64,000 bases of DNA from Amaranthus tricolor. Lineage: Eukaryota; Streptophyta; Magnoliopsida; Caryophyllales; Amaranthaceae. The notes beneath the pieces were generated by a model, which saw nothing but the letters and a program-made list of their open reading frames with translations, ran no database searches and had not been told where the DNA came from. Positions 1 to 64,000 of this stretch are shown piece after piece (position 1 is the first letter of the stretch; every line of letters begins with the position of its first letter). The stretch lies in assembly GCF_026212465.1 (NCBI RefSeq), contig NC_080058.1:13806265-13870264 (forward strand), written 5' to 3'. The position numbers and the translations under genes were made by a program.

Positions 1-1416
1 TTTCCTAGAGAGAACCGTATGAAAAAAGTTGCCCCATGACCTTGAATAACTTCCTAATTCCACTACACCACTATTAGAGAAGTTAAGGAACTTCTTTGCA
101 ACTTCCTACTATCTTTGTAACTTCCTAATTACAATACATCACTATCAAAGAAGTTAAATGAATTCTAATTAATAAATAACTAAATCAAAGATTAAGGAGG
201 GAAAATTAAGAGGGAATAATGGGGTAGTTATATGAGAAGTTATAAAACTTCCTTTGTGATAACCAACCACTAATCTTTCTTTTGACCTCTTCTTGGCGGA
301 ATGAATCATGTTCTTGGATGACTTCTTCACTTCACTTGCTTCTTCGCCGAATTTTCTTTGCTTCACTGGATGTTCATGGATGACTTCTTTGCTCGATGCA
401 CGATATGCTCACATAAATCTAAGAGTTTAAAATATCACAAACCAGCTTGGGCTAAACAAACACAACTAGAATTTAAACACACTCGACTAGGACTAAAACA
501 CATGACTAGAATTAAATACACAAGACATAATAAGGTAAATAATACTAACTAGGACTGATTAACTAGGATCATTAAGAATGTCTTTGAAGGGTGGATTGAA
601 AACTTGATTATTGACCGAGGATGGTGTGCCCATGCTAACATTAATGCAAATAATTGTTGAGGATGAATTTGCATTGCAAATAAGAATGAATGATAGCTTA
701 ATATAACCACACAAAAGCTGCCCTTATATGATGTTGATGTTTTTGGATAAAACAAGTCATGATTAAAATTCCTCCCAATTTTGCTATATAGGTGGACCTT
801 GATTTGCAACATGATTTAATGAGTTATTTTTTGGTCCGTTATAATCTAAAACCAAAGAATTATAAATCTTTGGCGCATCAAAATAATGGACATACGGTTG
901 GGGAAATAAAATTTGGAATTATGGACTCAAATTTGATGCCCTTTATTAGTCTTTTGACATATATTATGGAAATTACCTGATACAAGAAGCATAGAGCTAA
1001 AATATAATTTCGGTCACTAATGCGGTAACGGTCGTGAGACGGATTTTACCTATTATACCATGTTTATCATAGTCATTTGAGCATTTTACTACACCAACAT
1101 CCATAATATGATGTGTTTGCTTCTAAAAATTTTAATATAGCTAAGAGATATTATATTATCATGGTCATAGCTTTGTTAATAGCAGCAAAGATCGGTGAGC
1201 GTTTTAATTGTCAATTTGTTATTAAACTTTATTTTTCTTATCGAGATATTTCATTTTTTGAATTTGATGGAACTGATGTTAGTCTTGTGTTAGAAAATAT
1301 GAATAAACCTATAATCTGGGTACCATTATCGAATCTCCCTTATATGTTTTCCCACCTGTAAGGAAAAGATACATTTGTTGTAAATTTTCTTGACATTTAT
1401 TATTTTTTTTATATAG
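1..1416. other. Non-coding sequence upstream of the first visible EXO70A1 exon
   Basis: No EXO70 exon was found here. Because the first visible exon begins mid-protein with the last base of a split codon, this stretch is probably part of a long intron of that gene. An imperfect direct duplication of about 70 bp lies near the left edge (the phrase CTTCCTAATT recurs near 50 and 121). A short block near 1013-1050 with GCGGTAACGG resembles repeats at about 19985-20110 and 21640-21850, so a dispersed repeat is probably inserted. Short frames seen here match nothing I recognise. Confidence 0.5.
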
Positions 1417-4341
1417 CTACCAATCGACCTTGAAGCAACTCTTCCAAGAGTTTGAGGAGGCAAAAGATGCAAACTCTCAGCTAGCCAGTGTGACTATGCG
1501 AATAATGCAGGCTCTTCAAACCAATCTTGATGGCAAATCCAAACAATATAAAGATCCCGCGTTGACACACTTGTTTTTAATGAATAACATTCACTATATT
1601 GTAAGATCTGTTCGCAGGTATGTCATGCAAGTAGATGTTGTTTAGCCTTTTGTTTTCTCGATTGAGTTAGCTTGGGATGGTGACATTTCTAGAACATGCC
1701 ATATTAAATTTCAGATCGGAAGCTAAAGATCTTTTGGGTGATGATTGGGTGCAAAGGCATCGAAGAGTTGTTCAGCAGCATGCAAATCAATACAAACGAA
1801 TCGCATGGGCGAAGGTAGGTTCTTGCCGAGACATCTAAGAGTTTTATTTTTCATTTTCAATTTCTTTATCTCTCAATCATGCTCTTGTTCCTCTATTTTT
1901 CATGATCAATTACGACATCTTGTTCTTGGTCTGCTTATGGGTTGATAGTGTAGATGTAATTTTAAATTAATGGACATCTGATATTTCGCTCATCAGATTT
2001 TCATAGTTTTTGCCCTAGGTTTCCTGATAATTACCTACCAGTTAGGTCTCCATTGGTTGATATTTTTACCTGTCATTATTTCTCCTTAAATGCTTTACTT
2101 TCATGGTTTGCAAGTTGTACCCTCTTATTTCTATTCGGTTATTACTTCACTCTTCTGTTTTCTGTGAAAGGTGATTTTTGTGCAATTTTTCTTATTTTAC
2201 TGAAAGGTGATTCAAATAACGAAATAAAAGACAAATGGTGTGACTCTAGCTGGCAACCCATCAATTAGTTTCCCATTTTCTCATCAGTTAATTTTACCCT
2301 TAGGAATACAAGGGTACAATCTATTGCAGCTAATTTGTTTGATAGTTAAGGTTAGTTTCACCAAATGTTTGTCTTGAAACTATATTGGTAACTATTAGCA
2401 TTATGATTTTGAAGAATTTTGTTTCTGCAGGTCAATCTAATAATTTGAATACTTGATTGTATAATTTTTTTTGTGATAGAGAATAAAGATTTTGCTGTTG
2501 TGAGTTCCGACAGTAGATATTCTTTTAGGGTATTGGATTATCTGTTTAAGTTTAAAGTAGTAAGCCCCTTGGTTAGGGCCTTTAGAAGTCTCAACTCTCA
2601 AAAAGAGACAAGACTAGTGGAGGAGATATATGCCTACAATAAGGAAAAAATATTGCTAAATGGTGGGCTTTATTTTTTGGCTGTTTCGACTAATTCTATA
2701 GTGAACTAGAATGGGCCTGGATGATTTTTGAACAAGTGTTCATCATTTTTCTTATTCAGAACCCCAACATTTATGTATCACCATTTTCTAAAAATACAAA
2801 GAGTTGACAATGTAAGCTTGATTGAGCTTCTTCCGTAAATTAAAGTGGGAATTAATTTTTTTTTTTCTTCCATTGCATATGGTCTTGTTACATCTTGCAT
2901 GTGTCTTCATCAACTCTATCATGTAGTGCTACAAAACTCAATGTGAATTGTCTGCTTTTTCCCTTTAATTTGTTGAGACTTATTGCTATAGCTAGCATGA
3001 AATATTATTGTTCCTATGGTACTGGTAGTTTATATACTTGGACGTGAAGTGCTTCCCTAATCTTTCTACAAATTCATTCTTTTGATTTATTTGCTGGGAT
3101 TATTCGTGTTTCTCTGATAGTCGCTTCCTGTCCACTCTTTTAATAGACTGTTTTTTCTTGTTAGATTCTGCAATCACTCTCCGCACAAGGGTTAACCTCA
3201 TCAGGGGGAGGGGGAGGTAGTGGAGTTGCAGCTGATGGGGGAAATAGTAGTGGAGCATCAAGAGCGTTAATTAAAGACAGGTTGGCTTTGTATAATAAAT
3301 GCTAGCATATATTTCTTTCAGCTTTGATACATTTTTGCTGAATAGTATAGTTGTATTTACAGGTTTAAAGCTTTTAATCTGCAATTTGAAGAGCTTCATC
3401 AGAGACAATCTCAGTGGACAGTTCCTGATACAGAATTGCGCGAGTCTCTGAGACTTGCCGTTGCAGAAGTCTTGCTTCCTGCATATCGATCATTTGTCAA
3501 ACGTTTTGGGTATGTGTTCTTTTATTATCTGTTCATTCTGTGTCTTGTATTCCACAAGGTCCACCCTACATCTGTCTCCTAACCATTTATGGAGGATGCT
3601 TTTGTGGGTATTTACTTGGTAGCAGTCCTCAAGTATAACTTGAACAGAGCTTTCTCAATTCAGTGGAGATTGGAGAAGGCTTCTTTTCATGTATATTATA
3701 CCTCTGTTAATGATTTTTCCTTGGGTTTAAAACCTTTTTGGAAGACGTTCCTTGTCCTTTCACATCACTAAAAAAAAGAACTGAAGTTGAATATTACAAT
3801 TGATTTCTCGATGAATAATGTCTATTGTGGTCACATTAATCTAAACGCAATGACAACTCGAAATGGTAGTAATGTGCCTGTATAACCGCCAAGAAAAACG
3901 TTGGGAAGAGAATTGGGAGTAGTTTTAATCATGACTCGATTATATGTGCATCTCATTTTGCCAAAGATGCATTTGTTGTACTAGCCTTAGGCTCATGCCC
4001 GTACCCCTTTCTGAACTTGACTGCGATGATGTTAGTCAGTGGTGTTTTCTAAATATAGGGGTGACGTAGTTTCTTTGTCCTTATGGTATTATACTCGAGC
4101 CATTTAGTTATTCATGCACTCATGTTGGTTTCATTGTATGCTTTGATTGAATTTGTAAGTATTTTATTTGATGGGTTAAAGAGATGGAATTATCTCCCAC
4201 ACTGTTTATAACTGTGAATTCAGGGCGTTAGTCGAGGCTGGGAAGAACTCTTCGAAATACATCAGATTCACACCAGAAGATTTGGAAAGAATGTTGGGGG
4301 AGTTCTTTGAGGGTAAGACTTTAAATGAGCCTAAGAGGTAG
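1417..4341 (+). CDS. EXO70A1: Exocyst subunit EXO70A1, C-terminal five exons (5' part outside window)
   Basis: The gene encodes the C-terminal 226 or so residues of EXO70A1. EXO70A1 is the exocyst subunit that tethers secretory vesicles to the plasma membrane through phosphoinositide binding by its C-terminal domain. Exons are 1417-1617, 1715-1814, 3165-3280, 3363-3509 and 4224-4341, all with AG/GT borders and preserved phase. The first base completes a codon begun in an upstream exon, and the stop is TAG at 4339-4341. Diagnostic stretches are QLASVTMRIMQALQ, KDPALTHLFLMNNIHY, LLGDDWVQRHRRVVQQ, ELHQRQSQWTVPDTELRE and the C-terminus EFFEGKTLNEPKR, which ends like the Arabidopsis protein. The Gly/Ser-rich linker in exon 3 (GGGGGSG) is the variable part. 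No disruption is seen, so this looks functional. A second EXO70A paralogue is possible, but the match is closest to A1. Confidence 0.95.
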
Positions 4342-5870
4342 AGTTGAAATGTATAGAAATCTTTGTAGAAGATTTTTGGTTTCCTTGTAAATTTGTACGA
4401 GGAACTATTGAACATTCGATTTACTTGGTTTGAGTAAAAAAAGTTATAAGATGTCGAAGTGGTGTGTATCTTCCTCTACTCTCCTTGTCTGAATCAATTA
4501 GTATTTGTACTTGCAAAATATTATTTCAAATTCTTATGGAACAAAGTTTCTGCTTATTCCTTCCTTGAAATTACATGATTAGATCCTCTTTGCGATTAGT
4601 AATCGAATTTCTAAATATTCTTCTCTACATATTAGACAATTTTACTTTTTTTTTTTTAATATTTTCTATCAAGTTAACAAATTATTTTTTTTCTTATGCA
4701 ATAGACAAAAGTTTATCTAAGGCAAATAAAAAATATTTTATATGGGATAAATTAAAAGGTGGATAAAAATTAAAACAAGGATAAACATAAGTTATAGGAG
4801 AGCTATCAAAGGGCTTTGCTTGTGAAGCGTGCCATGTTTAGAAGTTAAAAGATATATAGAAGCAATACTCAATTAAAGTCTACATAGTGTGCTGACTAGT
4901 TATGGAATTGTTTAAACCCACTTCTTATTTGTTTGCTATCGTTTCGATTGAATTATTATTTTTTTCCTTAAATTTTTAATGGTGTTCCTTTTTAAAAAAA
5001 TTATGATTTTTCCAAATTTGTTCAAACTTAATGATTATTCAATGTAAATGCAACACATGAATTTTTATTAGTATTTTAGAGATAAATTTGAAGTGTATAG
5101 ATTCTGATTAATTATGTAAAAATAAAAAATAAAAAAAAAAAAAGAAAAAATACTACAGGGGGACAAAATGTGTGAACCTAGTTTAAAAGAAGATGTTGGG
5201 CACTAAATATAAGGTGAGAGATGTTTTATTATGGACATAATTTACTTACTACCATTGGTGACGATAATTACAAACACTCAAAGCTACCCTTTCTATTACG
5301 TTATATTATATAATGTAATAAATATATTGTGGTTCATGTTAAGTAGATGGTCAAGCAAACTGCTCCACCCTCATTTCTCAAAGTCCATCTCAATCCATCA
5401 TCCTTTTTATTTAAGATAAAAAGAACTAGATGTATCTAAGTATTTTTTTTTTATTTTTTATTTATTTTTTATTCTAATTCTAGTTAGTTACTTTATTTTA
5501 ATTGTATAATAAGTTAAACTCTACTATTTTAGTAATATTTTGCAATGGTGTTATATAGCTAAGTATGCAAATCAAGACAAACAACAACAATATCCATAGT
5601 GGTATGCAAGCATGGAAGTTGCACAATGTATATTGTGGTTATTAGACATTACATTTAAACTTAGGAATGAAGATTTCATAACTCTTAGAAGTGTCCAAGC
5701 TTCAAAATAACGAGATAAAGTCCAAACTAAACTACAACTAAAAAGAGTTGTGCAAGTACAAGTGAAAATTAAATCATGGAAGTTACGCCCAAAAGAGAGC
5801 AAAGAAAGTTACCTAAGAAGGTAGTGGAGTAGTGGATGATTTATAACTTCCCTTAGGAGGTTACTTATAC
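4342..5870. other. EXO70A1 3' flank and AT-rich intergenic DNA
   Basis: The first 100 bp or so after the stop should be 3' UTR. No canonical AATAAA is obvious, though T-rich and TGTAAAT-like sequence near 4388 could serve in 3'-end formation. The rest is AT-rich with homopolymer runs, and I see no gene in it. Confidence 0.5.
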
Positions 5871-5910
<40 letters not shown>

Positions 5911-5911
5911 T
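5871..5911. repeat. (ATT)n microsatellite
   Basis: About 40 bp of uninterrupted TAT/ATT triplets. Confidence 0.9.
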
Positions 5912-6007
5912 TGAAATGAGGAGAGGAAATTACTTTTTTCGTAGTTTCGTGTCTTGCTCTTTAGTGCCTGATTTCCAATATTTCTTAGTCTATGAATATG
6001 TAATACT

Positions 6008-6032
6008 CCCCCCCCCCCCCCCCCCCCCCCCC
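6008..6032. repeat. Poly-C tract of 25, followed by poly-A
   Basis: Twenty-five consecutive C residues are followed directly by AAAAAAAA. It lies just outside a MITE-like CTCCCTTAG sequence, so it may be an expansion of a TACTCCC terminus. Sequencing error in the exact length is possible. Confidence 0.85.
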
Positions 6033-6050
6033 AAAAAAAATAAAAATAAA

Positions 6051-6290
6051 TACTCCCTTAGTTGTCTTATTCTTTTATTTGGACAATTTATCTTATTGTC
6101 CCATTTTAGGTGGTTCTCTCATTTTCTTAATATTAAAAATACCCAATATTGCATATTATTTTAGGTGGTCCCTCCAATTCTTAATATTAAAAACACTCAA
6201 TATTGCACATGAGTCTACTATTTTAGTTGGTTTCCTCATTTCTTAATATTTGTGTCCAAATCAAATGAGACAAAAAAATTAAATTGAAAG
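6051..6290. mobile_element. Degenerate Stowaway-like MITE with three internal tandem copies
   Basis: The left end TACTCCCTTAGTTGTC resembles the Stowaway terminus CTCCCTCCGTT. Near the right edge GTCCAAATCAAATGAGAC is roughly the inverse of TCTTATT...TTTGGAC at the left. Inside are three imperfect tandem copies of about 60 bp built around TTTTAGGTGGT and TTCTTAATATT, starting near 6104, 6160 and 6220. The outer right terminus is poorly conserved. Confidence 0.4.
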
Positions 6291-6989
6291 GAATATATAC
6301 TTAGAAAATTTTCAGATTATAAAAGTATTTCCTAAAATGGAATTTTGTTCTATCATTGTTTTTTATATTTTTCGTTGAATTGGGAGAGATTCAGAGAAAG
6401 TGCTTAGCTTAACATTATTGTTGGCGTTTTGTGTTTAAGGGTGTCCAATAATTACGTTGTGGATTCAAAGAAAGTTAGTGGTTGTGAAGTTAGAAAAAAA
6501 AAAAAAAAAAACAATCTTAGAAGTTCTTTCCTTCCACCTTCATCCGTGTTCATTAAATAGTTTCAAGTAATTTGTGTTCAAGTAATTCAATTTGTTGTTT
6601 AGAATAAATTAAACACAAATTCTTGAAAGAAGTGACTTTAATTAGACTAATTTTAGTTTTAAAAAAGAAATAATGATTAAAAAATATAAATAAAGTGCTT
6701 TCCAATTCACAACAGTTTCTATATTATATGGCTAGGACAGTTTCTATTTTTATGGCAATGATAGTTTCTATTTTCATGGCTACTCTCCTTTTTCATCAAT
6801 AACTATTCTCCTTCTTCTCCATCAAGTCATTCATGGCTAGCATCTTCTCTAATTTAATTTTCACCATTAAATTCATAAAGAAATTTTGAATTATGATTCA
6901 ATTAATAAGATTTAGATTAGGTTGAGTTTTAAAGTTTCTGCAATCGCATTTACTTCGCTCATAATTTCCTCCATTTTGCAATTGTATAA

Positions 6990-8460
6990 CAAGCATTTAA
7001 ACTAGTTGTAGTATATGTTTTTGCATATTGTACTAAACATTTGAACAAGTTATAGTGGTCATTTAAAATAGTTGTAATAGGCTATTTTGCATATTGTAGT
7101 AGGTGTTGTTTTCTAATGATATAGACATTTGGAATTGTTGAGGTAGACATTTTAAACTAGTTATAGTAGGTATTTTAAATAATTAAGTAGACATTTTTAG
7201 TTATTTAGTAGGTACATTGAAGTAGGTGTTTTTGTATATCATAGTATGTATATTTACATACTAAAGTATGTGTTTTTCATATAAAAGTAGGCATTTTAAA
7301 TAGTTAAATTAGACATTTTAAATAATCATAGTAGATGTTTTTGCATATAAAAGTAGATGTAGGCACTTTTAATAATTGAAGTAGACATTAAAACTAGTTA
7401 TTGTAGGCACTTAAACTAGTTATAGTAGGTATTTGAACTAAATATAGTAGGTGTTTTTGTTTACTACTTATAATATGAGTTTTATAGTACTCCCTTCGTT
7501 TCTCAAAGAAATTCCCACAAAGATCGTTTATGAGAATTAAGAAAAATAGAATCTTTAAGATGGTAGATACATTATTTTATTAAATAATAAATTTGATGGA
7601 AGAAAGCAGAGACCATAAATATTAATAAAATGTAAATTAAAGAAATTTCGGAAAAAAAATATGGGAACCACAACTAATAAAAAAATATTTTTAAAAGTTA
7701 ATGAGAAATATGTGAGGACCATAAACAATATATAAAAACATTAAAATAAAGTTAGTGGAAAATATATGGGGAACATGGATATTATTAAAATATTTAAATG
7801 AGGACTAGTAAAGTTACTTTTATTCAATATTTATGATATAAATAGAAAAATTCTTTAAAGGAATAACAATAGAACAATCTAAAATATCAAATGGAAACAT
7901 CTTTAAGCAACGGAGGGAGTATTATAGTAGGAGTTTTTAGTTTTATCATTTTGCACAATAATAATTAGACATTTTAACTACTTATATATAGTAGGAGTTT
8001 TAATTAGTATGAGTTTTTAATTCTTTGATTTTGCAAGATAATAAGTAGGTATTTTAACTACTTATATTAGGTGTTTTATAGTATCTTAGTACGAATTTTA
8101 AAATCCAAAAAAGATGTTTTAGTATATTAAAGATATCTTATGATAAATAAGTAGATGTTTAAAATATAATGTTGCATTGTATTGTATCATATAAATCATA
8201 AAAATATTAATTTCTGTTGGCATAAATATCTACTATGACTCATTAAAATTCCTACTTCTATTAATAAAGCCATCTACTATAAACCATTATGTACCTTGTA
8301 CATGCAAAATGTCTACTAGTGAACCATTATAATATCTACTTCTACCGATATAAACAACTACTCTGACTCATTAAAATACCTACTTCTATCGATAAAAATG
8401 TCTGTTATATTCATTACAATAGCTATTGGTATATGTAAAAATATATACTGATAAAAATGT
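6990..8460. repeat. Imperfect minisatellite of GTAG/CTAC phrases, strand-switching
   Basis: Variants of about 23-30 bp (AACTAGTTATAGTAGG, GTGTTTTTGCATAT, GTAGACATTTTAAA) recur many times between about 6990 and 7480 and again after 7920. From about 8225 to 8440 the theme appears in the opposite orientation, as TATCTACTATGACTCATTAA and CTACTTCTATCGATAAA. A Stowaway MITE interrupts the array. No ORF or transposase is seen. It may be the internal part of an unrecognised DNA element. Confidence 0.6.
7490..7919. mobile_element. Stowaway (Tc1/mariner-type) MITE
   Basis: The termini are CTCCCTTCGTTTCTCAAAG at the left and, inverted, CTCCCTCCGTTGCTTAAAG at the right. These match the Stowaway consensus CTCCCTCCGTT and are flanked by TA on both sides (7488-7489 and 7920-7921). 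The 430-bp AT-rich interior has no coding capacity. It sits inside the GTAG minisatellite, so it inserted after that array formed. Confidence 0.85.
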
Positions 8461-8660
8461 TTACGGTTCACACCAGACCAAAATATATTACGGTTTCTGG
8501 TCTGATCTAGTCTAAAATTTTAAAACCTTAATCGGACCGAAAATTGTAAATAAAAAAAACTGGACCATACCATTTAGACTGTAGATCAGACCAAATACTT
8601 AAATTACGGTTTAGTCCAATTTGGTTTACGGTTTTGACCAAACTATGTTCCGCCCTGAAT
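8461..8660. repeat. Short repeats of CGGTTTGGTC/GACCAAACCG type
   Basis: ACGGTTT, GGTCTG, CCAGACC and TTTGGTTTACGG occur repeatedly in both orientations over about 190 bp. Such sequence often marks ends of hAT-like or related non-autonomous elements, but I could not place termini or a target duplication. Confidence 0.35.
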
Positions 8661-11100
8661 TCATGGACATTAAATTTACCCTTTTGCCCTTATAAGTTCA
8701 CATTTTAACCTTTATACATTAAACTTGATTTATAACCTTGTATTTAATACTTCACTATTGTTGAATATAAAAAATCACACAAATAATTTAATATTTTATT
8801 AATAATCTCAAAATAAATACTTATCACATGTAGCTACTAAATAATTATATCTTTTAAAATAAGTTCTCAAAATCAACATTTCTATTTTTTTAAAAAAAAG
8901 CAAATAAAACTTTATTCTTTCCACAAAATCAATATTCTAGATAGGCAACAAGCTAAGTAAAACTTTACTCTAAGTAAAAAAATCTATAAATTCACAAAAT
9001 CAATATTTCTCGCATATTTTGAAAGATAGGTTTACTAAAAGTATTTCTAAAACTTTTTACACTAACTTCGTTCAAAATAGTCGACTAAAAAATATTTTGT
9101 ACAAATAGCTAATTAATATCACAAAGTTACTTTTTATGATAAAATTCCATATATTCAAAAAAGCACTTTAATATTCAATAACTTAAAAAGATTTCTCAAA
9201 AATATTTTTTTAACTTGTAGTAACTTGAAATAATAAATAAAACATATATATTTTTTTCTCTATTATGGCAAATGACCCTAGTATCTATTAGGCAGTTTTC
9301 ACTCAAAGACAACTTAATTTAATTTATCATGGTAAATACTAAATTTAAATAATTAACATAATCATCAAAAAAAAGAAATTTTACATAATAGCTTACAAAT
9401 TTTACACAATTTTAAAAACAGGTTCCATTATTGTTTATTTAAAATGTAATAACAAAATTTTAAACATAACTTATACTTAAATATAACCCTCTTTCATAAT
9501 ATAACATACAACTTCAATAAACTAGTTTAAAGACTAACATGATAGTAATGATGATTCTAGTATAAAACATGCTCTAATATAACAAAATTCGTAATATAAT
9601 ACATAACTCATAAACATACTAACATTAATCTATAACAAAAATCATATTTACTTTCACTAGAACATAATAATTCACCCAACTTCCTAAACATGTTTAAAAA
9701 TTTCTAATAACATAATAACAATATTTTTAGTATAAACACACTTAATATAATCATAATTATATTTTCATTAACTTAATTCATACTTAGCATACTCAACATA
9801 TTTCATACTTTTCATATTATAATGTAAATACTTATAATGTAAAATTCTAAAAAAAAGCAAGTTAAGAATATATACAATTTTTATCACCAAAGATTAGTAA
9901 TAAATACTAATTAAAAAAGTAATAAGAATAAGATCCTCCAAAATAAATAATAAAGCTTCAAAGGTAATTACTCTAAATTTCCAAAATGATGATGCTATAT
10001 CTTATAAGCTCTTAAAATAAATAAATCCAACTTCAAAATGTGATGTTCATGGCAAGAAAAATGTTAGATTATGCTCCATCTTCTAGAATATTCTTCAACT
10101 AATTAATACTAAAAATTTACTAAGTGATATTATGAATTGAATTTAGGAGGAAAATGGAAGGAAAAAATAAGTGACCTTAAGACTTGGATTTACTTGGCTA
10201 AGAGGGGAAAGATTTGGTGGTTTTTGCTTTCAATTTTACAAATTAGGATACTAAAAATGGGCTAGTATATATCAATGGATATTTAGGGATAAAATCTTAA
10301 AGAATTTGGATTAAAAAATTAAAAATCATGAGTGCATATCTAAACTCATAACCATTTAACATAAGGGTAAGGGGAGGATTGATTTACAAATTAGGGTAGG
10401 TTTTAATTGGGTTAGATTTTAACTAGGTTAGATTTCGGATAATTAAAATTAATTTAAGTGAAAAACTAGCTTAAAAACTAATTAAAGTTAGAGATACTAG
10501 TTTTAAGCTTAGAATAATTAAATAAAAAGTTTTAAAATCATTAAAATAATTGTTAATGAAATTAGTTAAGAAATATGAATTTTAAACGCAAAGGTTTAGT
10601 AAAACTGTAAATTAATTAAATGGTTTTGAAATTTTCATAATATAAAATAATATTTAAAAAATTAAAATAATATTTAAAGATAATAAGAATTTAAAGTTTC
10701 AAATTTGGAATAATTTAAGAGATCGGGAAAGAATAAGGAATTTAATGGAATTGAAGTTAGATAAATTCAGAATTAGGAAATGAATTGGAAATTAAATTGA
10801 TTAACAATATGAATTTCAAGAATGACTGGTTGAAACAATAACATTTTAGGAATTGAATGAAGTTAGAATTCAATAAATCAAGAATTAGCAATTAAATTGA
10901 ATGAATTAATAATTAAATTGATTAATAATGTCACGTGATTGTATTTTGCATACGTTTAATCATATAAGATAATTTTTCAAAAAAAAATTTAGAATATGTA
11001 ATTTTTTAGAAACGGTGGTTACATAATTAGTATTTTTTTTTTCCTACGAAGATCGGGTTTATACCTTTCTTTATTTTAATCCTTATCGAAGAATAGAAAA
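8661..11100. other. AT-rich intergenic DNA; nothing recognised
   Basis: Very AT-rich sequence without an ORF of note, a recognisable element end or a repeat that I could define. The last 100-150 bp probably merge into the VPS32 promoter. Confidence 0.5.
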
Positions 11101-11361
11101 ACTGTCGAATTAAGCACCTACTTTGCTTTTTCTTCTGGTTAGCCAGCCTACCAAGTACCAACACCATCCCTTAGCCCATCGATTCCACTTTCGGCTATTC
11201 AAATCCTTTTTCCGATTTCGATCATCAGTTTTCCCAGATTCATCAATCACTAATTTTGTTTGATTTACAGATCAGTTTCATCAGACTCTTCCTTCACATT
11301 CAAGTGGTTTCCTCTTCTTCTTGCGTTTGCGTTTGAATTCAGGGATCAATATTCAAGTAAA

Positions 11362-14300
11362 ATGTTTACAAGGATTTTCGGGAAACCTAAAGAAGGAACC
11401 ACCAGTGCTGTGGCCACCTTAGACAAATTGAGTGAGGTTTGTATATTTTTGAACTTGATCAATCTCCGTTGTGCTAAGTTTTTGATTTGATTTAAGCGTG
11501 TCGTGAGGTATTTTCTTTCATTTTCAATTGATGATTTTGATTTGGAGCAGGTTAAATCATTTTATTCAGATTTTATTTCTAGATTGATATATAGTTGTAT
11601 TGCGGCCTTGTACGTATCTTTAGATTGAGTGTATTTGGTGGTGTTTAAATCTTCTTAGCCCTTTTCAGTTAGGGTTTAGGTTTGTGTTTGCTTCCCCTCA
11701 ATTTGGCATGTCCGAATTTATTATACTTATTTACGCTTTTCAGAGCTCTTTGTAGTTATTGGGAGTTTGCGAAACCTTTAACGGAACTTATTAATACTTA
11801 TGTAAAGGTGAAGTTTATAATTTACCAGTACGCTATCGTACTCAGACTAAATTGTGATGATTAGTGATTAAATTCGTCTCTTGACACTAGTTATAGTTAG
11901 CTTTCCTTCAAGGTTTTTGAGGCAAAAAAAAAAAAACTAGCTCGAAGATACTAGCTAACGGTATCTGTGTTTCCCTTTCATGTGAATATAGCAACTTGTT
12001 TACCAGAATTGTAAAGGCACTTTAAGTCTAAGCTTCAATAATATCTTGCTCTGTAGCTTTCTGGAGAATGAGCATTTCTGTTTGAGGTAATTAGTGTTGA
12101 TGGTGAGTTAGAGTGTGAGATTGCAAGGTCTGAAATCATAATTAGGATTTGTTGGAATGGAGTAGAGACAAGGTGATAAGGGAATGAGGAATATGTTGGA
12201 CATAACATAATATTGTATATAAATATTTTAAACTTATCAAATAAAGCAGGTGATGCAATAGGCTTTTTATACTTTCATTTGACTATTTAGTTTACACTAT
12301 AAAACATTTGAATTTTTCTTTTGACTAAATTCAATTTAAGTAGTTTGTTGATGATTGAGGTTGTGTAGGGTTTTAGAGAGTTCTAAGCTGTTACTGAATG
12401 TTAATGATTTTAGTTTCTTGAGTAAAGTATCAGGTTTCATTCGAAACATTTGAGAAGTTGCAAATTTTTGGTATGAATATGTTTTGAAGGCCTAACTTTT
12501 GTATAGAAGTTTAAACAAATATGAAGTAGTTTACATGTAATTACAATATGAAATGACAAAAATATCACCATTGGCAAGTAGAAAGTTTTCTCCTAATCCT
12601 TATGTTCAAATCATGAACAACCGCACGATCCATCACGAACCTAAAATCTATCAAATGACAAACACACAAAACATAGAGAGCAATGTTATGAAGAATTGGT
12701 TGGGATCTTGCCCAAGTACTTTAGATACTATTCTAAGACACCCATATAGAAACTTTCCTCTAGTGTTGATTCTCTCGCACGATGCTTTGGGGTTTTAGAG
12801 AATTACACTTAGAGATAAGCTGTCTCCGATATTTTAGAGGCTCTGAGCAAAAAGTAAAACACGGGCCCTCTAAAAACAAATGTGCACCCTTATATAAATG
12901 AAAAAAAAATTAATCACCCACAACAACAGATTTTCAATAAAAAATCAAAAGAGGAGCTAACAACTTGATAGCGAGCTTTCAAAAATTATGCAAAGTTATC
13001 AATAATACTCCTTCCGTTTCTTTTCAAACGTCCCATTTGCTTTTTGAACGTTTGCCAATGTACTAATTCAATCTTTAATATTTCTTTATATGCATAATTA
13101 AAAATTATAAAAATAGATATTAATACATCTTATGTTAAAATGAATCAAACAAGATCTCATTTGACTATATTTTAATTCATAGATTAAGAATAAATTACAA
13201 ATTAAGATTGACTAATGAATAGTACTCAAAAAGCAAACATGATGTTTGAAAAGAAACAAAGGTAGTATCATTTTTAATAGCCTTATTATTGTTTTGTCAA
13301 TGATAAATTTATAAAAATAATTCAAACCAACAACACTTTCCTCCAAAAAATTATTTTTATTTAAACCAACAAGCAATTCAACCTTTTCGTTCATTCACTA
13401 TACCCCCAATTCCCAAACAATTTGGCATGAAACTATTTCCCCAAATAATTTCTGAATTTGGCATGAAATTAACTTTCCCAAACAATTTTGCCTTTTCATT
13501 GTACCCCCAATTCCCAAACAATTTGGCGTGAAACAATTTTCCCACAAATACATGAAATTTAATATTTCCCAAACAATTTTGCCATTTCATGAAACAATTT
13601 CGCATGAAATTTTCTCAAATAATTTTTGAATTTCTTTGTACCTAGTACCCCCATCAATTTTGCATGAAATAATTTCCCCTTCAATTTCCCATTTCAAAAT
13701 TCAGAAGCTTTGCAAACAAGAAAAAAAAAGTAAGATAAAGTTATAGAGAAGTGAAGAACAATGCCTTCACTAGTTTACATTTAATGGCTATTTCTCGAGT
13801 TCTCTCCATAGTGGAAAAAAAAAAATAAATTGGGGGAAATGTAATTTTAGAGAAGATGAGTATTTCAGCGGGTGAATTTATGTCAATGGTAGAAAGAAAG
13901 GAAACCAATGTAATTTGGGAAGTTGTACAATTTTTTTATGGGGGGAAATGAAAATTTACAATATAAACTTGAGATAAAAAATTGAAGGCAAGGTTTGAAC
14001 TTGTGACTTTTTATTTTTTTTTTATTATAACACTAGCTTTACCTCTTAACTAACTGCTTTTATTTGAATTTATACGGTCTTATTATGTATATATTGTATC
14101 ATCAAAAAAAGGTTTTTTTTTTATTTTTTTTTTTGGTGTGTGAGGAAGGGGGGATGCCACTCCTGCCCTACCTAAGTTTTGCCACTGGATATGGTCTTGC
14201 ATAATCAATTATGAGAGGATATGTTTCCTAGTGTTGTGGTATCCTTTCTCCTAGAGGGCAATAATGATCATACCCTTATTTTGTGTAATAGATATAGTTC

Positions 14301-17300
14301 TTTGTAACAGATCAACCAAGATGGTAATCAAAACAACCTTTATTAATGAAAACAAGAACGATACTAAGGGACGTTCAAGTCTCCCAGACACTCCTAAGTG
14401 TTTCCACTTCTCTCTCTAGATATTTTCCTCCTAAAACATCCCATACTCCCCTCCATTTATAAGATATGGGAGGGGAAATACAAACAAGAATACAAGCTAA
14501 TAAAAGACTAACTAACATAACAACCTAAAATACAACTCTAACTAACTTTTATTCATTTACTCTACTAAAGACCTTATGAATATACTGAGTATGACATTCT
14601 TTTTATGGAACAGTTCAGTAAATTAGAGAAAATAGGCAGAAAGTACAAGGAGAAAGACAAAAAGAAAGAAAGGGAGAGAAAGGAAAAGATAATGCAGCTT
14701 TTAGCTATTGCTTGTTCCCAATATTAATTCTCATTCATTGATGAGCCGACCATTCTTTTATTCCATCATATGATACTAAATCTTGTTACAAAGACTTTCT
14801 TTGTTGAATGACCTCTTCTCTAACAAACTCATTTAACAACCCATATCATATAAGTTAAAATAGAACTTTAGCAAAATATCACTCTTTGGCTAAGTCATCA
14901 ACATTATGATTACGTAATTTTTGCATACGTCAAATTATTGACCGCCCAAAGTTTCAACTTGTCCTTAAGGTGGTTGATTATCTCTTCAATGTAGACAAGT
15001 AGTGCAATGTAGACAAGTAGTGGCGCAATTTGGATATTCTTTGTAGTTTGTACCATTCTCGGTGTTGAAATAGGTTGAGACTCAATATGGAATGGAAGAA
15101 AATAGGAGTGTGTTGTTTGTCTGGTACGAAGGTGAAAAGACCAGAATGTATTAATTAGTGTTGGATGAGTTTCTTTTGAGCATAAGCTTCTATGTAAAAC
15201 TAGCTTGGAAAAAAGATGAGTAGTAGTTAGTTGTGGGCCTAAAAAATTGTGTGATCCTTTTTAAAAAAATCAATTTCGCATTTACTTCTCTATAAAGAAT
15301 GCTGCATTTTTTTTCCTTGAGAAAGTCTATGATGTGGTGGGTTGCTGTTAAATTATATGGGTGAAGGTACTTTGGATATTGTTGAGTAGGCCCAAAAAAA
15401 TTTTTTGAAAGAGGACAAAACTGTATTGGCAGTAAGAAAAGGAGTATGCTCTTTTACCTCATTGTCTTTTCTGTTGCGCTTTAAAAATGCAAGTAGGTTG
15501 TCTTTTGGGTAGGGATAAAAATAGGGTTTCATTTTCAATCGATTTCATTCCTGCTTCTCTTATCTCTTTCGCGCAAGTCCAAAACCTCTCAACATGAGGT
15601 CCACCATTAAAAGAGCTTAATCACCTTCTCCAAGTTCTGAACTCCTAAAATCGTTGTTGCTTGGCTATAACTTGTAGTATATGGGTATGAAAATCTGCCA
15701 TTTCTGCTCATGATGTCACTCCTGACGTCACTCGTTTGACCTTTCCACAACTTTTTTTTTTACTACCATGTCCTCTCACCTCGCCTACATTGCTCTTTTT
15801 ACAACCATAATGAATACCATGTCCTCTCATTAAGAGCTATGCCATTGTAAAACCTTTCTTTGCCAACTTTGCCTTTAATGCCTCAATACATTTCATTCTC
15901 GTCCTTTTTTGCATTAATGAACTTTGATGCGTCTTTGTCCTAACACCAATTTTTTCAAAAGATTCCACGACTTTCTCAGAGTTATGTCGATCCTCCTCTG
16001 ACCTCCACAGATTCCGTTAAGTCCATCCGTTCCATAGTGCAAAGTTACGGTTTCGGTCAAGGTCTCTGTACAAGTCGCAAAATGGATATTCGCTTGATTT
16101 CATGGTCAATAGACCTATATTTTTGTTGGGGTATACTTAGAAACCTTTAATTGCAATGTGGTAATGTGACCTTGATTGTGCACTATGATTTGTAATGCCA
16201 TTAATTTTGGTAACCCTTCTTTTACCCATGTATTCTTTTCTTCCTCACTTTATTTTTTTCCTTTTAACTTTCTTTTTTTTTTTTTTTCTTTTTTTTTTTT
16301 CTTTTTTTTTTTCAATTTTTTCTTAATGAGGTGTAGTGTGGGCTTTCTTTTCTCATTCTTTCTTTCCCAATATAATCTTTTTCTTTAAGATTTTGGGTTG
16401 GTTGACGGTTTTGAAAGAGTTAGTAAGGTTATGGTTTGAAGGCGTGTTTTGTTATCTTGGGTATTTTCACATTCTGAAGAGAATAAGATCGAGTTAGTAG
16501 ACAAGATTAGGAGATTTCGAACAACTATGGGTAAAGTGGTTGGGTTGTAAGGGAAAATCAGTGTTGATGGTTGTTGGATTTTTTGTTTTCTTGTAGAAAT
16601 TTGTTTAGGTGAGTATGACGATGAATGATCCTGGGTCTTTGAGGGTTCTATGCAATTTGTTGGAAAAATATGGGTGGTTTTTATGGTTTTGTTCAATTAA
16701 TTTGGGTGGTGATTGCTTAAGATGATGTTATTGTGGTTGTTTGCTGTAGATATGGACTCAATCATGGCCAACAATTCATCTTCTCTTCCTTCATTAAAAA
16801 TGAGAAGAAAATACCCATGTCCTATTCTCTTACATTCATACCTAGAATACCCATTTTCACCTAGATATCTTCCTCACACCACTCACATAAACCTCCTTTC
16901 CATTTTCTATACATTTCTTGAACAAATTATAACTTAAATGAGTGGATAAGATTGTTGGATAAGCCTCACTATCATATTCAAGAAGTTCACAAACAAAGCA
17001 TTTGTGAGAAACGTGTTGTGAGATGAGACAACTTTGTATGTCAAAGCATCCCTCGTTCTCTATTAAAGTTATTGAGGCTACTTTCTTCATGTACATACCG
17101 TACATAGATCTCATCAACTATATCACTCTTGTCAAATTTGAGTTCATGTTTGTTTTTCAAGTCTCTAGTGTCTGTTTTCTCTACGATTGGTATTGTAGTA
17201 TTTTTTTGTTTGTTAGTATGTACATTTTTAAATCGATGCTTATTTAATTTGAAACCTAATTAGTTTGTTGATTACGTATGTTGCGTAGACACTTGAAATG

Positions 17301-19133
17301 TTGGAGAAAAAGGAGCAGGTGCTTACGAAGAAGGCTGCTGCGGAGGTTGAAAAGGCCAAGGAGTTCACAAGAGCAAAGAACAAGCGTGGTATGTTCGACA
17401 TTTTCATAGTTGCATATGTGTTATTTATAGTTGAGTTGTGTCTGCTTTTCTGTTGTACAGTTATTTAAGAGATTTGTCATTTTAATGTAGTAGCTTGTCG
17501 TAGGATATCTTGTGATTGTTATTATCCAGGAGTTTGGCTGGTTCTTCTCTGAACATGTTACCTAATAGATTGCTATACAAATTTCTATATTCTTGCAGTG
17601 CCATGTTGCTTTTTTTTTTTTTTTTTCTTTGATTTAGTTATTTTTTATGAACTAACCTATGGCATATGCTGATTTCCTTTCTATATCTCCATGAAGCTGC
17701 CATAACATGTTTGAAGAGGAAGAGGCTATATGAACAACAAGTTGAGCAGCTTGGAAATATGCAGTTGCGAATCCATGATCAGGTTGCTTAAATGATTTTG
17801 ATCGCCTATGGTATTTATAGTTGAGTTGTGTCTGCTTTTCTGCTGTACAGTAATTCAAGAGAGTTCTACAATTTACATTTGTCATTGCATCTAGGCATTC
17901 TGGGATTGTTCCTTCCTTTTCCTTCCTTGTTTGGGTGCTGTTGCTAATTGAATAGTGTATTCACCTTGTTATTTACTTGCTTCCTGTGTTGGCTGGCAGA
18001 TGATATTGCTTGAAGGGGCTAAAGCAACAACAGAAACTGTTGATGCTTTAAGGTCTGGTGCCTCAGCTATGAAAGCTATGCAAAAAGCAACGTAAGTATT
18101 TCATCTAATAGCCTTTGAATTTGTGGGTTTGCTGAATGTGAATTGGCCAAGATTCTGTAAGAACAAAAAATGTAGTATTTCTGATTGAGATCATCGGTCC
18201 AGTATTAGATTGACTGAAATGTAATGTCCCGACTGTAGAGATATCATGTTTTTAGTGGTCATAACTTGTCTCACCTCCAAATATTTATTGCAACCTTTTG
18301 GGATATTTACTGTATATTTGATAGTCTTGTGTTATAATGCAAGGTGAGTTGTTTTAGAATTTTTAGAATTGTGTTAAAAGCTATTTTTTTTTAATTGCTG
18401 TAATATAATGTGATACTGCTTTGTGTTATTCCTATTTATTCTTGTTTGATAGTTATTTCAGAATTTGACCAATTGTTTAGGAGCCTATATGGAAATTATA
18501 AAGTGTTTGTTTATATATTATCTAGAAGATATATGTGATCTAGAAAGATACGTATTGTTAGACTAGTAGTTAAAACACATTTAATGATTATTAACTTGAA
18601 ATATTTGTGAACTTTATTCATGAATTGTAACGTAATGTCGAATGACCAAAAGTGAAATAAAGTTTAAAGATTTATAACAATGTATGAGAAGGAGGCATCA
18701 TATGATTCATACTGAAAGAGTTTTAATTTACAGAAACATTGATAACGTTGATAAAACTATGGACGAGATCAATGAACAGACGGAAAACTTGAAAATGATA
18801 CAGGAAGCTCTCTCAGCCCCAATTGGTGCAGCGGCTGATTTTGATGAGGTACTTTATTTTAAATATTTATTTGTTTTGACTTAAATTTTTTTTTTTATAA
18901 TGATATCATTATTTATATGTTTTACGCGTCTCTCTTAAAAGGATGAATTAGAAGCAGAGCTTGAAGAGCTGGAAGGTGCTGAACTGGAGGAGCAACTTCT
19001 TCAGCCAGCTACAACTGCTCCTGCCGCACCAGTGCATGTTCCAGCTGGAAGACAACCTGTACACCCTACACCTCAGAAGCAGACTGCTGAAGAGGAAGAG
19101 CTTGCTGCATTGCAAGCTGAGATGGCACTTTAG
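11362..19133 (+). CDS. VPS32: ESCRT-III subunit VPS32/SNF7 (CHMP4 family), complete, six coding exons
   Basis: The gene encodes a 219-residue Snf7, the main filament-forming ESCRT-III subunit that constricts endosomal membranes during multivesicular-body sorting. Exons are 11362-11436, 17289-17388, 17697-17782, 18000-18091, 18734-18848 and 18942-19133. All borders are AG/GT and the total of 660 bp is in frame. The N-terminus MFTRIFGKPKEG fits the amphipathic membrane anchor. The basic helical core contains TLEMLEKKEQVL, EVEKAKEFTRAKNKR, CLKRKRLYEQQVEQLG and TVDALRSGASAMKAMQKAT. The acidic part (NVDKTMDEINEQTENL, DELEAELEELEGAELEEQLL) matches the autoinhibitory/MIM region. The C-terminus EEELAALQAEMAL is the BRO1/ALIX-binding helix. 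The ATG at 11362 is chosen because the family starts just before the GKPKE segment. Length equals that of plant VPS32. Intron 1 is unusually long at 5.85 kb. Confidence 0.96.
13008..13265. mobile_element. Stowaway-like MITE inside VPS32 intron 1
   Basis: The left end CTCCTTCCGTTTCTTTTC and the inverted right end CTACCTTTGTTTCTTTTC are flanked by TA (13006-13007 and 13266-13267). The inner TIR continues with CAAACGTCCCATTTGC against its inverse near 13230-13250. It is 258 bp, AT-rich and non-coding. Confidence 0.8.
13370..13690. repeat. Diverged short repeats in VPS32 intron 1
   Basis: The phrases CCCAAACAATTT(T/G)G and GCATGAAA(C/T)(T/A)A recur about every 40-60 bp (near 13410, 13480, 13512, 13567 and 13650). 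They form a decayed tandem block. The minus-strand frame across it (residues such as NCLGNIKF, KLFGKVNF) is only a repeat translation. Confidence 0.6.
14100..17000. other. Middle of VPS32 intron 1; unassigned
   Basis: Sequence around 14330-14520 (CTCCCAGACACTCCTAAG, TCTCTCTCTAGATATTTTCC, TTTATAAGATATGGGAGGGG) has the look of a decayed retrotransposon LTR or leader, but no paired LTR or coding domain is visible. A polypyrimidine stretch lies at about 16235-16330. No exon-like frame matching VPS32 was found. Confidence 0.35.
17412..17920 (+). repeat. Direct duplication in the introns either side of VPS32 exon 3
   Basis: TATTTATAGTTGAGTTGTGT followed by CTGCTTTTCTG(T/C)TGTACAGT occurs at about 17415-17465 in intron 2 and at about 17810-17860 in intron 3. 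Weaker similarity (TTTGTCATT..., GTGATTGTT/GGGATTGTT) continues downstream of each copy. Copies are about 395 bp apart and bracket exon 3. Confidence 0.85.
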
Positions 19134-19171
19134 AAAGGTTCTTGTTCCCTTTCCCTTTTTCATAAGATTGA

Positions 19172-19177
19172 AATAAA
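19172..19177 (+). terminator. Putative polyadenylation signal AATAAA of VPS32
   Basis: A canonical AATAAA lies 39 bp after the VPS32 stop codon in T-rich sequence. Plant genes usually have additional weaker signals, so the true cleavage site is uncertain. Confidence 0.5.
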
Positions 19178-19199
19178 ATGGCTCACTGTGGCAGTGAAT

Positions 19200-20980
19200 G
19201 TTCAGTTTTCTTATCCTGTACGAGTTTGAAGCGCTGGAACCCTTTTTTGGATTGTCAACTTCATGAATTATCTCTTGTGGCCTTTCCTTTAATGCCTTTT
19301 GGATTTTACCAAAATGTTTTTAGCCCATTCCACATTATGTTGAGATGCATCTCTTATCCTAATTCACGAGCAAAAACACTGAGAATTTCCAAGTACCAGG
19401 ACTGGTTTAATTATTGAACTATTTACACAAATGAGTCTTAAAGGAGTGCACAACTTTAACTTGTGAGAAATTATTTATAAAATTCTAAGTTTTTGTTTTG
19501 GGAGTATCCTCATCTATCTGAAATTCAATATCAAATATTATTCATAATAAATTAGTCTTGGTGTTCTACGTATATGGCTCATCAAAATGAAAACTAGAGT
19601 ACTTGTCTAGATGTTATTGGTCTCTTAAAACATTATATAAAGATTGTGTCGATATAGGATACATGATATTCATTATAAAGTATATTCCAAGCTATGCTCT
19701 TTGAATGTGAAGTTCTTTTTTGATTTATTCTTTAGAAGTTGTGTTTATTTTAGATGTTATAACTACCTCTCGTCATTATTAATTCTGTTTACCTTTTATG
19801 ATGAGCACTTAGTATAACTTGTTGATTTAAATGTCTATTTTTGTTATACTTAAATATTTTTGATGTTTTTTTAATCTTTATTTTTTTATCTTGTGTTGTG
19901 ACATTTCATTCTTAAGTGTTGATTTTTATTTGTAAAGAGATAACTATCCTATTCATAGTGCAAAATATCACCTGCATCACCTTATTGCGACCGTATTGTA
20001 AAGGCTTTTGAGCTTACCGTGTTCGAAATAACATCGAGACCTTGGTGAAAAAATGAACGTGGTGATGCGGTAACGGGAGTGATGTGGTAACAGGAATGAT
20101 GTGGTACCGCCTAATATTGGTTGACATTATGAGATATCCCTTGAACCAGTTTTGAATGCTGTTTTTTTCACTTTGAGTGTGTGAGTAATATGACTTCATT
20201 AAATTTGAAACACCTCGTCTTGTGTGAGACCATATCACCATGAGATGAATCCATATAATTAGCCCATTCAGTGAAACATAATTCGTTAGTTACTTCTCCT
20301 TTTAAAGTCGCGATTCGCTCAAAATGATTTAATAATAGCCTAAAACCGACCATAATCTGCTTTGGATTAGCGAATCATGTGACACTGAGCCTATTTTTCT
20401 AATTGATCATTTTAAAGTTGTAAGTGATTACTTTAATAGACTAAATATATACGGGCCAACCCAATAGAGATAGTCTCACTATTAGACCATCTCATTTAAG
20501 AATTTGTTAATTTGGAGACCATATTTTTGCACTATGATTGAGATTATAGCAAAACTATCTATATTGTTTGCAAAAGCCGTTTTGCGACCTTGACCTCGAA
20601 TATGGCAAAAACTATATATTTGCACTATACATCATTAGATATTTTTATCTACTAAATGGCTAATTTCTGCCAAGTTGAGGAGATGTAACAATACACTTGT
20701 CAAGAAGACTATAGGTTACGCTTACATCATGTGTTCAATACCGTGGAATGGATTTTATCCAATATGTTGAATTAATGCCTATGCGTGAGCGTGAGTCCTA
20801 AAGTTCCTAGCCTCTTTCTTAGCTTTCCTGATTTTGGTTGATGGCTACCAACATCCATTTCAAGGGGCATTCAAGTGGTTGAGCTAAATTCTCAATAGCG
20901 CGTCCTTTGTCATTAAGTTATCTAAAATTATGCAAGTACCAGAAACGGGAAATTGAAGGTGCTCCACCCATATAAAAAAG
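19200..20980. other. Downstream flank of VPS32; intergenic with one dispersed repeat
   Basis: No gene is recognised. A repeat at about 19960-20130 contains GATGCGGTAACGGGAGTGAT and GCGACCGTATTGTAAAGGC. Similar phrases occur inverted or rearranged at about 21640-21850 and, briefly, at 1020-1050, so it is a small dispersed element family. Confidence 0.5.
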
Positions 20981-20982
20981 AA

Positions 20983-22273
20983 GGAAATTATCAATGGTAC
21001 TCCTGAGTTTTGACACTTATCAATGGTACCCCTAAGTTTTCTTTATTATCAATGGTACCCTCGTACTATTAAGCGTTTTACAACTGTAACCTTTTAAAAC
21101 TTTTTCCGTTAATAATCGTCCAAAACCGTTAACTTTTTTCTTTTTCTTTTATTTTTCAATTTAAAAGAAAGTTTACGGTTTTGAAAGATTTTAAACGGAA
21201 AAAGTTAAAAAGGTACTGTTGTAAAATGCTCAATAATACAAAGATACCATTGATAATAAAAAAAACTTAGGGGTACCATTGATAAAGAATCAAAACTAGG
21301 GATGGGCATAGGTCTTGGACCTTCAGGGTCTAGACCCGACCCGACCCTAATTTTAAGGGTCTGGGTCCACCTATTTTTGGACCCTATGGATCTAGGTCGG
21401 TTCTAGGTCCATGACCTTAGGGTCCGGATCCGGGTCCGGGTTTACATGTTTGAGAACCAGATCCGACCCATGGACCAATTTACTTTTTAAAAAAAAAAAA
21501 ATTATATATTAGCTATTATGTGTATTTAATTGTTTGATTTGAAATTTTGTTAAAATTTTTGAACATTACGTGATATTGAACTTTGTCGGTTCATGTAATT
21601 TAAAATGTGGTCGTTGTATCTATCATAGAATAAAAAACAAGGCCGCATCGCATTGCATCGGCCGCATTGTAAAGGTTTTCAAAACAAACGAACTGATGTT
21701 TCCCACGTTATAAAGGTGTAAAAAAACCGCTTTTTGAGCCTCATTAAGGGATATCTTATGGTTTCGACTGATATTTAGACAATACGATAACCGCATCACT
21801 CCTGTTACCGAATCCGCGTTCTATTACCGCGATCGCAACTGTTATCGCATTTTTACACTTTGGTATCTATACTTTTAAAAATTAAAGACTTGATAAATAT
21901 TTCATTATAAGAACTTGAATTTTGAAAAACTTCATATATTTCGCTCAATTAGTATATATAGTATAGAAGATCCTCGTTAGTTGAAAATGTGTAAATAATT
22001 TTATGCGAATGGTCGAAAATTGTACTTCATAATGTATTTTTGAAAAATTTTCAAGAAAAAAAAAAAAGAATTGTTCTGGAACCAGATCCAGACCCTGGAC
22101 TTGCCAGACCCTAAGGGTCTGGGGTCGGGTCCAAAATTTTCGGACCCTACAGATCCGGATCCGGGTCTGGGTCCAATAAAAAATAGGGTCGGGATTCGGG
22201 TCTTGCTGGACCCGACCCAGATCCGACCATGCCCATTCCTAGTCAAAATTCAAGGGTACCATTGATAATTTCC
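20983..22273. mobile_element. Non-autonomous TIR element, interrupted by a hAT-like element
   Basis: The left end GGAAATTATCAATGGTACTC and the inverted right end GGAAATTATCAATGGTACCC pair over about 32 bp. Internally ATCAATGGTACC and its inverse recur near 21030, 21050, 21245 and 21272, and ACGGTTTTGAAAGATTTTAAACGGAAAAAGTT is the rough inverse of sequence near 21090, so the original element was largely palindromic. Flanks are A-rich and the target duplication cannot be defined. Confidence 0.65.
21297..22241. mobile_element. hAT-like non-autonomous element nested in the TIR element
   Basis: Termini are TAGGGATGGGCATAGGTC and, inverted, TAGGAATGGGCATGGTCGG. They are followed inward by many GGGTCCGG/CCGGACCC and GACCCGACCC phrases, typical of hAT-type ends in plants. 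Flanking 8-mers ATCAAAAC and GTCAAAAT match at six positions, consistent with an aged 8-bp target duplication. No transposase remains. The interior at about 21640-21850 holds the GCGGTAAC-type repeat. Confidence 0.6.
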
Positions 22274-24467
22274 CTAAAAAAAGTCGCGGAAGTTGTCGTG
22301 AGGGTCCTGATGTTACTGACGTAGCGCCTCACGGTATTAGGACTTTTTTCACAGGCATTTTTATGTGAACTTTTAACTTGAAAAAAATCTTTTTATTTTG
22401 GTAATTCATGTTTTCATGAACTTATATTTAAATTAAAGCTTATTATAGGTTTTTTAGAGCCTAATACATTTTGAAAAAAAAGATAATTATGGGTCATATG
22501 TTGGAATAACCCATATAATGGTTGTTACTCCATGATTTTAATTCACAAGTCAGTGTTTTTCGTTTCCGTAAGTTCAAAATTTGTTACAAAGCGGTCTTTG
22601 TGTAACGTAAAGGTCTCATTTTTATTCTCTTATTACTGAAAGTACTGTGACAACTCATTGACCTTACTGCTGTTTAGGACACATGGATCGGGATGTAAAC
22701 CACCTATTGGTTGTTGGCTGATGCAAATTGATGGTTTTTGACCTCAGATTTTGGTATTGAATGAAGCATGTGCTCAGAGACTAGAAGAAAGGTAGCAGGA
22801 AGATGGCATAGTATTCAGAGGAGGGTGTTGGACTAATGTCAGTGTTGGATACTAATTAGCAGAAATTTAGAAGTGAGGTAGGGAAGATTTTGTCATATAT
22901 TGGATAGAGGGGTGTATCTTGGTATTATAATTTGAGTTAGTTAGAAAGTATTTTCTAAAAGAGGATAAATTCAGAGAGGGAAAAACGTTTTTAAATAGGA
23001 AAGGGGGAAAATGAGGAAAGCATCAAATATTTTTATACAGATAAAGTGAGTCTACTCATTCCTTGGAGGGTAACAAGCTTCTCGAATGCTTGCAATATCT
23101 TTACGTTTTCGATCTACTTTTGTAATCTTTAATTTACAGTACAGTATTACAATATCCATTTACATTTTCATCTTTATCCAGGTCACACATTTTACTTAAT
23201 AGCTACATTTCTGTATTTGACATATTGCTGACTGTCATGGCTTACTAGCCTTTTACTGATTTATAGAGGAGGGTTTTCTAGTTGATCTTCCTCTAGGTCT
23301 TTAGAGGAAATTGGAAATTGAATTAAACCTGAATAATAGACATTTATTTCTCTCTTTGGGTTCTTTCTGCAGGTCTAACAATACAATAGATTCTTTTTCA
23401 TGCTTCAATTGGCCCCCTTTACCTTTGTAAAATGCTGCAGAAACTGCTTATTATGTTTGTATAGTAAACTTTCTGAATATTTGTCTTCATTCAATGCAGT
23501 TTCTATTTTTCGACGATGAAAGACAGGAGTTGGTTCCGATAGTCGACATCGATGTAGCTGTATAATGAAGCATTTTTATTAATTGCTGTCATGCTTTGTG
23601 AAGCTGAAGCACCTTTGCTGGCACGTATTAGTCTTGGTTTTTTGGTAATAAACTATGCTCGTATAGGTTTCTTGATGTTGTTAATAGACCGTAGTTACAC
23701 TGGGAATATACTTTTATTTTCAATGTAAATTTCTGTGAAATGCATATCATTCTCTAATGAGCTGAACGTTGCTATGATGTAAATCGTCGAATACAAGTCA
23801 TCTCTGATCATGGCTTTCTGCACTTTAAAATACGTTTCTTATACTCATTCTAATCAAGTATTCCCTCGTACACTTGGTGATTCTTTTTCACTGCATTAGC
23901 TTGCATTGTTATGGGTGGGTATGTAGCAGCAGGAGCAGGAAGTCTAGTTGGTAGTGTTGGTTAGGGAGTGCTAAAGTGGTTATGGGAACTTACTTATTCT
24001 CCAACTAAAGAGTTATTTAAACTTATATCTTATAGCTTGTTATTACATATATAAACTTTTCTTGCTTAGTATCCATTTTCACTTTTCTTGCCTGCGCTTG
24101 CCCAAAACAAGCAATCCATAGAGTTGTTGGGTGAAGCAAGGAAAGATAATGCTTTTTAGGATTATCTTATCAGGTTTGACAAAGAGCTCTTCATGTAATG
24201 GTTAGCATGCTATTTTTCACCTTTAGGAACGGTTTAGACGAATTCGTGGCTGAAAGTAGAGTGCTAAAGTTAAGCAACCTCCAAACCTTCTTAAAAGATA
24301 TTAAGGCGGTTTGAGAATACGTTGAGTTCTACGTTGATGTGGAGGACTTCAAAGGCATTTTTGGGGGCAATGAAAGACCAGAATGAAAAGCCATATAGAA
24401 AGTTAAAATAAACATAATCAGGAGGGGAAAGAATCCTAAAAGGACAGGGCATAGATGTTCTTAGCTC
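22274..24467. other. Intergenic DNA with LTR-like and exon-like traces
   Basis: The stretch at 22740-23180 (GGTAGGGAAGATTTTG, AGAGAGGGAAAAACG, then T-rich TTACAATATCCATTTACATT) has the texture of a copia-type solo LTR, but no second copy or termini were identified. At 23500-23565 a short open frame after a good acceptor is described as a finding. Nothing else is recognised. Confidence 0.35.
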
Positions 24468-24476
24468 TTGAATGAG

Positions 24477-24660
24477 AAAATTTGAAAAAAATAAGATCAT
24501 TTAACAACTTATTTCTCAAAATAAGCTTCGTGAAAACTTTATTCCCAAAATAAGCGTTCGTACATCCAAACCTAGGATCGGTGTAAAATCGTTGTTACTA
24601 ACAGCGAAAAAAAAAAATTAGAAAAGCCTTAAGTCGCTGTTACTAACAGCGACTTAAGAA
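24477..24660 (+). repeat. MULE left terminal inverted repeat
   Basis: About 185 bp, matching the inverted right end with few differences. The inner part contains palindromes built on CGCTGTTAGTAACAGCG and its variants. A further copy follows at about 24670-24695. Confidence 0.9.
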
Positions 24661-25252
24661 GTCTCTTTAAGTCGCTATTAGTAACAGCGACTTAATGCTT
24701 ATATTTTTTTCCAGTTTCCTTCTTCCTCATTTCAGTTCACGCCTTTTGTTTTCCTTTTGCGACACTTACGAGATCTCCCTTTTCTTTCCACCATTAAAAT
24801 CAACTTTAATCCTTTAACTAAACTCATCAAATTCCAAGTTTGTACAACTAATTAGTTCTGTCATCTTCCTACATTGACCTAAGGTACTATTTTTTATGTT
24901 TTTTTTTTCATTTTCGAAAAATTAGGGTTTACTAACTTTTAATCAACTTTCACATTAATGTAGGTTCATAAACTTGCAATTTACTAATTCTTGTTGATCT
25001 ACAGTTTATTGAGTTACGTTTTTATTATAATTTTTTTTATTTGTTGTTGATTTTAAAATGTATGTCATGTATAGTGGTCATTTACACTTAAACTCTATGA
25101 ATATGTCCAATGTAGTTGTTATTTACCTTGATCTTCATAATGAGGTTGTTTGTTCGTGAATTTGTTGTTGAATTTAAAATGTATGTCATCTATAGTGGTC
25201 ACATATTTATGAACCTGATGTTGATGTTGATTTTGTATGTATTGTTGTAGAA

Positions 25253-27085
25253 ATGGATTCATTTCGTGTAACTGTTATATGCTTTTGCAATAGTTCAATT
25301 CAATCAAGTAGTAAAAATGTTAAGTATGTTGGGGGAAGACGTAAACTGTTTGCATGCAACTCATACATGGATTTGAATGAACTTAAACATTTTATATGCT
25401 CTAAGATTGGCATTGACACTACAAGAAGTACTGTTAATTTAAGTTTTAAGTACAATATGAGTGAAGATTTGTTAGCTTTTCCGGTTGAGGATGAGGAGGC
25501 TATAGATGCAATGTGGGAGTATTCAAAGTCTACCCCTACTCCTTCTTTAGAGTTATATATAGAAGAGGTACCCCTAGGGAATGAAGATATCAATGCTGTG
25601 GAAACAAATGCATTCCCGAATATAACTTCTTCTGCTCCTTCTCATATGCCCTTCCATGCCCAAGAAACCCAAAACCCCTTTATGCCATCTTCTTCTTATC
25701 CTTCTAATGAACCCAATCAACTTCAATTTCAAGTCACAAATGATGATACTTTTAACTTAGAAGATACAAATGAGCCGTGGGGTGATGTTAATAGTGAGAA
25801 TAATGAATTCGTAAAAGCTCCTTCTGAGGACGATGTGGGTGTTGACGAGGAGGCTCTAGCTAATGACATGAGCTTAGGCAACATTCCAACAATCATTGCT
25901 CCTACACCTTATTCACTGGTTCCCCCTCTAGATGAACACGTTGAGGACAACTCTTAGAGATCTTGGGATTGTGACACAACCTACACCGATGAAGGAGAGT
26001 TTCAAAAGGGTATGATGTTTGATAACAAGGATGCCTTGTTGGACGCTGTTAGATTGTATCATATTCGTAGGAACGTTGAGTACCGAACTGAGACTTCAAA
26101 TCAAACCGTGTTCACCTTGAAGTGTAAGAGAGGGTGTGCTTGGAGGCTTAGGGCTAGGAAGAGCTTCTACTCACCATCATGGGAGATTGTTACATATAAA
26201 GGAAAGCATGGGGGTTGTGTATTAAGTACTGAAAATGTGTCAGCTGGACACATTCATTTGACATCTTCCGTGATTAACAATCTTATTAGAAATTGTGTTG
26301 CTCAAGACCCATCAATAAAGGTCTCTGTCGTGCGTCAAATGGTGAAAGACCAATTTGGTGTCGAAGTGACCTATAAGCGGGCATGGTGTGCTATACAGCA
26401 AGCCCTTCTCTCCATCTATGGTACATGAGAAGATTCTTATCCTCTTCTTCCACGCTTCTTGAAGGCATTGCAAGTTTCTAACCCCGGGACTGTAGTTGAG
26501 TGGTTCTTTAAGGAAGATAATGATGTTGGTGTGTACGTCCGTTCTAGTATTAGAACTTTCCAAAGTGTGTTCTGGGCTTTCCAACCTAGTATTGAGGGAT
26601 TCAAGTATTGCAAACCCCTTATTGCCATTGATGGAACACATTTGTATGGTAAGTATCGCCATACGTTGTTGACTGCGATTGCCCAAGATGGGAGCAGGGG
26701 TTAATTGGGGGAAATAAGTACACTTCACACGCCACTAGAATTATCACCCGTAACACTGAGAAGGCAAACTACCATGAGATTGTCGCATTTGACTACAGAC
26801 AAGACCTTTTTCAAGTTAAGACTGGACGTGGTAATAGAGGATCCGCCAAGGGTGGTAAAATACAAAGTGTGGATATGAGAGAGATGAAATGCACTTGTAA
26901 CAATCCCTCCATATATCATTTACCTTGTTCTCATGTTCTTTCTGTATGTATTAAAAGACATTTATCGTATGAGCGTTTTGTGGACTCCTGCTACACGACC
27001 CAGAGCTATGTCAACACATTTGAATCCATATTCTTGCCGTTGATTGATAAGATGTGGACTCGAAAGTTGGCAAGACAAAGTCTAT
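25253..27085 (+). pseudogene. MuDR-type MULE transposase, disrupted
   Basis: Transposase of the mudrA family, which would bind the TIRs and catalyse cut-and-paste transposition. The frame opens at 25253 (MDSFRVTVICF). It has an N-terminal MuDR/PB1-like part, an acidic linker, then a Mutator DNA-binding domain at about 26012-26425 (DNKDALLDAVRLYHI, LKCKRGCAWRLRARK). The first catalytic Asp lies in IDGTHLYGKY at about 26630. The frame is broken by TAG at 25955 and by TGA at 26426, where Trp is usual. After AQDGSRG (about 26703) the remaining catalytic region is missing and the frame shifts. The C-terminal SWIM zinc finger (CTC...LPCSH) is kept at 26890-26934. It then runs directly into the plant mobile domain. 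Confidence 0.85.
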
Positions 27086-28634
27086 AGATTATTAGGAGTC
27101 CGACCTCCCGCAGAGGTAGCCAAAGAGAGTAGCCTGCGCGTAACATGGCTTGCGCAAAACTTCTCGCACCTCCCTGAAGGTGATGATGAGGCCACCATTG
27201 AGAGATACGCTAAGGCGTATCTCTTATATCTGATTGGTGCTGTCTTGTTCTCCGACAAGACTGGCACCCGGGTACAACTATTGTACTTGACGTTGCTCGA
27301 TGTGCCATGGGAGATCATCTCCGGGTACAGCTGGGGTTCCGCAACCCTAGCGTATCTGTACAGGAGACTTTGTGAAGCTTCACGGAAGAACGTGAAGGAG
27401 ATTGCTGGGCCCTTGATTATTCTGTAGGTAATACTAACTTTACATGTTACCGCTTTGTTTCTTTTATTAAATGTTTTTGTGTTTCTTTTACTTACTTATA
27501 ATTGTAATTCATAGCTTTGGGCGTGGGAGCACATTCTCATTAGTCAACCGATGAGAAGTGTGGGACGTGGTGCATTTGCGCCACCATTTCTTCCACCCCC
27601 ACTTGTGCCGTATGGATCGCGGTGGTCCTTTGATAGACGAACAAGGACCCACACAGGATCAGGCGTGGGGTTCTACCGCGATCAACTCGATCTACTACGA
27701 GCTGACCAGGTAATAACTTCACTACTACTTGTCTTGTAACTATCACATTGCGTAATTTATTAATCGAATTTTCACGTTTAGTTTCGCTGGGACCTTTACC
27801 CCGCTGAGGCATACGCTGTATTGCCTCAACACTCAGGCATATTGTCAGGGGTGTGGAGAGAATCTGCACCTCTGATCTGCTTCGACATAGTTGAAGTGCA
27901 TCTCCCTGAGCGCGTACTGCGCCAATTTGGGATGGTACAGAGCATCCCGCCGCCATGTGACACAGAGGTGGAGTTCCATCACTCTCGCAAGGGTCGGGAG
28001 CCCAAGAACTGGCTCGAGATCAACATGTGCCATGTCGCTCGTTGGGAGCACAGGCTAGAGCTGCTGGCCCAAGGTGCGCCGATCGAGGCTGTAGGCGCAC
28101 CTACTTTGGCGGATTACATGCTATGGTTCCTCTCCATCACTCGTCGATGGATGACACCACGAGGTATTATCGCGGCAGCCCAGTACGCTCCCGCAGCACC
28201 GACGATGACGCACTTTGTAAGTATTCTTCAACGTTGATTATTATCTATAGCACTTACACGTTATACATTTCATTAATACTTAAGTCTTAATGCAGGCACA
28301 GGGCATTGCATCTGTCATCAGCTCCACCAAAGAGGAGCTTGTACGGGAGATTGCCCAAGGCATACTCCTAGGGACGCAGTTTTAGCACTTCATTCCGGAA
28401 GTGACTGTGCCCGACACCACTATGTACCAGTACGGGTCATCTCCTCATCATGCTGACGTTCATCTTGAGGAGGTTGACTTAACGTGCCCCGACTACGGTG
28501 CCGGGTCCTCACAGGGTGCCACATCATCACAGTATCAATCACCTCCCTTACCCGAGTGTCATGCGACGACCTCTTACTATTGTAGGAGGCGTCGTAAACT
28601 GTTAAAGTTAGACAGGGTACAGGAGGAGGATTAA
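27044..28634 (+). pseudogene. Plant mobile domain (PMD/MAIN-like) gene carried by the MULE
   Basis: Resembles the aminotransferase-like plant mobile domain of MAIN, MAIL1 and 'serine/threonine phosphatase 7 long form' proteins, nuclear proteins linked to silencing and genome stability. Four exons are inferred: about 27044-27427, 27515-27709, 27782-28216 and 28296-28634, all GT-AG and in phase. Recognisable blocks are LLGVRPP, RYAKAYLLYLIGAVLF, GYSWGSATLAYLYRRLCEA, LWAWEH, and WLEINMCHVARWEHRLELL followed by DYMLWFLSITRRW. A TAG at 27425 lies exactly at the exon 1 border, where Gln is usual. A second TAG at 28383 precedes a further in-frame C-terminal tail that ends at TAA 28632. No separate start is evident. 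The gene overlaps the end of the transposase in another frame, as if fused to it. It is more GC-rich than its surroundings. Confidence 0.8.
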
Positions 28635-28994
28635 CATTAGTATACTATTTGTATATATTATACATTAGTGACATTTTATATATATTGAACATTTGTACAT
28701 ATTCAGTATTTGTAACATTTGGACTTTTGTGTATAATTTGTAATATCTATGTAGATGTATATATTTTTATCGTATTATCACATGTTTATTATGAATGAAA
28801 TGATGTTAGGTACTCAGAGTTTTCGGCGATGAATCATTCCGCCAAGAATGCAGTATGAATTTAATTAAAAAAAAACAGATAATCATATTCAAATAGGGAA
28901 AATGCTCTCGAAAATTCTACACAATTTCATTCATGTTCAACGAATACATATCAAATTACATAGTTCATTCGTTAAATTAAACCACCGACGCTAA

Positions 28995-29312
28995 CTAAGA
29001 TTGCTTCTTAAACTTTCTCATAATCCTTTCAGTCTCTTCTTTCCTATGTGTCATATCATCTATTTGTCTCTTAAGATTAAAATCCTCATCTTTAAGCTCT
29101 TGTTTTTCTGTTTCAAGCCGTATTATTAGGTGTCTCTGCCATTTGGTACCCTTCGGATCAATCCATTTAAAGTATGTGCATCCTAATCCTTCAACCAAGT
29201 AGAAAGGACAAGCAACAAAATCACGCCCAGGATCGAAGTCGCTCCAATCTGTATTAATCTCAACTTCATAACCACAATCACAAAGCTCTTCAATACAATG
29301 CTCCTTTGACAT
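28995..29312 (-). CDS. GRF-type zinc finger plus coiled-coil protein, 105 residues
   Basis: Uninterrupted minus-strand frame from ATG at 29312 to a stop at 28995. Residues 11-55 fit the GRF zinc finger: a Cys pair region CDCGYE, then DPGRDFVACPFY and GLGCTYFKWIDPKG, with the conserved GR, Cys, Cys and F-x-W positions. Residues 60-103 are charged and heptad-like (LIIRLETEKQELKDEDFNL), a probable coiled coil. GRF fingers bind single-stranded nucleic acid in some animal proteins; in plants short GRF-coiled-coil proteins are common in repeats and their role is unknown. It is convergent with the PMD gene and lies just inside the right TIR. It is the only intact frame in the element. Confidence 0.75.
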   Translation of the reverse strand: MSKEHCIEELCDCGYEVEINTDWSDFDPGRDFVACPFYLVEGLGCTYFKWIDPKGTKWQRHLIIRLETEKQELKDEDFNLKRQIDDMTHRKEETERIMRKFKKQS

Positions 29313-29477
29313 CTATAGAACACATATAATATAGTAACGTAAGTAAACATTCAAAAATAATATTAACATTTATAAATTGAGAGTAAGACTAACATAATAC
29401 CTTATGTTACCTTTAAAAATTGATTCAATAGAACAAGAATGATGTAGATTGGATATATGAAGTAGGGAAATAATGGA

Positions 29478-29491
29478 GTTATTTATAGAAC
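29478..29491 (-). promoter_or_regulatory. Candidate TATA box for the GRF gene
   Basis: On the minus strand TTCTATAAATAACTCC lies about 170 bp upstream of the GRF start codon and just inside the right TIR. Position and sequence fit a plant core promoter. No other support. Confidence 0.45.
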
Positions 29492-29589
29492 ATCATTACA
29501 ACGGCTATTTTCAAGTTCGTAATGACTATTTTTCTAATTAACAACGGCTAGTTTAATTTGTAAAAAAAAAAAAAAGAAAATTAGAAAAG

Positions 29590-29773
29590 CCTTAAGTCGC
29601 TGTTAGTAACAACGACTTAAGGCTTTTCTAATTTTTTTTTTTCGCTGTTAGTAACAGCGATTTTACATCGATCCTAGGTTTGGATGTACGGACGCTTATT
29701 TGGGGAATAAAGTTTTCACGAAGCTTATTTTGGAAAATAAGTTGTTAAATGATCTTATTTTTTTCAAATTTTC
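29590..29773 (-). repeat. MULE right terminal inverted repeat
   Basis: Inverted copy of the left TIR. At its inner edge (about 29580-29632) TTAGAAAAGCCTTAAGTCG and its near-perfect inverse flank TGTTAGTAACAA, making a 50-bp hairpin. Confidence 0.9.
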
Positions 29774-29884
29774 CTTGATTGAAACCAAAGCGAATGTTTA
29801 TGCCATGCATAAAGAGATGGAGTAATGGCAGCGGCCAGCTCCTAGGAAATCTACTGGTAAGAACTAACATGCCTGCTAGCTCTT

Positions 29885-30145
29885 ATACTAAAAATTTCTA
29901 AATAAGCTTTGGGAAAACTTTATTTCCAAAATAAAGGTTTGTTGCTCCAAATTTAGGTAAGGAGCGTGTTTGCTATTACTAACAGCAAATAAAGCAGCAG
30001 ATCAATAAAAGTCAAAAAGTCAACATGTTTGTTCGCTGCTATTACTAACATACTGACTTTTATTCACGTTTTCTATTTTTAAAGTAGCCGTTGTAACTTT
30101 TCAAACTAGCCGTTACTTTTGTTCGCTGTTAATAAGAGCGAACAA
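29885..30145. mobile_element. Truncated relative of the MULE terminus
   Basis: AATAAGCTTTGGGAAAACTT, then GTTGCTCCAAATTTAGG, TGCTATTACTAACAGCA and TAGCCGTTGTAAC follow the same order as the TIR and subterminal part of the adjacent MULE but are strongly diverged. Only one end is present. Confidence 0.6.
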
Positions 30146-30509
<364 letters not shown>

Positions 30510-30639
30510 TCCAAATGTTCAATATATACAAAAGTAGGTACAAATTAATTATATACAAAACTAATGCTCATCATTCTGTTCCACCTTAACAAATTGTGAA
30601 GCTCTATTGCACTTCATACAATCGGGGAGGGTAGGTGAT

Positions 30640-31259
30640 TGATAATGTGATGGTCTAACACCCTGTGACGTGTGAACAAAAAATTTAATCCGCGTGGTTT
30701 TTTTCATATATTACGATGATTTTGGCAACGACAAACTTGTGTTTTGTGAGTATGAAAGCATGTGACAGAGTATTGGGTCGCCCTAGCCGTATCTCAATTC
30801 AAATTCATATTTGTAATGTCGTCGCAGGTCCGTCACTAGTTACAAACTTTAGACAGCAATGGATTGGTTCGTCGCTTTTCCGTCGCTGTGTTGTTAATGG
30901 TCATTTTGAACGTGGGTAGTCACTTGCAATAATTGTTTAAAAAAACTAAGTAGATTAAGTTCTTTAAATCACAAATACGAAAAGTTTACAAAAAATCTTT
31001 GACTGTGGTTACATTTTGGATAAACAACAGGTTAGTCCTTTGTTTTTTTCAGTTTATTATATGTTATATAACTGTTGTTAGTTTGCTATTTTTATGTATA
31101 TATATTATGTTTATAATTGTTGATAGTATAATTGCATGTGTAATTTATGTTTATATATTAGTGCACTTTAATGTTTGGTTTTTTTTTATTTAACTGCTTA
31201 TTTTATTATAATAATATATGTTAAAATTGATTCACGTAATGATCTAAAATAGATGTATA
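30640..31259. other. Presumed 5' end region of CACTA copy A
   Basis: GTCGTCGCAGGTCCGTCAC and TCGTCGCTTTTCCGTCGCTG near 30818-30885 give CGTCGC phrases. Opposite-orientation GCGACGAA-type phrases occur near 32810-32970, beyond the decayed transposase. They could be subterminal repeats of that element. No termini were fixed. Confidence 0.35.
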
Positions 31260-32700
31260 ATAGAGTTAAGAATGGACAATTCAGTTATATATTTATGAGA
31301 AGGTTGAAGATTTTTTGAATTTTACACGTATAAATAGTTCAAACACAGAAATAAGATGCCCGTGTATGAAATGAAAAAATCGATCATTTTAGCAACCGGA
31401 TGAAGTTAGAAAACACTTACTGAGAAAAGAATTTGTTGAGAGTTACAATGACTGAATAACTTGGCGGCTGGGACAAGTTCAAGGGTAGTGCAGACACAAG
31501 TTTTTAATGACTCGGTACCAGAAAACATTATTCTACATCTGTACTCACATATGGTGTAGGACGCAGTTGCTACTGTACATACCAACATTTTTTCCCTACA
31601 CAATTAAGTGAAGTACATGCAAATAATGAACAATCGCCGATACATGAAGATCCAAATCCTTAGTACAAACAACTTTTTTAGATGCTAAGTTCTACTAACA
31701 TGCCGTTGTATACTGGTTGCAAGAATCACACCAAGATGTCTATGATAGGGCGACCGACAAACCTCAAGACAAACTTTCGTGTTCCAGAATAGTTATGCGA
31801 CGATATATGTTCGTTGATAAAAGAAGTTATGCTTGAAGAAAATACAGTGAACAAACAATTTTTATGACACAAAGAAACAAATACATGCTTTCGGATTACC
31901 TGTACAGAAGATTAATTGTTGTCCTAGTGGCTGCATGGTATATTGGGGAATCAGCCATGCAAATGACAATCATTGTCATAAATGTGATCATGGTTATTAG
32001 AATCACACGATTCAAAATAGATGATTGATTTGGATTGTAGGTATGATCTTAATGTTGGTAGAATCGTGCAACCCCATTTAGCTCAAAAATCTAGGTGGTA
32101 GGATCATAACATGATTCTACGATCCAACGGTCCAGCGATTCAATCTATAAATGTAGTTTCAATTGTAAGTTTTTTTTTCATATAATCTAGATTTTACTTG
32201 TGTAATTATATATAATTAAAATAATTATATCAATATAACTATAAAATTCATGTCTTTCTTGATTTGCATTTTGAAATAAAAGTATTATTTTTCAAAACTT
32301 AATAGATTAATTCAAATAAGTTTTATTTACACCTTAAAGCTTGAAAAAGAAAAAAAAAACATTCCTATCACTTATCCCATGCATATTAATGCATATTTGT
32401 CGATCGCACGATCCTACGATCCGATTCTATCGATTTCGATGCTATCACCTCAACGATCCTGAATAGGATCTTAATCCTTACAAACTTGGTTGTGATACAT
32501 CTAGACAAGAAAAGAAACAAAATTGGTGATAAGGTTTCAAGATAAAAGTTCCATTATTTTCCACTTGGCCCCAGATTATAAAGATTATACACTTTAGTGG
32601 CAATTAATATTCACATGAGATAGCATATAGAGCACCATACTAAGGAAAGAGAGATTATTCACCTACATGATGTTGATGAGTAGTTGACTTTCAATTTAAT
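31260..32700 (+). pseudogene. Heavily decayed CACTA (En/Spm) TNP2-type transposase, copy A
   Basis: Translated fragments match the TNP2 family but are riddled with stops and frame changes. Near 31865-31960 the phrases KKQIHAF, GLPV and CPSGCMVYWG correspond to the family block with KKL, LGL and C..CM..W. At about 32605-32700, HMR and EHHT followed by a decayed LTFN mirror HMRWHAEHH...LTFN of copy B at 41420-41510. About 500 bp between them (32030-32560) is unrelated AT-rich sequence with CGATCCTACGATCC phrases. Confidence 0.6.
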
Positions 32701-32989
32701 GTCAATAATTAAATATAAATCCAAGAATAAATATATATATGAATATTGGCAACAGACGCGCTATGACAAGATGTCATCGTGTCTATGGTTCTGTCAGTGG
32801 CAATGGAAATTGTGACGAAGAAGTTCGTCGCCAGAAGGGCTTGGAATAACACACGACGGTTCTCTGTTGTCGCCAAAGATATAATCTGAGGAGTTTGGTG
32901 ATGCAAGCTAAGGAGTTTTTTTAATCTATGACGATGATGAAAATTGCAACCAAAGTTGTCTTAGCGACGAAGCGTATAGTGACATATTA

Positions 32990-33360
32990 TATTCCTTTTA
33001 TAAATACGGCGATGAAAAACACGACATACCAATTGAAATTAATTTCCAACCACCTGTTTACAGTCGGTAATTTTCGACTAATTTACCCACTAAACATCAA
33101 CAGTCGGAATTTCAGTATTCCTACTAACAGTTTCTTGGTAGGAACCTCCAACTGATTTCCAACTTGAACTGTAGTCGGTACGGTTCCAACTGCCAGAGTG
33201 GTCGAACGTTAGTCGGCATTTTTGGAAAGAAAAGGTTAGTTGAAGGGTTTTCGGTGATTAGTCGAAAGAAATCTTATTCCTTCTATAAATACCCTCAACC
33301 AACCAAAACAATTTTCTTTACTCATTTCACATCTCACTCTCTCTAAACCTTTCTTTCGCC
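32990..33360 (+). promoter_or_regulatory. Subterminal AGTCGG repeats and TATA box of CACTA copy B
   Basis: CAGTCGG, TAGTCGG and inverted CGACTAA occur at least six times between 33060 and 33270. They are followed by TATAAATACC near 33282-33291 and a CT-rich leader (CATCTCACTCTCTCTAAACC). The order, dense short repeats then TATA then leader, fits the 5' end of a CACTA transposase gene whose body resumes at 40.8 kb. Inference from layout. Confidence 0.45.
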
Positions 33361-33695
33361 TAAATAATTTAATTTCTTTCATACAAAATTATCATATTTA
33401 CATTATCTTTCAAAATTAACAAGTATTCTTAACACTATCAAGGTATTTTTTTTTGTTAATTACATTATTTATCGTTTCATGAATTTTAGTAATATTTTCA
33501 TTGATGTAATATATGCATTATTAATTATGTTATACTATATGTTGTATTTATGTTGAAAATTTTTTTTAATGAGCTTTTAGGTGTGGCAATTTTTTTATAA
33601 TAATTATAAGTACTTACCCGAAATAGTAGTTTTTCTTAATTATATTCTCGTATGTACTATAAAAATGTGTAAGAATCACTAGTGGAAAAAAACGT

Positions 33696-33990
33696 ATTTG
33701 CTGCTAATCATTTGCTGCGGTTTATGTACATACGCAGCAATAAGTAGGAAAAAGAATTAGAAAAAAAAAGAAAACATTAATTGCTGCGGTTTTGGGACTT
33801 AACCGCAGCAAATACGTATGAGCAGCTTCAATTGCTGCGGTTAGGTATATGCCCGCAGCAAAAAATCACATTTAATTGCTCTGGTTCTTCATTACCCGCA
33901 GCAAATAACCCTTATTCAATAACCTTTAAAATTCATCAGCATTAATTGTTGCGGTTTATCTTATTGACCGCAGCAAATAGGGTTTCAAAA
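33696..33990. repeat. CACTA left subterminal inverted-repeat hairpins
   Basis: Four to five units follow the plan TTGCTGCGGTT, a spacer of about 10 bp, then ACCGCAGCAA. Each unit is its own stem-loop. Variants include TTGCTCTGG and TTGTTGCGG. They are the likely binding sites for the element's TNPA-like function. Confidence 0.85.
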
Positions 33991-35003
33991 TGGCGCCTTG
34001 CATTTGCTCTAACGTTTATATTTTCATAATATAACCCTTAAGCTTCTGTTTCATTCTTCAAAACAAACGCTCAAAACAAACGCACACACAGCAGTTCTTC
34101 AAACATACGCACAGCAGTTCTTCTGTTTCATTCATAAACTATAATTCTTCAAACTTCATCTTCTTCAAACATCATCGAACATTATCAAACTTTCCAGAAT
34201 TCTTCAAACCCTTAATCTTCTTCAAACATCGAACATCATCATCTTCTTCAAACAGCCGTTCCATTCCAGAATTTTCTCAAACTTCTCTTGTTCATTATCA
34301 AACTTCAAACATCGAACATTCTTCAAACTTCAAACTTCATTATCGAACATTCTTATATTGTTCTTCAAGGTATTATTTTTTCAAGCTTAATTTAAATTCT
34401 TCAACTTCATTATGTTTTAGGGATTTAGTTTTTTTATACTAATTTTTTTTCATTGTATAGGTTATACTAACCCACCAAAACCCACGAAATTCAAGGTATC
34501 ATTTTCATTTTGATTTTGTAAGTTAGGTTTAAATTTGTCATACTTTATGAATGTATATGTTGTTGTTGTTTTTAAGTTTTAAATTTATCATATATATCAT
34601 GGTTTGTTATATTTTTAAGTAGTTTCTTCATTTTATTTATCAATGTGTGTGTTTTTTATGTTTTAAATTTATCATAATTTATTTCTAGTTTGTAAATTAG
34701 GTTTAATTAGCGTTGTTTATGGTTAAATGAATGAATGAGTTGTTGATATGAATGTTAATTAGTTGTCCAAGTTTATGAATGTGATTTTATTTTTATTTTT
34801 TTTATCTGAATATTATTAATTATAGTTACTATAATAAACATCATTTGGATAGTGTTAAATGAACATTGTGTTATTATTTGGATTAATTAGTGTTAAATGA
34901 ATGATTATTACTTAATTTTGTGGTTATTTAGAGTTCGTTAAGTATATATGTTTAAAAGTTGTGTATTAATTTTGTTTTGAATCAATTAATCACACTAATT
35001 AGG

Positions 35004-38000
35004 ATGACAAACGATTGTTCTTGGATGTATGGAAGCATTGAATCGTCGGAATTTATTGATGGCGTATTAGAATTTTGTAGTATTGCGGTTGAACATCAAG
35101 TTAGGACGGGGGGAGTTGGTTTTTATTGCCCATGTGTCAGTTGTGGCAATGTATCAAAGGTAGATAGTGTTGATATCCTTAGGGAGCACATACTTCGACG
35201 TGAGTTTAGGCCTCAATATCATGTTTGGGTTTGGCATGGTGAGGAGGGAGTTTACAAAGAGAAAAGTGTTGTTGAGGACGTCAATAATGTGGCCGATGTC
35301 AATGAGGATGTAGTAGATCATGTTGATGGGTATGAGACAGATGAAGAGAATGTCGATAAGGATGTGGATCGTGTTGATGAGATGATGGAGGGAGTCGAGG
35401 ATGAGTTAGGAAAACGTCCTCGTGTTTTTGACTTGTTGACAGAGGCTTCTCAAAAGCCTTTGTACCCTGGATGTACAAAGTTCACCAAACTAACAGCAGT
35501 GTTGACAATTTTCAACATTAAGTCAAAGTTCAATTGGAGTGACGCTAGTTTCACAATGTTATTAGAAGCGTTAGGTGAGTTGCTTCCTGTGGGAAATGAA
35601 CTTCCAAAGTCGACATATTATGCCAAAAAGCTCATGTGTCCTTTCGGCTTAGAGTACCAGAAGATTCATGCGTGTCCGAATGATTGTGTGTTGTATCGGA
35701 ATGAAAACGAGAACTTAGAAGAGTTTCCTAGGTGTGGGTTATCAATCTATAAGCGTAAAGGGGCTCGGGATGCTAAAGGGCCCCCGACTAAGGTATTGTG
35801 GTATCTTCCAATAATACCTAGATTCAAGCGCTTGTTTTCTATAAAGAAAGATGCGTTAAATTTGAGGTGGCATGCAGATAGGGTGAAGAAAGGTCACTTG
35901 CTCACACATCCATCTGATTCTCCAGAGTGGAAGAGTATTGATAGGTTGCATAAGACTTTTGGGGATGAGGTTCGTAATTTAAGGCTCGGACTGTGTACGG
36001 ATGGAATGAACCCATTCGGCAATCTTAGTTCTTAACATAGTACTTGGCCGGTACTTTTAGTGATCTATAATTTGCCACCTTGGTTGTGTATGAAGCGTAA
36101 GTACATAATGCTTTTGCTTCTTATCTCGGGTCCTAAACAACCTGGCAATGACATAGATGCGTATCTTGCACCTCTCGTTGAGGATTTGAGAAAGATGTGG
36201 GATGAAGGCGTTTCAGTGTTTGATGCATATGCTAATGAGGAGTTCACCTTGCGTGCAATGCTTTTATGCACCGTTAATGATTTTCCGGCATATGGCAACT
36301 TATCGGGGTATAAGAACAAAGGGAAGAAAGCATGCCCGATATGTATCGATGACATGGAATCCACGTGGATTCCTAAGTGCAAACACGTATTCATGCACCA
36401 TCGAAAGTTCCTCCCACGAGACCACCAATATCGTAAGAAGAAGAAGTTGTTCAATGGGGAGGTTGAGGACCGTGTAGCTCGTCGACCGTTGACCGGTTAT
36501 GAGGTTTATGAACAGGTTAAGGGAGTTGAGACTGTATTTGGTAAAACGGGGCAAGTGCAAGGAGGTGAAGGCCGATTATGGAAAAAAGAATCAATCTTTT
36601 GGAAGCTTCCATATTGGAGAGATCTACAGGTTAGGCATTGTCTTGACGTTATGCATATAGAGAAAAATGTATGCGATGCCATACTCGGGACTCTCATGAA
36701 CATTCCGGGTAAGACAAAAGATGTTAGGGCCGTGCGAGATTGGTTTGAATGTAAGGGTCTTCGTCCGGAGTTGTGGGCACATGTTAAGGTGAGTAAGAAA
36801 AGAAATAGAGCTGATGATGAAGTTGGTGGCAGTAAGAAGAAGATGCTTAATGACAAAGTTTATTTTCCTCTAGCTTGCTACACATTGTCTAAAGCAGAGA
36901 AGCGGACATTTTGTGAGTGTTTGTATGGCATTAAGGTTCCGTCTGGGTACTCATCCAACATGAAGAGATTTGTTAGCCTAAATGGTGAGCTGAAGTTGGG
37001 AAGCATGAAATCTCACGATTGCCATGTAATGATGCAAGTGTTCTTACCAATTGCAATCCGTGGAATACTGCCAAAACATGTGAGATATGCTATTACCGAG
37101 CTATGTTCGTTCTTCAACACAATTTGTAGTAAAGTTCTTGATCCCTTTAAACTTGATGCACTTCAACTCGACGTGATTGTAACTTTATGCAAGTTTGAGA
37201 TGTATTTTCCACCTTCTTTCTTTGACATAATGGTTCATCTTATTGTCCATCTCGTTCGTGAGATCAAACTTTTGGGTCCAGTTTTTTTAAGGTGGTGTTA
37301 TCCTTTTGAAAGACACATGGGTGTTTTACAAAACAAGGTGAGGAATCCAGCACAACCCGAGGGGAGTATGATTCAAGGCACTGTGAGCGATGAGATTAGT
37401 AACTTTATAGCCGAGTATTTGGCCATGGCAAAGACTATTGGACTTCCCACCTCTAAACATGAAGGAAGGCTTGAGGGAAAAGGAACAATTGGCTCCAAAT
37501 CGGTCACACCTCCTCGAGAAAGCCTTCTACAAGCACACTTGTATGTGTTGCATCATATTCCGGAAGTTCATCCTTTTTTAAGTGAGCATTTTGATATATT
37601 GCGCGCAAAACATCCTTCTAAAGGGGATAGGGCATTGATGCAGTTGCATAACAAGACGTTTATTAATTGGTTTCATAATCGAGTAATATGCGAAGAACTC
37701 AAGGGTGTATCCAAAATTGTTAAGTGGTTAGCTTTTGGTCCTCGTGATGATGTCAACAAATATGAGGGTTACGATGTCAATGGCTTCACATTTTGGACTG
37801 AGGGTCAAGACAAGAAGTCATCGTATCTATAGAATAGTGGGGTTTCTATTTTGGCGTCATCTACATTTTACGCGAGTGCGAAGGATCAAGCGCCGGTTGA
37901 TGCTAAATTGGTATACTACGGGCGGGTACATGAAATATGGGAGCTTGACTACTCTACTTTCAATATTGGTCTTTTCAAATGTAAGTGGGTAGATAATAAT

Positions 38001-38030
38001 CGACGATGCATAAAAAATGACGACCCTTGA
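35004..38030 (+). pseudogene. CACTA transposase (TNP2/Transposase_21 family) with two in-frame stops
   Basis: One continuous frame of 1008 codons starts at ATG 35004, which follows an acceptor-like TAATTAG. Domains: transposase-associated N-terminus at residues 5-90 (SWMYGS, CPCVSCGN, YHVWVWHGE), an acidic linker at residues 95-145, and TNP2 core at about 287-560 (RWHADRV, FPAYGNLSGYK, KACPICIDD, CLDVMHIEKNV). A DUF4218 part follows at about 700-800 (SFFNTICSKVL, RWCYPFERHMG), then the first part of DUF4216 at about 915-1005 (EGYDVNGFTFW, GRVHEIWELDY). Stops are TAA at 36033 and TAG at 37830, the latter where Gln is usual before NSGV. DUF4216 is cut short where the 169-bp array begins. Absent the stops it would be near full length, so decay is recent. 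Confidence 0.88.
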
Positions 38031-39665
38031 TTATAATAGTCAGGTATATGAAATTAGAAGTTAAGTTGCGATTTTATGGGTTTTTAAGCGTTTTTGTCAA
38101 TTTCGCGCGTAAAGTAGGTCAAACATGGTTTGTTTTGCACGAAACTTGGCACACAACACTATTTGGAATATATTATTGTGTTGAAATGGTTATACTTGAT
38201 AATAATAGTCATATGCTAGAAATTAGAAGTTAAGTTGCGATTTTATGGGTTTTTAAGCGTTTTTGTCAATTTCGCGCGTAAAGTAGGTCAAACATGGTCT
38301 GTTATGCACGAAACTTGGCACACAACACTATTTGGCATATATTATTGTTTTGAAATGGTTAGAATTGATAATAATAGTCAAATGCTAGAAATTAGAAGTT
38401 AAGTTGCGATTTTATGCGTTTTTAGGCGTTTTTGTCAATTTCGCGCGTAAAGTACTCAAACTTGGTTTGTTATGCACGAAACTTGGCACACAACACTATT
38501 TGGCATATATTATTGTGTTGAAATGGTTAGAATTGATAATAATAGTCATATGCTAGAAATTAGAAGTTAAGTTGCGATTTTATGCGTTTTTAAGCGTTTT
38601 TGTCAATTCCGCGCGTAAAGTACTTAAACTTGGTTTTGATGCGAAACCGGGGCTGATTAAGGCCTTGGTTATGCAAGGATTAATGTTGTGCGTAAGCTTT
38701 GATTAATGACACAGTCAAAAACTACAAATGATCATGAAAAGAACACAAAACAACCACAAACACTTAAACAAAATTCTGATCTAGCAAACTGTCGACCAGC
38801 CCTCCTTCGGCTCAGCTTCTAGGAGTCCACGGGGATTGTTAGAATGGTTTTAGGACCTTGATAGCTAGATCCAAGTACCAAGATTCCATTTCCACTTTAG
38901 CCTAGGTCCTGGATGCATAGGTTTGGTCTCCACGTGTCGTGCAAGGTGGTCTGGTCACTAGTTTGATGCTGTCAATTTCGCGTTTTTATTTGTCAATTTC
39001 GCGCGTAAAGTAGGTCAAACATGGTTTGTTATGCACGAAACTTGGCACACAACACTATTTGGCATATATTATTGTGTTGAAATGTTTATACTTGATAATA
39101 ATAGTCATATGCTAGAAATTAGAAGTTAAGTTGCGATTTTATGGGTTTTTAAGCGTTTTTGTCAATTTCGCGCGTAAAGTAGGTCAAACATGGTTTGTTA
39201 TGCACGAAACTTGGCACACAACACTATTTGGCATATATTATTGTGTTGAAATGGTTAGAATTGATAATAATAGTCATATGCTAGAAATTAGAAGTTAAGT
39301 TGCGATTTTATGCGTTTTTAAGCGGTTTTGTCAATTTCGCGCGTAAAGTACTCAAACTTGGTTTGTTATGCACGAAACTTGGCACACAACACTATTTGGC
39401 ATATATTATTGTGTTGAAATGGTTAGAATTGATAATAATAGTCATATGCTAGAAATTAGAAGTTAAGTTGCGATTTTATGCGTTTTTAAGCGTTTTTGTC
39501 AATTCCGCGCGTACAGTAGCTCAAACTTTGTTTGTTTTGCACGAAACTTGGCACACAACACTATTTGGTATATATTATTGTGTAGAAGTTAATTGAAAAT
39601 CATAGTCATATTCTAGAAGTTATGTGTTAAGTTGCGATTTTATGCGTTTTTAACCGTTTTTGACA
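38030..39665. repeat. 169-bp tandem array inside the CACTA element
   Basis: The landmark TTAAGTTGCG starts at 38061, 38230, 38399, 38567, 39126, 39295, 39463 and 39627. The steps are 169, 169, 168, then a gap, then 169, 168 and 164 bp. Units share TTTCGCGCGTAAAGTA, GCACGAAACTTGGCACACAA and TATATTATTGTGTTGAAATG. Units are very alike, the last is the most diverged. One unit is broken by an unrelated 0.33-kb insert. Confidence 0.93.
38643..38961. other. Unrelated insert within the 169-bp array
   Basis: About 320 bp with no similarity to the array unit, richer in GC than its surroundings. TTTGATGC occurs at both edges (38635-38642 and 38962-38969), which could be an 8-bp target duplication or chance similarity to the unit. 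No inverted termini and no ORF are evident. Confidence 0.55.
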
Positions 39666-39686
39666 CTAACTTCTATTTTCTCTTAG

Positions 39687-39987
39687 TGCTTTCAACAACC
39701 TCCTTCTTCCGTTGACTGCGGCTACTACGCGCTGAAGTTTATGGACGATATTATAAATTCCGTGAAGGAATTTGGAGTCGAAAATATAGATGCCGTAAGT
39801 ATTTGTTACGTTCTTAATTAAATATATTATTGGTAAAATCTAATGTTTCTATATTAATAGCTTTTATTTTAATATTATAATATAGGTTTTAAACGACATT
39901 CTGAGGGAAACACGCGCTTTGAGAAGTGAAGAGATGCGCGAATTAAAAGACAAGATTGCCGTGTATCTTGCTAATATTTGTCCTTGA
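39687..39987 (+). pseudogene. ULP1/SUMO-protease (C48) C-terminal fragment
   Basis: Two exons, 39687-39794 and 39886-39987, joined by a GT-AG intron in phase. The first carries CFQQPPSSVDCGYYALKFM, the C48 cysteine-protease active-site region (oxyanion Gln, then Asp-Cys-Gly). The second is a charged helix ending in VYLANICP and TGA at 39985. The upstream half with the catalytic His and Asp is absent, and the tandem array occupies its place. ULP1-like domains are frequent passengers of plant CACTA and MULE elements. Alone this fragment cannot be an active protease. Confidence 0.8.
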
Positions 39988-40214
39988 TAAATTGTAATTA
40001 GTATTGATTATTTTTTATAGTTTATTTAATTAATGTATATATATATATATGTACGTACATATTATATTATATATATATACGAGCGAGAGTTTATTATTAC
40101 AAAGAGATTAATGTTGATTATCTGTGATTATCATTGGATTAATCACTGTTATTACATTGTAATATTATTGCATTATTATAAGGATTAAACGGAAAAAGAA
40201 AAAAAAAAAAAAAG

Positions 40215-40465
40215 ACACTTATTGCTGCGGTTTTACCACTGACCGCAGCAAATAACACCCATTATTTGCTGCGGTTTTAGCCCATGACCGCAGCAAATAA
40301 CACCCATTATTTGCTGCGGTTTTAGCCCATGACCGCAGTAAATAATGCCCTTATTTGCTGCGGTTTTGAACCGCAGCATTTAAAGTAGGACATTTTGCTG
40401 CTATCACTATTGCTGGGGGCCAAAACCGCAGCAAATAATGGCAAAAAAATCGCAGCAAACGAGGT
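40215..40465. repeat. CACTA right subterminal inverted-repeat hairpins
   Basis: Repeated TTGCTGCGGTTTTAG...GACCGCAGCAAATAA units, two of them nearly identical in tandem (about 40262-40345), followed by shorter AACCGCAGCA pieces up to the terminus. Confidence 0.88.
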
Positions 40466-40859
40466 TTTTTCCACTAGTGAATTGATGAAAATATGTTTCT
40501 GAAATCTAATGAAATTCAGCATCGTGTTAATAATTTATATTGAGTTGCAACAATAAAATCTTACTAAAATTAGTAAAAGAATAATTAGCGAATTGGAGCT
40601 TTAAAATTGGGCACTTGTGCTAATTACGGCCAATGTGTTTATTTTTTAAGGATGTCATTCGCAAAATTGCGCAATATTAAAGCTCTGATTCGGAAATCAT
40701 TCTTTGTAAAATTACGAACTATATGTTTATTTTATATATCATTTGTTAAAGAAGGGCTTTGTTGAAAACTACTACGATTGGTACCTCCATATATGTTCTG
40801 AAAGTGCAACAATAAATGTGTTGGCTCCGGTAGAGCAACAACAAAACACAGTTCAAAAT

Positions 40860-41938
40860 CCGTAAGCACAAATGGTGTACGATGCAGCCACGAGTAATTT
40901 TCCTGATACACATCATCATTTTCTACCTCATTGTGATGCTGTTGTCGCTAATGTACCACACTCGCCCTTACATATTGAAGAAGATCTGAATCCTTAATCA
41001 AGACAGTTCTTTGAAATGTTAAAAGCCGCCAACTTACCTCTGTACCCTGGTTGTGAAAATCTTACTCAGATGACGATAATAGGAAGGATAGCGAGTCTGA
41101 AGAAGGACTTTCGTATTCCTGAGATACTTTATGATGAAATCTGTCAATTGATTATGAAGAGTTGCCAAAAGATAATCGGATGACATCTAGTTTATATGAT
41201 ACAAAGAAACAAATTTCGGCTTTGGATTGCCGATGAAGAAGATTGACTGTTAATTAATGGATGTATGATTTATTAGGGCCCCACAGCGAGTATGACACAA
41301 TAAGATGATTGTGAGGTTTCTAGATGGATAACAAATAAGACCCCTAGAAAGCGGTTTCACTACTTTCCTCTCGGTCCTAGGCTATAACGGTTGTATGCTT
41401 CTGTGACTACTACCAGTCACATGAGGTGGCATGCGGAGCACCATTCAGATGATGGAGAGTTGTGTTACCCCTCAGACAGTGAAGCCTGGTTGACATTCAA
41501 CACGACCCATACGGATTTTTCTAGGGAGACAAGAAATGTGAGAGTAGGGTTGTGTAAAGATGGTTTCAATCCATTTGGGAACTTGGGACAACAATATTGT
41601 CTTGTATATGTTCGTGAAGAAACAATATATGTTCTTAATAGTGATCGTCCCGAGTCCCAGCAATCCAAAACATAAGATTGTCTTGTATCTACAGCCATTG
41701 ATACACGAGTTGCAGCTGTTGTGGGAAGATAGGATCCAAACATTTGACGTATCTAAGAGAGAGAACTTTTAGCTTCGTGCGACTTTAATGTGGATAATCA
41801 ATGACTTTCCAGCTTATTCGATGATGTCGGGGTGGAGTATTTCTGGCGTGCACGCTTGTCCGTACTGTATGGATGATTCCAAAGCCGTCTATCTAAGACA
41901 CAGCAGAAAAGTGAGTTGGTTTGACTCATATAGGAGAT
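40860..41938 (+). pseudogene. CACTA copy B TNP2-type transposase, 5' half
   Basis: Family blocks appear in order with several stops and frame changes: LYPGCENLTQM with IIGRIASLKKDFRIPE (about 41040), SHMRWHAEHH (about 41415), VRVGLCKDGFNPFGNLG (about 41540), LQPLIHELQLLWEDRIQTFD (about 41690), and INDFPAYSMMSGWSISGVHACPYCMDD at about 41795-41875. It breaks off at SWFDSYRR, where an Athila retrotransposon inserted after the target GAGAT (41934-41938). It belongs to a TNP2 lineage different from that of the CACTA at 33677-40479. Confidence 0.82.
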
Positions 41939-43495
41939 TGATAGCAAGATTTTCACAGTCGTCTATGCTAAACCTTGAACCAAATAATACTTATAACAAC
42001 CTACGCACTACACAAGTATAGTGGGGTAGGGGATAGAACCATGAGGACAAGGTTAACAATAAACTCTGCGTCGCAACATAACTAGTTTTTGTAGGGTGGA
42101 GAGCATCTAAAACTAATGACGGAAATAACAAGCGATTAACAATATAAATCAAAGGGGAGAAAAAGGGGTTGAGATTAGATTCACCCTAGGAAGGCGATCT
42201 TAAAAGAGCATATATTGGGTAAGAGGAAATCAAACAATAACTAGTCTAGATACCCAAGAGTACAAGAGGAAGTTGGTGATTCCAGAAATCACAACGAACG
42301 ACCTATAATCGCCCTATGTCTCTGGAGGAGTTGCAGGACAAGATTCGCATTGGGTTTCAAGAACTAATCATTATCATCTTTTCCCTAATCCTAAACAATA
42401 AAGAGCATAAACATTCCTAGGGTTTCACTAGTCAATCCCCAAGGAGAACTACTCACACATGATTGAAATATAGGAAACAATGATAATCAATAGAACAAAA
42501 ACCATAGATAATAGTGATCAAAAGAAACCAACAATAGTAAAAGTAATGTAGAAACTATTTTAGATGAGCAATAAATATAAGGCAAGACAATAAATGCAAT
42601 AAATGAACTCAAAGTAAATGCATTAAATGAACTCGAAGCAATGAGGAGATTGATACTTACAACCAAATGTTGATGCTACAATTAGGAGGTGCCAAAGATT
42701 TAATAATCAAGATTGAAATCCAAACTAGAAAGTAAAGACTTGAAATAAAAGATTGAGATGATAAAACTATGATAAACTAGGGTTTTTACTTAAAAATCTA
42801 AGTAATAAAGCTATATTAGAGAATGTATTAGGGCTTGCTCCCCTTGTTTCTACATAAAGTGGGGTATTTATACCCTCTAAGTAAAGGAAATTCAAATGCC
42901 CAAAAATGCCCTTGAGTTTGGCTTGAGAAGAAATATGGTTCCCGCAGAAAATAGGTCAATTCGCCCGATCTAGATGTTTGAATAATTTGAGGAACTTTCT
43001 CTGTGGTTGGTTCGCCAGAATGAAAGGTCCATTCGGTCGAATGGGACCATTCGCCCGAACGGTGTGTCATTCGCCTATTCCAGCAGCTTTGGTGAATCTT
43101 TTTTGAGAAAACAGGGGCTATTCGACCGAATGTCTTATCCATTTGGCCGAATGGAGCTTGAATAGACAATTTCAGCTTCTTTTTTCTCTTAACTTGAGCA
43201 AGATCCACACCAATTTTTTGAATGGTGTCTTGGTTAACCTAAATGGAGTAACAACTAGTGATTAGAGGCTTCCAAGCTCGGTGTGTTCTCCGGGGAAGTC
43301 TTCGATATGCGTGCCAACGTCTCACAATGTATTGATGTTGACCTTGTTGTCTTCGAATCTCCTGAAATAACCACAAAAGAACCCCAAAGACAAGAACAAG
43401 GTAAAATTCGTGCGTAATGTGCATAATAACGATTGAAAAGCATAAAACTTGGCACAATAAAGCGGTAGTAAACGTGTTCGTAAATGAGCACATCA
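41939..43495 (-). repeat. Athila 3' LTR
   Basis: 1557 bp, TG...CA. It matches 60146-61733 throughout with scattered substitutions and two length differences near 42955 and 43030, both in the ATTCG palindrome zone. The purine-rich TTGGGAGAAG just outside it on the minus strand is the likely polypurine tract. Confidence 0.9.
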
Positions 43496-45227
43496 ACTTC
43501 TCCCAAGCTAGACCGTTGCTAGTCCCTAGCAAACCAACCATCATGACAACGAGAGAACTCAAGGCAAAAAAAATTTGAAGCAAAAAGAAACAAGGTGAGC
43601 AGAAACTAAACACTACAAGCTGTGTGTGTGCAAACTCTTTCTTAGCCATAGGTGTGCAAGTACAATGGGTTCAGGAGAGCATAATACCAAGAAGAACAAC
43701 GCTTTCCACAGACTTGAGATCATAAGGTAAGCTACAATACAGGCTATGCCACCCACTACCTAGAGAGGTCACAACTCTACGCTTCTGGGGTCATTTCTCA
43801 AAAGATGTGAGAAATATGCAACGACGCTCATGTGTTTGATTATGGTTCGTGTTTCGCTCATAATCATCCAACTAAAGATGAGTCGGGAAGCAAACAAACA
43901 CCATATGTGTAAGTCGCTCATGACAAACCAATAAACACCATATCCAACAACTATTTTTACCCAAAAATCTCATGTAAGCACAATGATCTCCATCATCAAA
44001 CACCATCAAAAAAAAAATTTAAATTTCATCACATGTGTTCCCAAAGCTCATCTCCCAAATGAAATAATAACCTCCTCACTCAAATGAATACATATGTGTA
44101 AGTCTCGATGAAGAATAAGAGGAAGGTCTCCTCACTCACAGAACATGTATGAATAATCTCTACAATAAGCACGAGAAGATGAAGGGGGAAACAACATGAG
44201 CTGGATAAAAAATGAATAGAGTCATACGAAACCAACAACCAATATCATAACCAAAAGCCCACAAATCACTGTGGCACACAACGACCCCACCATAACTAAG
44301 CTATCCTTTGGGTAAAAAGAGGGAACATTTGGCTCATGTGGAGGTTAACTAATGTGGCTACAAAAGAAAAGGAAAAGGCAAAAACTTGGCTTAACCTAAA
44401 GTCAAATTACGTTAAAGGTAGGCTATTTGGCTATGTAGCTTAATTCTAGCGAACGTGTTATCATCTTTGGTCTTAGGAAAAGTCGACTATGCTGGAGAAG
44501 AACCGACACAATACTTAGATCTCCTAAATAGCACTCAAAATTAATGGAACTCGCAAGGAGTCCAAAGAGGCTCAATCCTCACAGGCTAGTCGAAATGTGC
44601 CTCTAAAGGTAGTCATCCAAACCACCAAGCAAGCAAACAAAGATCCCCCAAGTTAAGTGGAAAGCAGTCAATCAACTCAATTCCAAAACAGGCAATGGCT
44701 AGGAAAACACGAGTTTGCATATAACCGTTATATAGTACACAACAGAAGCTTGCTTGTTTGTTTCAGAAGCATATATAAGAAAAAGAAAAGCAAACAAAAA
44801 CAAAAATATATACACTAAAAACTAACAACTTTGGATTTTCAAGCAGGAGCAACAGGTCGTATCGAAAAGTAGGTGAAACAAGTACTCACCTCGATGATTA
44901 TGCAGAAACAACAGCTGGAACTCGTCTCAAGGATGAGAGTGGAAGAACCTGAAAACAACACCAAAAAGCAGAACTAACCAAAAAAGCAACGCAAAACCAC
45001 ACAACAACAATACCAGCAGCCATACAGGGCAAAAGACCGAAAGCCAAACAACAAAATGATGAGTAGAGGACAAAGGATATCTCATAATAGTTGTCATGTC
45101 GGGGGTACCAAGAGGGGGTGGCCATGCTTTCGCCGACCATGTGGGAGCGGTAAGCGAAGTCATACCACGGGTAACCAGCCCGCTCAAAGTTTTGCTCTAG
45201 GTGATCGAGCCGGGCAGTGTGATGGGC
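43496..45227 (-). other. Athila 3' non-coding region
   Basis: Sequence between the env-like frame and the 3' LTR. It begins with CTTCTCCCAAGCTAGACC on the plus strand, a phrase common before Athila LTRs. Frames here on either strand show no domain. Confidence 0.6.
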
Positions 45228-46442
45228 CTAGGCGGTGAGGACTTGGTCAAGTCGGGACTCAATGCGACTTTGGGAGGACATAATCTCAGATTCATCCTCG
45301 GAATCCTCGTCATCCGGTACCGCTGAAGTAGAGGCCCGGGTGCTGCCGCTGAGGCGATCGCGCATAGCGAGGGTCTGAGGACGAGGAGGGGGGTCGACTG
45401 CGTACCTCAGCACATTGCCTTCTATGAGGTAGAAATTGGCAAATTGTAAGAGGGGAGGCAAGTGGTAAGAAGGGAGGGGAATGGTTCGGTCTTTGAGGTA
45501 CCGCCATCGTAGAGGGTCGGTATAGATTTGGTCAGCTCTCACGAGACACTGCTCGTGGAGGGTGGTTTGACTGCAAATCTATCACTAAATTCCACTAGAT
45601 TGATCACTTCTAAGAATTCAGCAATGCGATATACATGCCCTCCTACACATAACTCAGTTTTAACGTCCAGGATGGCTGTGGTGTTCAAAAATTTCCATAG
45701 GGGCATGGGAATGCTAATTGCCGAGTCGGCGTGTGGTGCAAGGTAGCGGTGCAATATGTGCACTTCTTGGTTTCGGACGAGGTGATGGCTAGGAGAAGGG
45801 AACAACGTCTCACGAGCAAATTTGAAAAACATTCGAAGGACGGGGTGGTGCATATCAGAAGCATAAATGTTTCTATTCGCATAAACAAGCCAGCCAACAA
45901 TCTTAGGCCACAACTCAGAAACACGTGCATTGTACGGTTGTTTATTCGGAATAGGTTCATGAGCAAAACCAAATACAGTAAAAAAGGTAGCATAATCAAG
46001 ATAGTAGGTTGTATTCCTTAGCCGGAAGGACAAATGCAGCCTATCCTCGCGTTGGCATCGGCTAAGAGAACTGAGAAACTCTTATGTTAAAAGCTTGTGA
46101 GTGGGGTGCCACATAGTTGCCCAGTTTTGAAGGCCACATGCCGTCAACAGCTCAACAAAATTATCATAAATACCCATACGATGTAAAATTGAAGATCTAA
46201 ATACTGGGTAAAATTGATTTTACGTACTTTAAGCGTTGAAAACGCTCAAACTGCTCCAAAGATGCAAAGACCACCGTTCTATACTCGTCGTCAAACCAAA
46301 GTTCTTGGCCTGGGAGACGTTGTGGATGTTCGGGTTGTGGTTGTGGTTGTGGTTGCTTATCCCTTGCAACCCCTGAGGAGGACCCTTCCCTTTGTGTTCT
46401 AGATCACTTGAATGGCAGTCTCAAGCTCCTACGGGGTCCCAT
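45228..46442 (-). pseudogene. Athila ORF3/env-like reading frame, degenerate
   Basis: Minus-strand frames in order start with MGPRRSLRLPF at 46442. An acidic and Gln/Pro-rich part with PQPQPQPEHPQ follows, then a conserved-looking block at 45539-46033 (TTYYLDYATFFTVFGF, WLVYANRNIY, HYLA-type region), then a Ser/Asp-rich end at 45228-45542. A TGA interrupts soon after the start, another break falls near 46200, and a frame change lies near 45545. The position, between pol and the 3' LTR, and the style fit the Athila ORF1/env-like family. I see no clear signal peptide or membrane segment, so an envelope role is not supported by this copy. Confidence 0.6.
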
Positions 46443-46589
46443 GGTGGTGTATGAGGTGGGTTGGAGGTGAGAGTGGTGAAGGAAGGTGGTGGAGTAGCGG
46501 AGTAAGTTGGGGGTTTGTGAAGGAGAGACTTGTAGTGAGAATGGGATTTTACATGGAGGAGTCGAGTGAAAACGGGGGTATATATAGAA

Positions 46590-46890
46590 CAGTAGCCGCA
46601 TTCACCCGAATGGACTTCTATTGCCTGAATGGGGTCCATTCGGTCGAATGGAAAGCCCTATTCGGTCGAATGGAAAGCCCTATTCGGTCGAATATCAAAT
46701 AAATTCCCATCAATCTTTGAAGCACATTCGCTTGAAATAAAGAACAATTCACCCGAATAGATGTTCATTTGCCCGAATGACACATTATTTGCCTTTTGCA
46801 GAAGATTTTCTGAACTTGATAAAAAAAAATTTCATTACATCATCCATTCGCCCGAGTGGAATAGCCATTCGCCCCAATGATTTTTCATTC
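46590..46890. repeat. Cluster of ATTCG-CGAAT palindromes upstream of the env-like frame
   Basis: CCATTCGGTCGAATGG, ATTCACCCGAATGG and ATTCGCCCGAGTGG-type palindromes occur at least eight times. The same palindromes form clusters inside both Athila LTRs (42950-43160 and 61140-61400). Confidence 0.85.
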
Positions 46891-47216
46891 GGTATTATCA
46901 GGCTTTCTCCCTCGTCTCGAACCTTTTGCCTTTCACTCCATGCCTTCATTTTTCTACTTCGATCTAAAGGATACTTCCACTCCCAAACCAAGCATGTTTG
47001 ACAATTTGTATTGAGTAAGAAAATCCAAAGGAAAACCGAGTTACCTCCCGTAAGTGCTTTGTTTAACGTCGTTTAGCTCGACTTAGTTGGGGCCATCAAT
47101 CAAAAATCAACACAAAACAAAACCCAAAACGAAGCTAGATGCTTCAAACTCAACAGAACTCAATAGAATGATGCCTTAAAGATCAGATATGCTTTTTAAA
47201 CCAAGGAATACACCCT

Positions 47217-48117
47217 TCATTCGACGTCAACATCAACTAACTTGATTTGCTCGACCATGTTGACCTCGTGAAGTCTGCTTTCATGGAAGAATTTTATCCG
47301 TTGCCCATTCACAATGAAACTACCCCCATGATGATCTTTCAGCTCCACTGTTCCATAAGGAAATACTTGTAGGATCTCGAACGGCCCAGACCACCTCGAT
47401 TTCAGCTTCCCGGGAATAAATTTGCTCTTGAATTGAAAAGTAGTACTTTGTCTCCTACATGGAACTCTTGCTTAAGGATCCGTTGGTCATGCCAACGCTT
47501 AGTGCGTTCCTTGTAGACGTGCATGTTGTGGAACACATCTAGCTTCAATTCTTCCAATTCACTTAATTGCTCAACTCGCTTCTCATAGGATAAGGCAGGG
47601 TCCAAATTGAGGGTTTGGATTGCCCACCAAGATCTACACTCTAGTTCCACTGGCAAATGGCAAGACTTCCCGTACAACAGCCGGAACGGGGTGGTTCCAA
47701 TTGGGGTTTTGTAGCATGTACGGGGTGCCCAAAGAGCATCATCTAACTTGAGAGACCAATCATTCCTGCTCGGGTTAACCACCATCTCTAGGATCTTCTT
47801 AATCTCCCTGTTGGCGATCTCTACCTGCCCTTGAGTTTGGGGATGGTAGGGCGCACCAACCTTGTGTACGACTCCGTACTTCTTCAAAAACTTTTTTAGC
47901 TCGTTCTTCGCGAAGTGGGAACCCCCCATCACTTATGACTATCTTGGGAACAAAAACTCTAGGGAAAATTATGCTTTTAAAAAGTTTCATAACTACCTTG
48001 TGATCATTTGTAGGCGAGGTAGTGCCCTCCACCCACTTAGATATATAATCTATCCCTACAAAAAGGTACCGGTTCCCATAAGACGATGTAAAGGGGCCCA
48101 TGAAGTCAATATCCCTA
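47217..48117 (-). pseudogene. Athila pol, integrase C-terminal part
   Basis: Begins abruptly at DIDFMGPFTSSYGNRYLFVG, with SKWVEGTTSPTND and VVISDGG-type blocks (here KIVISDGG) holding catalytic Asp residues. It continues through [19 protein letters not shown] and [14 protein letters not shown] to the C-terminal part ending near 47217. At least two frame changes occur (about 47925 and 47412). The sequence 5' of DIDFMGPF, that is all of protease, RT, RNase H and the integrase zinc finger, is missing and replaced by chromovirus sequence. Confidence 0.82.
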
Positions 48118-50796
48118 CAAAGCCTTGAATGGAGCCATCTGTATAGATGCCTGGTAACTGTTGTTGTAAGAAAATTCGACCAGGTCCAAATGTTCATCCC
48201 ACGACCCTTGCCATTCCATGGCAATAGCGCACAACTTATCTTCTAGTATCTGATTTGTCCGTTGTGTCCGCCCATCCGTCTGCGGATGGAAAGACGTACT
48301 ATAAAGCAATGTAATGCCCATTGTCTGTTGCAAGGTTTACCAAAATTGTGACAACCACCGTGTATCTCTGTCGACACAAAAGTACGGGGCACACCGTGAA
48401 ATCGCACGACATACTTAATGTAAGCTCGAGCTAATTGTTCCATCTCCCAACGACAGTTCATAGGAATGAAACGTGCAGATTTAGTCAAACGAACCACTAT
48501 GACCCATAACGCATCATTTCCTGCTTTCGTCCGAGGTAAACCCACAACAAAATCCTTAGAGATATCATCCCACTTCCGTACCGGTATCTCCAAATGTTGC
48601 AGTAAACCTCCTGGTCTTTTATGCTCACATTTAACCTTTTGACAAGTCAAACAGCGCGAGACATAATCCGAAATATCCTTCTTCATCCCAGACCCCCAAA
48701 ACATTAGCTTAAGGTCTTGATACATTTTATCACCACTCGGATGGACTGAAAATTTCGTACAATGCACTTCATCCAGGACACGTTCCTTCAAAGATTCCTC
48801 CCCCGTCGGTAAACACCATCGACCATTAAACCTCAAACTGCCATCTTCATGAACAAGGAATCCCTCCGCTGTTCCTTCCCGTGCTTGTTCCTTTAACTTC
48901 AACAGTTTCGGGTCTTTATCTTGGGAATTCAAAATTTCTTCAAACAACGAAGGTCGAATAGCCAAGGCATTCAAACATCCAGGTAATTCACCTTTACGTA
49001 CCACTTCCAAATTCAGTCTAGCAAAATCCCGATGCAACTCTTCTACTCCGTCCAAGGCAGACAACGAGTGATTAGACTTCCTACTCAATGCATCGGCCAC
49101 CAAATTCGCTCGTCCCTCATGATATATGAACTCCAGGTCATAATCTGTCATCAATTCTAACCACCAACGTTGTCGCATGTTTAAGTCCGGTTGGGTATAG
49201 AGATACTTCAGACTTTGATGATCAGTGTAAATCCTACATTTAACGCCATACAAGTAATGCCGCCATATCTTGAGAGCAAAAACTATAGCAGCTAACTCCA
49301 GATCATGGGTAGGGTAATTAACTTCATGTACTTTCAGTTGTCGTGATGCGTAAGCAATCACCTTACGGTCCTGCATCAGTACAAAACCCAACCCTTTCTT
49401 TGATGCGTCACTATAAACAGTATAATCCAACTTTGGGTCAGGTAAAGTAAGAACAGGGGTCGTAGCTAACCTTTCCTTCAAGGTCATGAAGGCCTGTTCA
49501 CACTCAACAGTTCACTCGAACTTCTTCTCTTTCTTCATCAACGAAGTCATAGGCCGAGCAATGCGTGAGAAATCCTTGACAAAACGATGGTAATACCCGG
49601 CTAAGCCTAGAAAACTCCGTACCTCGGTGACGTTCTTAGGTGACGACCAGCTTCGAACTGCCTCTACCTTCGCCAGATCGACCGAAATACCCTCCTTCGA
49701 AAAAAAATGACCCAAAAATGAGACCCTTTCCAACCAAAAGTCACACTTTGACAATTTCGCGCACAATTTATTTTCTCGCAGAGTTTGCAGGACTAAACGT
49801 AGATGTTTCTCATGGCCATCCCGGTCTTTCGAGTAGACCAGAATGTCATCAATAAAGACCACCATGAACTTACCCAAATACGCACTAAATACTTGATTCA
49901 TCAAACACATGAAAGCGGCTGGAGCATTTGTCAACCCAAAAGGCATCACGGTGAACTCATAATGTCCATAACGTTTTCTAAAAGCTGTCTTATATATATC
50001 CCCTTCAGCTATTCTTAGTTGGTGATAACCCGATCATAAATCAATTTTTGAAAAGCTCCCAGCTCCTCTCAATTGATCAAATAAATCGTCGATGCGGGGT
50101 AACGGGTACTAGTTTTTAATGGTCACCTTATTTAGTTCCCTATATTCAATACATAGTCTCAGACTTCCATCTTTCTTCCTTACAAAAAGAACTGGAGTCC
50201 CCCAATGGGAAACACTAGGTCAGATATAACCCTTGTCCAACAATTTCTCAAGGTGAGACTTTAATTCTTCCAATTCCTTCGGAGCCATGCGATAAGGGGC
50301 CTTAGAAATCGGTCCCGTCCCAGACACCAAGTCTATTGTGAAATCAATTTCCCGTTGAGGTGGCATGCCGGGAATTTCATCAGGGAAAACATCAAAAAAA
50401 TTCATTCACCACCGCAATATTCTTAGGATCCTCCTCCTTCTTCCCTACTTGGCTGGTATGACATAAGTACACAGGGTGTCCTTGCCTCATGAGTCTTTGC
50501 AATTTCCGATATCTAACCTTTTCTCCTCTTGGTCCTTCTAGTGTCACTCTCTGCTCCCTACATTTTATAGTGGCTTTATATTTTCTTAACCAGTCCATCC
50601 CTAAAATTACCACTAAGCCTTCCATATCTAACACATACAAGTCACTAGGAAAAATGACCTTCCCTATTCTTAAAGGCACTTCCTTATACAATCTATCACA
50701 ATTGTACAATCTTCCTGATGGAACAACCACTATATAAGAAGCTTTTTCAAATGTTCCTAAATTAAACTCCTTTACTCTTTGCATGAAAATGAACAT
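48118..50796 (-). pseudogene. Chromovirus pol (protease end, RT, RNase H, integrase), disrupted
   Basis: Protease C-terminal part at 50392-50796 (LGMDWLRKYKA). A frame change falls in a run of seven T near 50398. RT begins [12 protein letters not shown] and includes [13 protein letters not shown] and the catalytic FIDDILVYS (about 49845). RNase H has [13 protein letters not shown] and [10 protein letters not shown]. The integrase HHCC finger ends CLTCQKVK, and catalytic DFVVGLP is present. Stops include TGA at two places where Arg is usual (before PSVSHWG near 50217 and before SGYHQL near 50033) and TGA near 49512 where Trp is usual. One further frame change near 48375 breaks the second integrase Asp motif. 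The frame ends at the junction with Athila integrase. Confidence 0.87.
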
Positions 50797-52106
50797 GTTG
50801 CACCCGAGTCAAAAAGTACATTAACAGCTACAGAATGAATGGTGAACGTACCTGTAACTACATCCGTTGCTTGGTCAGCTTCTCTTGCACTGACCGCAGA
50901 TACCCGTCCACCAATCGGTTGTGCATTTACTCCTCCCACTTGATTACCCCCACGTTGCATACCTGACCCTTCGATTCGGTTTCCATCCACCTAGCATGGT
51001 CCCCCACTTAAAGGTCGCTGAAACCTCTGAGCAACATTTCTATGATTACTATTTCTGTAATGCAGATTGCCCTGCCTTCCGGAGTTATTTGAATTCTGCT
51101 GCCGGTGTTGCCCACCCGACTGTTGACTTCCACTCCCTTTCTTAACGTAGCATTCATACTCCTTATGTCCCCTTTTGTGACAAAAATTACATTCAACCAA
51201 ATTCCCATCACAATCCTTTCTCGGATGATTTCCCCTGCATTTGCTACAAAAATACTTCCTTTCATTGCCATCTCTGTCTAGTAATGGCTTAGCAGGCTTT
51301 CCGTCTCCCTTAAACCCAAAATTTGTACTAGACCTACTTCCCTGAAAATTCCCGAAAGTTCTAGCTTTCTTCTGATAAAAGTCCGACGAATTTCCTAATG
51401 TCTGGCCTACAACCTCTTTCCTTTTCTCAAGGACATTACTCTTCTCTTTTTCTTTCTCCTTCCTCAGAATATTTCCTATTTGAGATGCATGCTTGTACAT
51501 CTGTTCCAGGGTGTTATAGTGATCGCTCCCAATATGTTTTTGAATATCATATGACAATCCTAGTTCAAATCGCTGCATCTTTTTCTCCTCAGTGGGAACA
51601 TCATCAGGACAGTACTGAATATATTCCACAAACTTTCGGTAATATTCATCAACAGTCATGTCTCCCATCTCCAAACGAGCGAACTCGTTTGACTTATCTT
51701 TTCTCACGTGCAAAGGGTAGAATTTCTCTCGCATAACCCTTTTAAACAAATCCCAATTAAGGACTCCATCAGCTTGTTCTAGTAACTCAGATCTACTGTT
51801 TTCCCACCAATAGTCGGCCTCACCAACAAAATAAAACGCAGCCTGGTTGACCTTCAGTTCCTATGGGCATTCAACCACATCAAAAAGTTTGTCAAAATCC
51901 CTTAACCAGAGCTCGAGTTTCGATGGTTCCCCCTTACGATTGAAAGTCGAGGGTTTGCTCTAACTAATCCTTTTACTCATATCAGAGGCTAATTCCGACA
52001 CAGATCTCTCTCGTGGAGTGCCAACATCCGCAAGAGCTCTTACTAAACTCCTAAGTGTACAGTTAGCACTGCTTCTAGACAGTCTTTTCCTAGAAATCGG
52101 AGGCAT
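50772..52106 (-). pseudogene. Chromovirus gag with protease N-terminus, disrupted
   Basis: Opens with MPPISRKRLSRSS at 52106. Capsid-type blocks WWENSRSELL and KREFYP-like MREKFYPLHVRKDKSNEF precede two zinc knuckles, CSKCRGNHPRKDC and CNFCHKRGHKEYEC. Gag is in one frame with the start of protease, whose active site LFDSGATCSF lies at about 50810. In-frame stops occur near 51960 and 51860 and as TAG at 50991. A frame change follows the protease motif near 50790. Confidence 0.85.
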
Positions 52107-52151
52107 CTTCTGCAAGCGAAACAAAAGGTACTAAGAAGAGAAGTAAAACAT

Positions 52152-52874
52152 TTAACGCGAAGCATCCCAAAAGTCAGTACGCTCATCATAACTTGCTATG
52201 TCGAAATCCTCATCATCAGCATCTTCTCCAGAATCAGAACCGGAACCTAAAGATGTTCCTTCAAATTCACTGTCAAAACCCTTAGGGTAGTTTGTTGGTG
52301 CTTCTTCCACTTCCTCCTCGGAGTCCTCCTCCTCTGACCACCTCCTGACAAATTCATTCCCATAACCATAAAGATTATAATGCGACCCCTAATTCTCTTC
52401 CTCATTTTCACTGGGAATCTCCATATATGTAGGTGTTTCCCGCTTAGGCTCCCACATCTCAATATCACTATCCACCTGGACCTCGGGTTCTACTCGTGGC
52501 AGATCGGGTAAGATCCGTTCCTCCATTGGTTTCACCGCTAGTTCAGGTTCATACCCTAAGTTGAGTTCTCCCTCTTCTATGGGTTCTTCCTCTTCTAAGG
52601 GTTCTTCTCGATGATTATCCCTACTAGGCTCCCCCTGTGTAAGTCCTACACCCTTCCTAGTCTTGGATATATGATACAACCTATTTAGGTCCAACTCTAA
52701 GTCGTTACATACCCTTTCGGCCTATGTTTTAACCATTATCATCCTTTCCCTATAATCCCGGATACATTCACCATCCCTTATTCTCCAAATATCATCATTA
52801 GAGACTTCTCTTCAGACAGTCTCTAGGTTAAACATTGGTGTTTCCCTAGAGTCACTGGGGGTGAGCGAGTCCAT
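52152..52874 (-). pseudogene. Acidic ORF upstream of chromovirus gag, unrecognised
   Basis: A frame of 240 codons from ATG 52874 to TAA at 52152, interrupted by three stops (near 52817, 52725 and 52391) but otherwise in register. The product is very acidic, with EEPLEEEEPIEEGELNLG, DSEEEVEEAP-like and DSGEDADDEDFD stretches. It lies between the primer-binding site and gag, ending 46 bp before the gag start. I do not recognise it. It is not the usual gag start of this family. Confidence 0.55.
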
Positions 52875-53045
52875 AGGTGTTTTTCCCTATTCGTATTTCC
52901 AAATTCTACACGAAAGAACAAAAATAAAACATTACTTATCACCTAACAATATACAACACAAACACATATAAAAAATTTACGCCCTAAGGACTACTTCCCA
53001 ACTCTCTACTAAGGTTGTTTATTCCTTTATCATCTGAGGAACGTT

Positions 53046-53058
53046 GACTCTGATACCA
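53046..53058 (-). other. Chromovirus primer-binding site (initiator tRNA-Met)
   Basis: TGGTATCAGAGTC on the minus strand, 2 bp after the LTR end. This is the standard iMet primer site of plant retrotransposons. Confidence 0.9.
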
Positions 53059-53060
53059 AT

Positions 53061-54548
53061 TGTAACGGTCCGGTTTAAGTGACCCGGAAATCCATATGAA
53101 AATACAAATTCCGGTTCACCTTTTTGGACTTCAGAGAAGACTTTTCTCTAGGACCGTCAACGTTCCGTCAATAAAGAAATATAGATAAAACAAAAACAGT
53201 ACCAGCGTGAAAAATAATAAGTCAGCGGAAGTTCTAACGTACAACTTGAGAGCCTAAAGGAGAGCTTAAAGGCCTCTAAACCAACTAATTGAAGTAGCGG
53301 AAGCGAAAAGAAAAACTACTCTTTCTCCTGGTACATAAATACAGAGTTTCATTCTACTCATAATCTAATACAAAAGATAATAGCATAGTCTTGATGATTA
53401 CAGTATCTAAGTCAAGACCTCACTCCAGATCCCACCTGCAATCAGCCTACTAGTCGTCGTAAGACAACAAACAGTAGGTTTCAAAGAAACAATTCAATAC
53501 ACGTCAGAGACTTCATACAAATATCAACCAGGTTGAAAAACAAGCAATGTGTTCATCCTAGCATGCATAGGCTCTAATACATTCATAATTCCGATAATTC
53601 CAACTTGTAACGTTGCCCGTCCTGTTCGGGTCGTTCAAGTATAATCATTCATTATTAGATAATTTCTAACTTGAAACGTTGCCCGTCCTGTTCGGGTTGT
53701 TCAAGTATAAAACCAATCCATTTGGTGGAATACACTTGGGAGAGCTAATCCCAAGGCAACCACCGACCTAAGACGTTGCCCGTCCTGTTCGGGTCGCCAA
53801 AGGCTAAAGTATGCATACCCCCATGGTGACCATAATGATCCAAAACTGCCATGGGAACAATAATTATAATAATCCAAACCAATCGTTGACCCCTTTGGGT
53901 AACATAACCAAACGTCAACCCCTTTGGGTGACAAGCACATAAATTCAATTTTCAATTAATTATTTCATATTATTTGAGGTGTCTAATCCTTATGTGATTT
54001 ACAATGCCTCGATTAGAAATGAAACAACACTACTTGCACAACCACATAAACAGTATGGTCTAAGCGTGTACCTTTAAGCACTGCAACCAAACAACGTTTA
54101 AGCACGATAAGAATTTCGCCCTCTTATGAATCGAGGTCCTAAATAACACACACACACAAAACGGTCACGTATTAGAACGTGTTTATATTTAATCCACTCC
54201 ATACTACTAAGATATTACTAAGACTTGATAATTTTAAATGTTTTCATCCAATTTCCAATTATTCCAAATTTAATTTCTGACCAGAAACTTTATTGGCCAT
54301 TTCGGATAGTTTAGAAAATTCAAATGAAAAATCCAACTTCACCACTGCGTCTAGAATACATCAATTACCTTGGGTACTAAATTTTATAATTTCTAACATC
54401 CAATTACTATTTTTAATTATTTCAAGCGTTTAACGAGTTTTTTAACGCATCGGATACACAAACCAATAACAGAACACGACTAACGTTTCCGGATCGACAC
54501 CTTTACCGGGACAGAACAGCTGCTGCCCGAATATTTTTTTATCATTAA

Positions 54549-54616
<68 letters not shown>

Positions 54617-55713
54617 AATTATTCAAATGATTTAACTTTTAAATCCCATGACCAAAATACATCTAACAAGATCACATTCACAAAATCTTTCAAGAAACTT
54701 AAAATTTCATAAATTATGATAATTAAATTAAATACTTAATTCTCTTGACAAACTAAAATTTTGTAGAGAATGGTAAAACCCAAATCACCCTTTTAAATCA
54801 AAACGTATATGTATAAACACAATCCTTCAAGCAAATCAAATTTTGCTAAAGGATTTATAATCTCTTGAATAACTACACTACTTGGTTTATACCATTTAAA
54901 TTTCATCTAACAATTGAAATTTTTTTAGAGAAAAGTAAACCATAAAATTTATTTAAATATTAATATAACTTTAATTCTTAATTCTTATAACAAGTTTAAA
55001 TTTAATTAAAGAATATTGATCAAGAAGTTCTTTTCTTAATCTTTTTAACAAATTAAAGTTTATTAAAGGATTATTACAGAAAATTTTCATATATAAAAGA
55101 AAAATATTCAACCCTCTTATAAGTCATTGGATATCATCATACATAAAATATAATTCTTTTTAGAAATCTTTGTATATAAAATCTATAATTAACAATTCAA
55201 TTAAACTTACCCTTTGATCAAAAGATTGGATTGAACAACAAGAATTTTTTTTTCCTTTTGAATGTGCCGAATTCAAGGAGCAAAAAGGGAGAAAGAATTT
55301 CTGAATTTTTTTGTTTACTTGAAGTTTTGAAATGGTGAGGAAAATCAAAGGAGTTTAAGGGTTAATAGGCACTTAAGATAATGGCCATAATTGTGCCATA
55401 ATACATAATTATGAGAGGAGTTACAAGACTCCTCCCATGCCTCCACCAACTGGCCACCCCCTCAATTTCCCCTAATTATTATTATTATTTTTTTAAAAAA
55501 AATTAATTAATTAATTAAGTAATTATTATGATATTGTTAAAACAGAAAAGAAACATTACGCGATGACATCGTACGTGATAAAACTCGTTACCGTTAAAAT
55601 TTAATTACTTTATTCTTATAATTATATATGTAAAATAATATAATTTAATAATCTTATTTATTTTTATCGTATTATATTTTCTTTTTAAACCCGATAAATC
55701 ATGGGGTGTTACA
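53061..55713 (-). repeat. Chromovirus 5' LTR
   Basis: 2653 bp, beginning TGTAACACCCC and ending CCGTTACA on the minus strand. It contains three copies of GTTGCCCGTCCTGTTCGGG (about 53613-53800) and an (ATT)n tract of about 66 bp at 54546-54611. About 2.6 kb of similarity to 55737-58301. Confidence 0.9.
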
Positions 55714-55736
55714 ACCTTGCTCCTCTTCTTTCTCAG

Positions 55737-57070
55737 TGTAAAGGCCCGACTTAAGTGTCCCGGAAAATCATATGAAAACATGATCCCGGTTCACATAGCG
55801 GACACTATAGAAACATCTTCTCTAGGATCGTCAACGTTCCATCGATAAAGGAGTATGAATAAACAGAAACAAACATACGATGGTAGCAAACCTACGAAAA
55901 ATACTATCTTACATCTCGAGAGCCTATTGACCTCTAAATAGAGTTAAGCAAAAAATAACGAAATGAGAACGAAACTGAACTAAAATTTTGTTACATAATT
56001 GAAATTTCTACTACTCATTATTTTATTATATAAGAAAATGTTGTCTTGATGATAACGGGTCCTAAGTTGAGCCCTCACTCCAGTCCCCATCTACAATCAA
56101 CCTGCTAGTCGTCATATGACAGCAAGTAGCAAGTTCCAAAGAACAATTCCAACACATCGAGACTACATACAATTGTCAAATAGGTTGAATACAAGCAATG
56201 TGTTCATCCTAGCATGCAAAGGCTCTAATACATTCATTACTAGATATCCCAACTTGTAACGTAGCCCGTCCTGTCTGGGTCGTTCAATAAAAAAAATCCA
56301 ATCCTTTTGAAGGAATACACTTGGGAGAGCAAATCCCAAGGCAACCACCGACCTAAGACGTTGCTCGTCCTATGCAGGTCGTCAGAGGTAAAGTATGCAT
56401 ACCCTCATGGTGACTTTGTAATGATCAAAAACTGCCATAGGAACAATAATTGTAATAATCCAAACCAAAACGTTAACCCCTTTGGGTAACAAACACATAA
56501 ATCCTCAACTTCCAAGTAACTTCTTTCATTATTTGAGATGTCTAATCAATATGTGATTTACAATGCCTCGATTAGAAATGAATCAACACTACTTGCATAA
56601 TCACATAAACAGTATGGTCTAAGCGTGTACCTTCAAGCGCTGCAAACAAACGATGTTCAAGCACGACAGAAATTTCACACACACAAAACGATCATGTATT
56701 AGAACGTGTTTACACATTTAATCCACTTCATACTACTAAGATATTACTAAGACTTGATAATTTTAAATGTTTTCATCCAATTTCCAGTAGTTCCAAACTT
56801 TAAATTTTAACCAGAAACATAAATGGCCATTTTGGACAGTTTAGAAAATTCAAATGAAAAATCCGACTTCACCACTGCATCCGGAACACATCAATTACCT
56901 TGGGTACCAAATTTCATAATTTCTAACATCCAATTACTATTTTTAATTATTTTAAGCGTTGAACAAGTTTTTAACACATCGGGTACATAAAACAACAACG
57001 AAACACGCCCAACATTTTCAGATCGGGCGCCAATGCCGAGGCAGCAGCTGCTGTCCGAAAATTCCTATTA

Positions 57071-57111
<41 letters not shown>

Positions 57112-58301
57112 TTTTTTTATATATATAAATTATTCAAATTATTAAGCCCTTTTAATCTCATGACCAAAATAAATCTAACAAGACCAAATTCACAACTATT
57201 AAGATAAAACAAACAAGACAAGTTTTTTTATCACACAAGCACTTGATATTTCCACACATATATTAATACAAAAAACCCCATCATCAAGGCATAAAAGCCT
57301 TCAAATTAAAAAAAACAAAAGCATGCCCATCCACAAGATCTTTCAAGAAAATTTAAAATTTCATAAATTGTGATAATTAAATTAAATACTTAATTCTCTT
57401 AACAAATTAAAATTTTGTAGAGAATCATAAAACCAAATCACCCTTTTGAATCAAGACCTATGTATAAACACAATCCCTCAAGCAAATCAAATTTTGCTAA
57501 AGGTTTTATAACTCTTGAATGACTACATTACTTGATGCATATCATTTAAATTTCTTCTAACAAATTAAAATTTAGTTAGAGAAATGTAGATCGTAAAAGA
57601 AATTTATTTAAATATCAATATAAACTTTATTCTTATAACAAATTTAAACTTTGTTAAAGAATATAAATCAATAGACTTAATCCTTTGATCAAAAGATTGG
57701 ATGGAACAACAAAAACAAATAAATTTCATCATAGAAAATTTTATAAATAAAATTTATAAATAACAACCCAACTTTATAAATAGAATCTTCATTTTAATCT
57801 CACTTACCCTTTGATTAAAAGGTTGGATTGAACACCCACTCAAACAACAAAAGAACCTTAAATTTTTTATTTTTTATTTTTTTAGTGTAGCCGAATGAAG
57901 GAGCAAGAAGAGAAAATTTTTCTGATTTTTTTCTCACCTGCAAATGATAGGAATGATGAAAGAATTTGAATAAAAAGGCAATTAAAAGAAAATCAATTAA
58001 TTGTGTCATAACGCACACTTATGAGAAGAGTTACAAAACTCCTCCCTTACTCCCTCCAACAGGTCACCCTTCCCCATTCCCACTAATTTTTATTCATTTT
58101 TTTTATTTTTTTTATTATTATATATATATTTTTTAAAACAGAAAAGAAACGCTACGTGATAACAACGTACGTGGTAAAACACGTTACTGTTAAAACTTAA
58201 CTTACTTTATTTCTTATAATTATCTACGTAAAATAATTTAATTTAACAATATCTATTTATTTAGTTTATTTTTAAAACTCGATAAAATACGGGGTGTTAC
58301 A
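55737..58301 (-). mobile_element. Solo LTR of the same chromovirus family, inserted in Athila
   Basis: 2565 bp, TGTAACACCCC...CTTTACA on the minus strand, flanked by CTCAG (55732-55736) and CTCAA (58302-58306), a 5-bp duplication with one mismatch. Athila coding sequence continues in frame on the two sides if one target copy is discounted, which confirms the insertion site. It has the same internal order as the neighbouring LTR but a shorter (ATT)n at about 57070-57115 and more diverged GTTGCCCGTCC-type repeats. Confidence 0.85.
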
Positions 58302-59899
58302 CTCAATCATATTCACTCCTTTCTCGTCACCACCCCTTACCAAAGGTGCATCAACTGGATATGAAGGGTCGTCATACTGAGTCCCTGATCTTAGGTGGAT
58401 AGCTTTTGCAGTGTGTTGGTTTGGGTTTGGGTGCTGTAGTGGAGGTTGTGTGGATGGGTTAGGTTGTGGGTGAGATGGGAATAGCGGTGGTGGAGGAGGG
58501 TTAGCCATTTGGGCGAGTTGAGATTCAAACAACTTTTGCTGAGCTTGGAGCTGTTGCATCTGATGGATGAGAGTCTGATTTATCTGAGTGAGACTCTGGT
58601 TCTGCTGAGCAAGAGAAGTTACTAGGGAGGCTAAATGATCATTGCTTGAGGTGTGGATTTGGTGCTGTTGTGAAACCCCCAGATGAGATTGAGTAGGCGA
58701 GAAAAGAAGATTTGAACTACCTCTAGGCCCTTGATTAAACCCCGGTGGTCTATACATGAGCTTGGCCTTGGTGCATTTCCACTCGGTTGGTTCCCTTGAA
58801 AACCTTGATTGTTGAACCCGCTCTGAACATTTCGATTATATCCCGGATGGAAGTTTCCTTGGTTTTGATTTGAATTGAAGGGAGGTCTATATGATTGGTT
58901 GGTGAACGGTTGTTGTACGTACCCTGCCCCTTGTCCTTGTCCATCATAGTTAACGGCTGCAACATGATCAGGATTATACCCATAGTTATCATAATTCATC
59001 ACCTGTGCCTTTGGATTGTAGCACCCATAGTCAACTGCAGCGACATGCTCGAAGTTCAAACCACCGCAACAAGAAGTATCGTGGTTGGTGCCCCCACAAA
59101 TCGCACATGCAAAGTGCTTTTCATGCGCCGAAGAGGTGTTCGAACTACCGGCTAGGCTTAACTTGGACAGCTTCTTGTCTATAACTACTTCAATCTTTGC
59201 ACTGATGGTGTCTAGGTTGGTTGTGTCAATCATCCCTCTTGGTAGACTCTTACTCCTTGCACTTCCCCAATCACTATTCTTGGCAACCTCTTCAATTTTG
59301 GCTTTAACCTGGTTGCATGGAATGTTGGAGAGGTGGTCATTCACTGTTGAATCTAAAAGGGCCTTGGTAGTATCATTGAGGCCATCATAAAAGAATGTAT
59401 TCAGGTGGTTGTCCCCATATTCATGATGAAGACATGCTCGTATCATCCTTTTGAACCTACTCCAAGCCGCAATCAAGTTCTCTTCATCTTCTTGAGTGAA
59501 TGATGCAATCTTCTTACGCCAATCTTGCGTTCTCACAGTAGGGTAAAACCTTTCCAAGAATGCAGTTTTCAGTTGAGCCCAAGTGGTGATAGAGTTGGGC
59601 TCAAGGCATTTATACCAGTCTCTAGCATCTCCCGCTAGGCTCAGATGGAATAGGTGTAGTCGAACATAATCAGGGTTGTTAAGGCAAAGAGGGATAAGTC
59701 CACTGACATCAGAGAATGCTTCGAGATGTTGAAGAGGACACTCGTTTGTCAATCCGCTAAAAGGGGTTTCCTTGACCATCCTTGTGAACTGGGGGTGTAT
59801 TTGGTAAGGTGTAGCAACAACTGGAAGCACTACACCCCCTTGGAATTCTTGGGAGCCTGGAGTTCCGAACTGACCGAACAACTGATGTTCGTCGGCCAT
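58302..59899 (-). pseudogene. Athila gag, with frame change
   Basis: Opens MADEHQLFGQFGTPG at 59899. The capsid region contains NECPLQHLEAFSDV, LFHLSLAGDARDWYKCL, FLERFYPTVRTQDWRKKI and NLIAAWSRFKRMIRACLHH, the retrotransposon gag domain typical of Athila. A CAICGGTNHDTSCCGG knuckle-like motif follows at about 59100, then an Asn/Gly/Gln-rich part and a Gln-rich helix region (QQNQSLTQINQTLIHQMQQL). A frame change near 58755 shifts the second part to another frame. The solo LTR interrupts just after MIE at 58302. Confidence 0.87.
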
Positions 59900-60125
59900 T
59901 GTGGAAGTGAGAGGATTTTGTGCAGGATGTGGAATTTGTCTTCTCAGACGTAGGACCTTAGCATTATATGGTACTAACGGTTAATTTGACCTGCGCGTGC
60001 AATAGGGCATGCAAACAACACTGCAAACAAAGGGTAAGTATTGACAAGCAAAGGTAAATGGCAATGAAAACAAAATAAAGTGAAGCTATATCAAGAACAA
60101 CAAGAGTATAAATATAACGCCTTGT
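59900..60125 (-). other. Athila leader between primer site and gag
   Basis: Untranslated leader; nothing further recognised. Confidence 0.6.
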
Positions 60126-60142
60126 CCCCGGCAACGGCGCCA
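60126..60142 (-). other. Athila primer-binding site (tRNA-Asp)
   Basis: TGGCGCCGTTGCCGGGG on the minus strand, 3 bp after the 5' LTR, complementary to the 3' end of plant tRNA-Asp, as is typical for Athila. Confidence 0.93.
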
Positions 60143-60145
60143 TTT

Positions 60146-61733
60146 TGATAGCAAGATTTTCACAGTCGTCTATGCTAAACCTTAAACCAAAAAATACTTA
60201 TAACAACCTACGCACTACACAAGTATAGTGGGGTGAAGGATCGAACCACGAGGACAAGGTTGACAATAAACTAAGCGTCTCAACATAACTAGTTTTTGTA
60301 GGGTGAAGAGCATCTAAAACTAATGACGGAAATAACAAGCACGGTTGATTAACAATATAAATCAAAGGGGAGAAAAAGAGGTTGAGATTAGATTCACCCT
60401 AGGAAGGCGATCTTAAAAGAGCATATATTGGGTCAGAGGAAATCAAACAATAACTAGTCTAGATACCCAAGAGTACGAGAGGAAGTTGGTGATTCCAGAA
60501 ATCACAATGAAAGACCTATAATCACCCTATGTCTCCGGAGGAGTTGTAGGACAAGATTCGCATTGGGTTTCAAGAAGTAATCATTATCATCTTTTCCCTA
60601 ATCCTAAACAATAAAGAGCATAAACATTCCTAGGGTTTCACTAATCAATCCCCAAGGAGAACTACTCACACATGACTGAAATATAAGAAACAATGATAAT
60701 CAATAGAACAAAAACCATAGATAATAGTGATCAAAAGAAACCAACAATAGTAAAAGTAATGTAGAAACTATTCTAGATGAGCAATAAATATAAGGCAAGA
60801 CAATAAATGCATTAAATGAACTCGAAGCAATGAGGAGATTGATACTTACAACCAAATGTTGATGCTACAATAAGGAGGTGCCAAAGATTCAATATTCAAG
60901 ATTGAAATCTAAACTAGAAAGTAAAGACTTGAAATAAATGATTGAGATAATAAAACTATGATAAACTAGGGTTTTTACAAAAGCTAAGTAATAAAGCTAT
61001 ATTAGAGAATGTATTAGGGCTTGCTCCCCTTGTTTCTACAGAAAGTGGGGTATTTATACCCTCTAAGCAAAGGAAATTTGAATGCCCGAAAATGCCCTTG
61101 AGTTTGGCTTGAGAAGAAATATGGTTCCCGCAGAAAATAGTTCTATTCGCCCGAATGGCGGATCCATTCGCCTGAATCTCGATGTTTGAATAATTTCAGG
61201 AACTTTCTCTGAGGTTGGTTCGCCCGAATGAAAGGGTCCATTCGGTCGAATGGGACCATTCGCCCGAATGAAAGTGTCTATTCGGTCGAATGGGACCATT
61301 CGCCCGAACGGTGTGTCATTCGCCTATTCCAGCAGCTTTGGTGAATCTTCTTTGAGAAAACAGGGACCATTCGACCGAATGTCTTATCCATTCGGCCGAA
61401 TGGAGCTTGATTCGACAATTTCAGCTTCTTTTGCCTCTTAACTTGAGCATGATCAACACCAATTGCTTGAATGGTGTCTTGGTTAGCCTAAATGGAGTAA
61501 CAACTAGTGATTAAAGGCTTTTAAGCTCGGTGTGTTCTCCGGGGAAGTCTTTGATTTGCGTGCCAAAGTCTCACAACACATCGATGTTGACCTTGCTGTC
61601 TCTCCTGAAATAACCACAAAACAACCCCAAAGACAAGAACAAGGTAAAATCGTGCGTAATGTGCTAACGATTGAAAAACATAAAACTTGGCACAATAAAG
61701 CGGTAGTAAACGTGTTCATAAATGAGCACATCA
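60146..61733 (-). repeat. Athila 5' LTR
   Basis: 1588 bp, TG...CA. Compared with the 3' LTR it has one extra ATTCGGTCGAATGGGACC unit of about 41 bp (near 61258-61300) and a longer ATTCGCCCGAATGG stretch near 61145. Confidence 0.9.
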
Positions 61734-61738
61734 GAGAT

Positions 61739-63838
61739 TTTTAGATAGGAGGCACCCGTACCACAGAAATCGAATAAATTTAGTCATGGAGTTGTTGAGA
61801 AGGATATTTAACATGACAAACATACGGAAAATGAGCTGCTAGAGAAGTTGAATCGTTTTGGGTGTTTACGGGTATTTAAAGATGATGCATTTGAGTAGAA
61901 CGCCGAAATCAACAAATATTGTGTTAGATGGAAGAAGAGAAGTATTTTCTAAGATCTACCGCACTGGAGAATAAACATGATCCGTCACAACTTGGACGTT
62001 ATGCAAATTGAGAAGAACTTTTTTGATAACATTTTCAACACATTAATGTGTGTGACGGGAAAAGCTAAGGATCATCTGAATGCACGTCAAGAATTGGCCA
62101 AGCTCGGCATTTGATCAGAAATACATCCTATTGGTTCAACCATCCCTAAGGCCTCATACACACTTAATTGACAACAAATAGTTGTCCTTTTAGAGTGGTT
62201 TAAAACTCTAAGATTTCCTGATGGGTATGTTTCAAATTTAGCCAGGAATAAAAACATGGCTAAACATTAGATATTCGGGATGAAAAATAATGATTGTCAT
62301 GTGTTCATGCAACGATTAATTCCCATAACATTTTGGGAATTGCTGCCAGCCAAAGTATGAGAAGCTCTAACATAAGTTAGTTTGTTCTTTAGAAGTCTTA
62401 CATCTCCAAAGATTTTTGCAACAAATATATGGACGTTTGATGAGGAAATCCAAGCGGTGTTCTGTAAATTAGAGACTATATTTCCTCCAACATTCTTTGA
62501 TGTCATGGAACATCTCCCTATTAATCTAGTTTACGTGGTAAGTATTGCTGTTCTAGTACAATATAAAACTAATTATTATTTAGGTTACAAGTAAACAAGT
62601 CTTAATAATTATTATTTAACAAAATTACAGGTATCTTCGACATTTAAAGCTTAATAAAAACAAAGCGCATGTTGAGGCGTCGATTTGTGATGCTTATCTT
62701 ACAGAAGAAGCATCATACTTTGTCTCGCAATACTTTGGGCATGACATTCAATGTAGAGTTAGAGATCTTCCTAAAAACGATGACAGAGGCTTAAATAACG
62801 CTAGATCGGGTGTTCTGTCCATATTTTCACACAACCAATCAAATTCCATGGGAGGGTAAAGTTCTCATAATGGATGACACAGATCTCAACATTGCTTTGA
62901 CATATGTTTTGCGAAATTTGCAGAGGTCAGTCACTTTTATGATCAATTTTCGTACTTGATAATAAAGTATGAACAAAATTTAAACCCAGAGCAAATTGAC
63001 CATGTGGTACAAAACCAATTTGCACATTGGTTTGAACAGATTGTAAGCACACGTTTAACATCGTAATTTTGAATGTCAATGGTATTACAGATTAAGTTAA
63101 AATTATTGATAATGTGCAGGCTAGGGATAGGTTTTTAGATAGTGTGGAGAATGATGACATTTTAAAGGACGTCGCCGAGGGACCTTTGAAGAACGCATGT
63201 CGCTATGATGTTTGTTACGTGAATGGTTATAGATTTCACACTATATCCTATTCATCTACAAAGAAATCTACTGAAAAATGCAGGGTGTGAGTTAAATCTG
63301 ATGATAAAAGTCCAAATGAAACAGACTTTTATGGAAAGTTAAAGGACATTATTGAGCTTGAATATCGGGCACTTCCAATTAAAAGGGTCACACTGTTCAA
63401 TTGTAAATGGTATGATCTCAAACTACCATCGGATATGGCCATGGTACGCGAATCCATCCATGGTACAAGCTGGTTGATGTTCATATTGGTCGATCATATA
63501 GATAGTACGATCCTTTTGAATTGGCAAGTCAAGCTTTACAAGTTTATTATCTACCTTATCCGAGTTAAACGCAAAACATGAAAGATTGACGAGCTGTTTG
63601 CAAAGTTAGATCGAAGCAATTCGATAAAAGTGCTTTTGAATTGGAAGAGAAGTCACCGACTTTCGTTGTAAATGAAGATGTTTCAAAGGAAATAGTCACA
63701 CCGTTGCGTGATCCAACTGGTTATTTGTTAGTGTTAGACGAAACGGTTGATGATGTTGACGAAAATGAAAACACCGACGACGTACTTGTATTATCTGACG
63801 ACGATGATGTCGATGATAATTATGTAACACAATAAATA
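61739..63838 (+). pseudogene. CACTA copy B TNP2-type transposase, 3' half
   Basis: Resumes after the Athila target duplication with RRHPYH-type sequence. Then come MIRHNLDVMQIEKNFFDNIF (about 61978), DUF4218 blocks (LFFRSLTSPKIFA, LETIFPPTFFDVMEHLPINL at about 62380-62530), and DUF4216 blocks (HVVQNQFAHWFEQI, VCYVNGYRFHT, DFYGKLKDIIELEYRALP at about 63000-63410). The acidic C-terminus SDDDDVDDNYVTQ ends at TAA near 63835. Intron-like gaps near 62540-62630 and 63045-63120 separate blocks. Several stops mark it as decayed. Confidence 0.82.
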
Positions 63839-64000
63839 TTTTCTTATCCAATTTTTTTAGTCGTATATTTAATTATGTACATTTAATTTCAATTTCGAAC
63901 AATTTTGAATTTTTGTAATTATTAATATTAATTTAAATATATTTGTTGATTTAGTACTAATAATATTAAAACTAATAATAATTTTAAGTATAACACAATA

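Follow-up and report, generated by a model that had tools for sequence, protein, structure and literature searches.

The genes mudrA and mudrB of the maize element MuDR are arranged convergently, and the GRF zinc-finger proteins include APE2, NEIL3 and TOP3. Among plant Mutator-like elements (MULEs), the plant mobile domain (PMD) occurs in most members of several groups, namely MUDR, MUDRAVI2, MDR, MULE-Monocots and MULE-Solanaceae_1, according to the available text of Dupeyron 2019 (PMC6446971). An anti-silencing use of MULE-borne PMD was also proposed previously, in the accessible part of Ikeda 2017 (PMC5418596). PMD in plant MULEs is thus already published, and GRF in MULEs was not found in print in the literature searched: titles, starts of abstracts and term counts, with supplements and subscription journals lying outside, gave no link between the GRF zinc finger and MULE or transposon. 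The main text of PMC6446971, apart from its supplements, holds no occurrence of GRF, and no paper on DUF730 was found in the same literature. A stress-induced 'GRF zinc finger containing protein' appears in the accessible text of a 2011 amaranth transcriptome (PMC3146458) and cannot be tied to the MULE GRF gene.

Here we describe a MULE within a 64,000-nt stretch of Amaranthus tricolor DNA (the window), together with its relatives in the same genome. A first-pass annotation of the window had read in it a MULE bearing a PMD gene and an opposite-strand GRF gene.

Features of the window element

The element spans positions 24476-29773 (Table 1), starting one base before the 24477 first proposed. 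The terminal inverted repeats (TIRs) that had been taken to define it are present, 183 nt each and 96% complementary, but the 9-bp duplication is imperfect, since the flanking 9-mers CTTGAATGA and CTTGATTGA are identical at 8 of 9 positions. Long TIRs with a 9-bp target duplication mark the copy as a MULE.

Table 1. Positions of the element, its ends and its gene pieces in the window.
Feature	Position	Strand	Basis or remark
Target-site duplication, left (CTTGAATGA)	24467..24475	.	8/9 match to right copy
Left TIR, begins GAAAATTTGAAAAAA	24476..24658	+	183 nt, 96% complementary to right arm
Subterminal inverted/direct repeats on TCGCTGTTA-TAACAGCGA; also inside right end	24607..24710	.	
Transposase N-terminal piece, weakly PB1-like, ends in TAG (25955-25957)	25253..25957	+	PB1 E=0.09, below cut-off
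Transposase DNA-binding piece (DBD_Tnp_Mut), ends in TGA (26426-26428)	25958..26428	+	Pfam E=3.2e-9
Transposase catalytic region, start only; remainder deleted at ~26700	26429..26704	+	Comparison with L020, L022, L024, L028
Transposase SWIM piece, C-terminus cut by internal deletion	26713..27058	+	Pfam SWIM E=2.6e-6
PMD exon piece, N-terminal part missing, TAG 27425-27427	27059..27427	+	Pfam, homologue comparison
PMD exon piece	27515..27709	+	Pfam; intron borders judged by eye
PMD exon piece, no in-frame stop	27782..28216	+	Pfam E=2.8e-16
Last PMD exon, in-frame TAG 28383-28385	28296..28634	+	Sequence reading
Intact 105-codon GRF zinc-finger and coiled-coil frame, convergent with transposase and PMD	28995..29312	-	
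TATAAATA TATA-like motif	29480..29487	-	175 nt upstream of GRF ATG
Right TIR	29591..29773	-	Pairs with left arm, 183 nt
Target-site duplication, right (CTTGATTGA)	29774..29782	.	8/9 match to left copy

The transposase remains that had been noticed inside the element are indeed there. DBD_Tnp_Mut and SWIM both score above their Pfam cut-offs, as in a MURA-type transposase, and the window copy is broken by stops and by loss of its catalytic part. For the DDE core (PF10551), a Pfam scan of nine window frames gave no match; this region is mostly deleted in the window copy. At four related loci (L020, L022, L024 and L028) about 556 nt separate the catalytic-start piece from the SWIM piece, and the DDE region is present as judged by length alone. 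The SWIM piece of the relatives has a longer C-terminus, followed by a stop.

A spliced PMD gene had been claimed, and the domain is present: three exon pieces give Pfam matches (6e-17, 0.0029 and 2.8e-16), with scores for PF10536 of 62.3 and 60.1 bits against a cut-off of 34.9. It is not a working spliced gene, however, because the N-terminus is lost (homologues reach about 100 residues further in that direction) and two in-frame stops are present. No working PMD can come from the window copy itself. Database relatives of this PMD bear names such as MAIN-LIKE 2-like, which are annotation only.

The GRF/coiled-coil frame of 105 aa is, as first stated, the only open one within the element. The element belongs to a multi-copy MULE family of Amaranthus and is itself dead, with internal deletions. 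Unlike PMD, the window GRF falls just under the Pfam cut-off for PF06839 (25.5 bits, E=1.4e-5, against 25.9). This profile was matched at E<=0.1 by 11 of 12 family members, none in set A2 reaching the cut-off, and DUF730 by 10 of 12 at the same threshold (best 4.4e-5). A profile search of the PDB gave no significant match for GRF (NEIL3, E=0.089), and over the finger the structure models have low confidence (pLDDT about 50). All four zinc cysteines of the finger are in place, as are its GR-F motif and W. C11, C13, C35, C45 and W50 are invariant in all 19 full-length members chosen, down to 49% identity; R30 is changed in P0004, P0009 and P0061. The alignment holds 19 of 42 sequences; the other 23, set aside as incomplete, include at least six (P0063, P0071, P0073, P0076, P0077 and P0079, by eye) in which a cysteine of the finger is gone. 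Neither viral contigs nor contigs of prokaryote genomes yielded a GRF relative, and in three of 41 database relatives GRF is joined to antisense transposase sequence, from a different stretch in each case. The TATA-like sequence attributed to the GRF gene also stood up: TATAAA(T/A)A lies between -200 and -120 in 17 of 21 copies compared, although shared ancestry alone could explain this.

Recurrence of the arrangement in the genome

No fewer than 160 GRF copies were scored in the window's own genome (520 Mb). Each of the 20 GRF-centred 10-kb loci read has a PMD tail that faces GRF. A TIR lies on the GRF side in 19 of them, the transposase N-terminal piece is found in 17, and other transposase pieces in 10, those of L021 coming from a second element. 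Sixteen of the 20 have a TIR pair, ten with a duplication of 8-9 of 9 bases and six without; with ends allowed to shift by 2, seven of the ten duplications are 9/9. Copies with such duplications therefore moved separately.

Similarly, when the best 150 GRF and the best 150 PMD copies are listed, 56 of the listed PMD copies have a listed convergent GRF at 358-2132 bp, 54 of them at 594-773, and no pair in another arrangement occurs among these copies. Both the PMD exon and GRF are stop-free in 29 of the 56. Ten further GRF copies raise the convergent pairs to 60 of the 150 listed PMD copies. From the side of the TIR (42 matches, all but two placed), 18 of the 19 GRF-side ends that contain coding sequence have GRF, and one of these 18 is in the window copy. 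The arrangement of PMD and GRF recurs genome-wide and is not chance; the proposal that the two form a defined accessory set is strongly supported by the loci, the listed pairs and the TIR ends alike. Equal sizes of contigs (1299 and 672) for two GRF and two PMD database matches had been considered as a sign of linkage and were dropped as within chance.

Fuller copies of 6.3-6.5 kb consist of a TIR, the transposase (SWIM, CCHC), a separate PMD gene, the opposed GRF gene and the other TIR. A fusion of transposase and PMD was rejected for the three copies read (L020, L028 and L031), since a stop ends the transposase and roughly 130 nt part its frame from a separate PMD start. Very probably, these copies represent a three-gene MULE family, with a MURA-type transposase, a PMD gene downstream in the same direction, a GRF-coiled-coil gene running in the opposite direction from the other TIR, and long TIRs.

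The search with TIR and GRF finds the set again and again. Some related copies lack GRF, a finding that the first-pass annotation had named as one that would count against its reading, but they are a minority in the samples read. For instance, GRF is absent from L043, where the transposase is present, from a second copy in L031 (8835-9999), from a divergent PMD-bearing MULE in L021 (4538 onward) and from a remnant beside the window element. PMD is absent from L016, in which the N-terminal piece of the transposase and GRF are joined. Ninety of the 150 listed PMD copies have no partner among the listed GRF copies, and gene-less short TIR pairs make up 10 of the 18 TIR-centred loci; deletion derivatives are among the copies read. 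A second, divergent GRF lineage (33 chosen copies, led by the best P0010 matches) forms no pair with the 150 listed PMD copies.

Selection on the GRF gene

The GRF sequences suggest past purifying selection, with modest signs. In a set of 21 copies picked by protein similarity dN/dS is 0.36 (0.23-0.62), with frame controls that are not clean: GRF gives 0.70 and 1.34 in the other frames, and for PMDc and PMDe the true frame yields a higher value than a wrong one. In the 18 copies chosen by TIR the value is 0.48 (0.30-0.94), the other frames giving 1.16 and 1.12. Shared GRF changes are richer in synonymous ones than private changes (Fisher 0.01 in the 18, 0.08 in all 35), and the private changes look neutral. 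Nine of the 18 TIR-chosen copies carry a stop; 105 of 150 copies are stop-free in a sample biased because these are the best-scoring ones.

These values bear on the alternative that a MULE acquired a GRF gene, or a fragment of one, in a single event of Pack-MULE style, and that this sequence has since been copied passively with no role. The neutral look of private changes, the stops in the TIR-chosen copies and the frame control of 0.70 would suit passive copying, and, according to the available text of PMC6446971, additional reading frames and pieces of host genes are common acquisitions of MULEs. A dN/dS below 1 in two sets, the number of stop-free copies in a biased sample, the unchanged finger cysteines and, as far as shared ancestry permits, the retained TATA-like motif argue the other way, and we regard passive copying as rather unlikely.

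Discussion

GRF and PMD look like an established helper set of the element and not a chance catch. By analogy of position with mudrB of MuDR, we infer that the GRF gene may be a helper of the element. Its product would dimerise through the coiled coil, and its finger would bind nucleic acid, be it the element ends, single strands or transcripts; single-strand binding is a property of other GRF proteins. In this way the GRF product may help the element to transpose or to be expressed; PMD would act on host silencing or expression. Taken as a whole this mechanism is tentative, its chance being somewhat short of even.

Alternatively, PMD and GRF could form an anti-silencing module resembling VANC, a protein of the VANDAL elements of Arabidopsis; in such a module PMD would poison or mimic the MAIN/MAIL pathway of the host and GRF would target the DNA or transcripts of the element. 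PMD and GRF do occur together in the amaranth family. The host proteins MAIN and MAIL1 silence transposable elements, MULE-borne PMD has been speculated to counter silencing (PMC5418596, accessible part), and a protein encoded by a MULE is able to demethylate the family it comes from (PMC5735166, accessible part). VANC, however, has DUF1985 and DUF287, and neither was matched in the nine window frames scanned; such a module is by our estimate improbable. A narrower version, a putative PMD-GRF module fixed in a MULE lineage, with GRF recognising single-stranded or nascent nucleic acid of the element and PMD disturbing MAIN/MAIL silencing, is still less probable. If this is true, transposons would encode anti-silencing of a second kind, independent of VANC. 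That GRF is instead a host gene in or beside which MULEs inserted, as they tend to do with genes (PMC6446971, available text), is refuted by the 56 listed pairs, which all share one arrangement with no exception among the listed copies, and by the place of GRF within TIR pairs and target duplications, its distance from PMD hardly varying across copies on many contigs, and has practically no chance of being correct.

The small genes annotated as GRF in amaranth genomes may be transposon genes. The family offers a concrete partnership of GRF and PMD, a set of natural deletion derivatives and, in a eudicot, what may be a counterpart of mudrB or vanB.

The amaranth GRF protein shares the CxC...C...C finger with GR-F motif of GRF zinc-finger and DUF730 proteins, and differs from APE2, NEIL3 and TOP3 in being a stand-alone, transposon-borne protein of 105 aa with a C-terminal coiled coil. 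With the PMD-bearing plant MULEs in the available text of PMC6446971 the family has in common long TIRs, the 9-bp duplication, a SWIM (or CCHC) transposase and PMD. There PMD is often antisense to the transposase, whereas in amaranth it is a separate gene in the same sense and the antisense gene is GRF. The PMD-C captures in the accessible part of PMC5418596 likewise place PMD on a MULE, but in grasses and Amborella as a fusion to the transposase; the amaranth PMD, in a eudicot, is separate from the transposase, a gene that has introns and a start of its own, and it is accompanied by GRF. VANDAL21/Hiun, with VANA, VANB and VANC, is also a three-gene MULE with accessory genes, one of which was demonstrated to be anti-silencing (PMC5735166, accessible part), and is set apart by the DUF1985/DUF287 domains of VANC. 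As in MuDR, where mudrB is the second ORF (PMC6446971, available text), a second gene accompanies the transposase. The amaranth family adds PMD as a third gene, and its convergent gene encodes a GRF protein.

Structure and condition of the window element

GRF, a zinc-finger and coiled-coil frame resembling PF06839, is the only intact frame of the Mutator-like element (MULE) in the window, as the first-pass annotation had claimed; the transposase and the plant mobile domain (PMD, PF10536) sequences carry stops and deletions. The TIRs proposed to bound the element together with a 9-bp duplication were confirmed, but the duplication is not perfect, the flanking 9-mers CTTGAATGA and CTTGATTGA agreeing at 8/9 positions. 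The domain assignments fared unequally in the HMM check: three of the PMD exon pieces match Pfam, but GRF, at 25.5 bits, lies slightly under the Pfam cut-off of 25.9.

Features of the window element and its surroundings (window positions)
Feature	Position	Strand	Remarks
MULE	24476-29773		TIRs 183 nt, 96% complementary
Transposase pieces, broken		+	DBD_Tnp_Mut and SWIM exceed Pfam cut-offs
Transposase stretch matched in antisense by database protein P0011	25452-25210		80%
Transposase stretch matched in antisense by database protein P0063	26247-26170		54%, weak
Transposase stretch matched in antisense by database protein P0068	26700-26596		86%
Transposase stops	25955-25957, 26426-26428		
PMD exon pieces		+	
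PMD stops	27425-27427, 28383-28385		
GRF frame		-	Adjoins right TIR; open, 105 codons; GRF-type finger and long C-terminal helix
Related inverted MULE remnant, adjoining	29894-30671		TIR-like sequence 73.5% over 102 bp; (TA)n array in gap; PMD tail on - strand, 37.5% over 40 aa, DNA 82% over 51 bp
CACTA-type transposase	34956-37832		Interrupted by a single stop; Transposase_21, DUF4218, Transpos_assoc
Direct tandem-like repeats	38026-39665		78-98% identical, up to several hundred bases
Paired repeats	41938-43495, 60145-61733		89% identical; flank gypsy/Athila-type gag and pol frames on - strand; 41938-61733 looks like an LTR retrotransposon region

The N-terminus of the transposase bears a weak likeness to PB1 (Pfam, E=0.09). 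Two transposase pieces separated by about 556 nt in four other loci of the genome (L020, L022, L024 and L028) nearly abut in the window at about 26700, and with this stretch absent little of the catalytic core is left. Homologues keep the C-terminus of the transposase and the N-terminus of PMD, both lost here through another deletion at about 27058. Database relatives spanning the site of the first PMD stop continue in frame there. The spliced PMD gene annotated earlier could not be sustained, since the window PMD lacks its N-terminus and has two in-frame stops. With GRF alone open, the window copy is non-autonomous and yields no full PMD.

Recurrence of the PMD-GRF pairing

The best 150 of 1095 candidates were scored in a GRF search of the 519.85-Mb assembly that contains the window (each E <=1e-55), and 105 of these 150 are stop-free. 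Around the 20 best-scoring other copies, a sample that is not a random draw, 10 kb were read. A PMD tail faces GRF on the GRF 3′ side in 20/20 loci, a TIR lies on the GRF start side in 19/20, and the transposase N-terminal piece is present in 17/20; other transposase pieces occur in 10/20, those of L021 belonging to a second element. A TIR pair was found in 16/20 loci, and target duplications, scored with ends free to shift by 2, are 9/9 in seven, 8/9 in three and neither in six.

The pairing is also seen from the PMD side. Among the matches listed, 56 of 150 PMD copies (the best of 1903 candidates in a PMD exon search) are followed downstream by a listed GRF in convergent orientation, at a spacing of 594-773 bp in 54 pairs, 358 bp in one and 2132 bp in one; ten additional GRF copies raise the count to at least 60 of the 150. 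PMD and GRF in any other arrangement were not found among the matches listed (150 PMD, 150 GRF). Both matched parts are stop-free in 29 of the 56 pairs, including the window, whose PMD is broken elsewhere.

A TIR search with the outer 125 bp gave 42 matches, including the window's own two, of which 40 were placed. Thirteen of the 42 adjoin a listed GRF; seven others, on the far side, point towards one no more than 9 kb away. Locus L012 consists of a short TIR pair with no genes between, whereas L016 contains GRF. Eighteen further TIR-centred loci were read over 2 kb each: GRF is present in L037, L038, L049 and L054 and absent from L043, which does carry coding sequence; L044 and L053 are left ends, L045 is a lone TIR, and ten are short gene-less TIR pairs (L039, L040, L041, L042, L046, L047, L048, L050, L051 and L052) that apparently derive from the same MULE family. 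These pairs are MITE-like, and some are nested. Altogether GRF stands at 18 of the 19 GRF-side TIR ends bearing coding sequence (40/42 matches placed). Three of the five fetched GRF ends (L037, L038, L049) also have PMD within the stretch read. L054 has its GRF end cut by nested TIRs; L016, a GRF copy without PMD in the stretch read, has GRF joined to a transposase N-terminal piece.

The genome search suggested earlier with GRF and TIR thus supports a recurrent pairing (20/20 loci, 18/19 ends), but some related copies lack GRF. These are L043, with transposase and a PMD scrap; a second L031 copy at 8835-9999, with TIR and PMD; L021 from 4538, where PMD is present and GRF was not found at the expected place; and the remnant adjoining the window element, in which no GRF was found between the TIR-like sequence and the PMD tail. 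The L021 copy (4538-9774) is a divergent MULE adjoining a family copy, its PMD pieces being 51-72% and its transposase pieces 43-78% identical.

Layout of the fuller copies

The transposase of L020 and L028 ends in a CCHC-like knuckle, with Tyr replacing His in L020, followed by a stop; in L031 the knuckle is partly missing. About 130 nt past the stop a new frame opens with MDP.A.GPLDPSVLTMQ and is intron-split in all three. Because of this stop, gap and new start, PMD is taken as a separate gene in the transposase direction, with GRF convergent to both. TIR-to-TIR lengths are 6541 bp (L028), 6278 bp (L031) and 6268 bp (L020). No intact element is named, since each carries frameshifts, stops or losses.

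The GRF family and its constraint

None of the 12 members of a GRF family set (A2) reaches the Pfam GRF cut-off, and 10/12 also match DUF730. The finger cysteines are conserved across the 19 full-length sequences compared; at least 6 of the 23 excluded have lost a finger cysteine. The database protein P0001 is identical to the L021 GRF, and therefore some GRF database relatives are amaranth sequence. In three of 41 such relatives (P0011, P0063, P0068) the protein runs on into transposase sequence read in antisense, a different stretch in each, and the three look like deletion derivatives with the relative orientation kept. An amplified subfamily is suggested by about 40 of the 150 listed GRF copies (counted by eye), whose alignments stop at residue 104, at 84-88% and with nearly equal scores. 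A second, more divergent lineage comprises 33 copies, with no PMD partner among the 150 PMD copies listed.

In 21 copies picked by protein similarity, GRF dN/dS is 0.36 (bootstrap 0.23-0.62; Nei-Gojobori), with mixed frame controls (0.70 and 1.34). The same set gave 0.26 for the DBD (n=7), 0.20 for the catalytic start (n=8), 0.77 for the N-terminal piece (n=4) and 0.28-0.97 for PMD pieces (n=8-15); for the PMD exon pieces PMDc and PMDe the wrong-frame values (0.55, 0.69) are below those of their own frame (0.71, 0.97). In 18 copies picked via TIR DNA, 9 of them stop-bearing, GRF dN/dS is 0.48 (0.30-0.94), and the other frames give 1.16 and 1.12. Private changes look neutral, and shared ones are richer in synonymous changes (Fisher p=0.01, 18 copies; 0.08, 35 copies). 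These values fit, if modestly, a GRF constrained during element activity and decaying after insertion.

Comparison with known systems

GRF domains in repair proteins bind single-stranded DNA, and the combination of finger and coiled coil points to a protein that binds nucleic acid as a dimer. By the layout of maize MuDR, the position of the GRF gene corresponds to that of the MuDR second gene. According to PMC6446971, mudrB is apparently required for integration, vanB function is unknown and vanC is anti-silencing. The best guess is that GRF would be a transposition or expression helper. Among PMD proteins, MAIN and MAIL1 take part in TE silencing, and PMC5418596 offers the speculation that a PMD carried by a MULE is turned against silencing; PMD and GRF may possibly form a putative anti-silencing module.

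The main text of PMC6446971 has no occurrence of GRF, and a GRF zinc finger combined with a MULE was not found in the literature searched. PMD inside plant MULEs is already known. A table in PMC6446971 places it in most members of several plant MULE groups, often antisense, whereas in the Amaranthus tricolor family it runs in the transposase sense. Eudicots hold mainly genic PMD-C, according to PMC7156037. Fusions of PMD are reported in grasses and Amborella in PMC5418596, in contrast to the separate PMD gene found here. What is new is a eudicot MULE family in which a convergent GRF gene recurs alongside a separate PMD gene.
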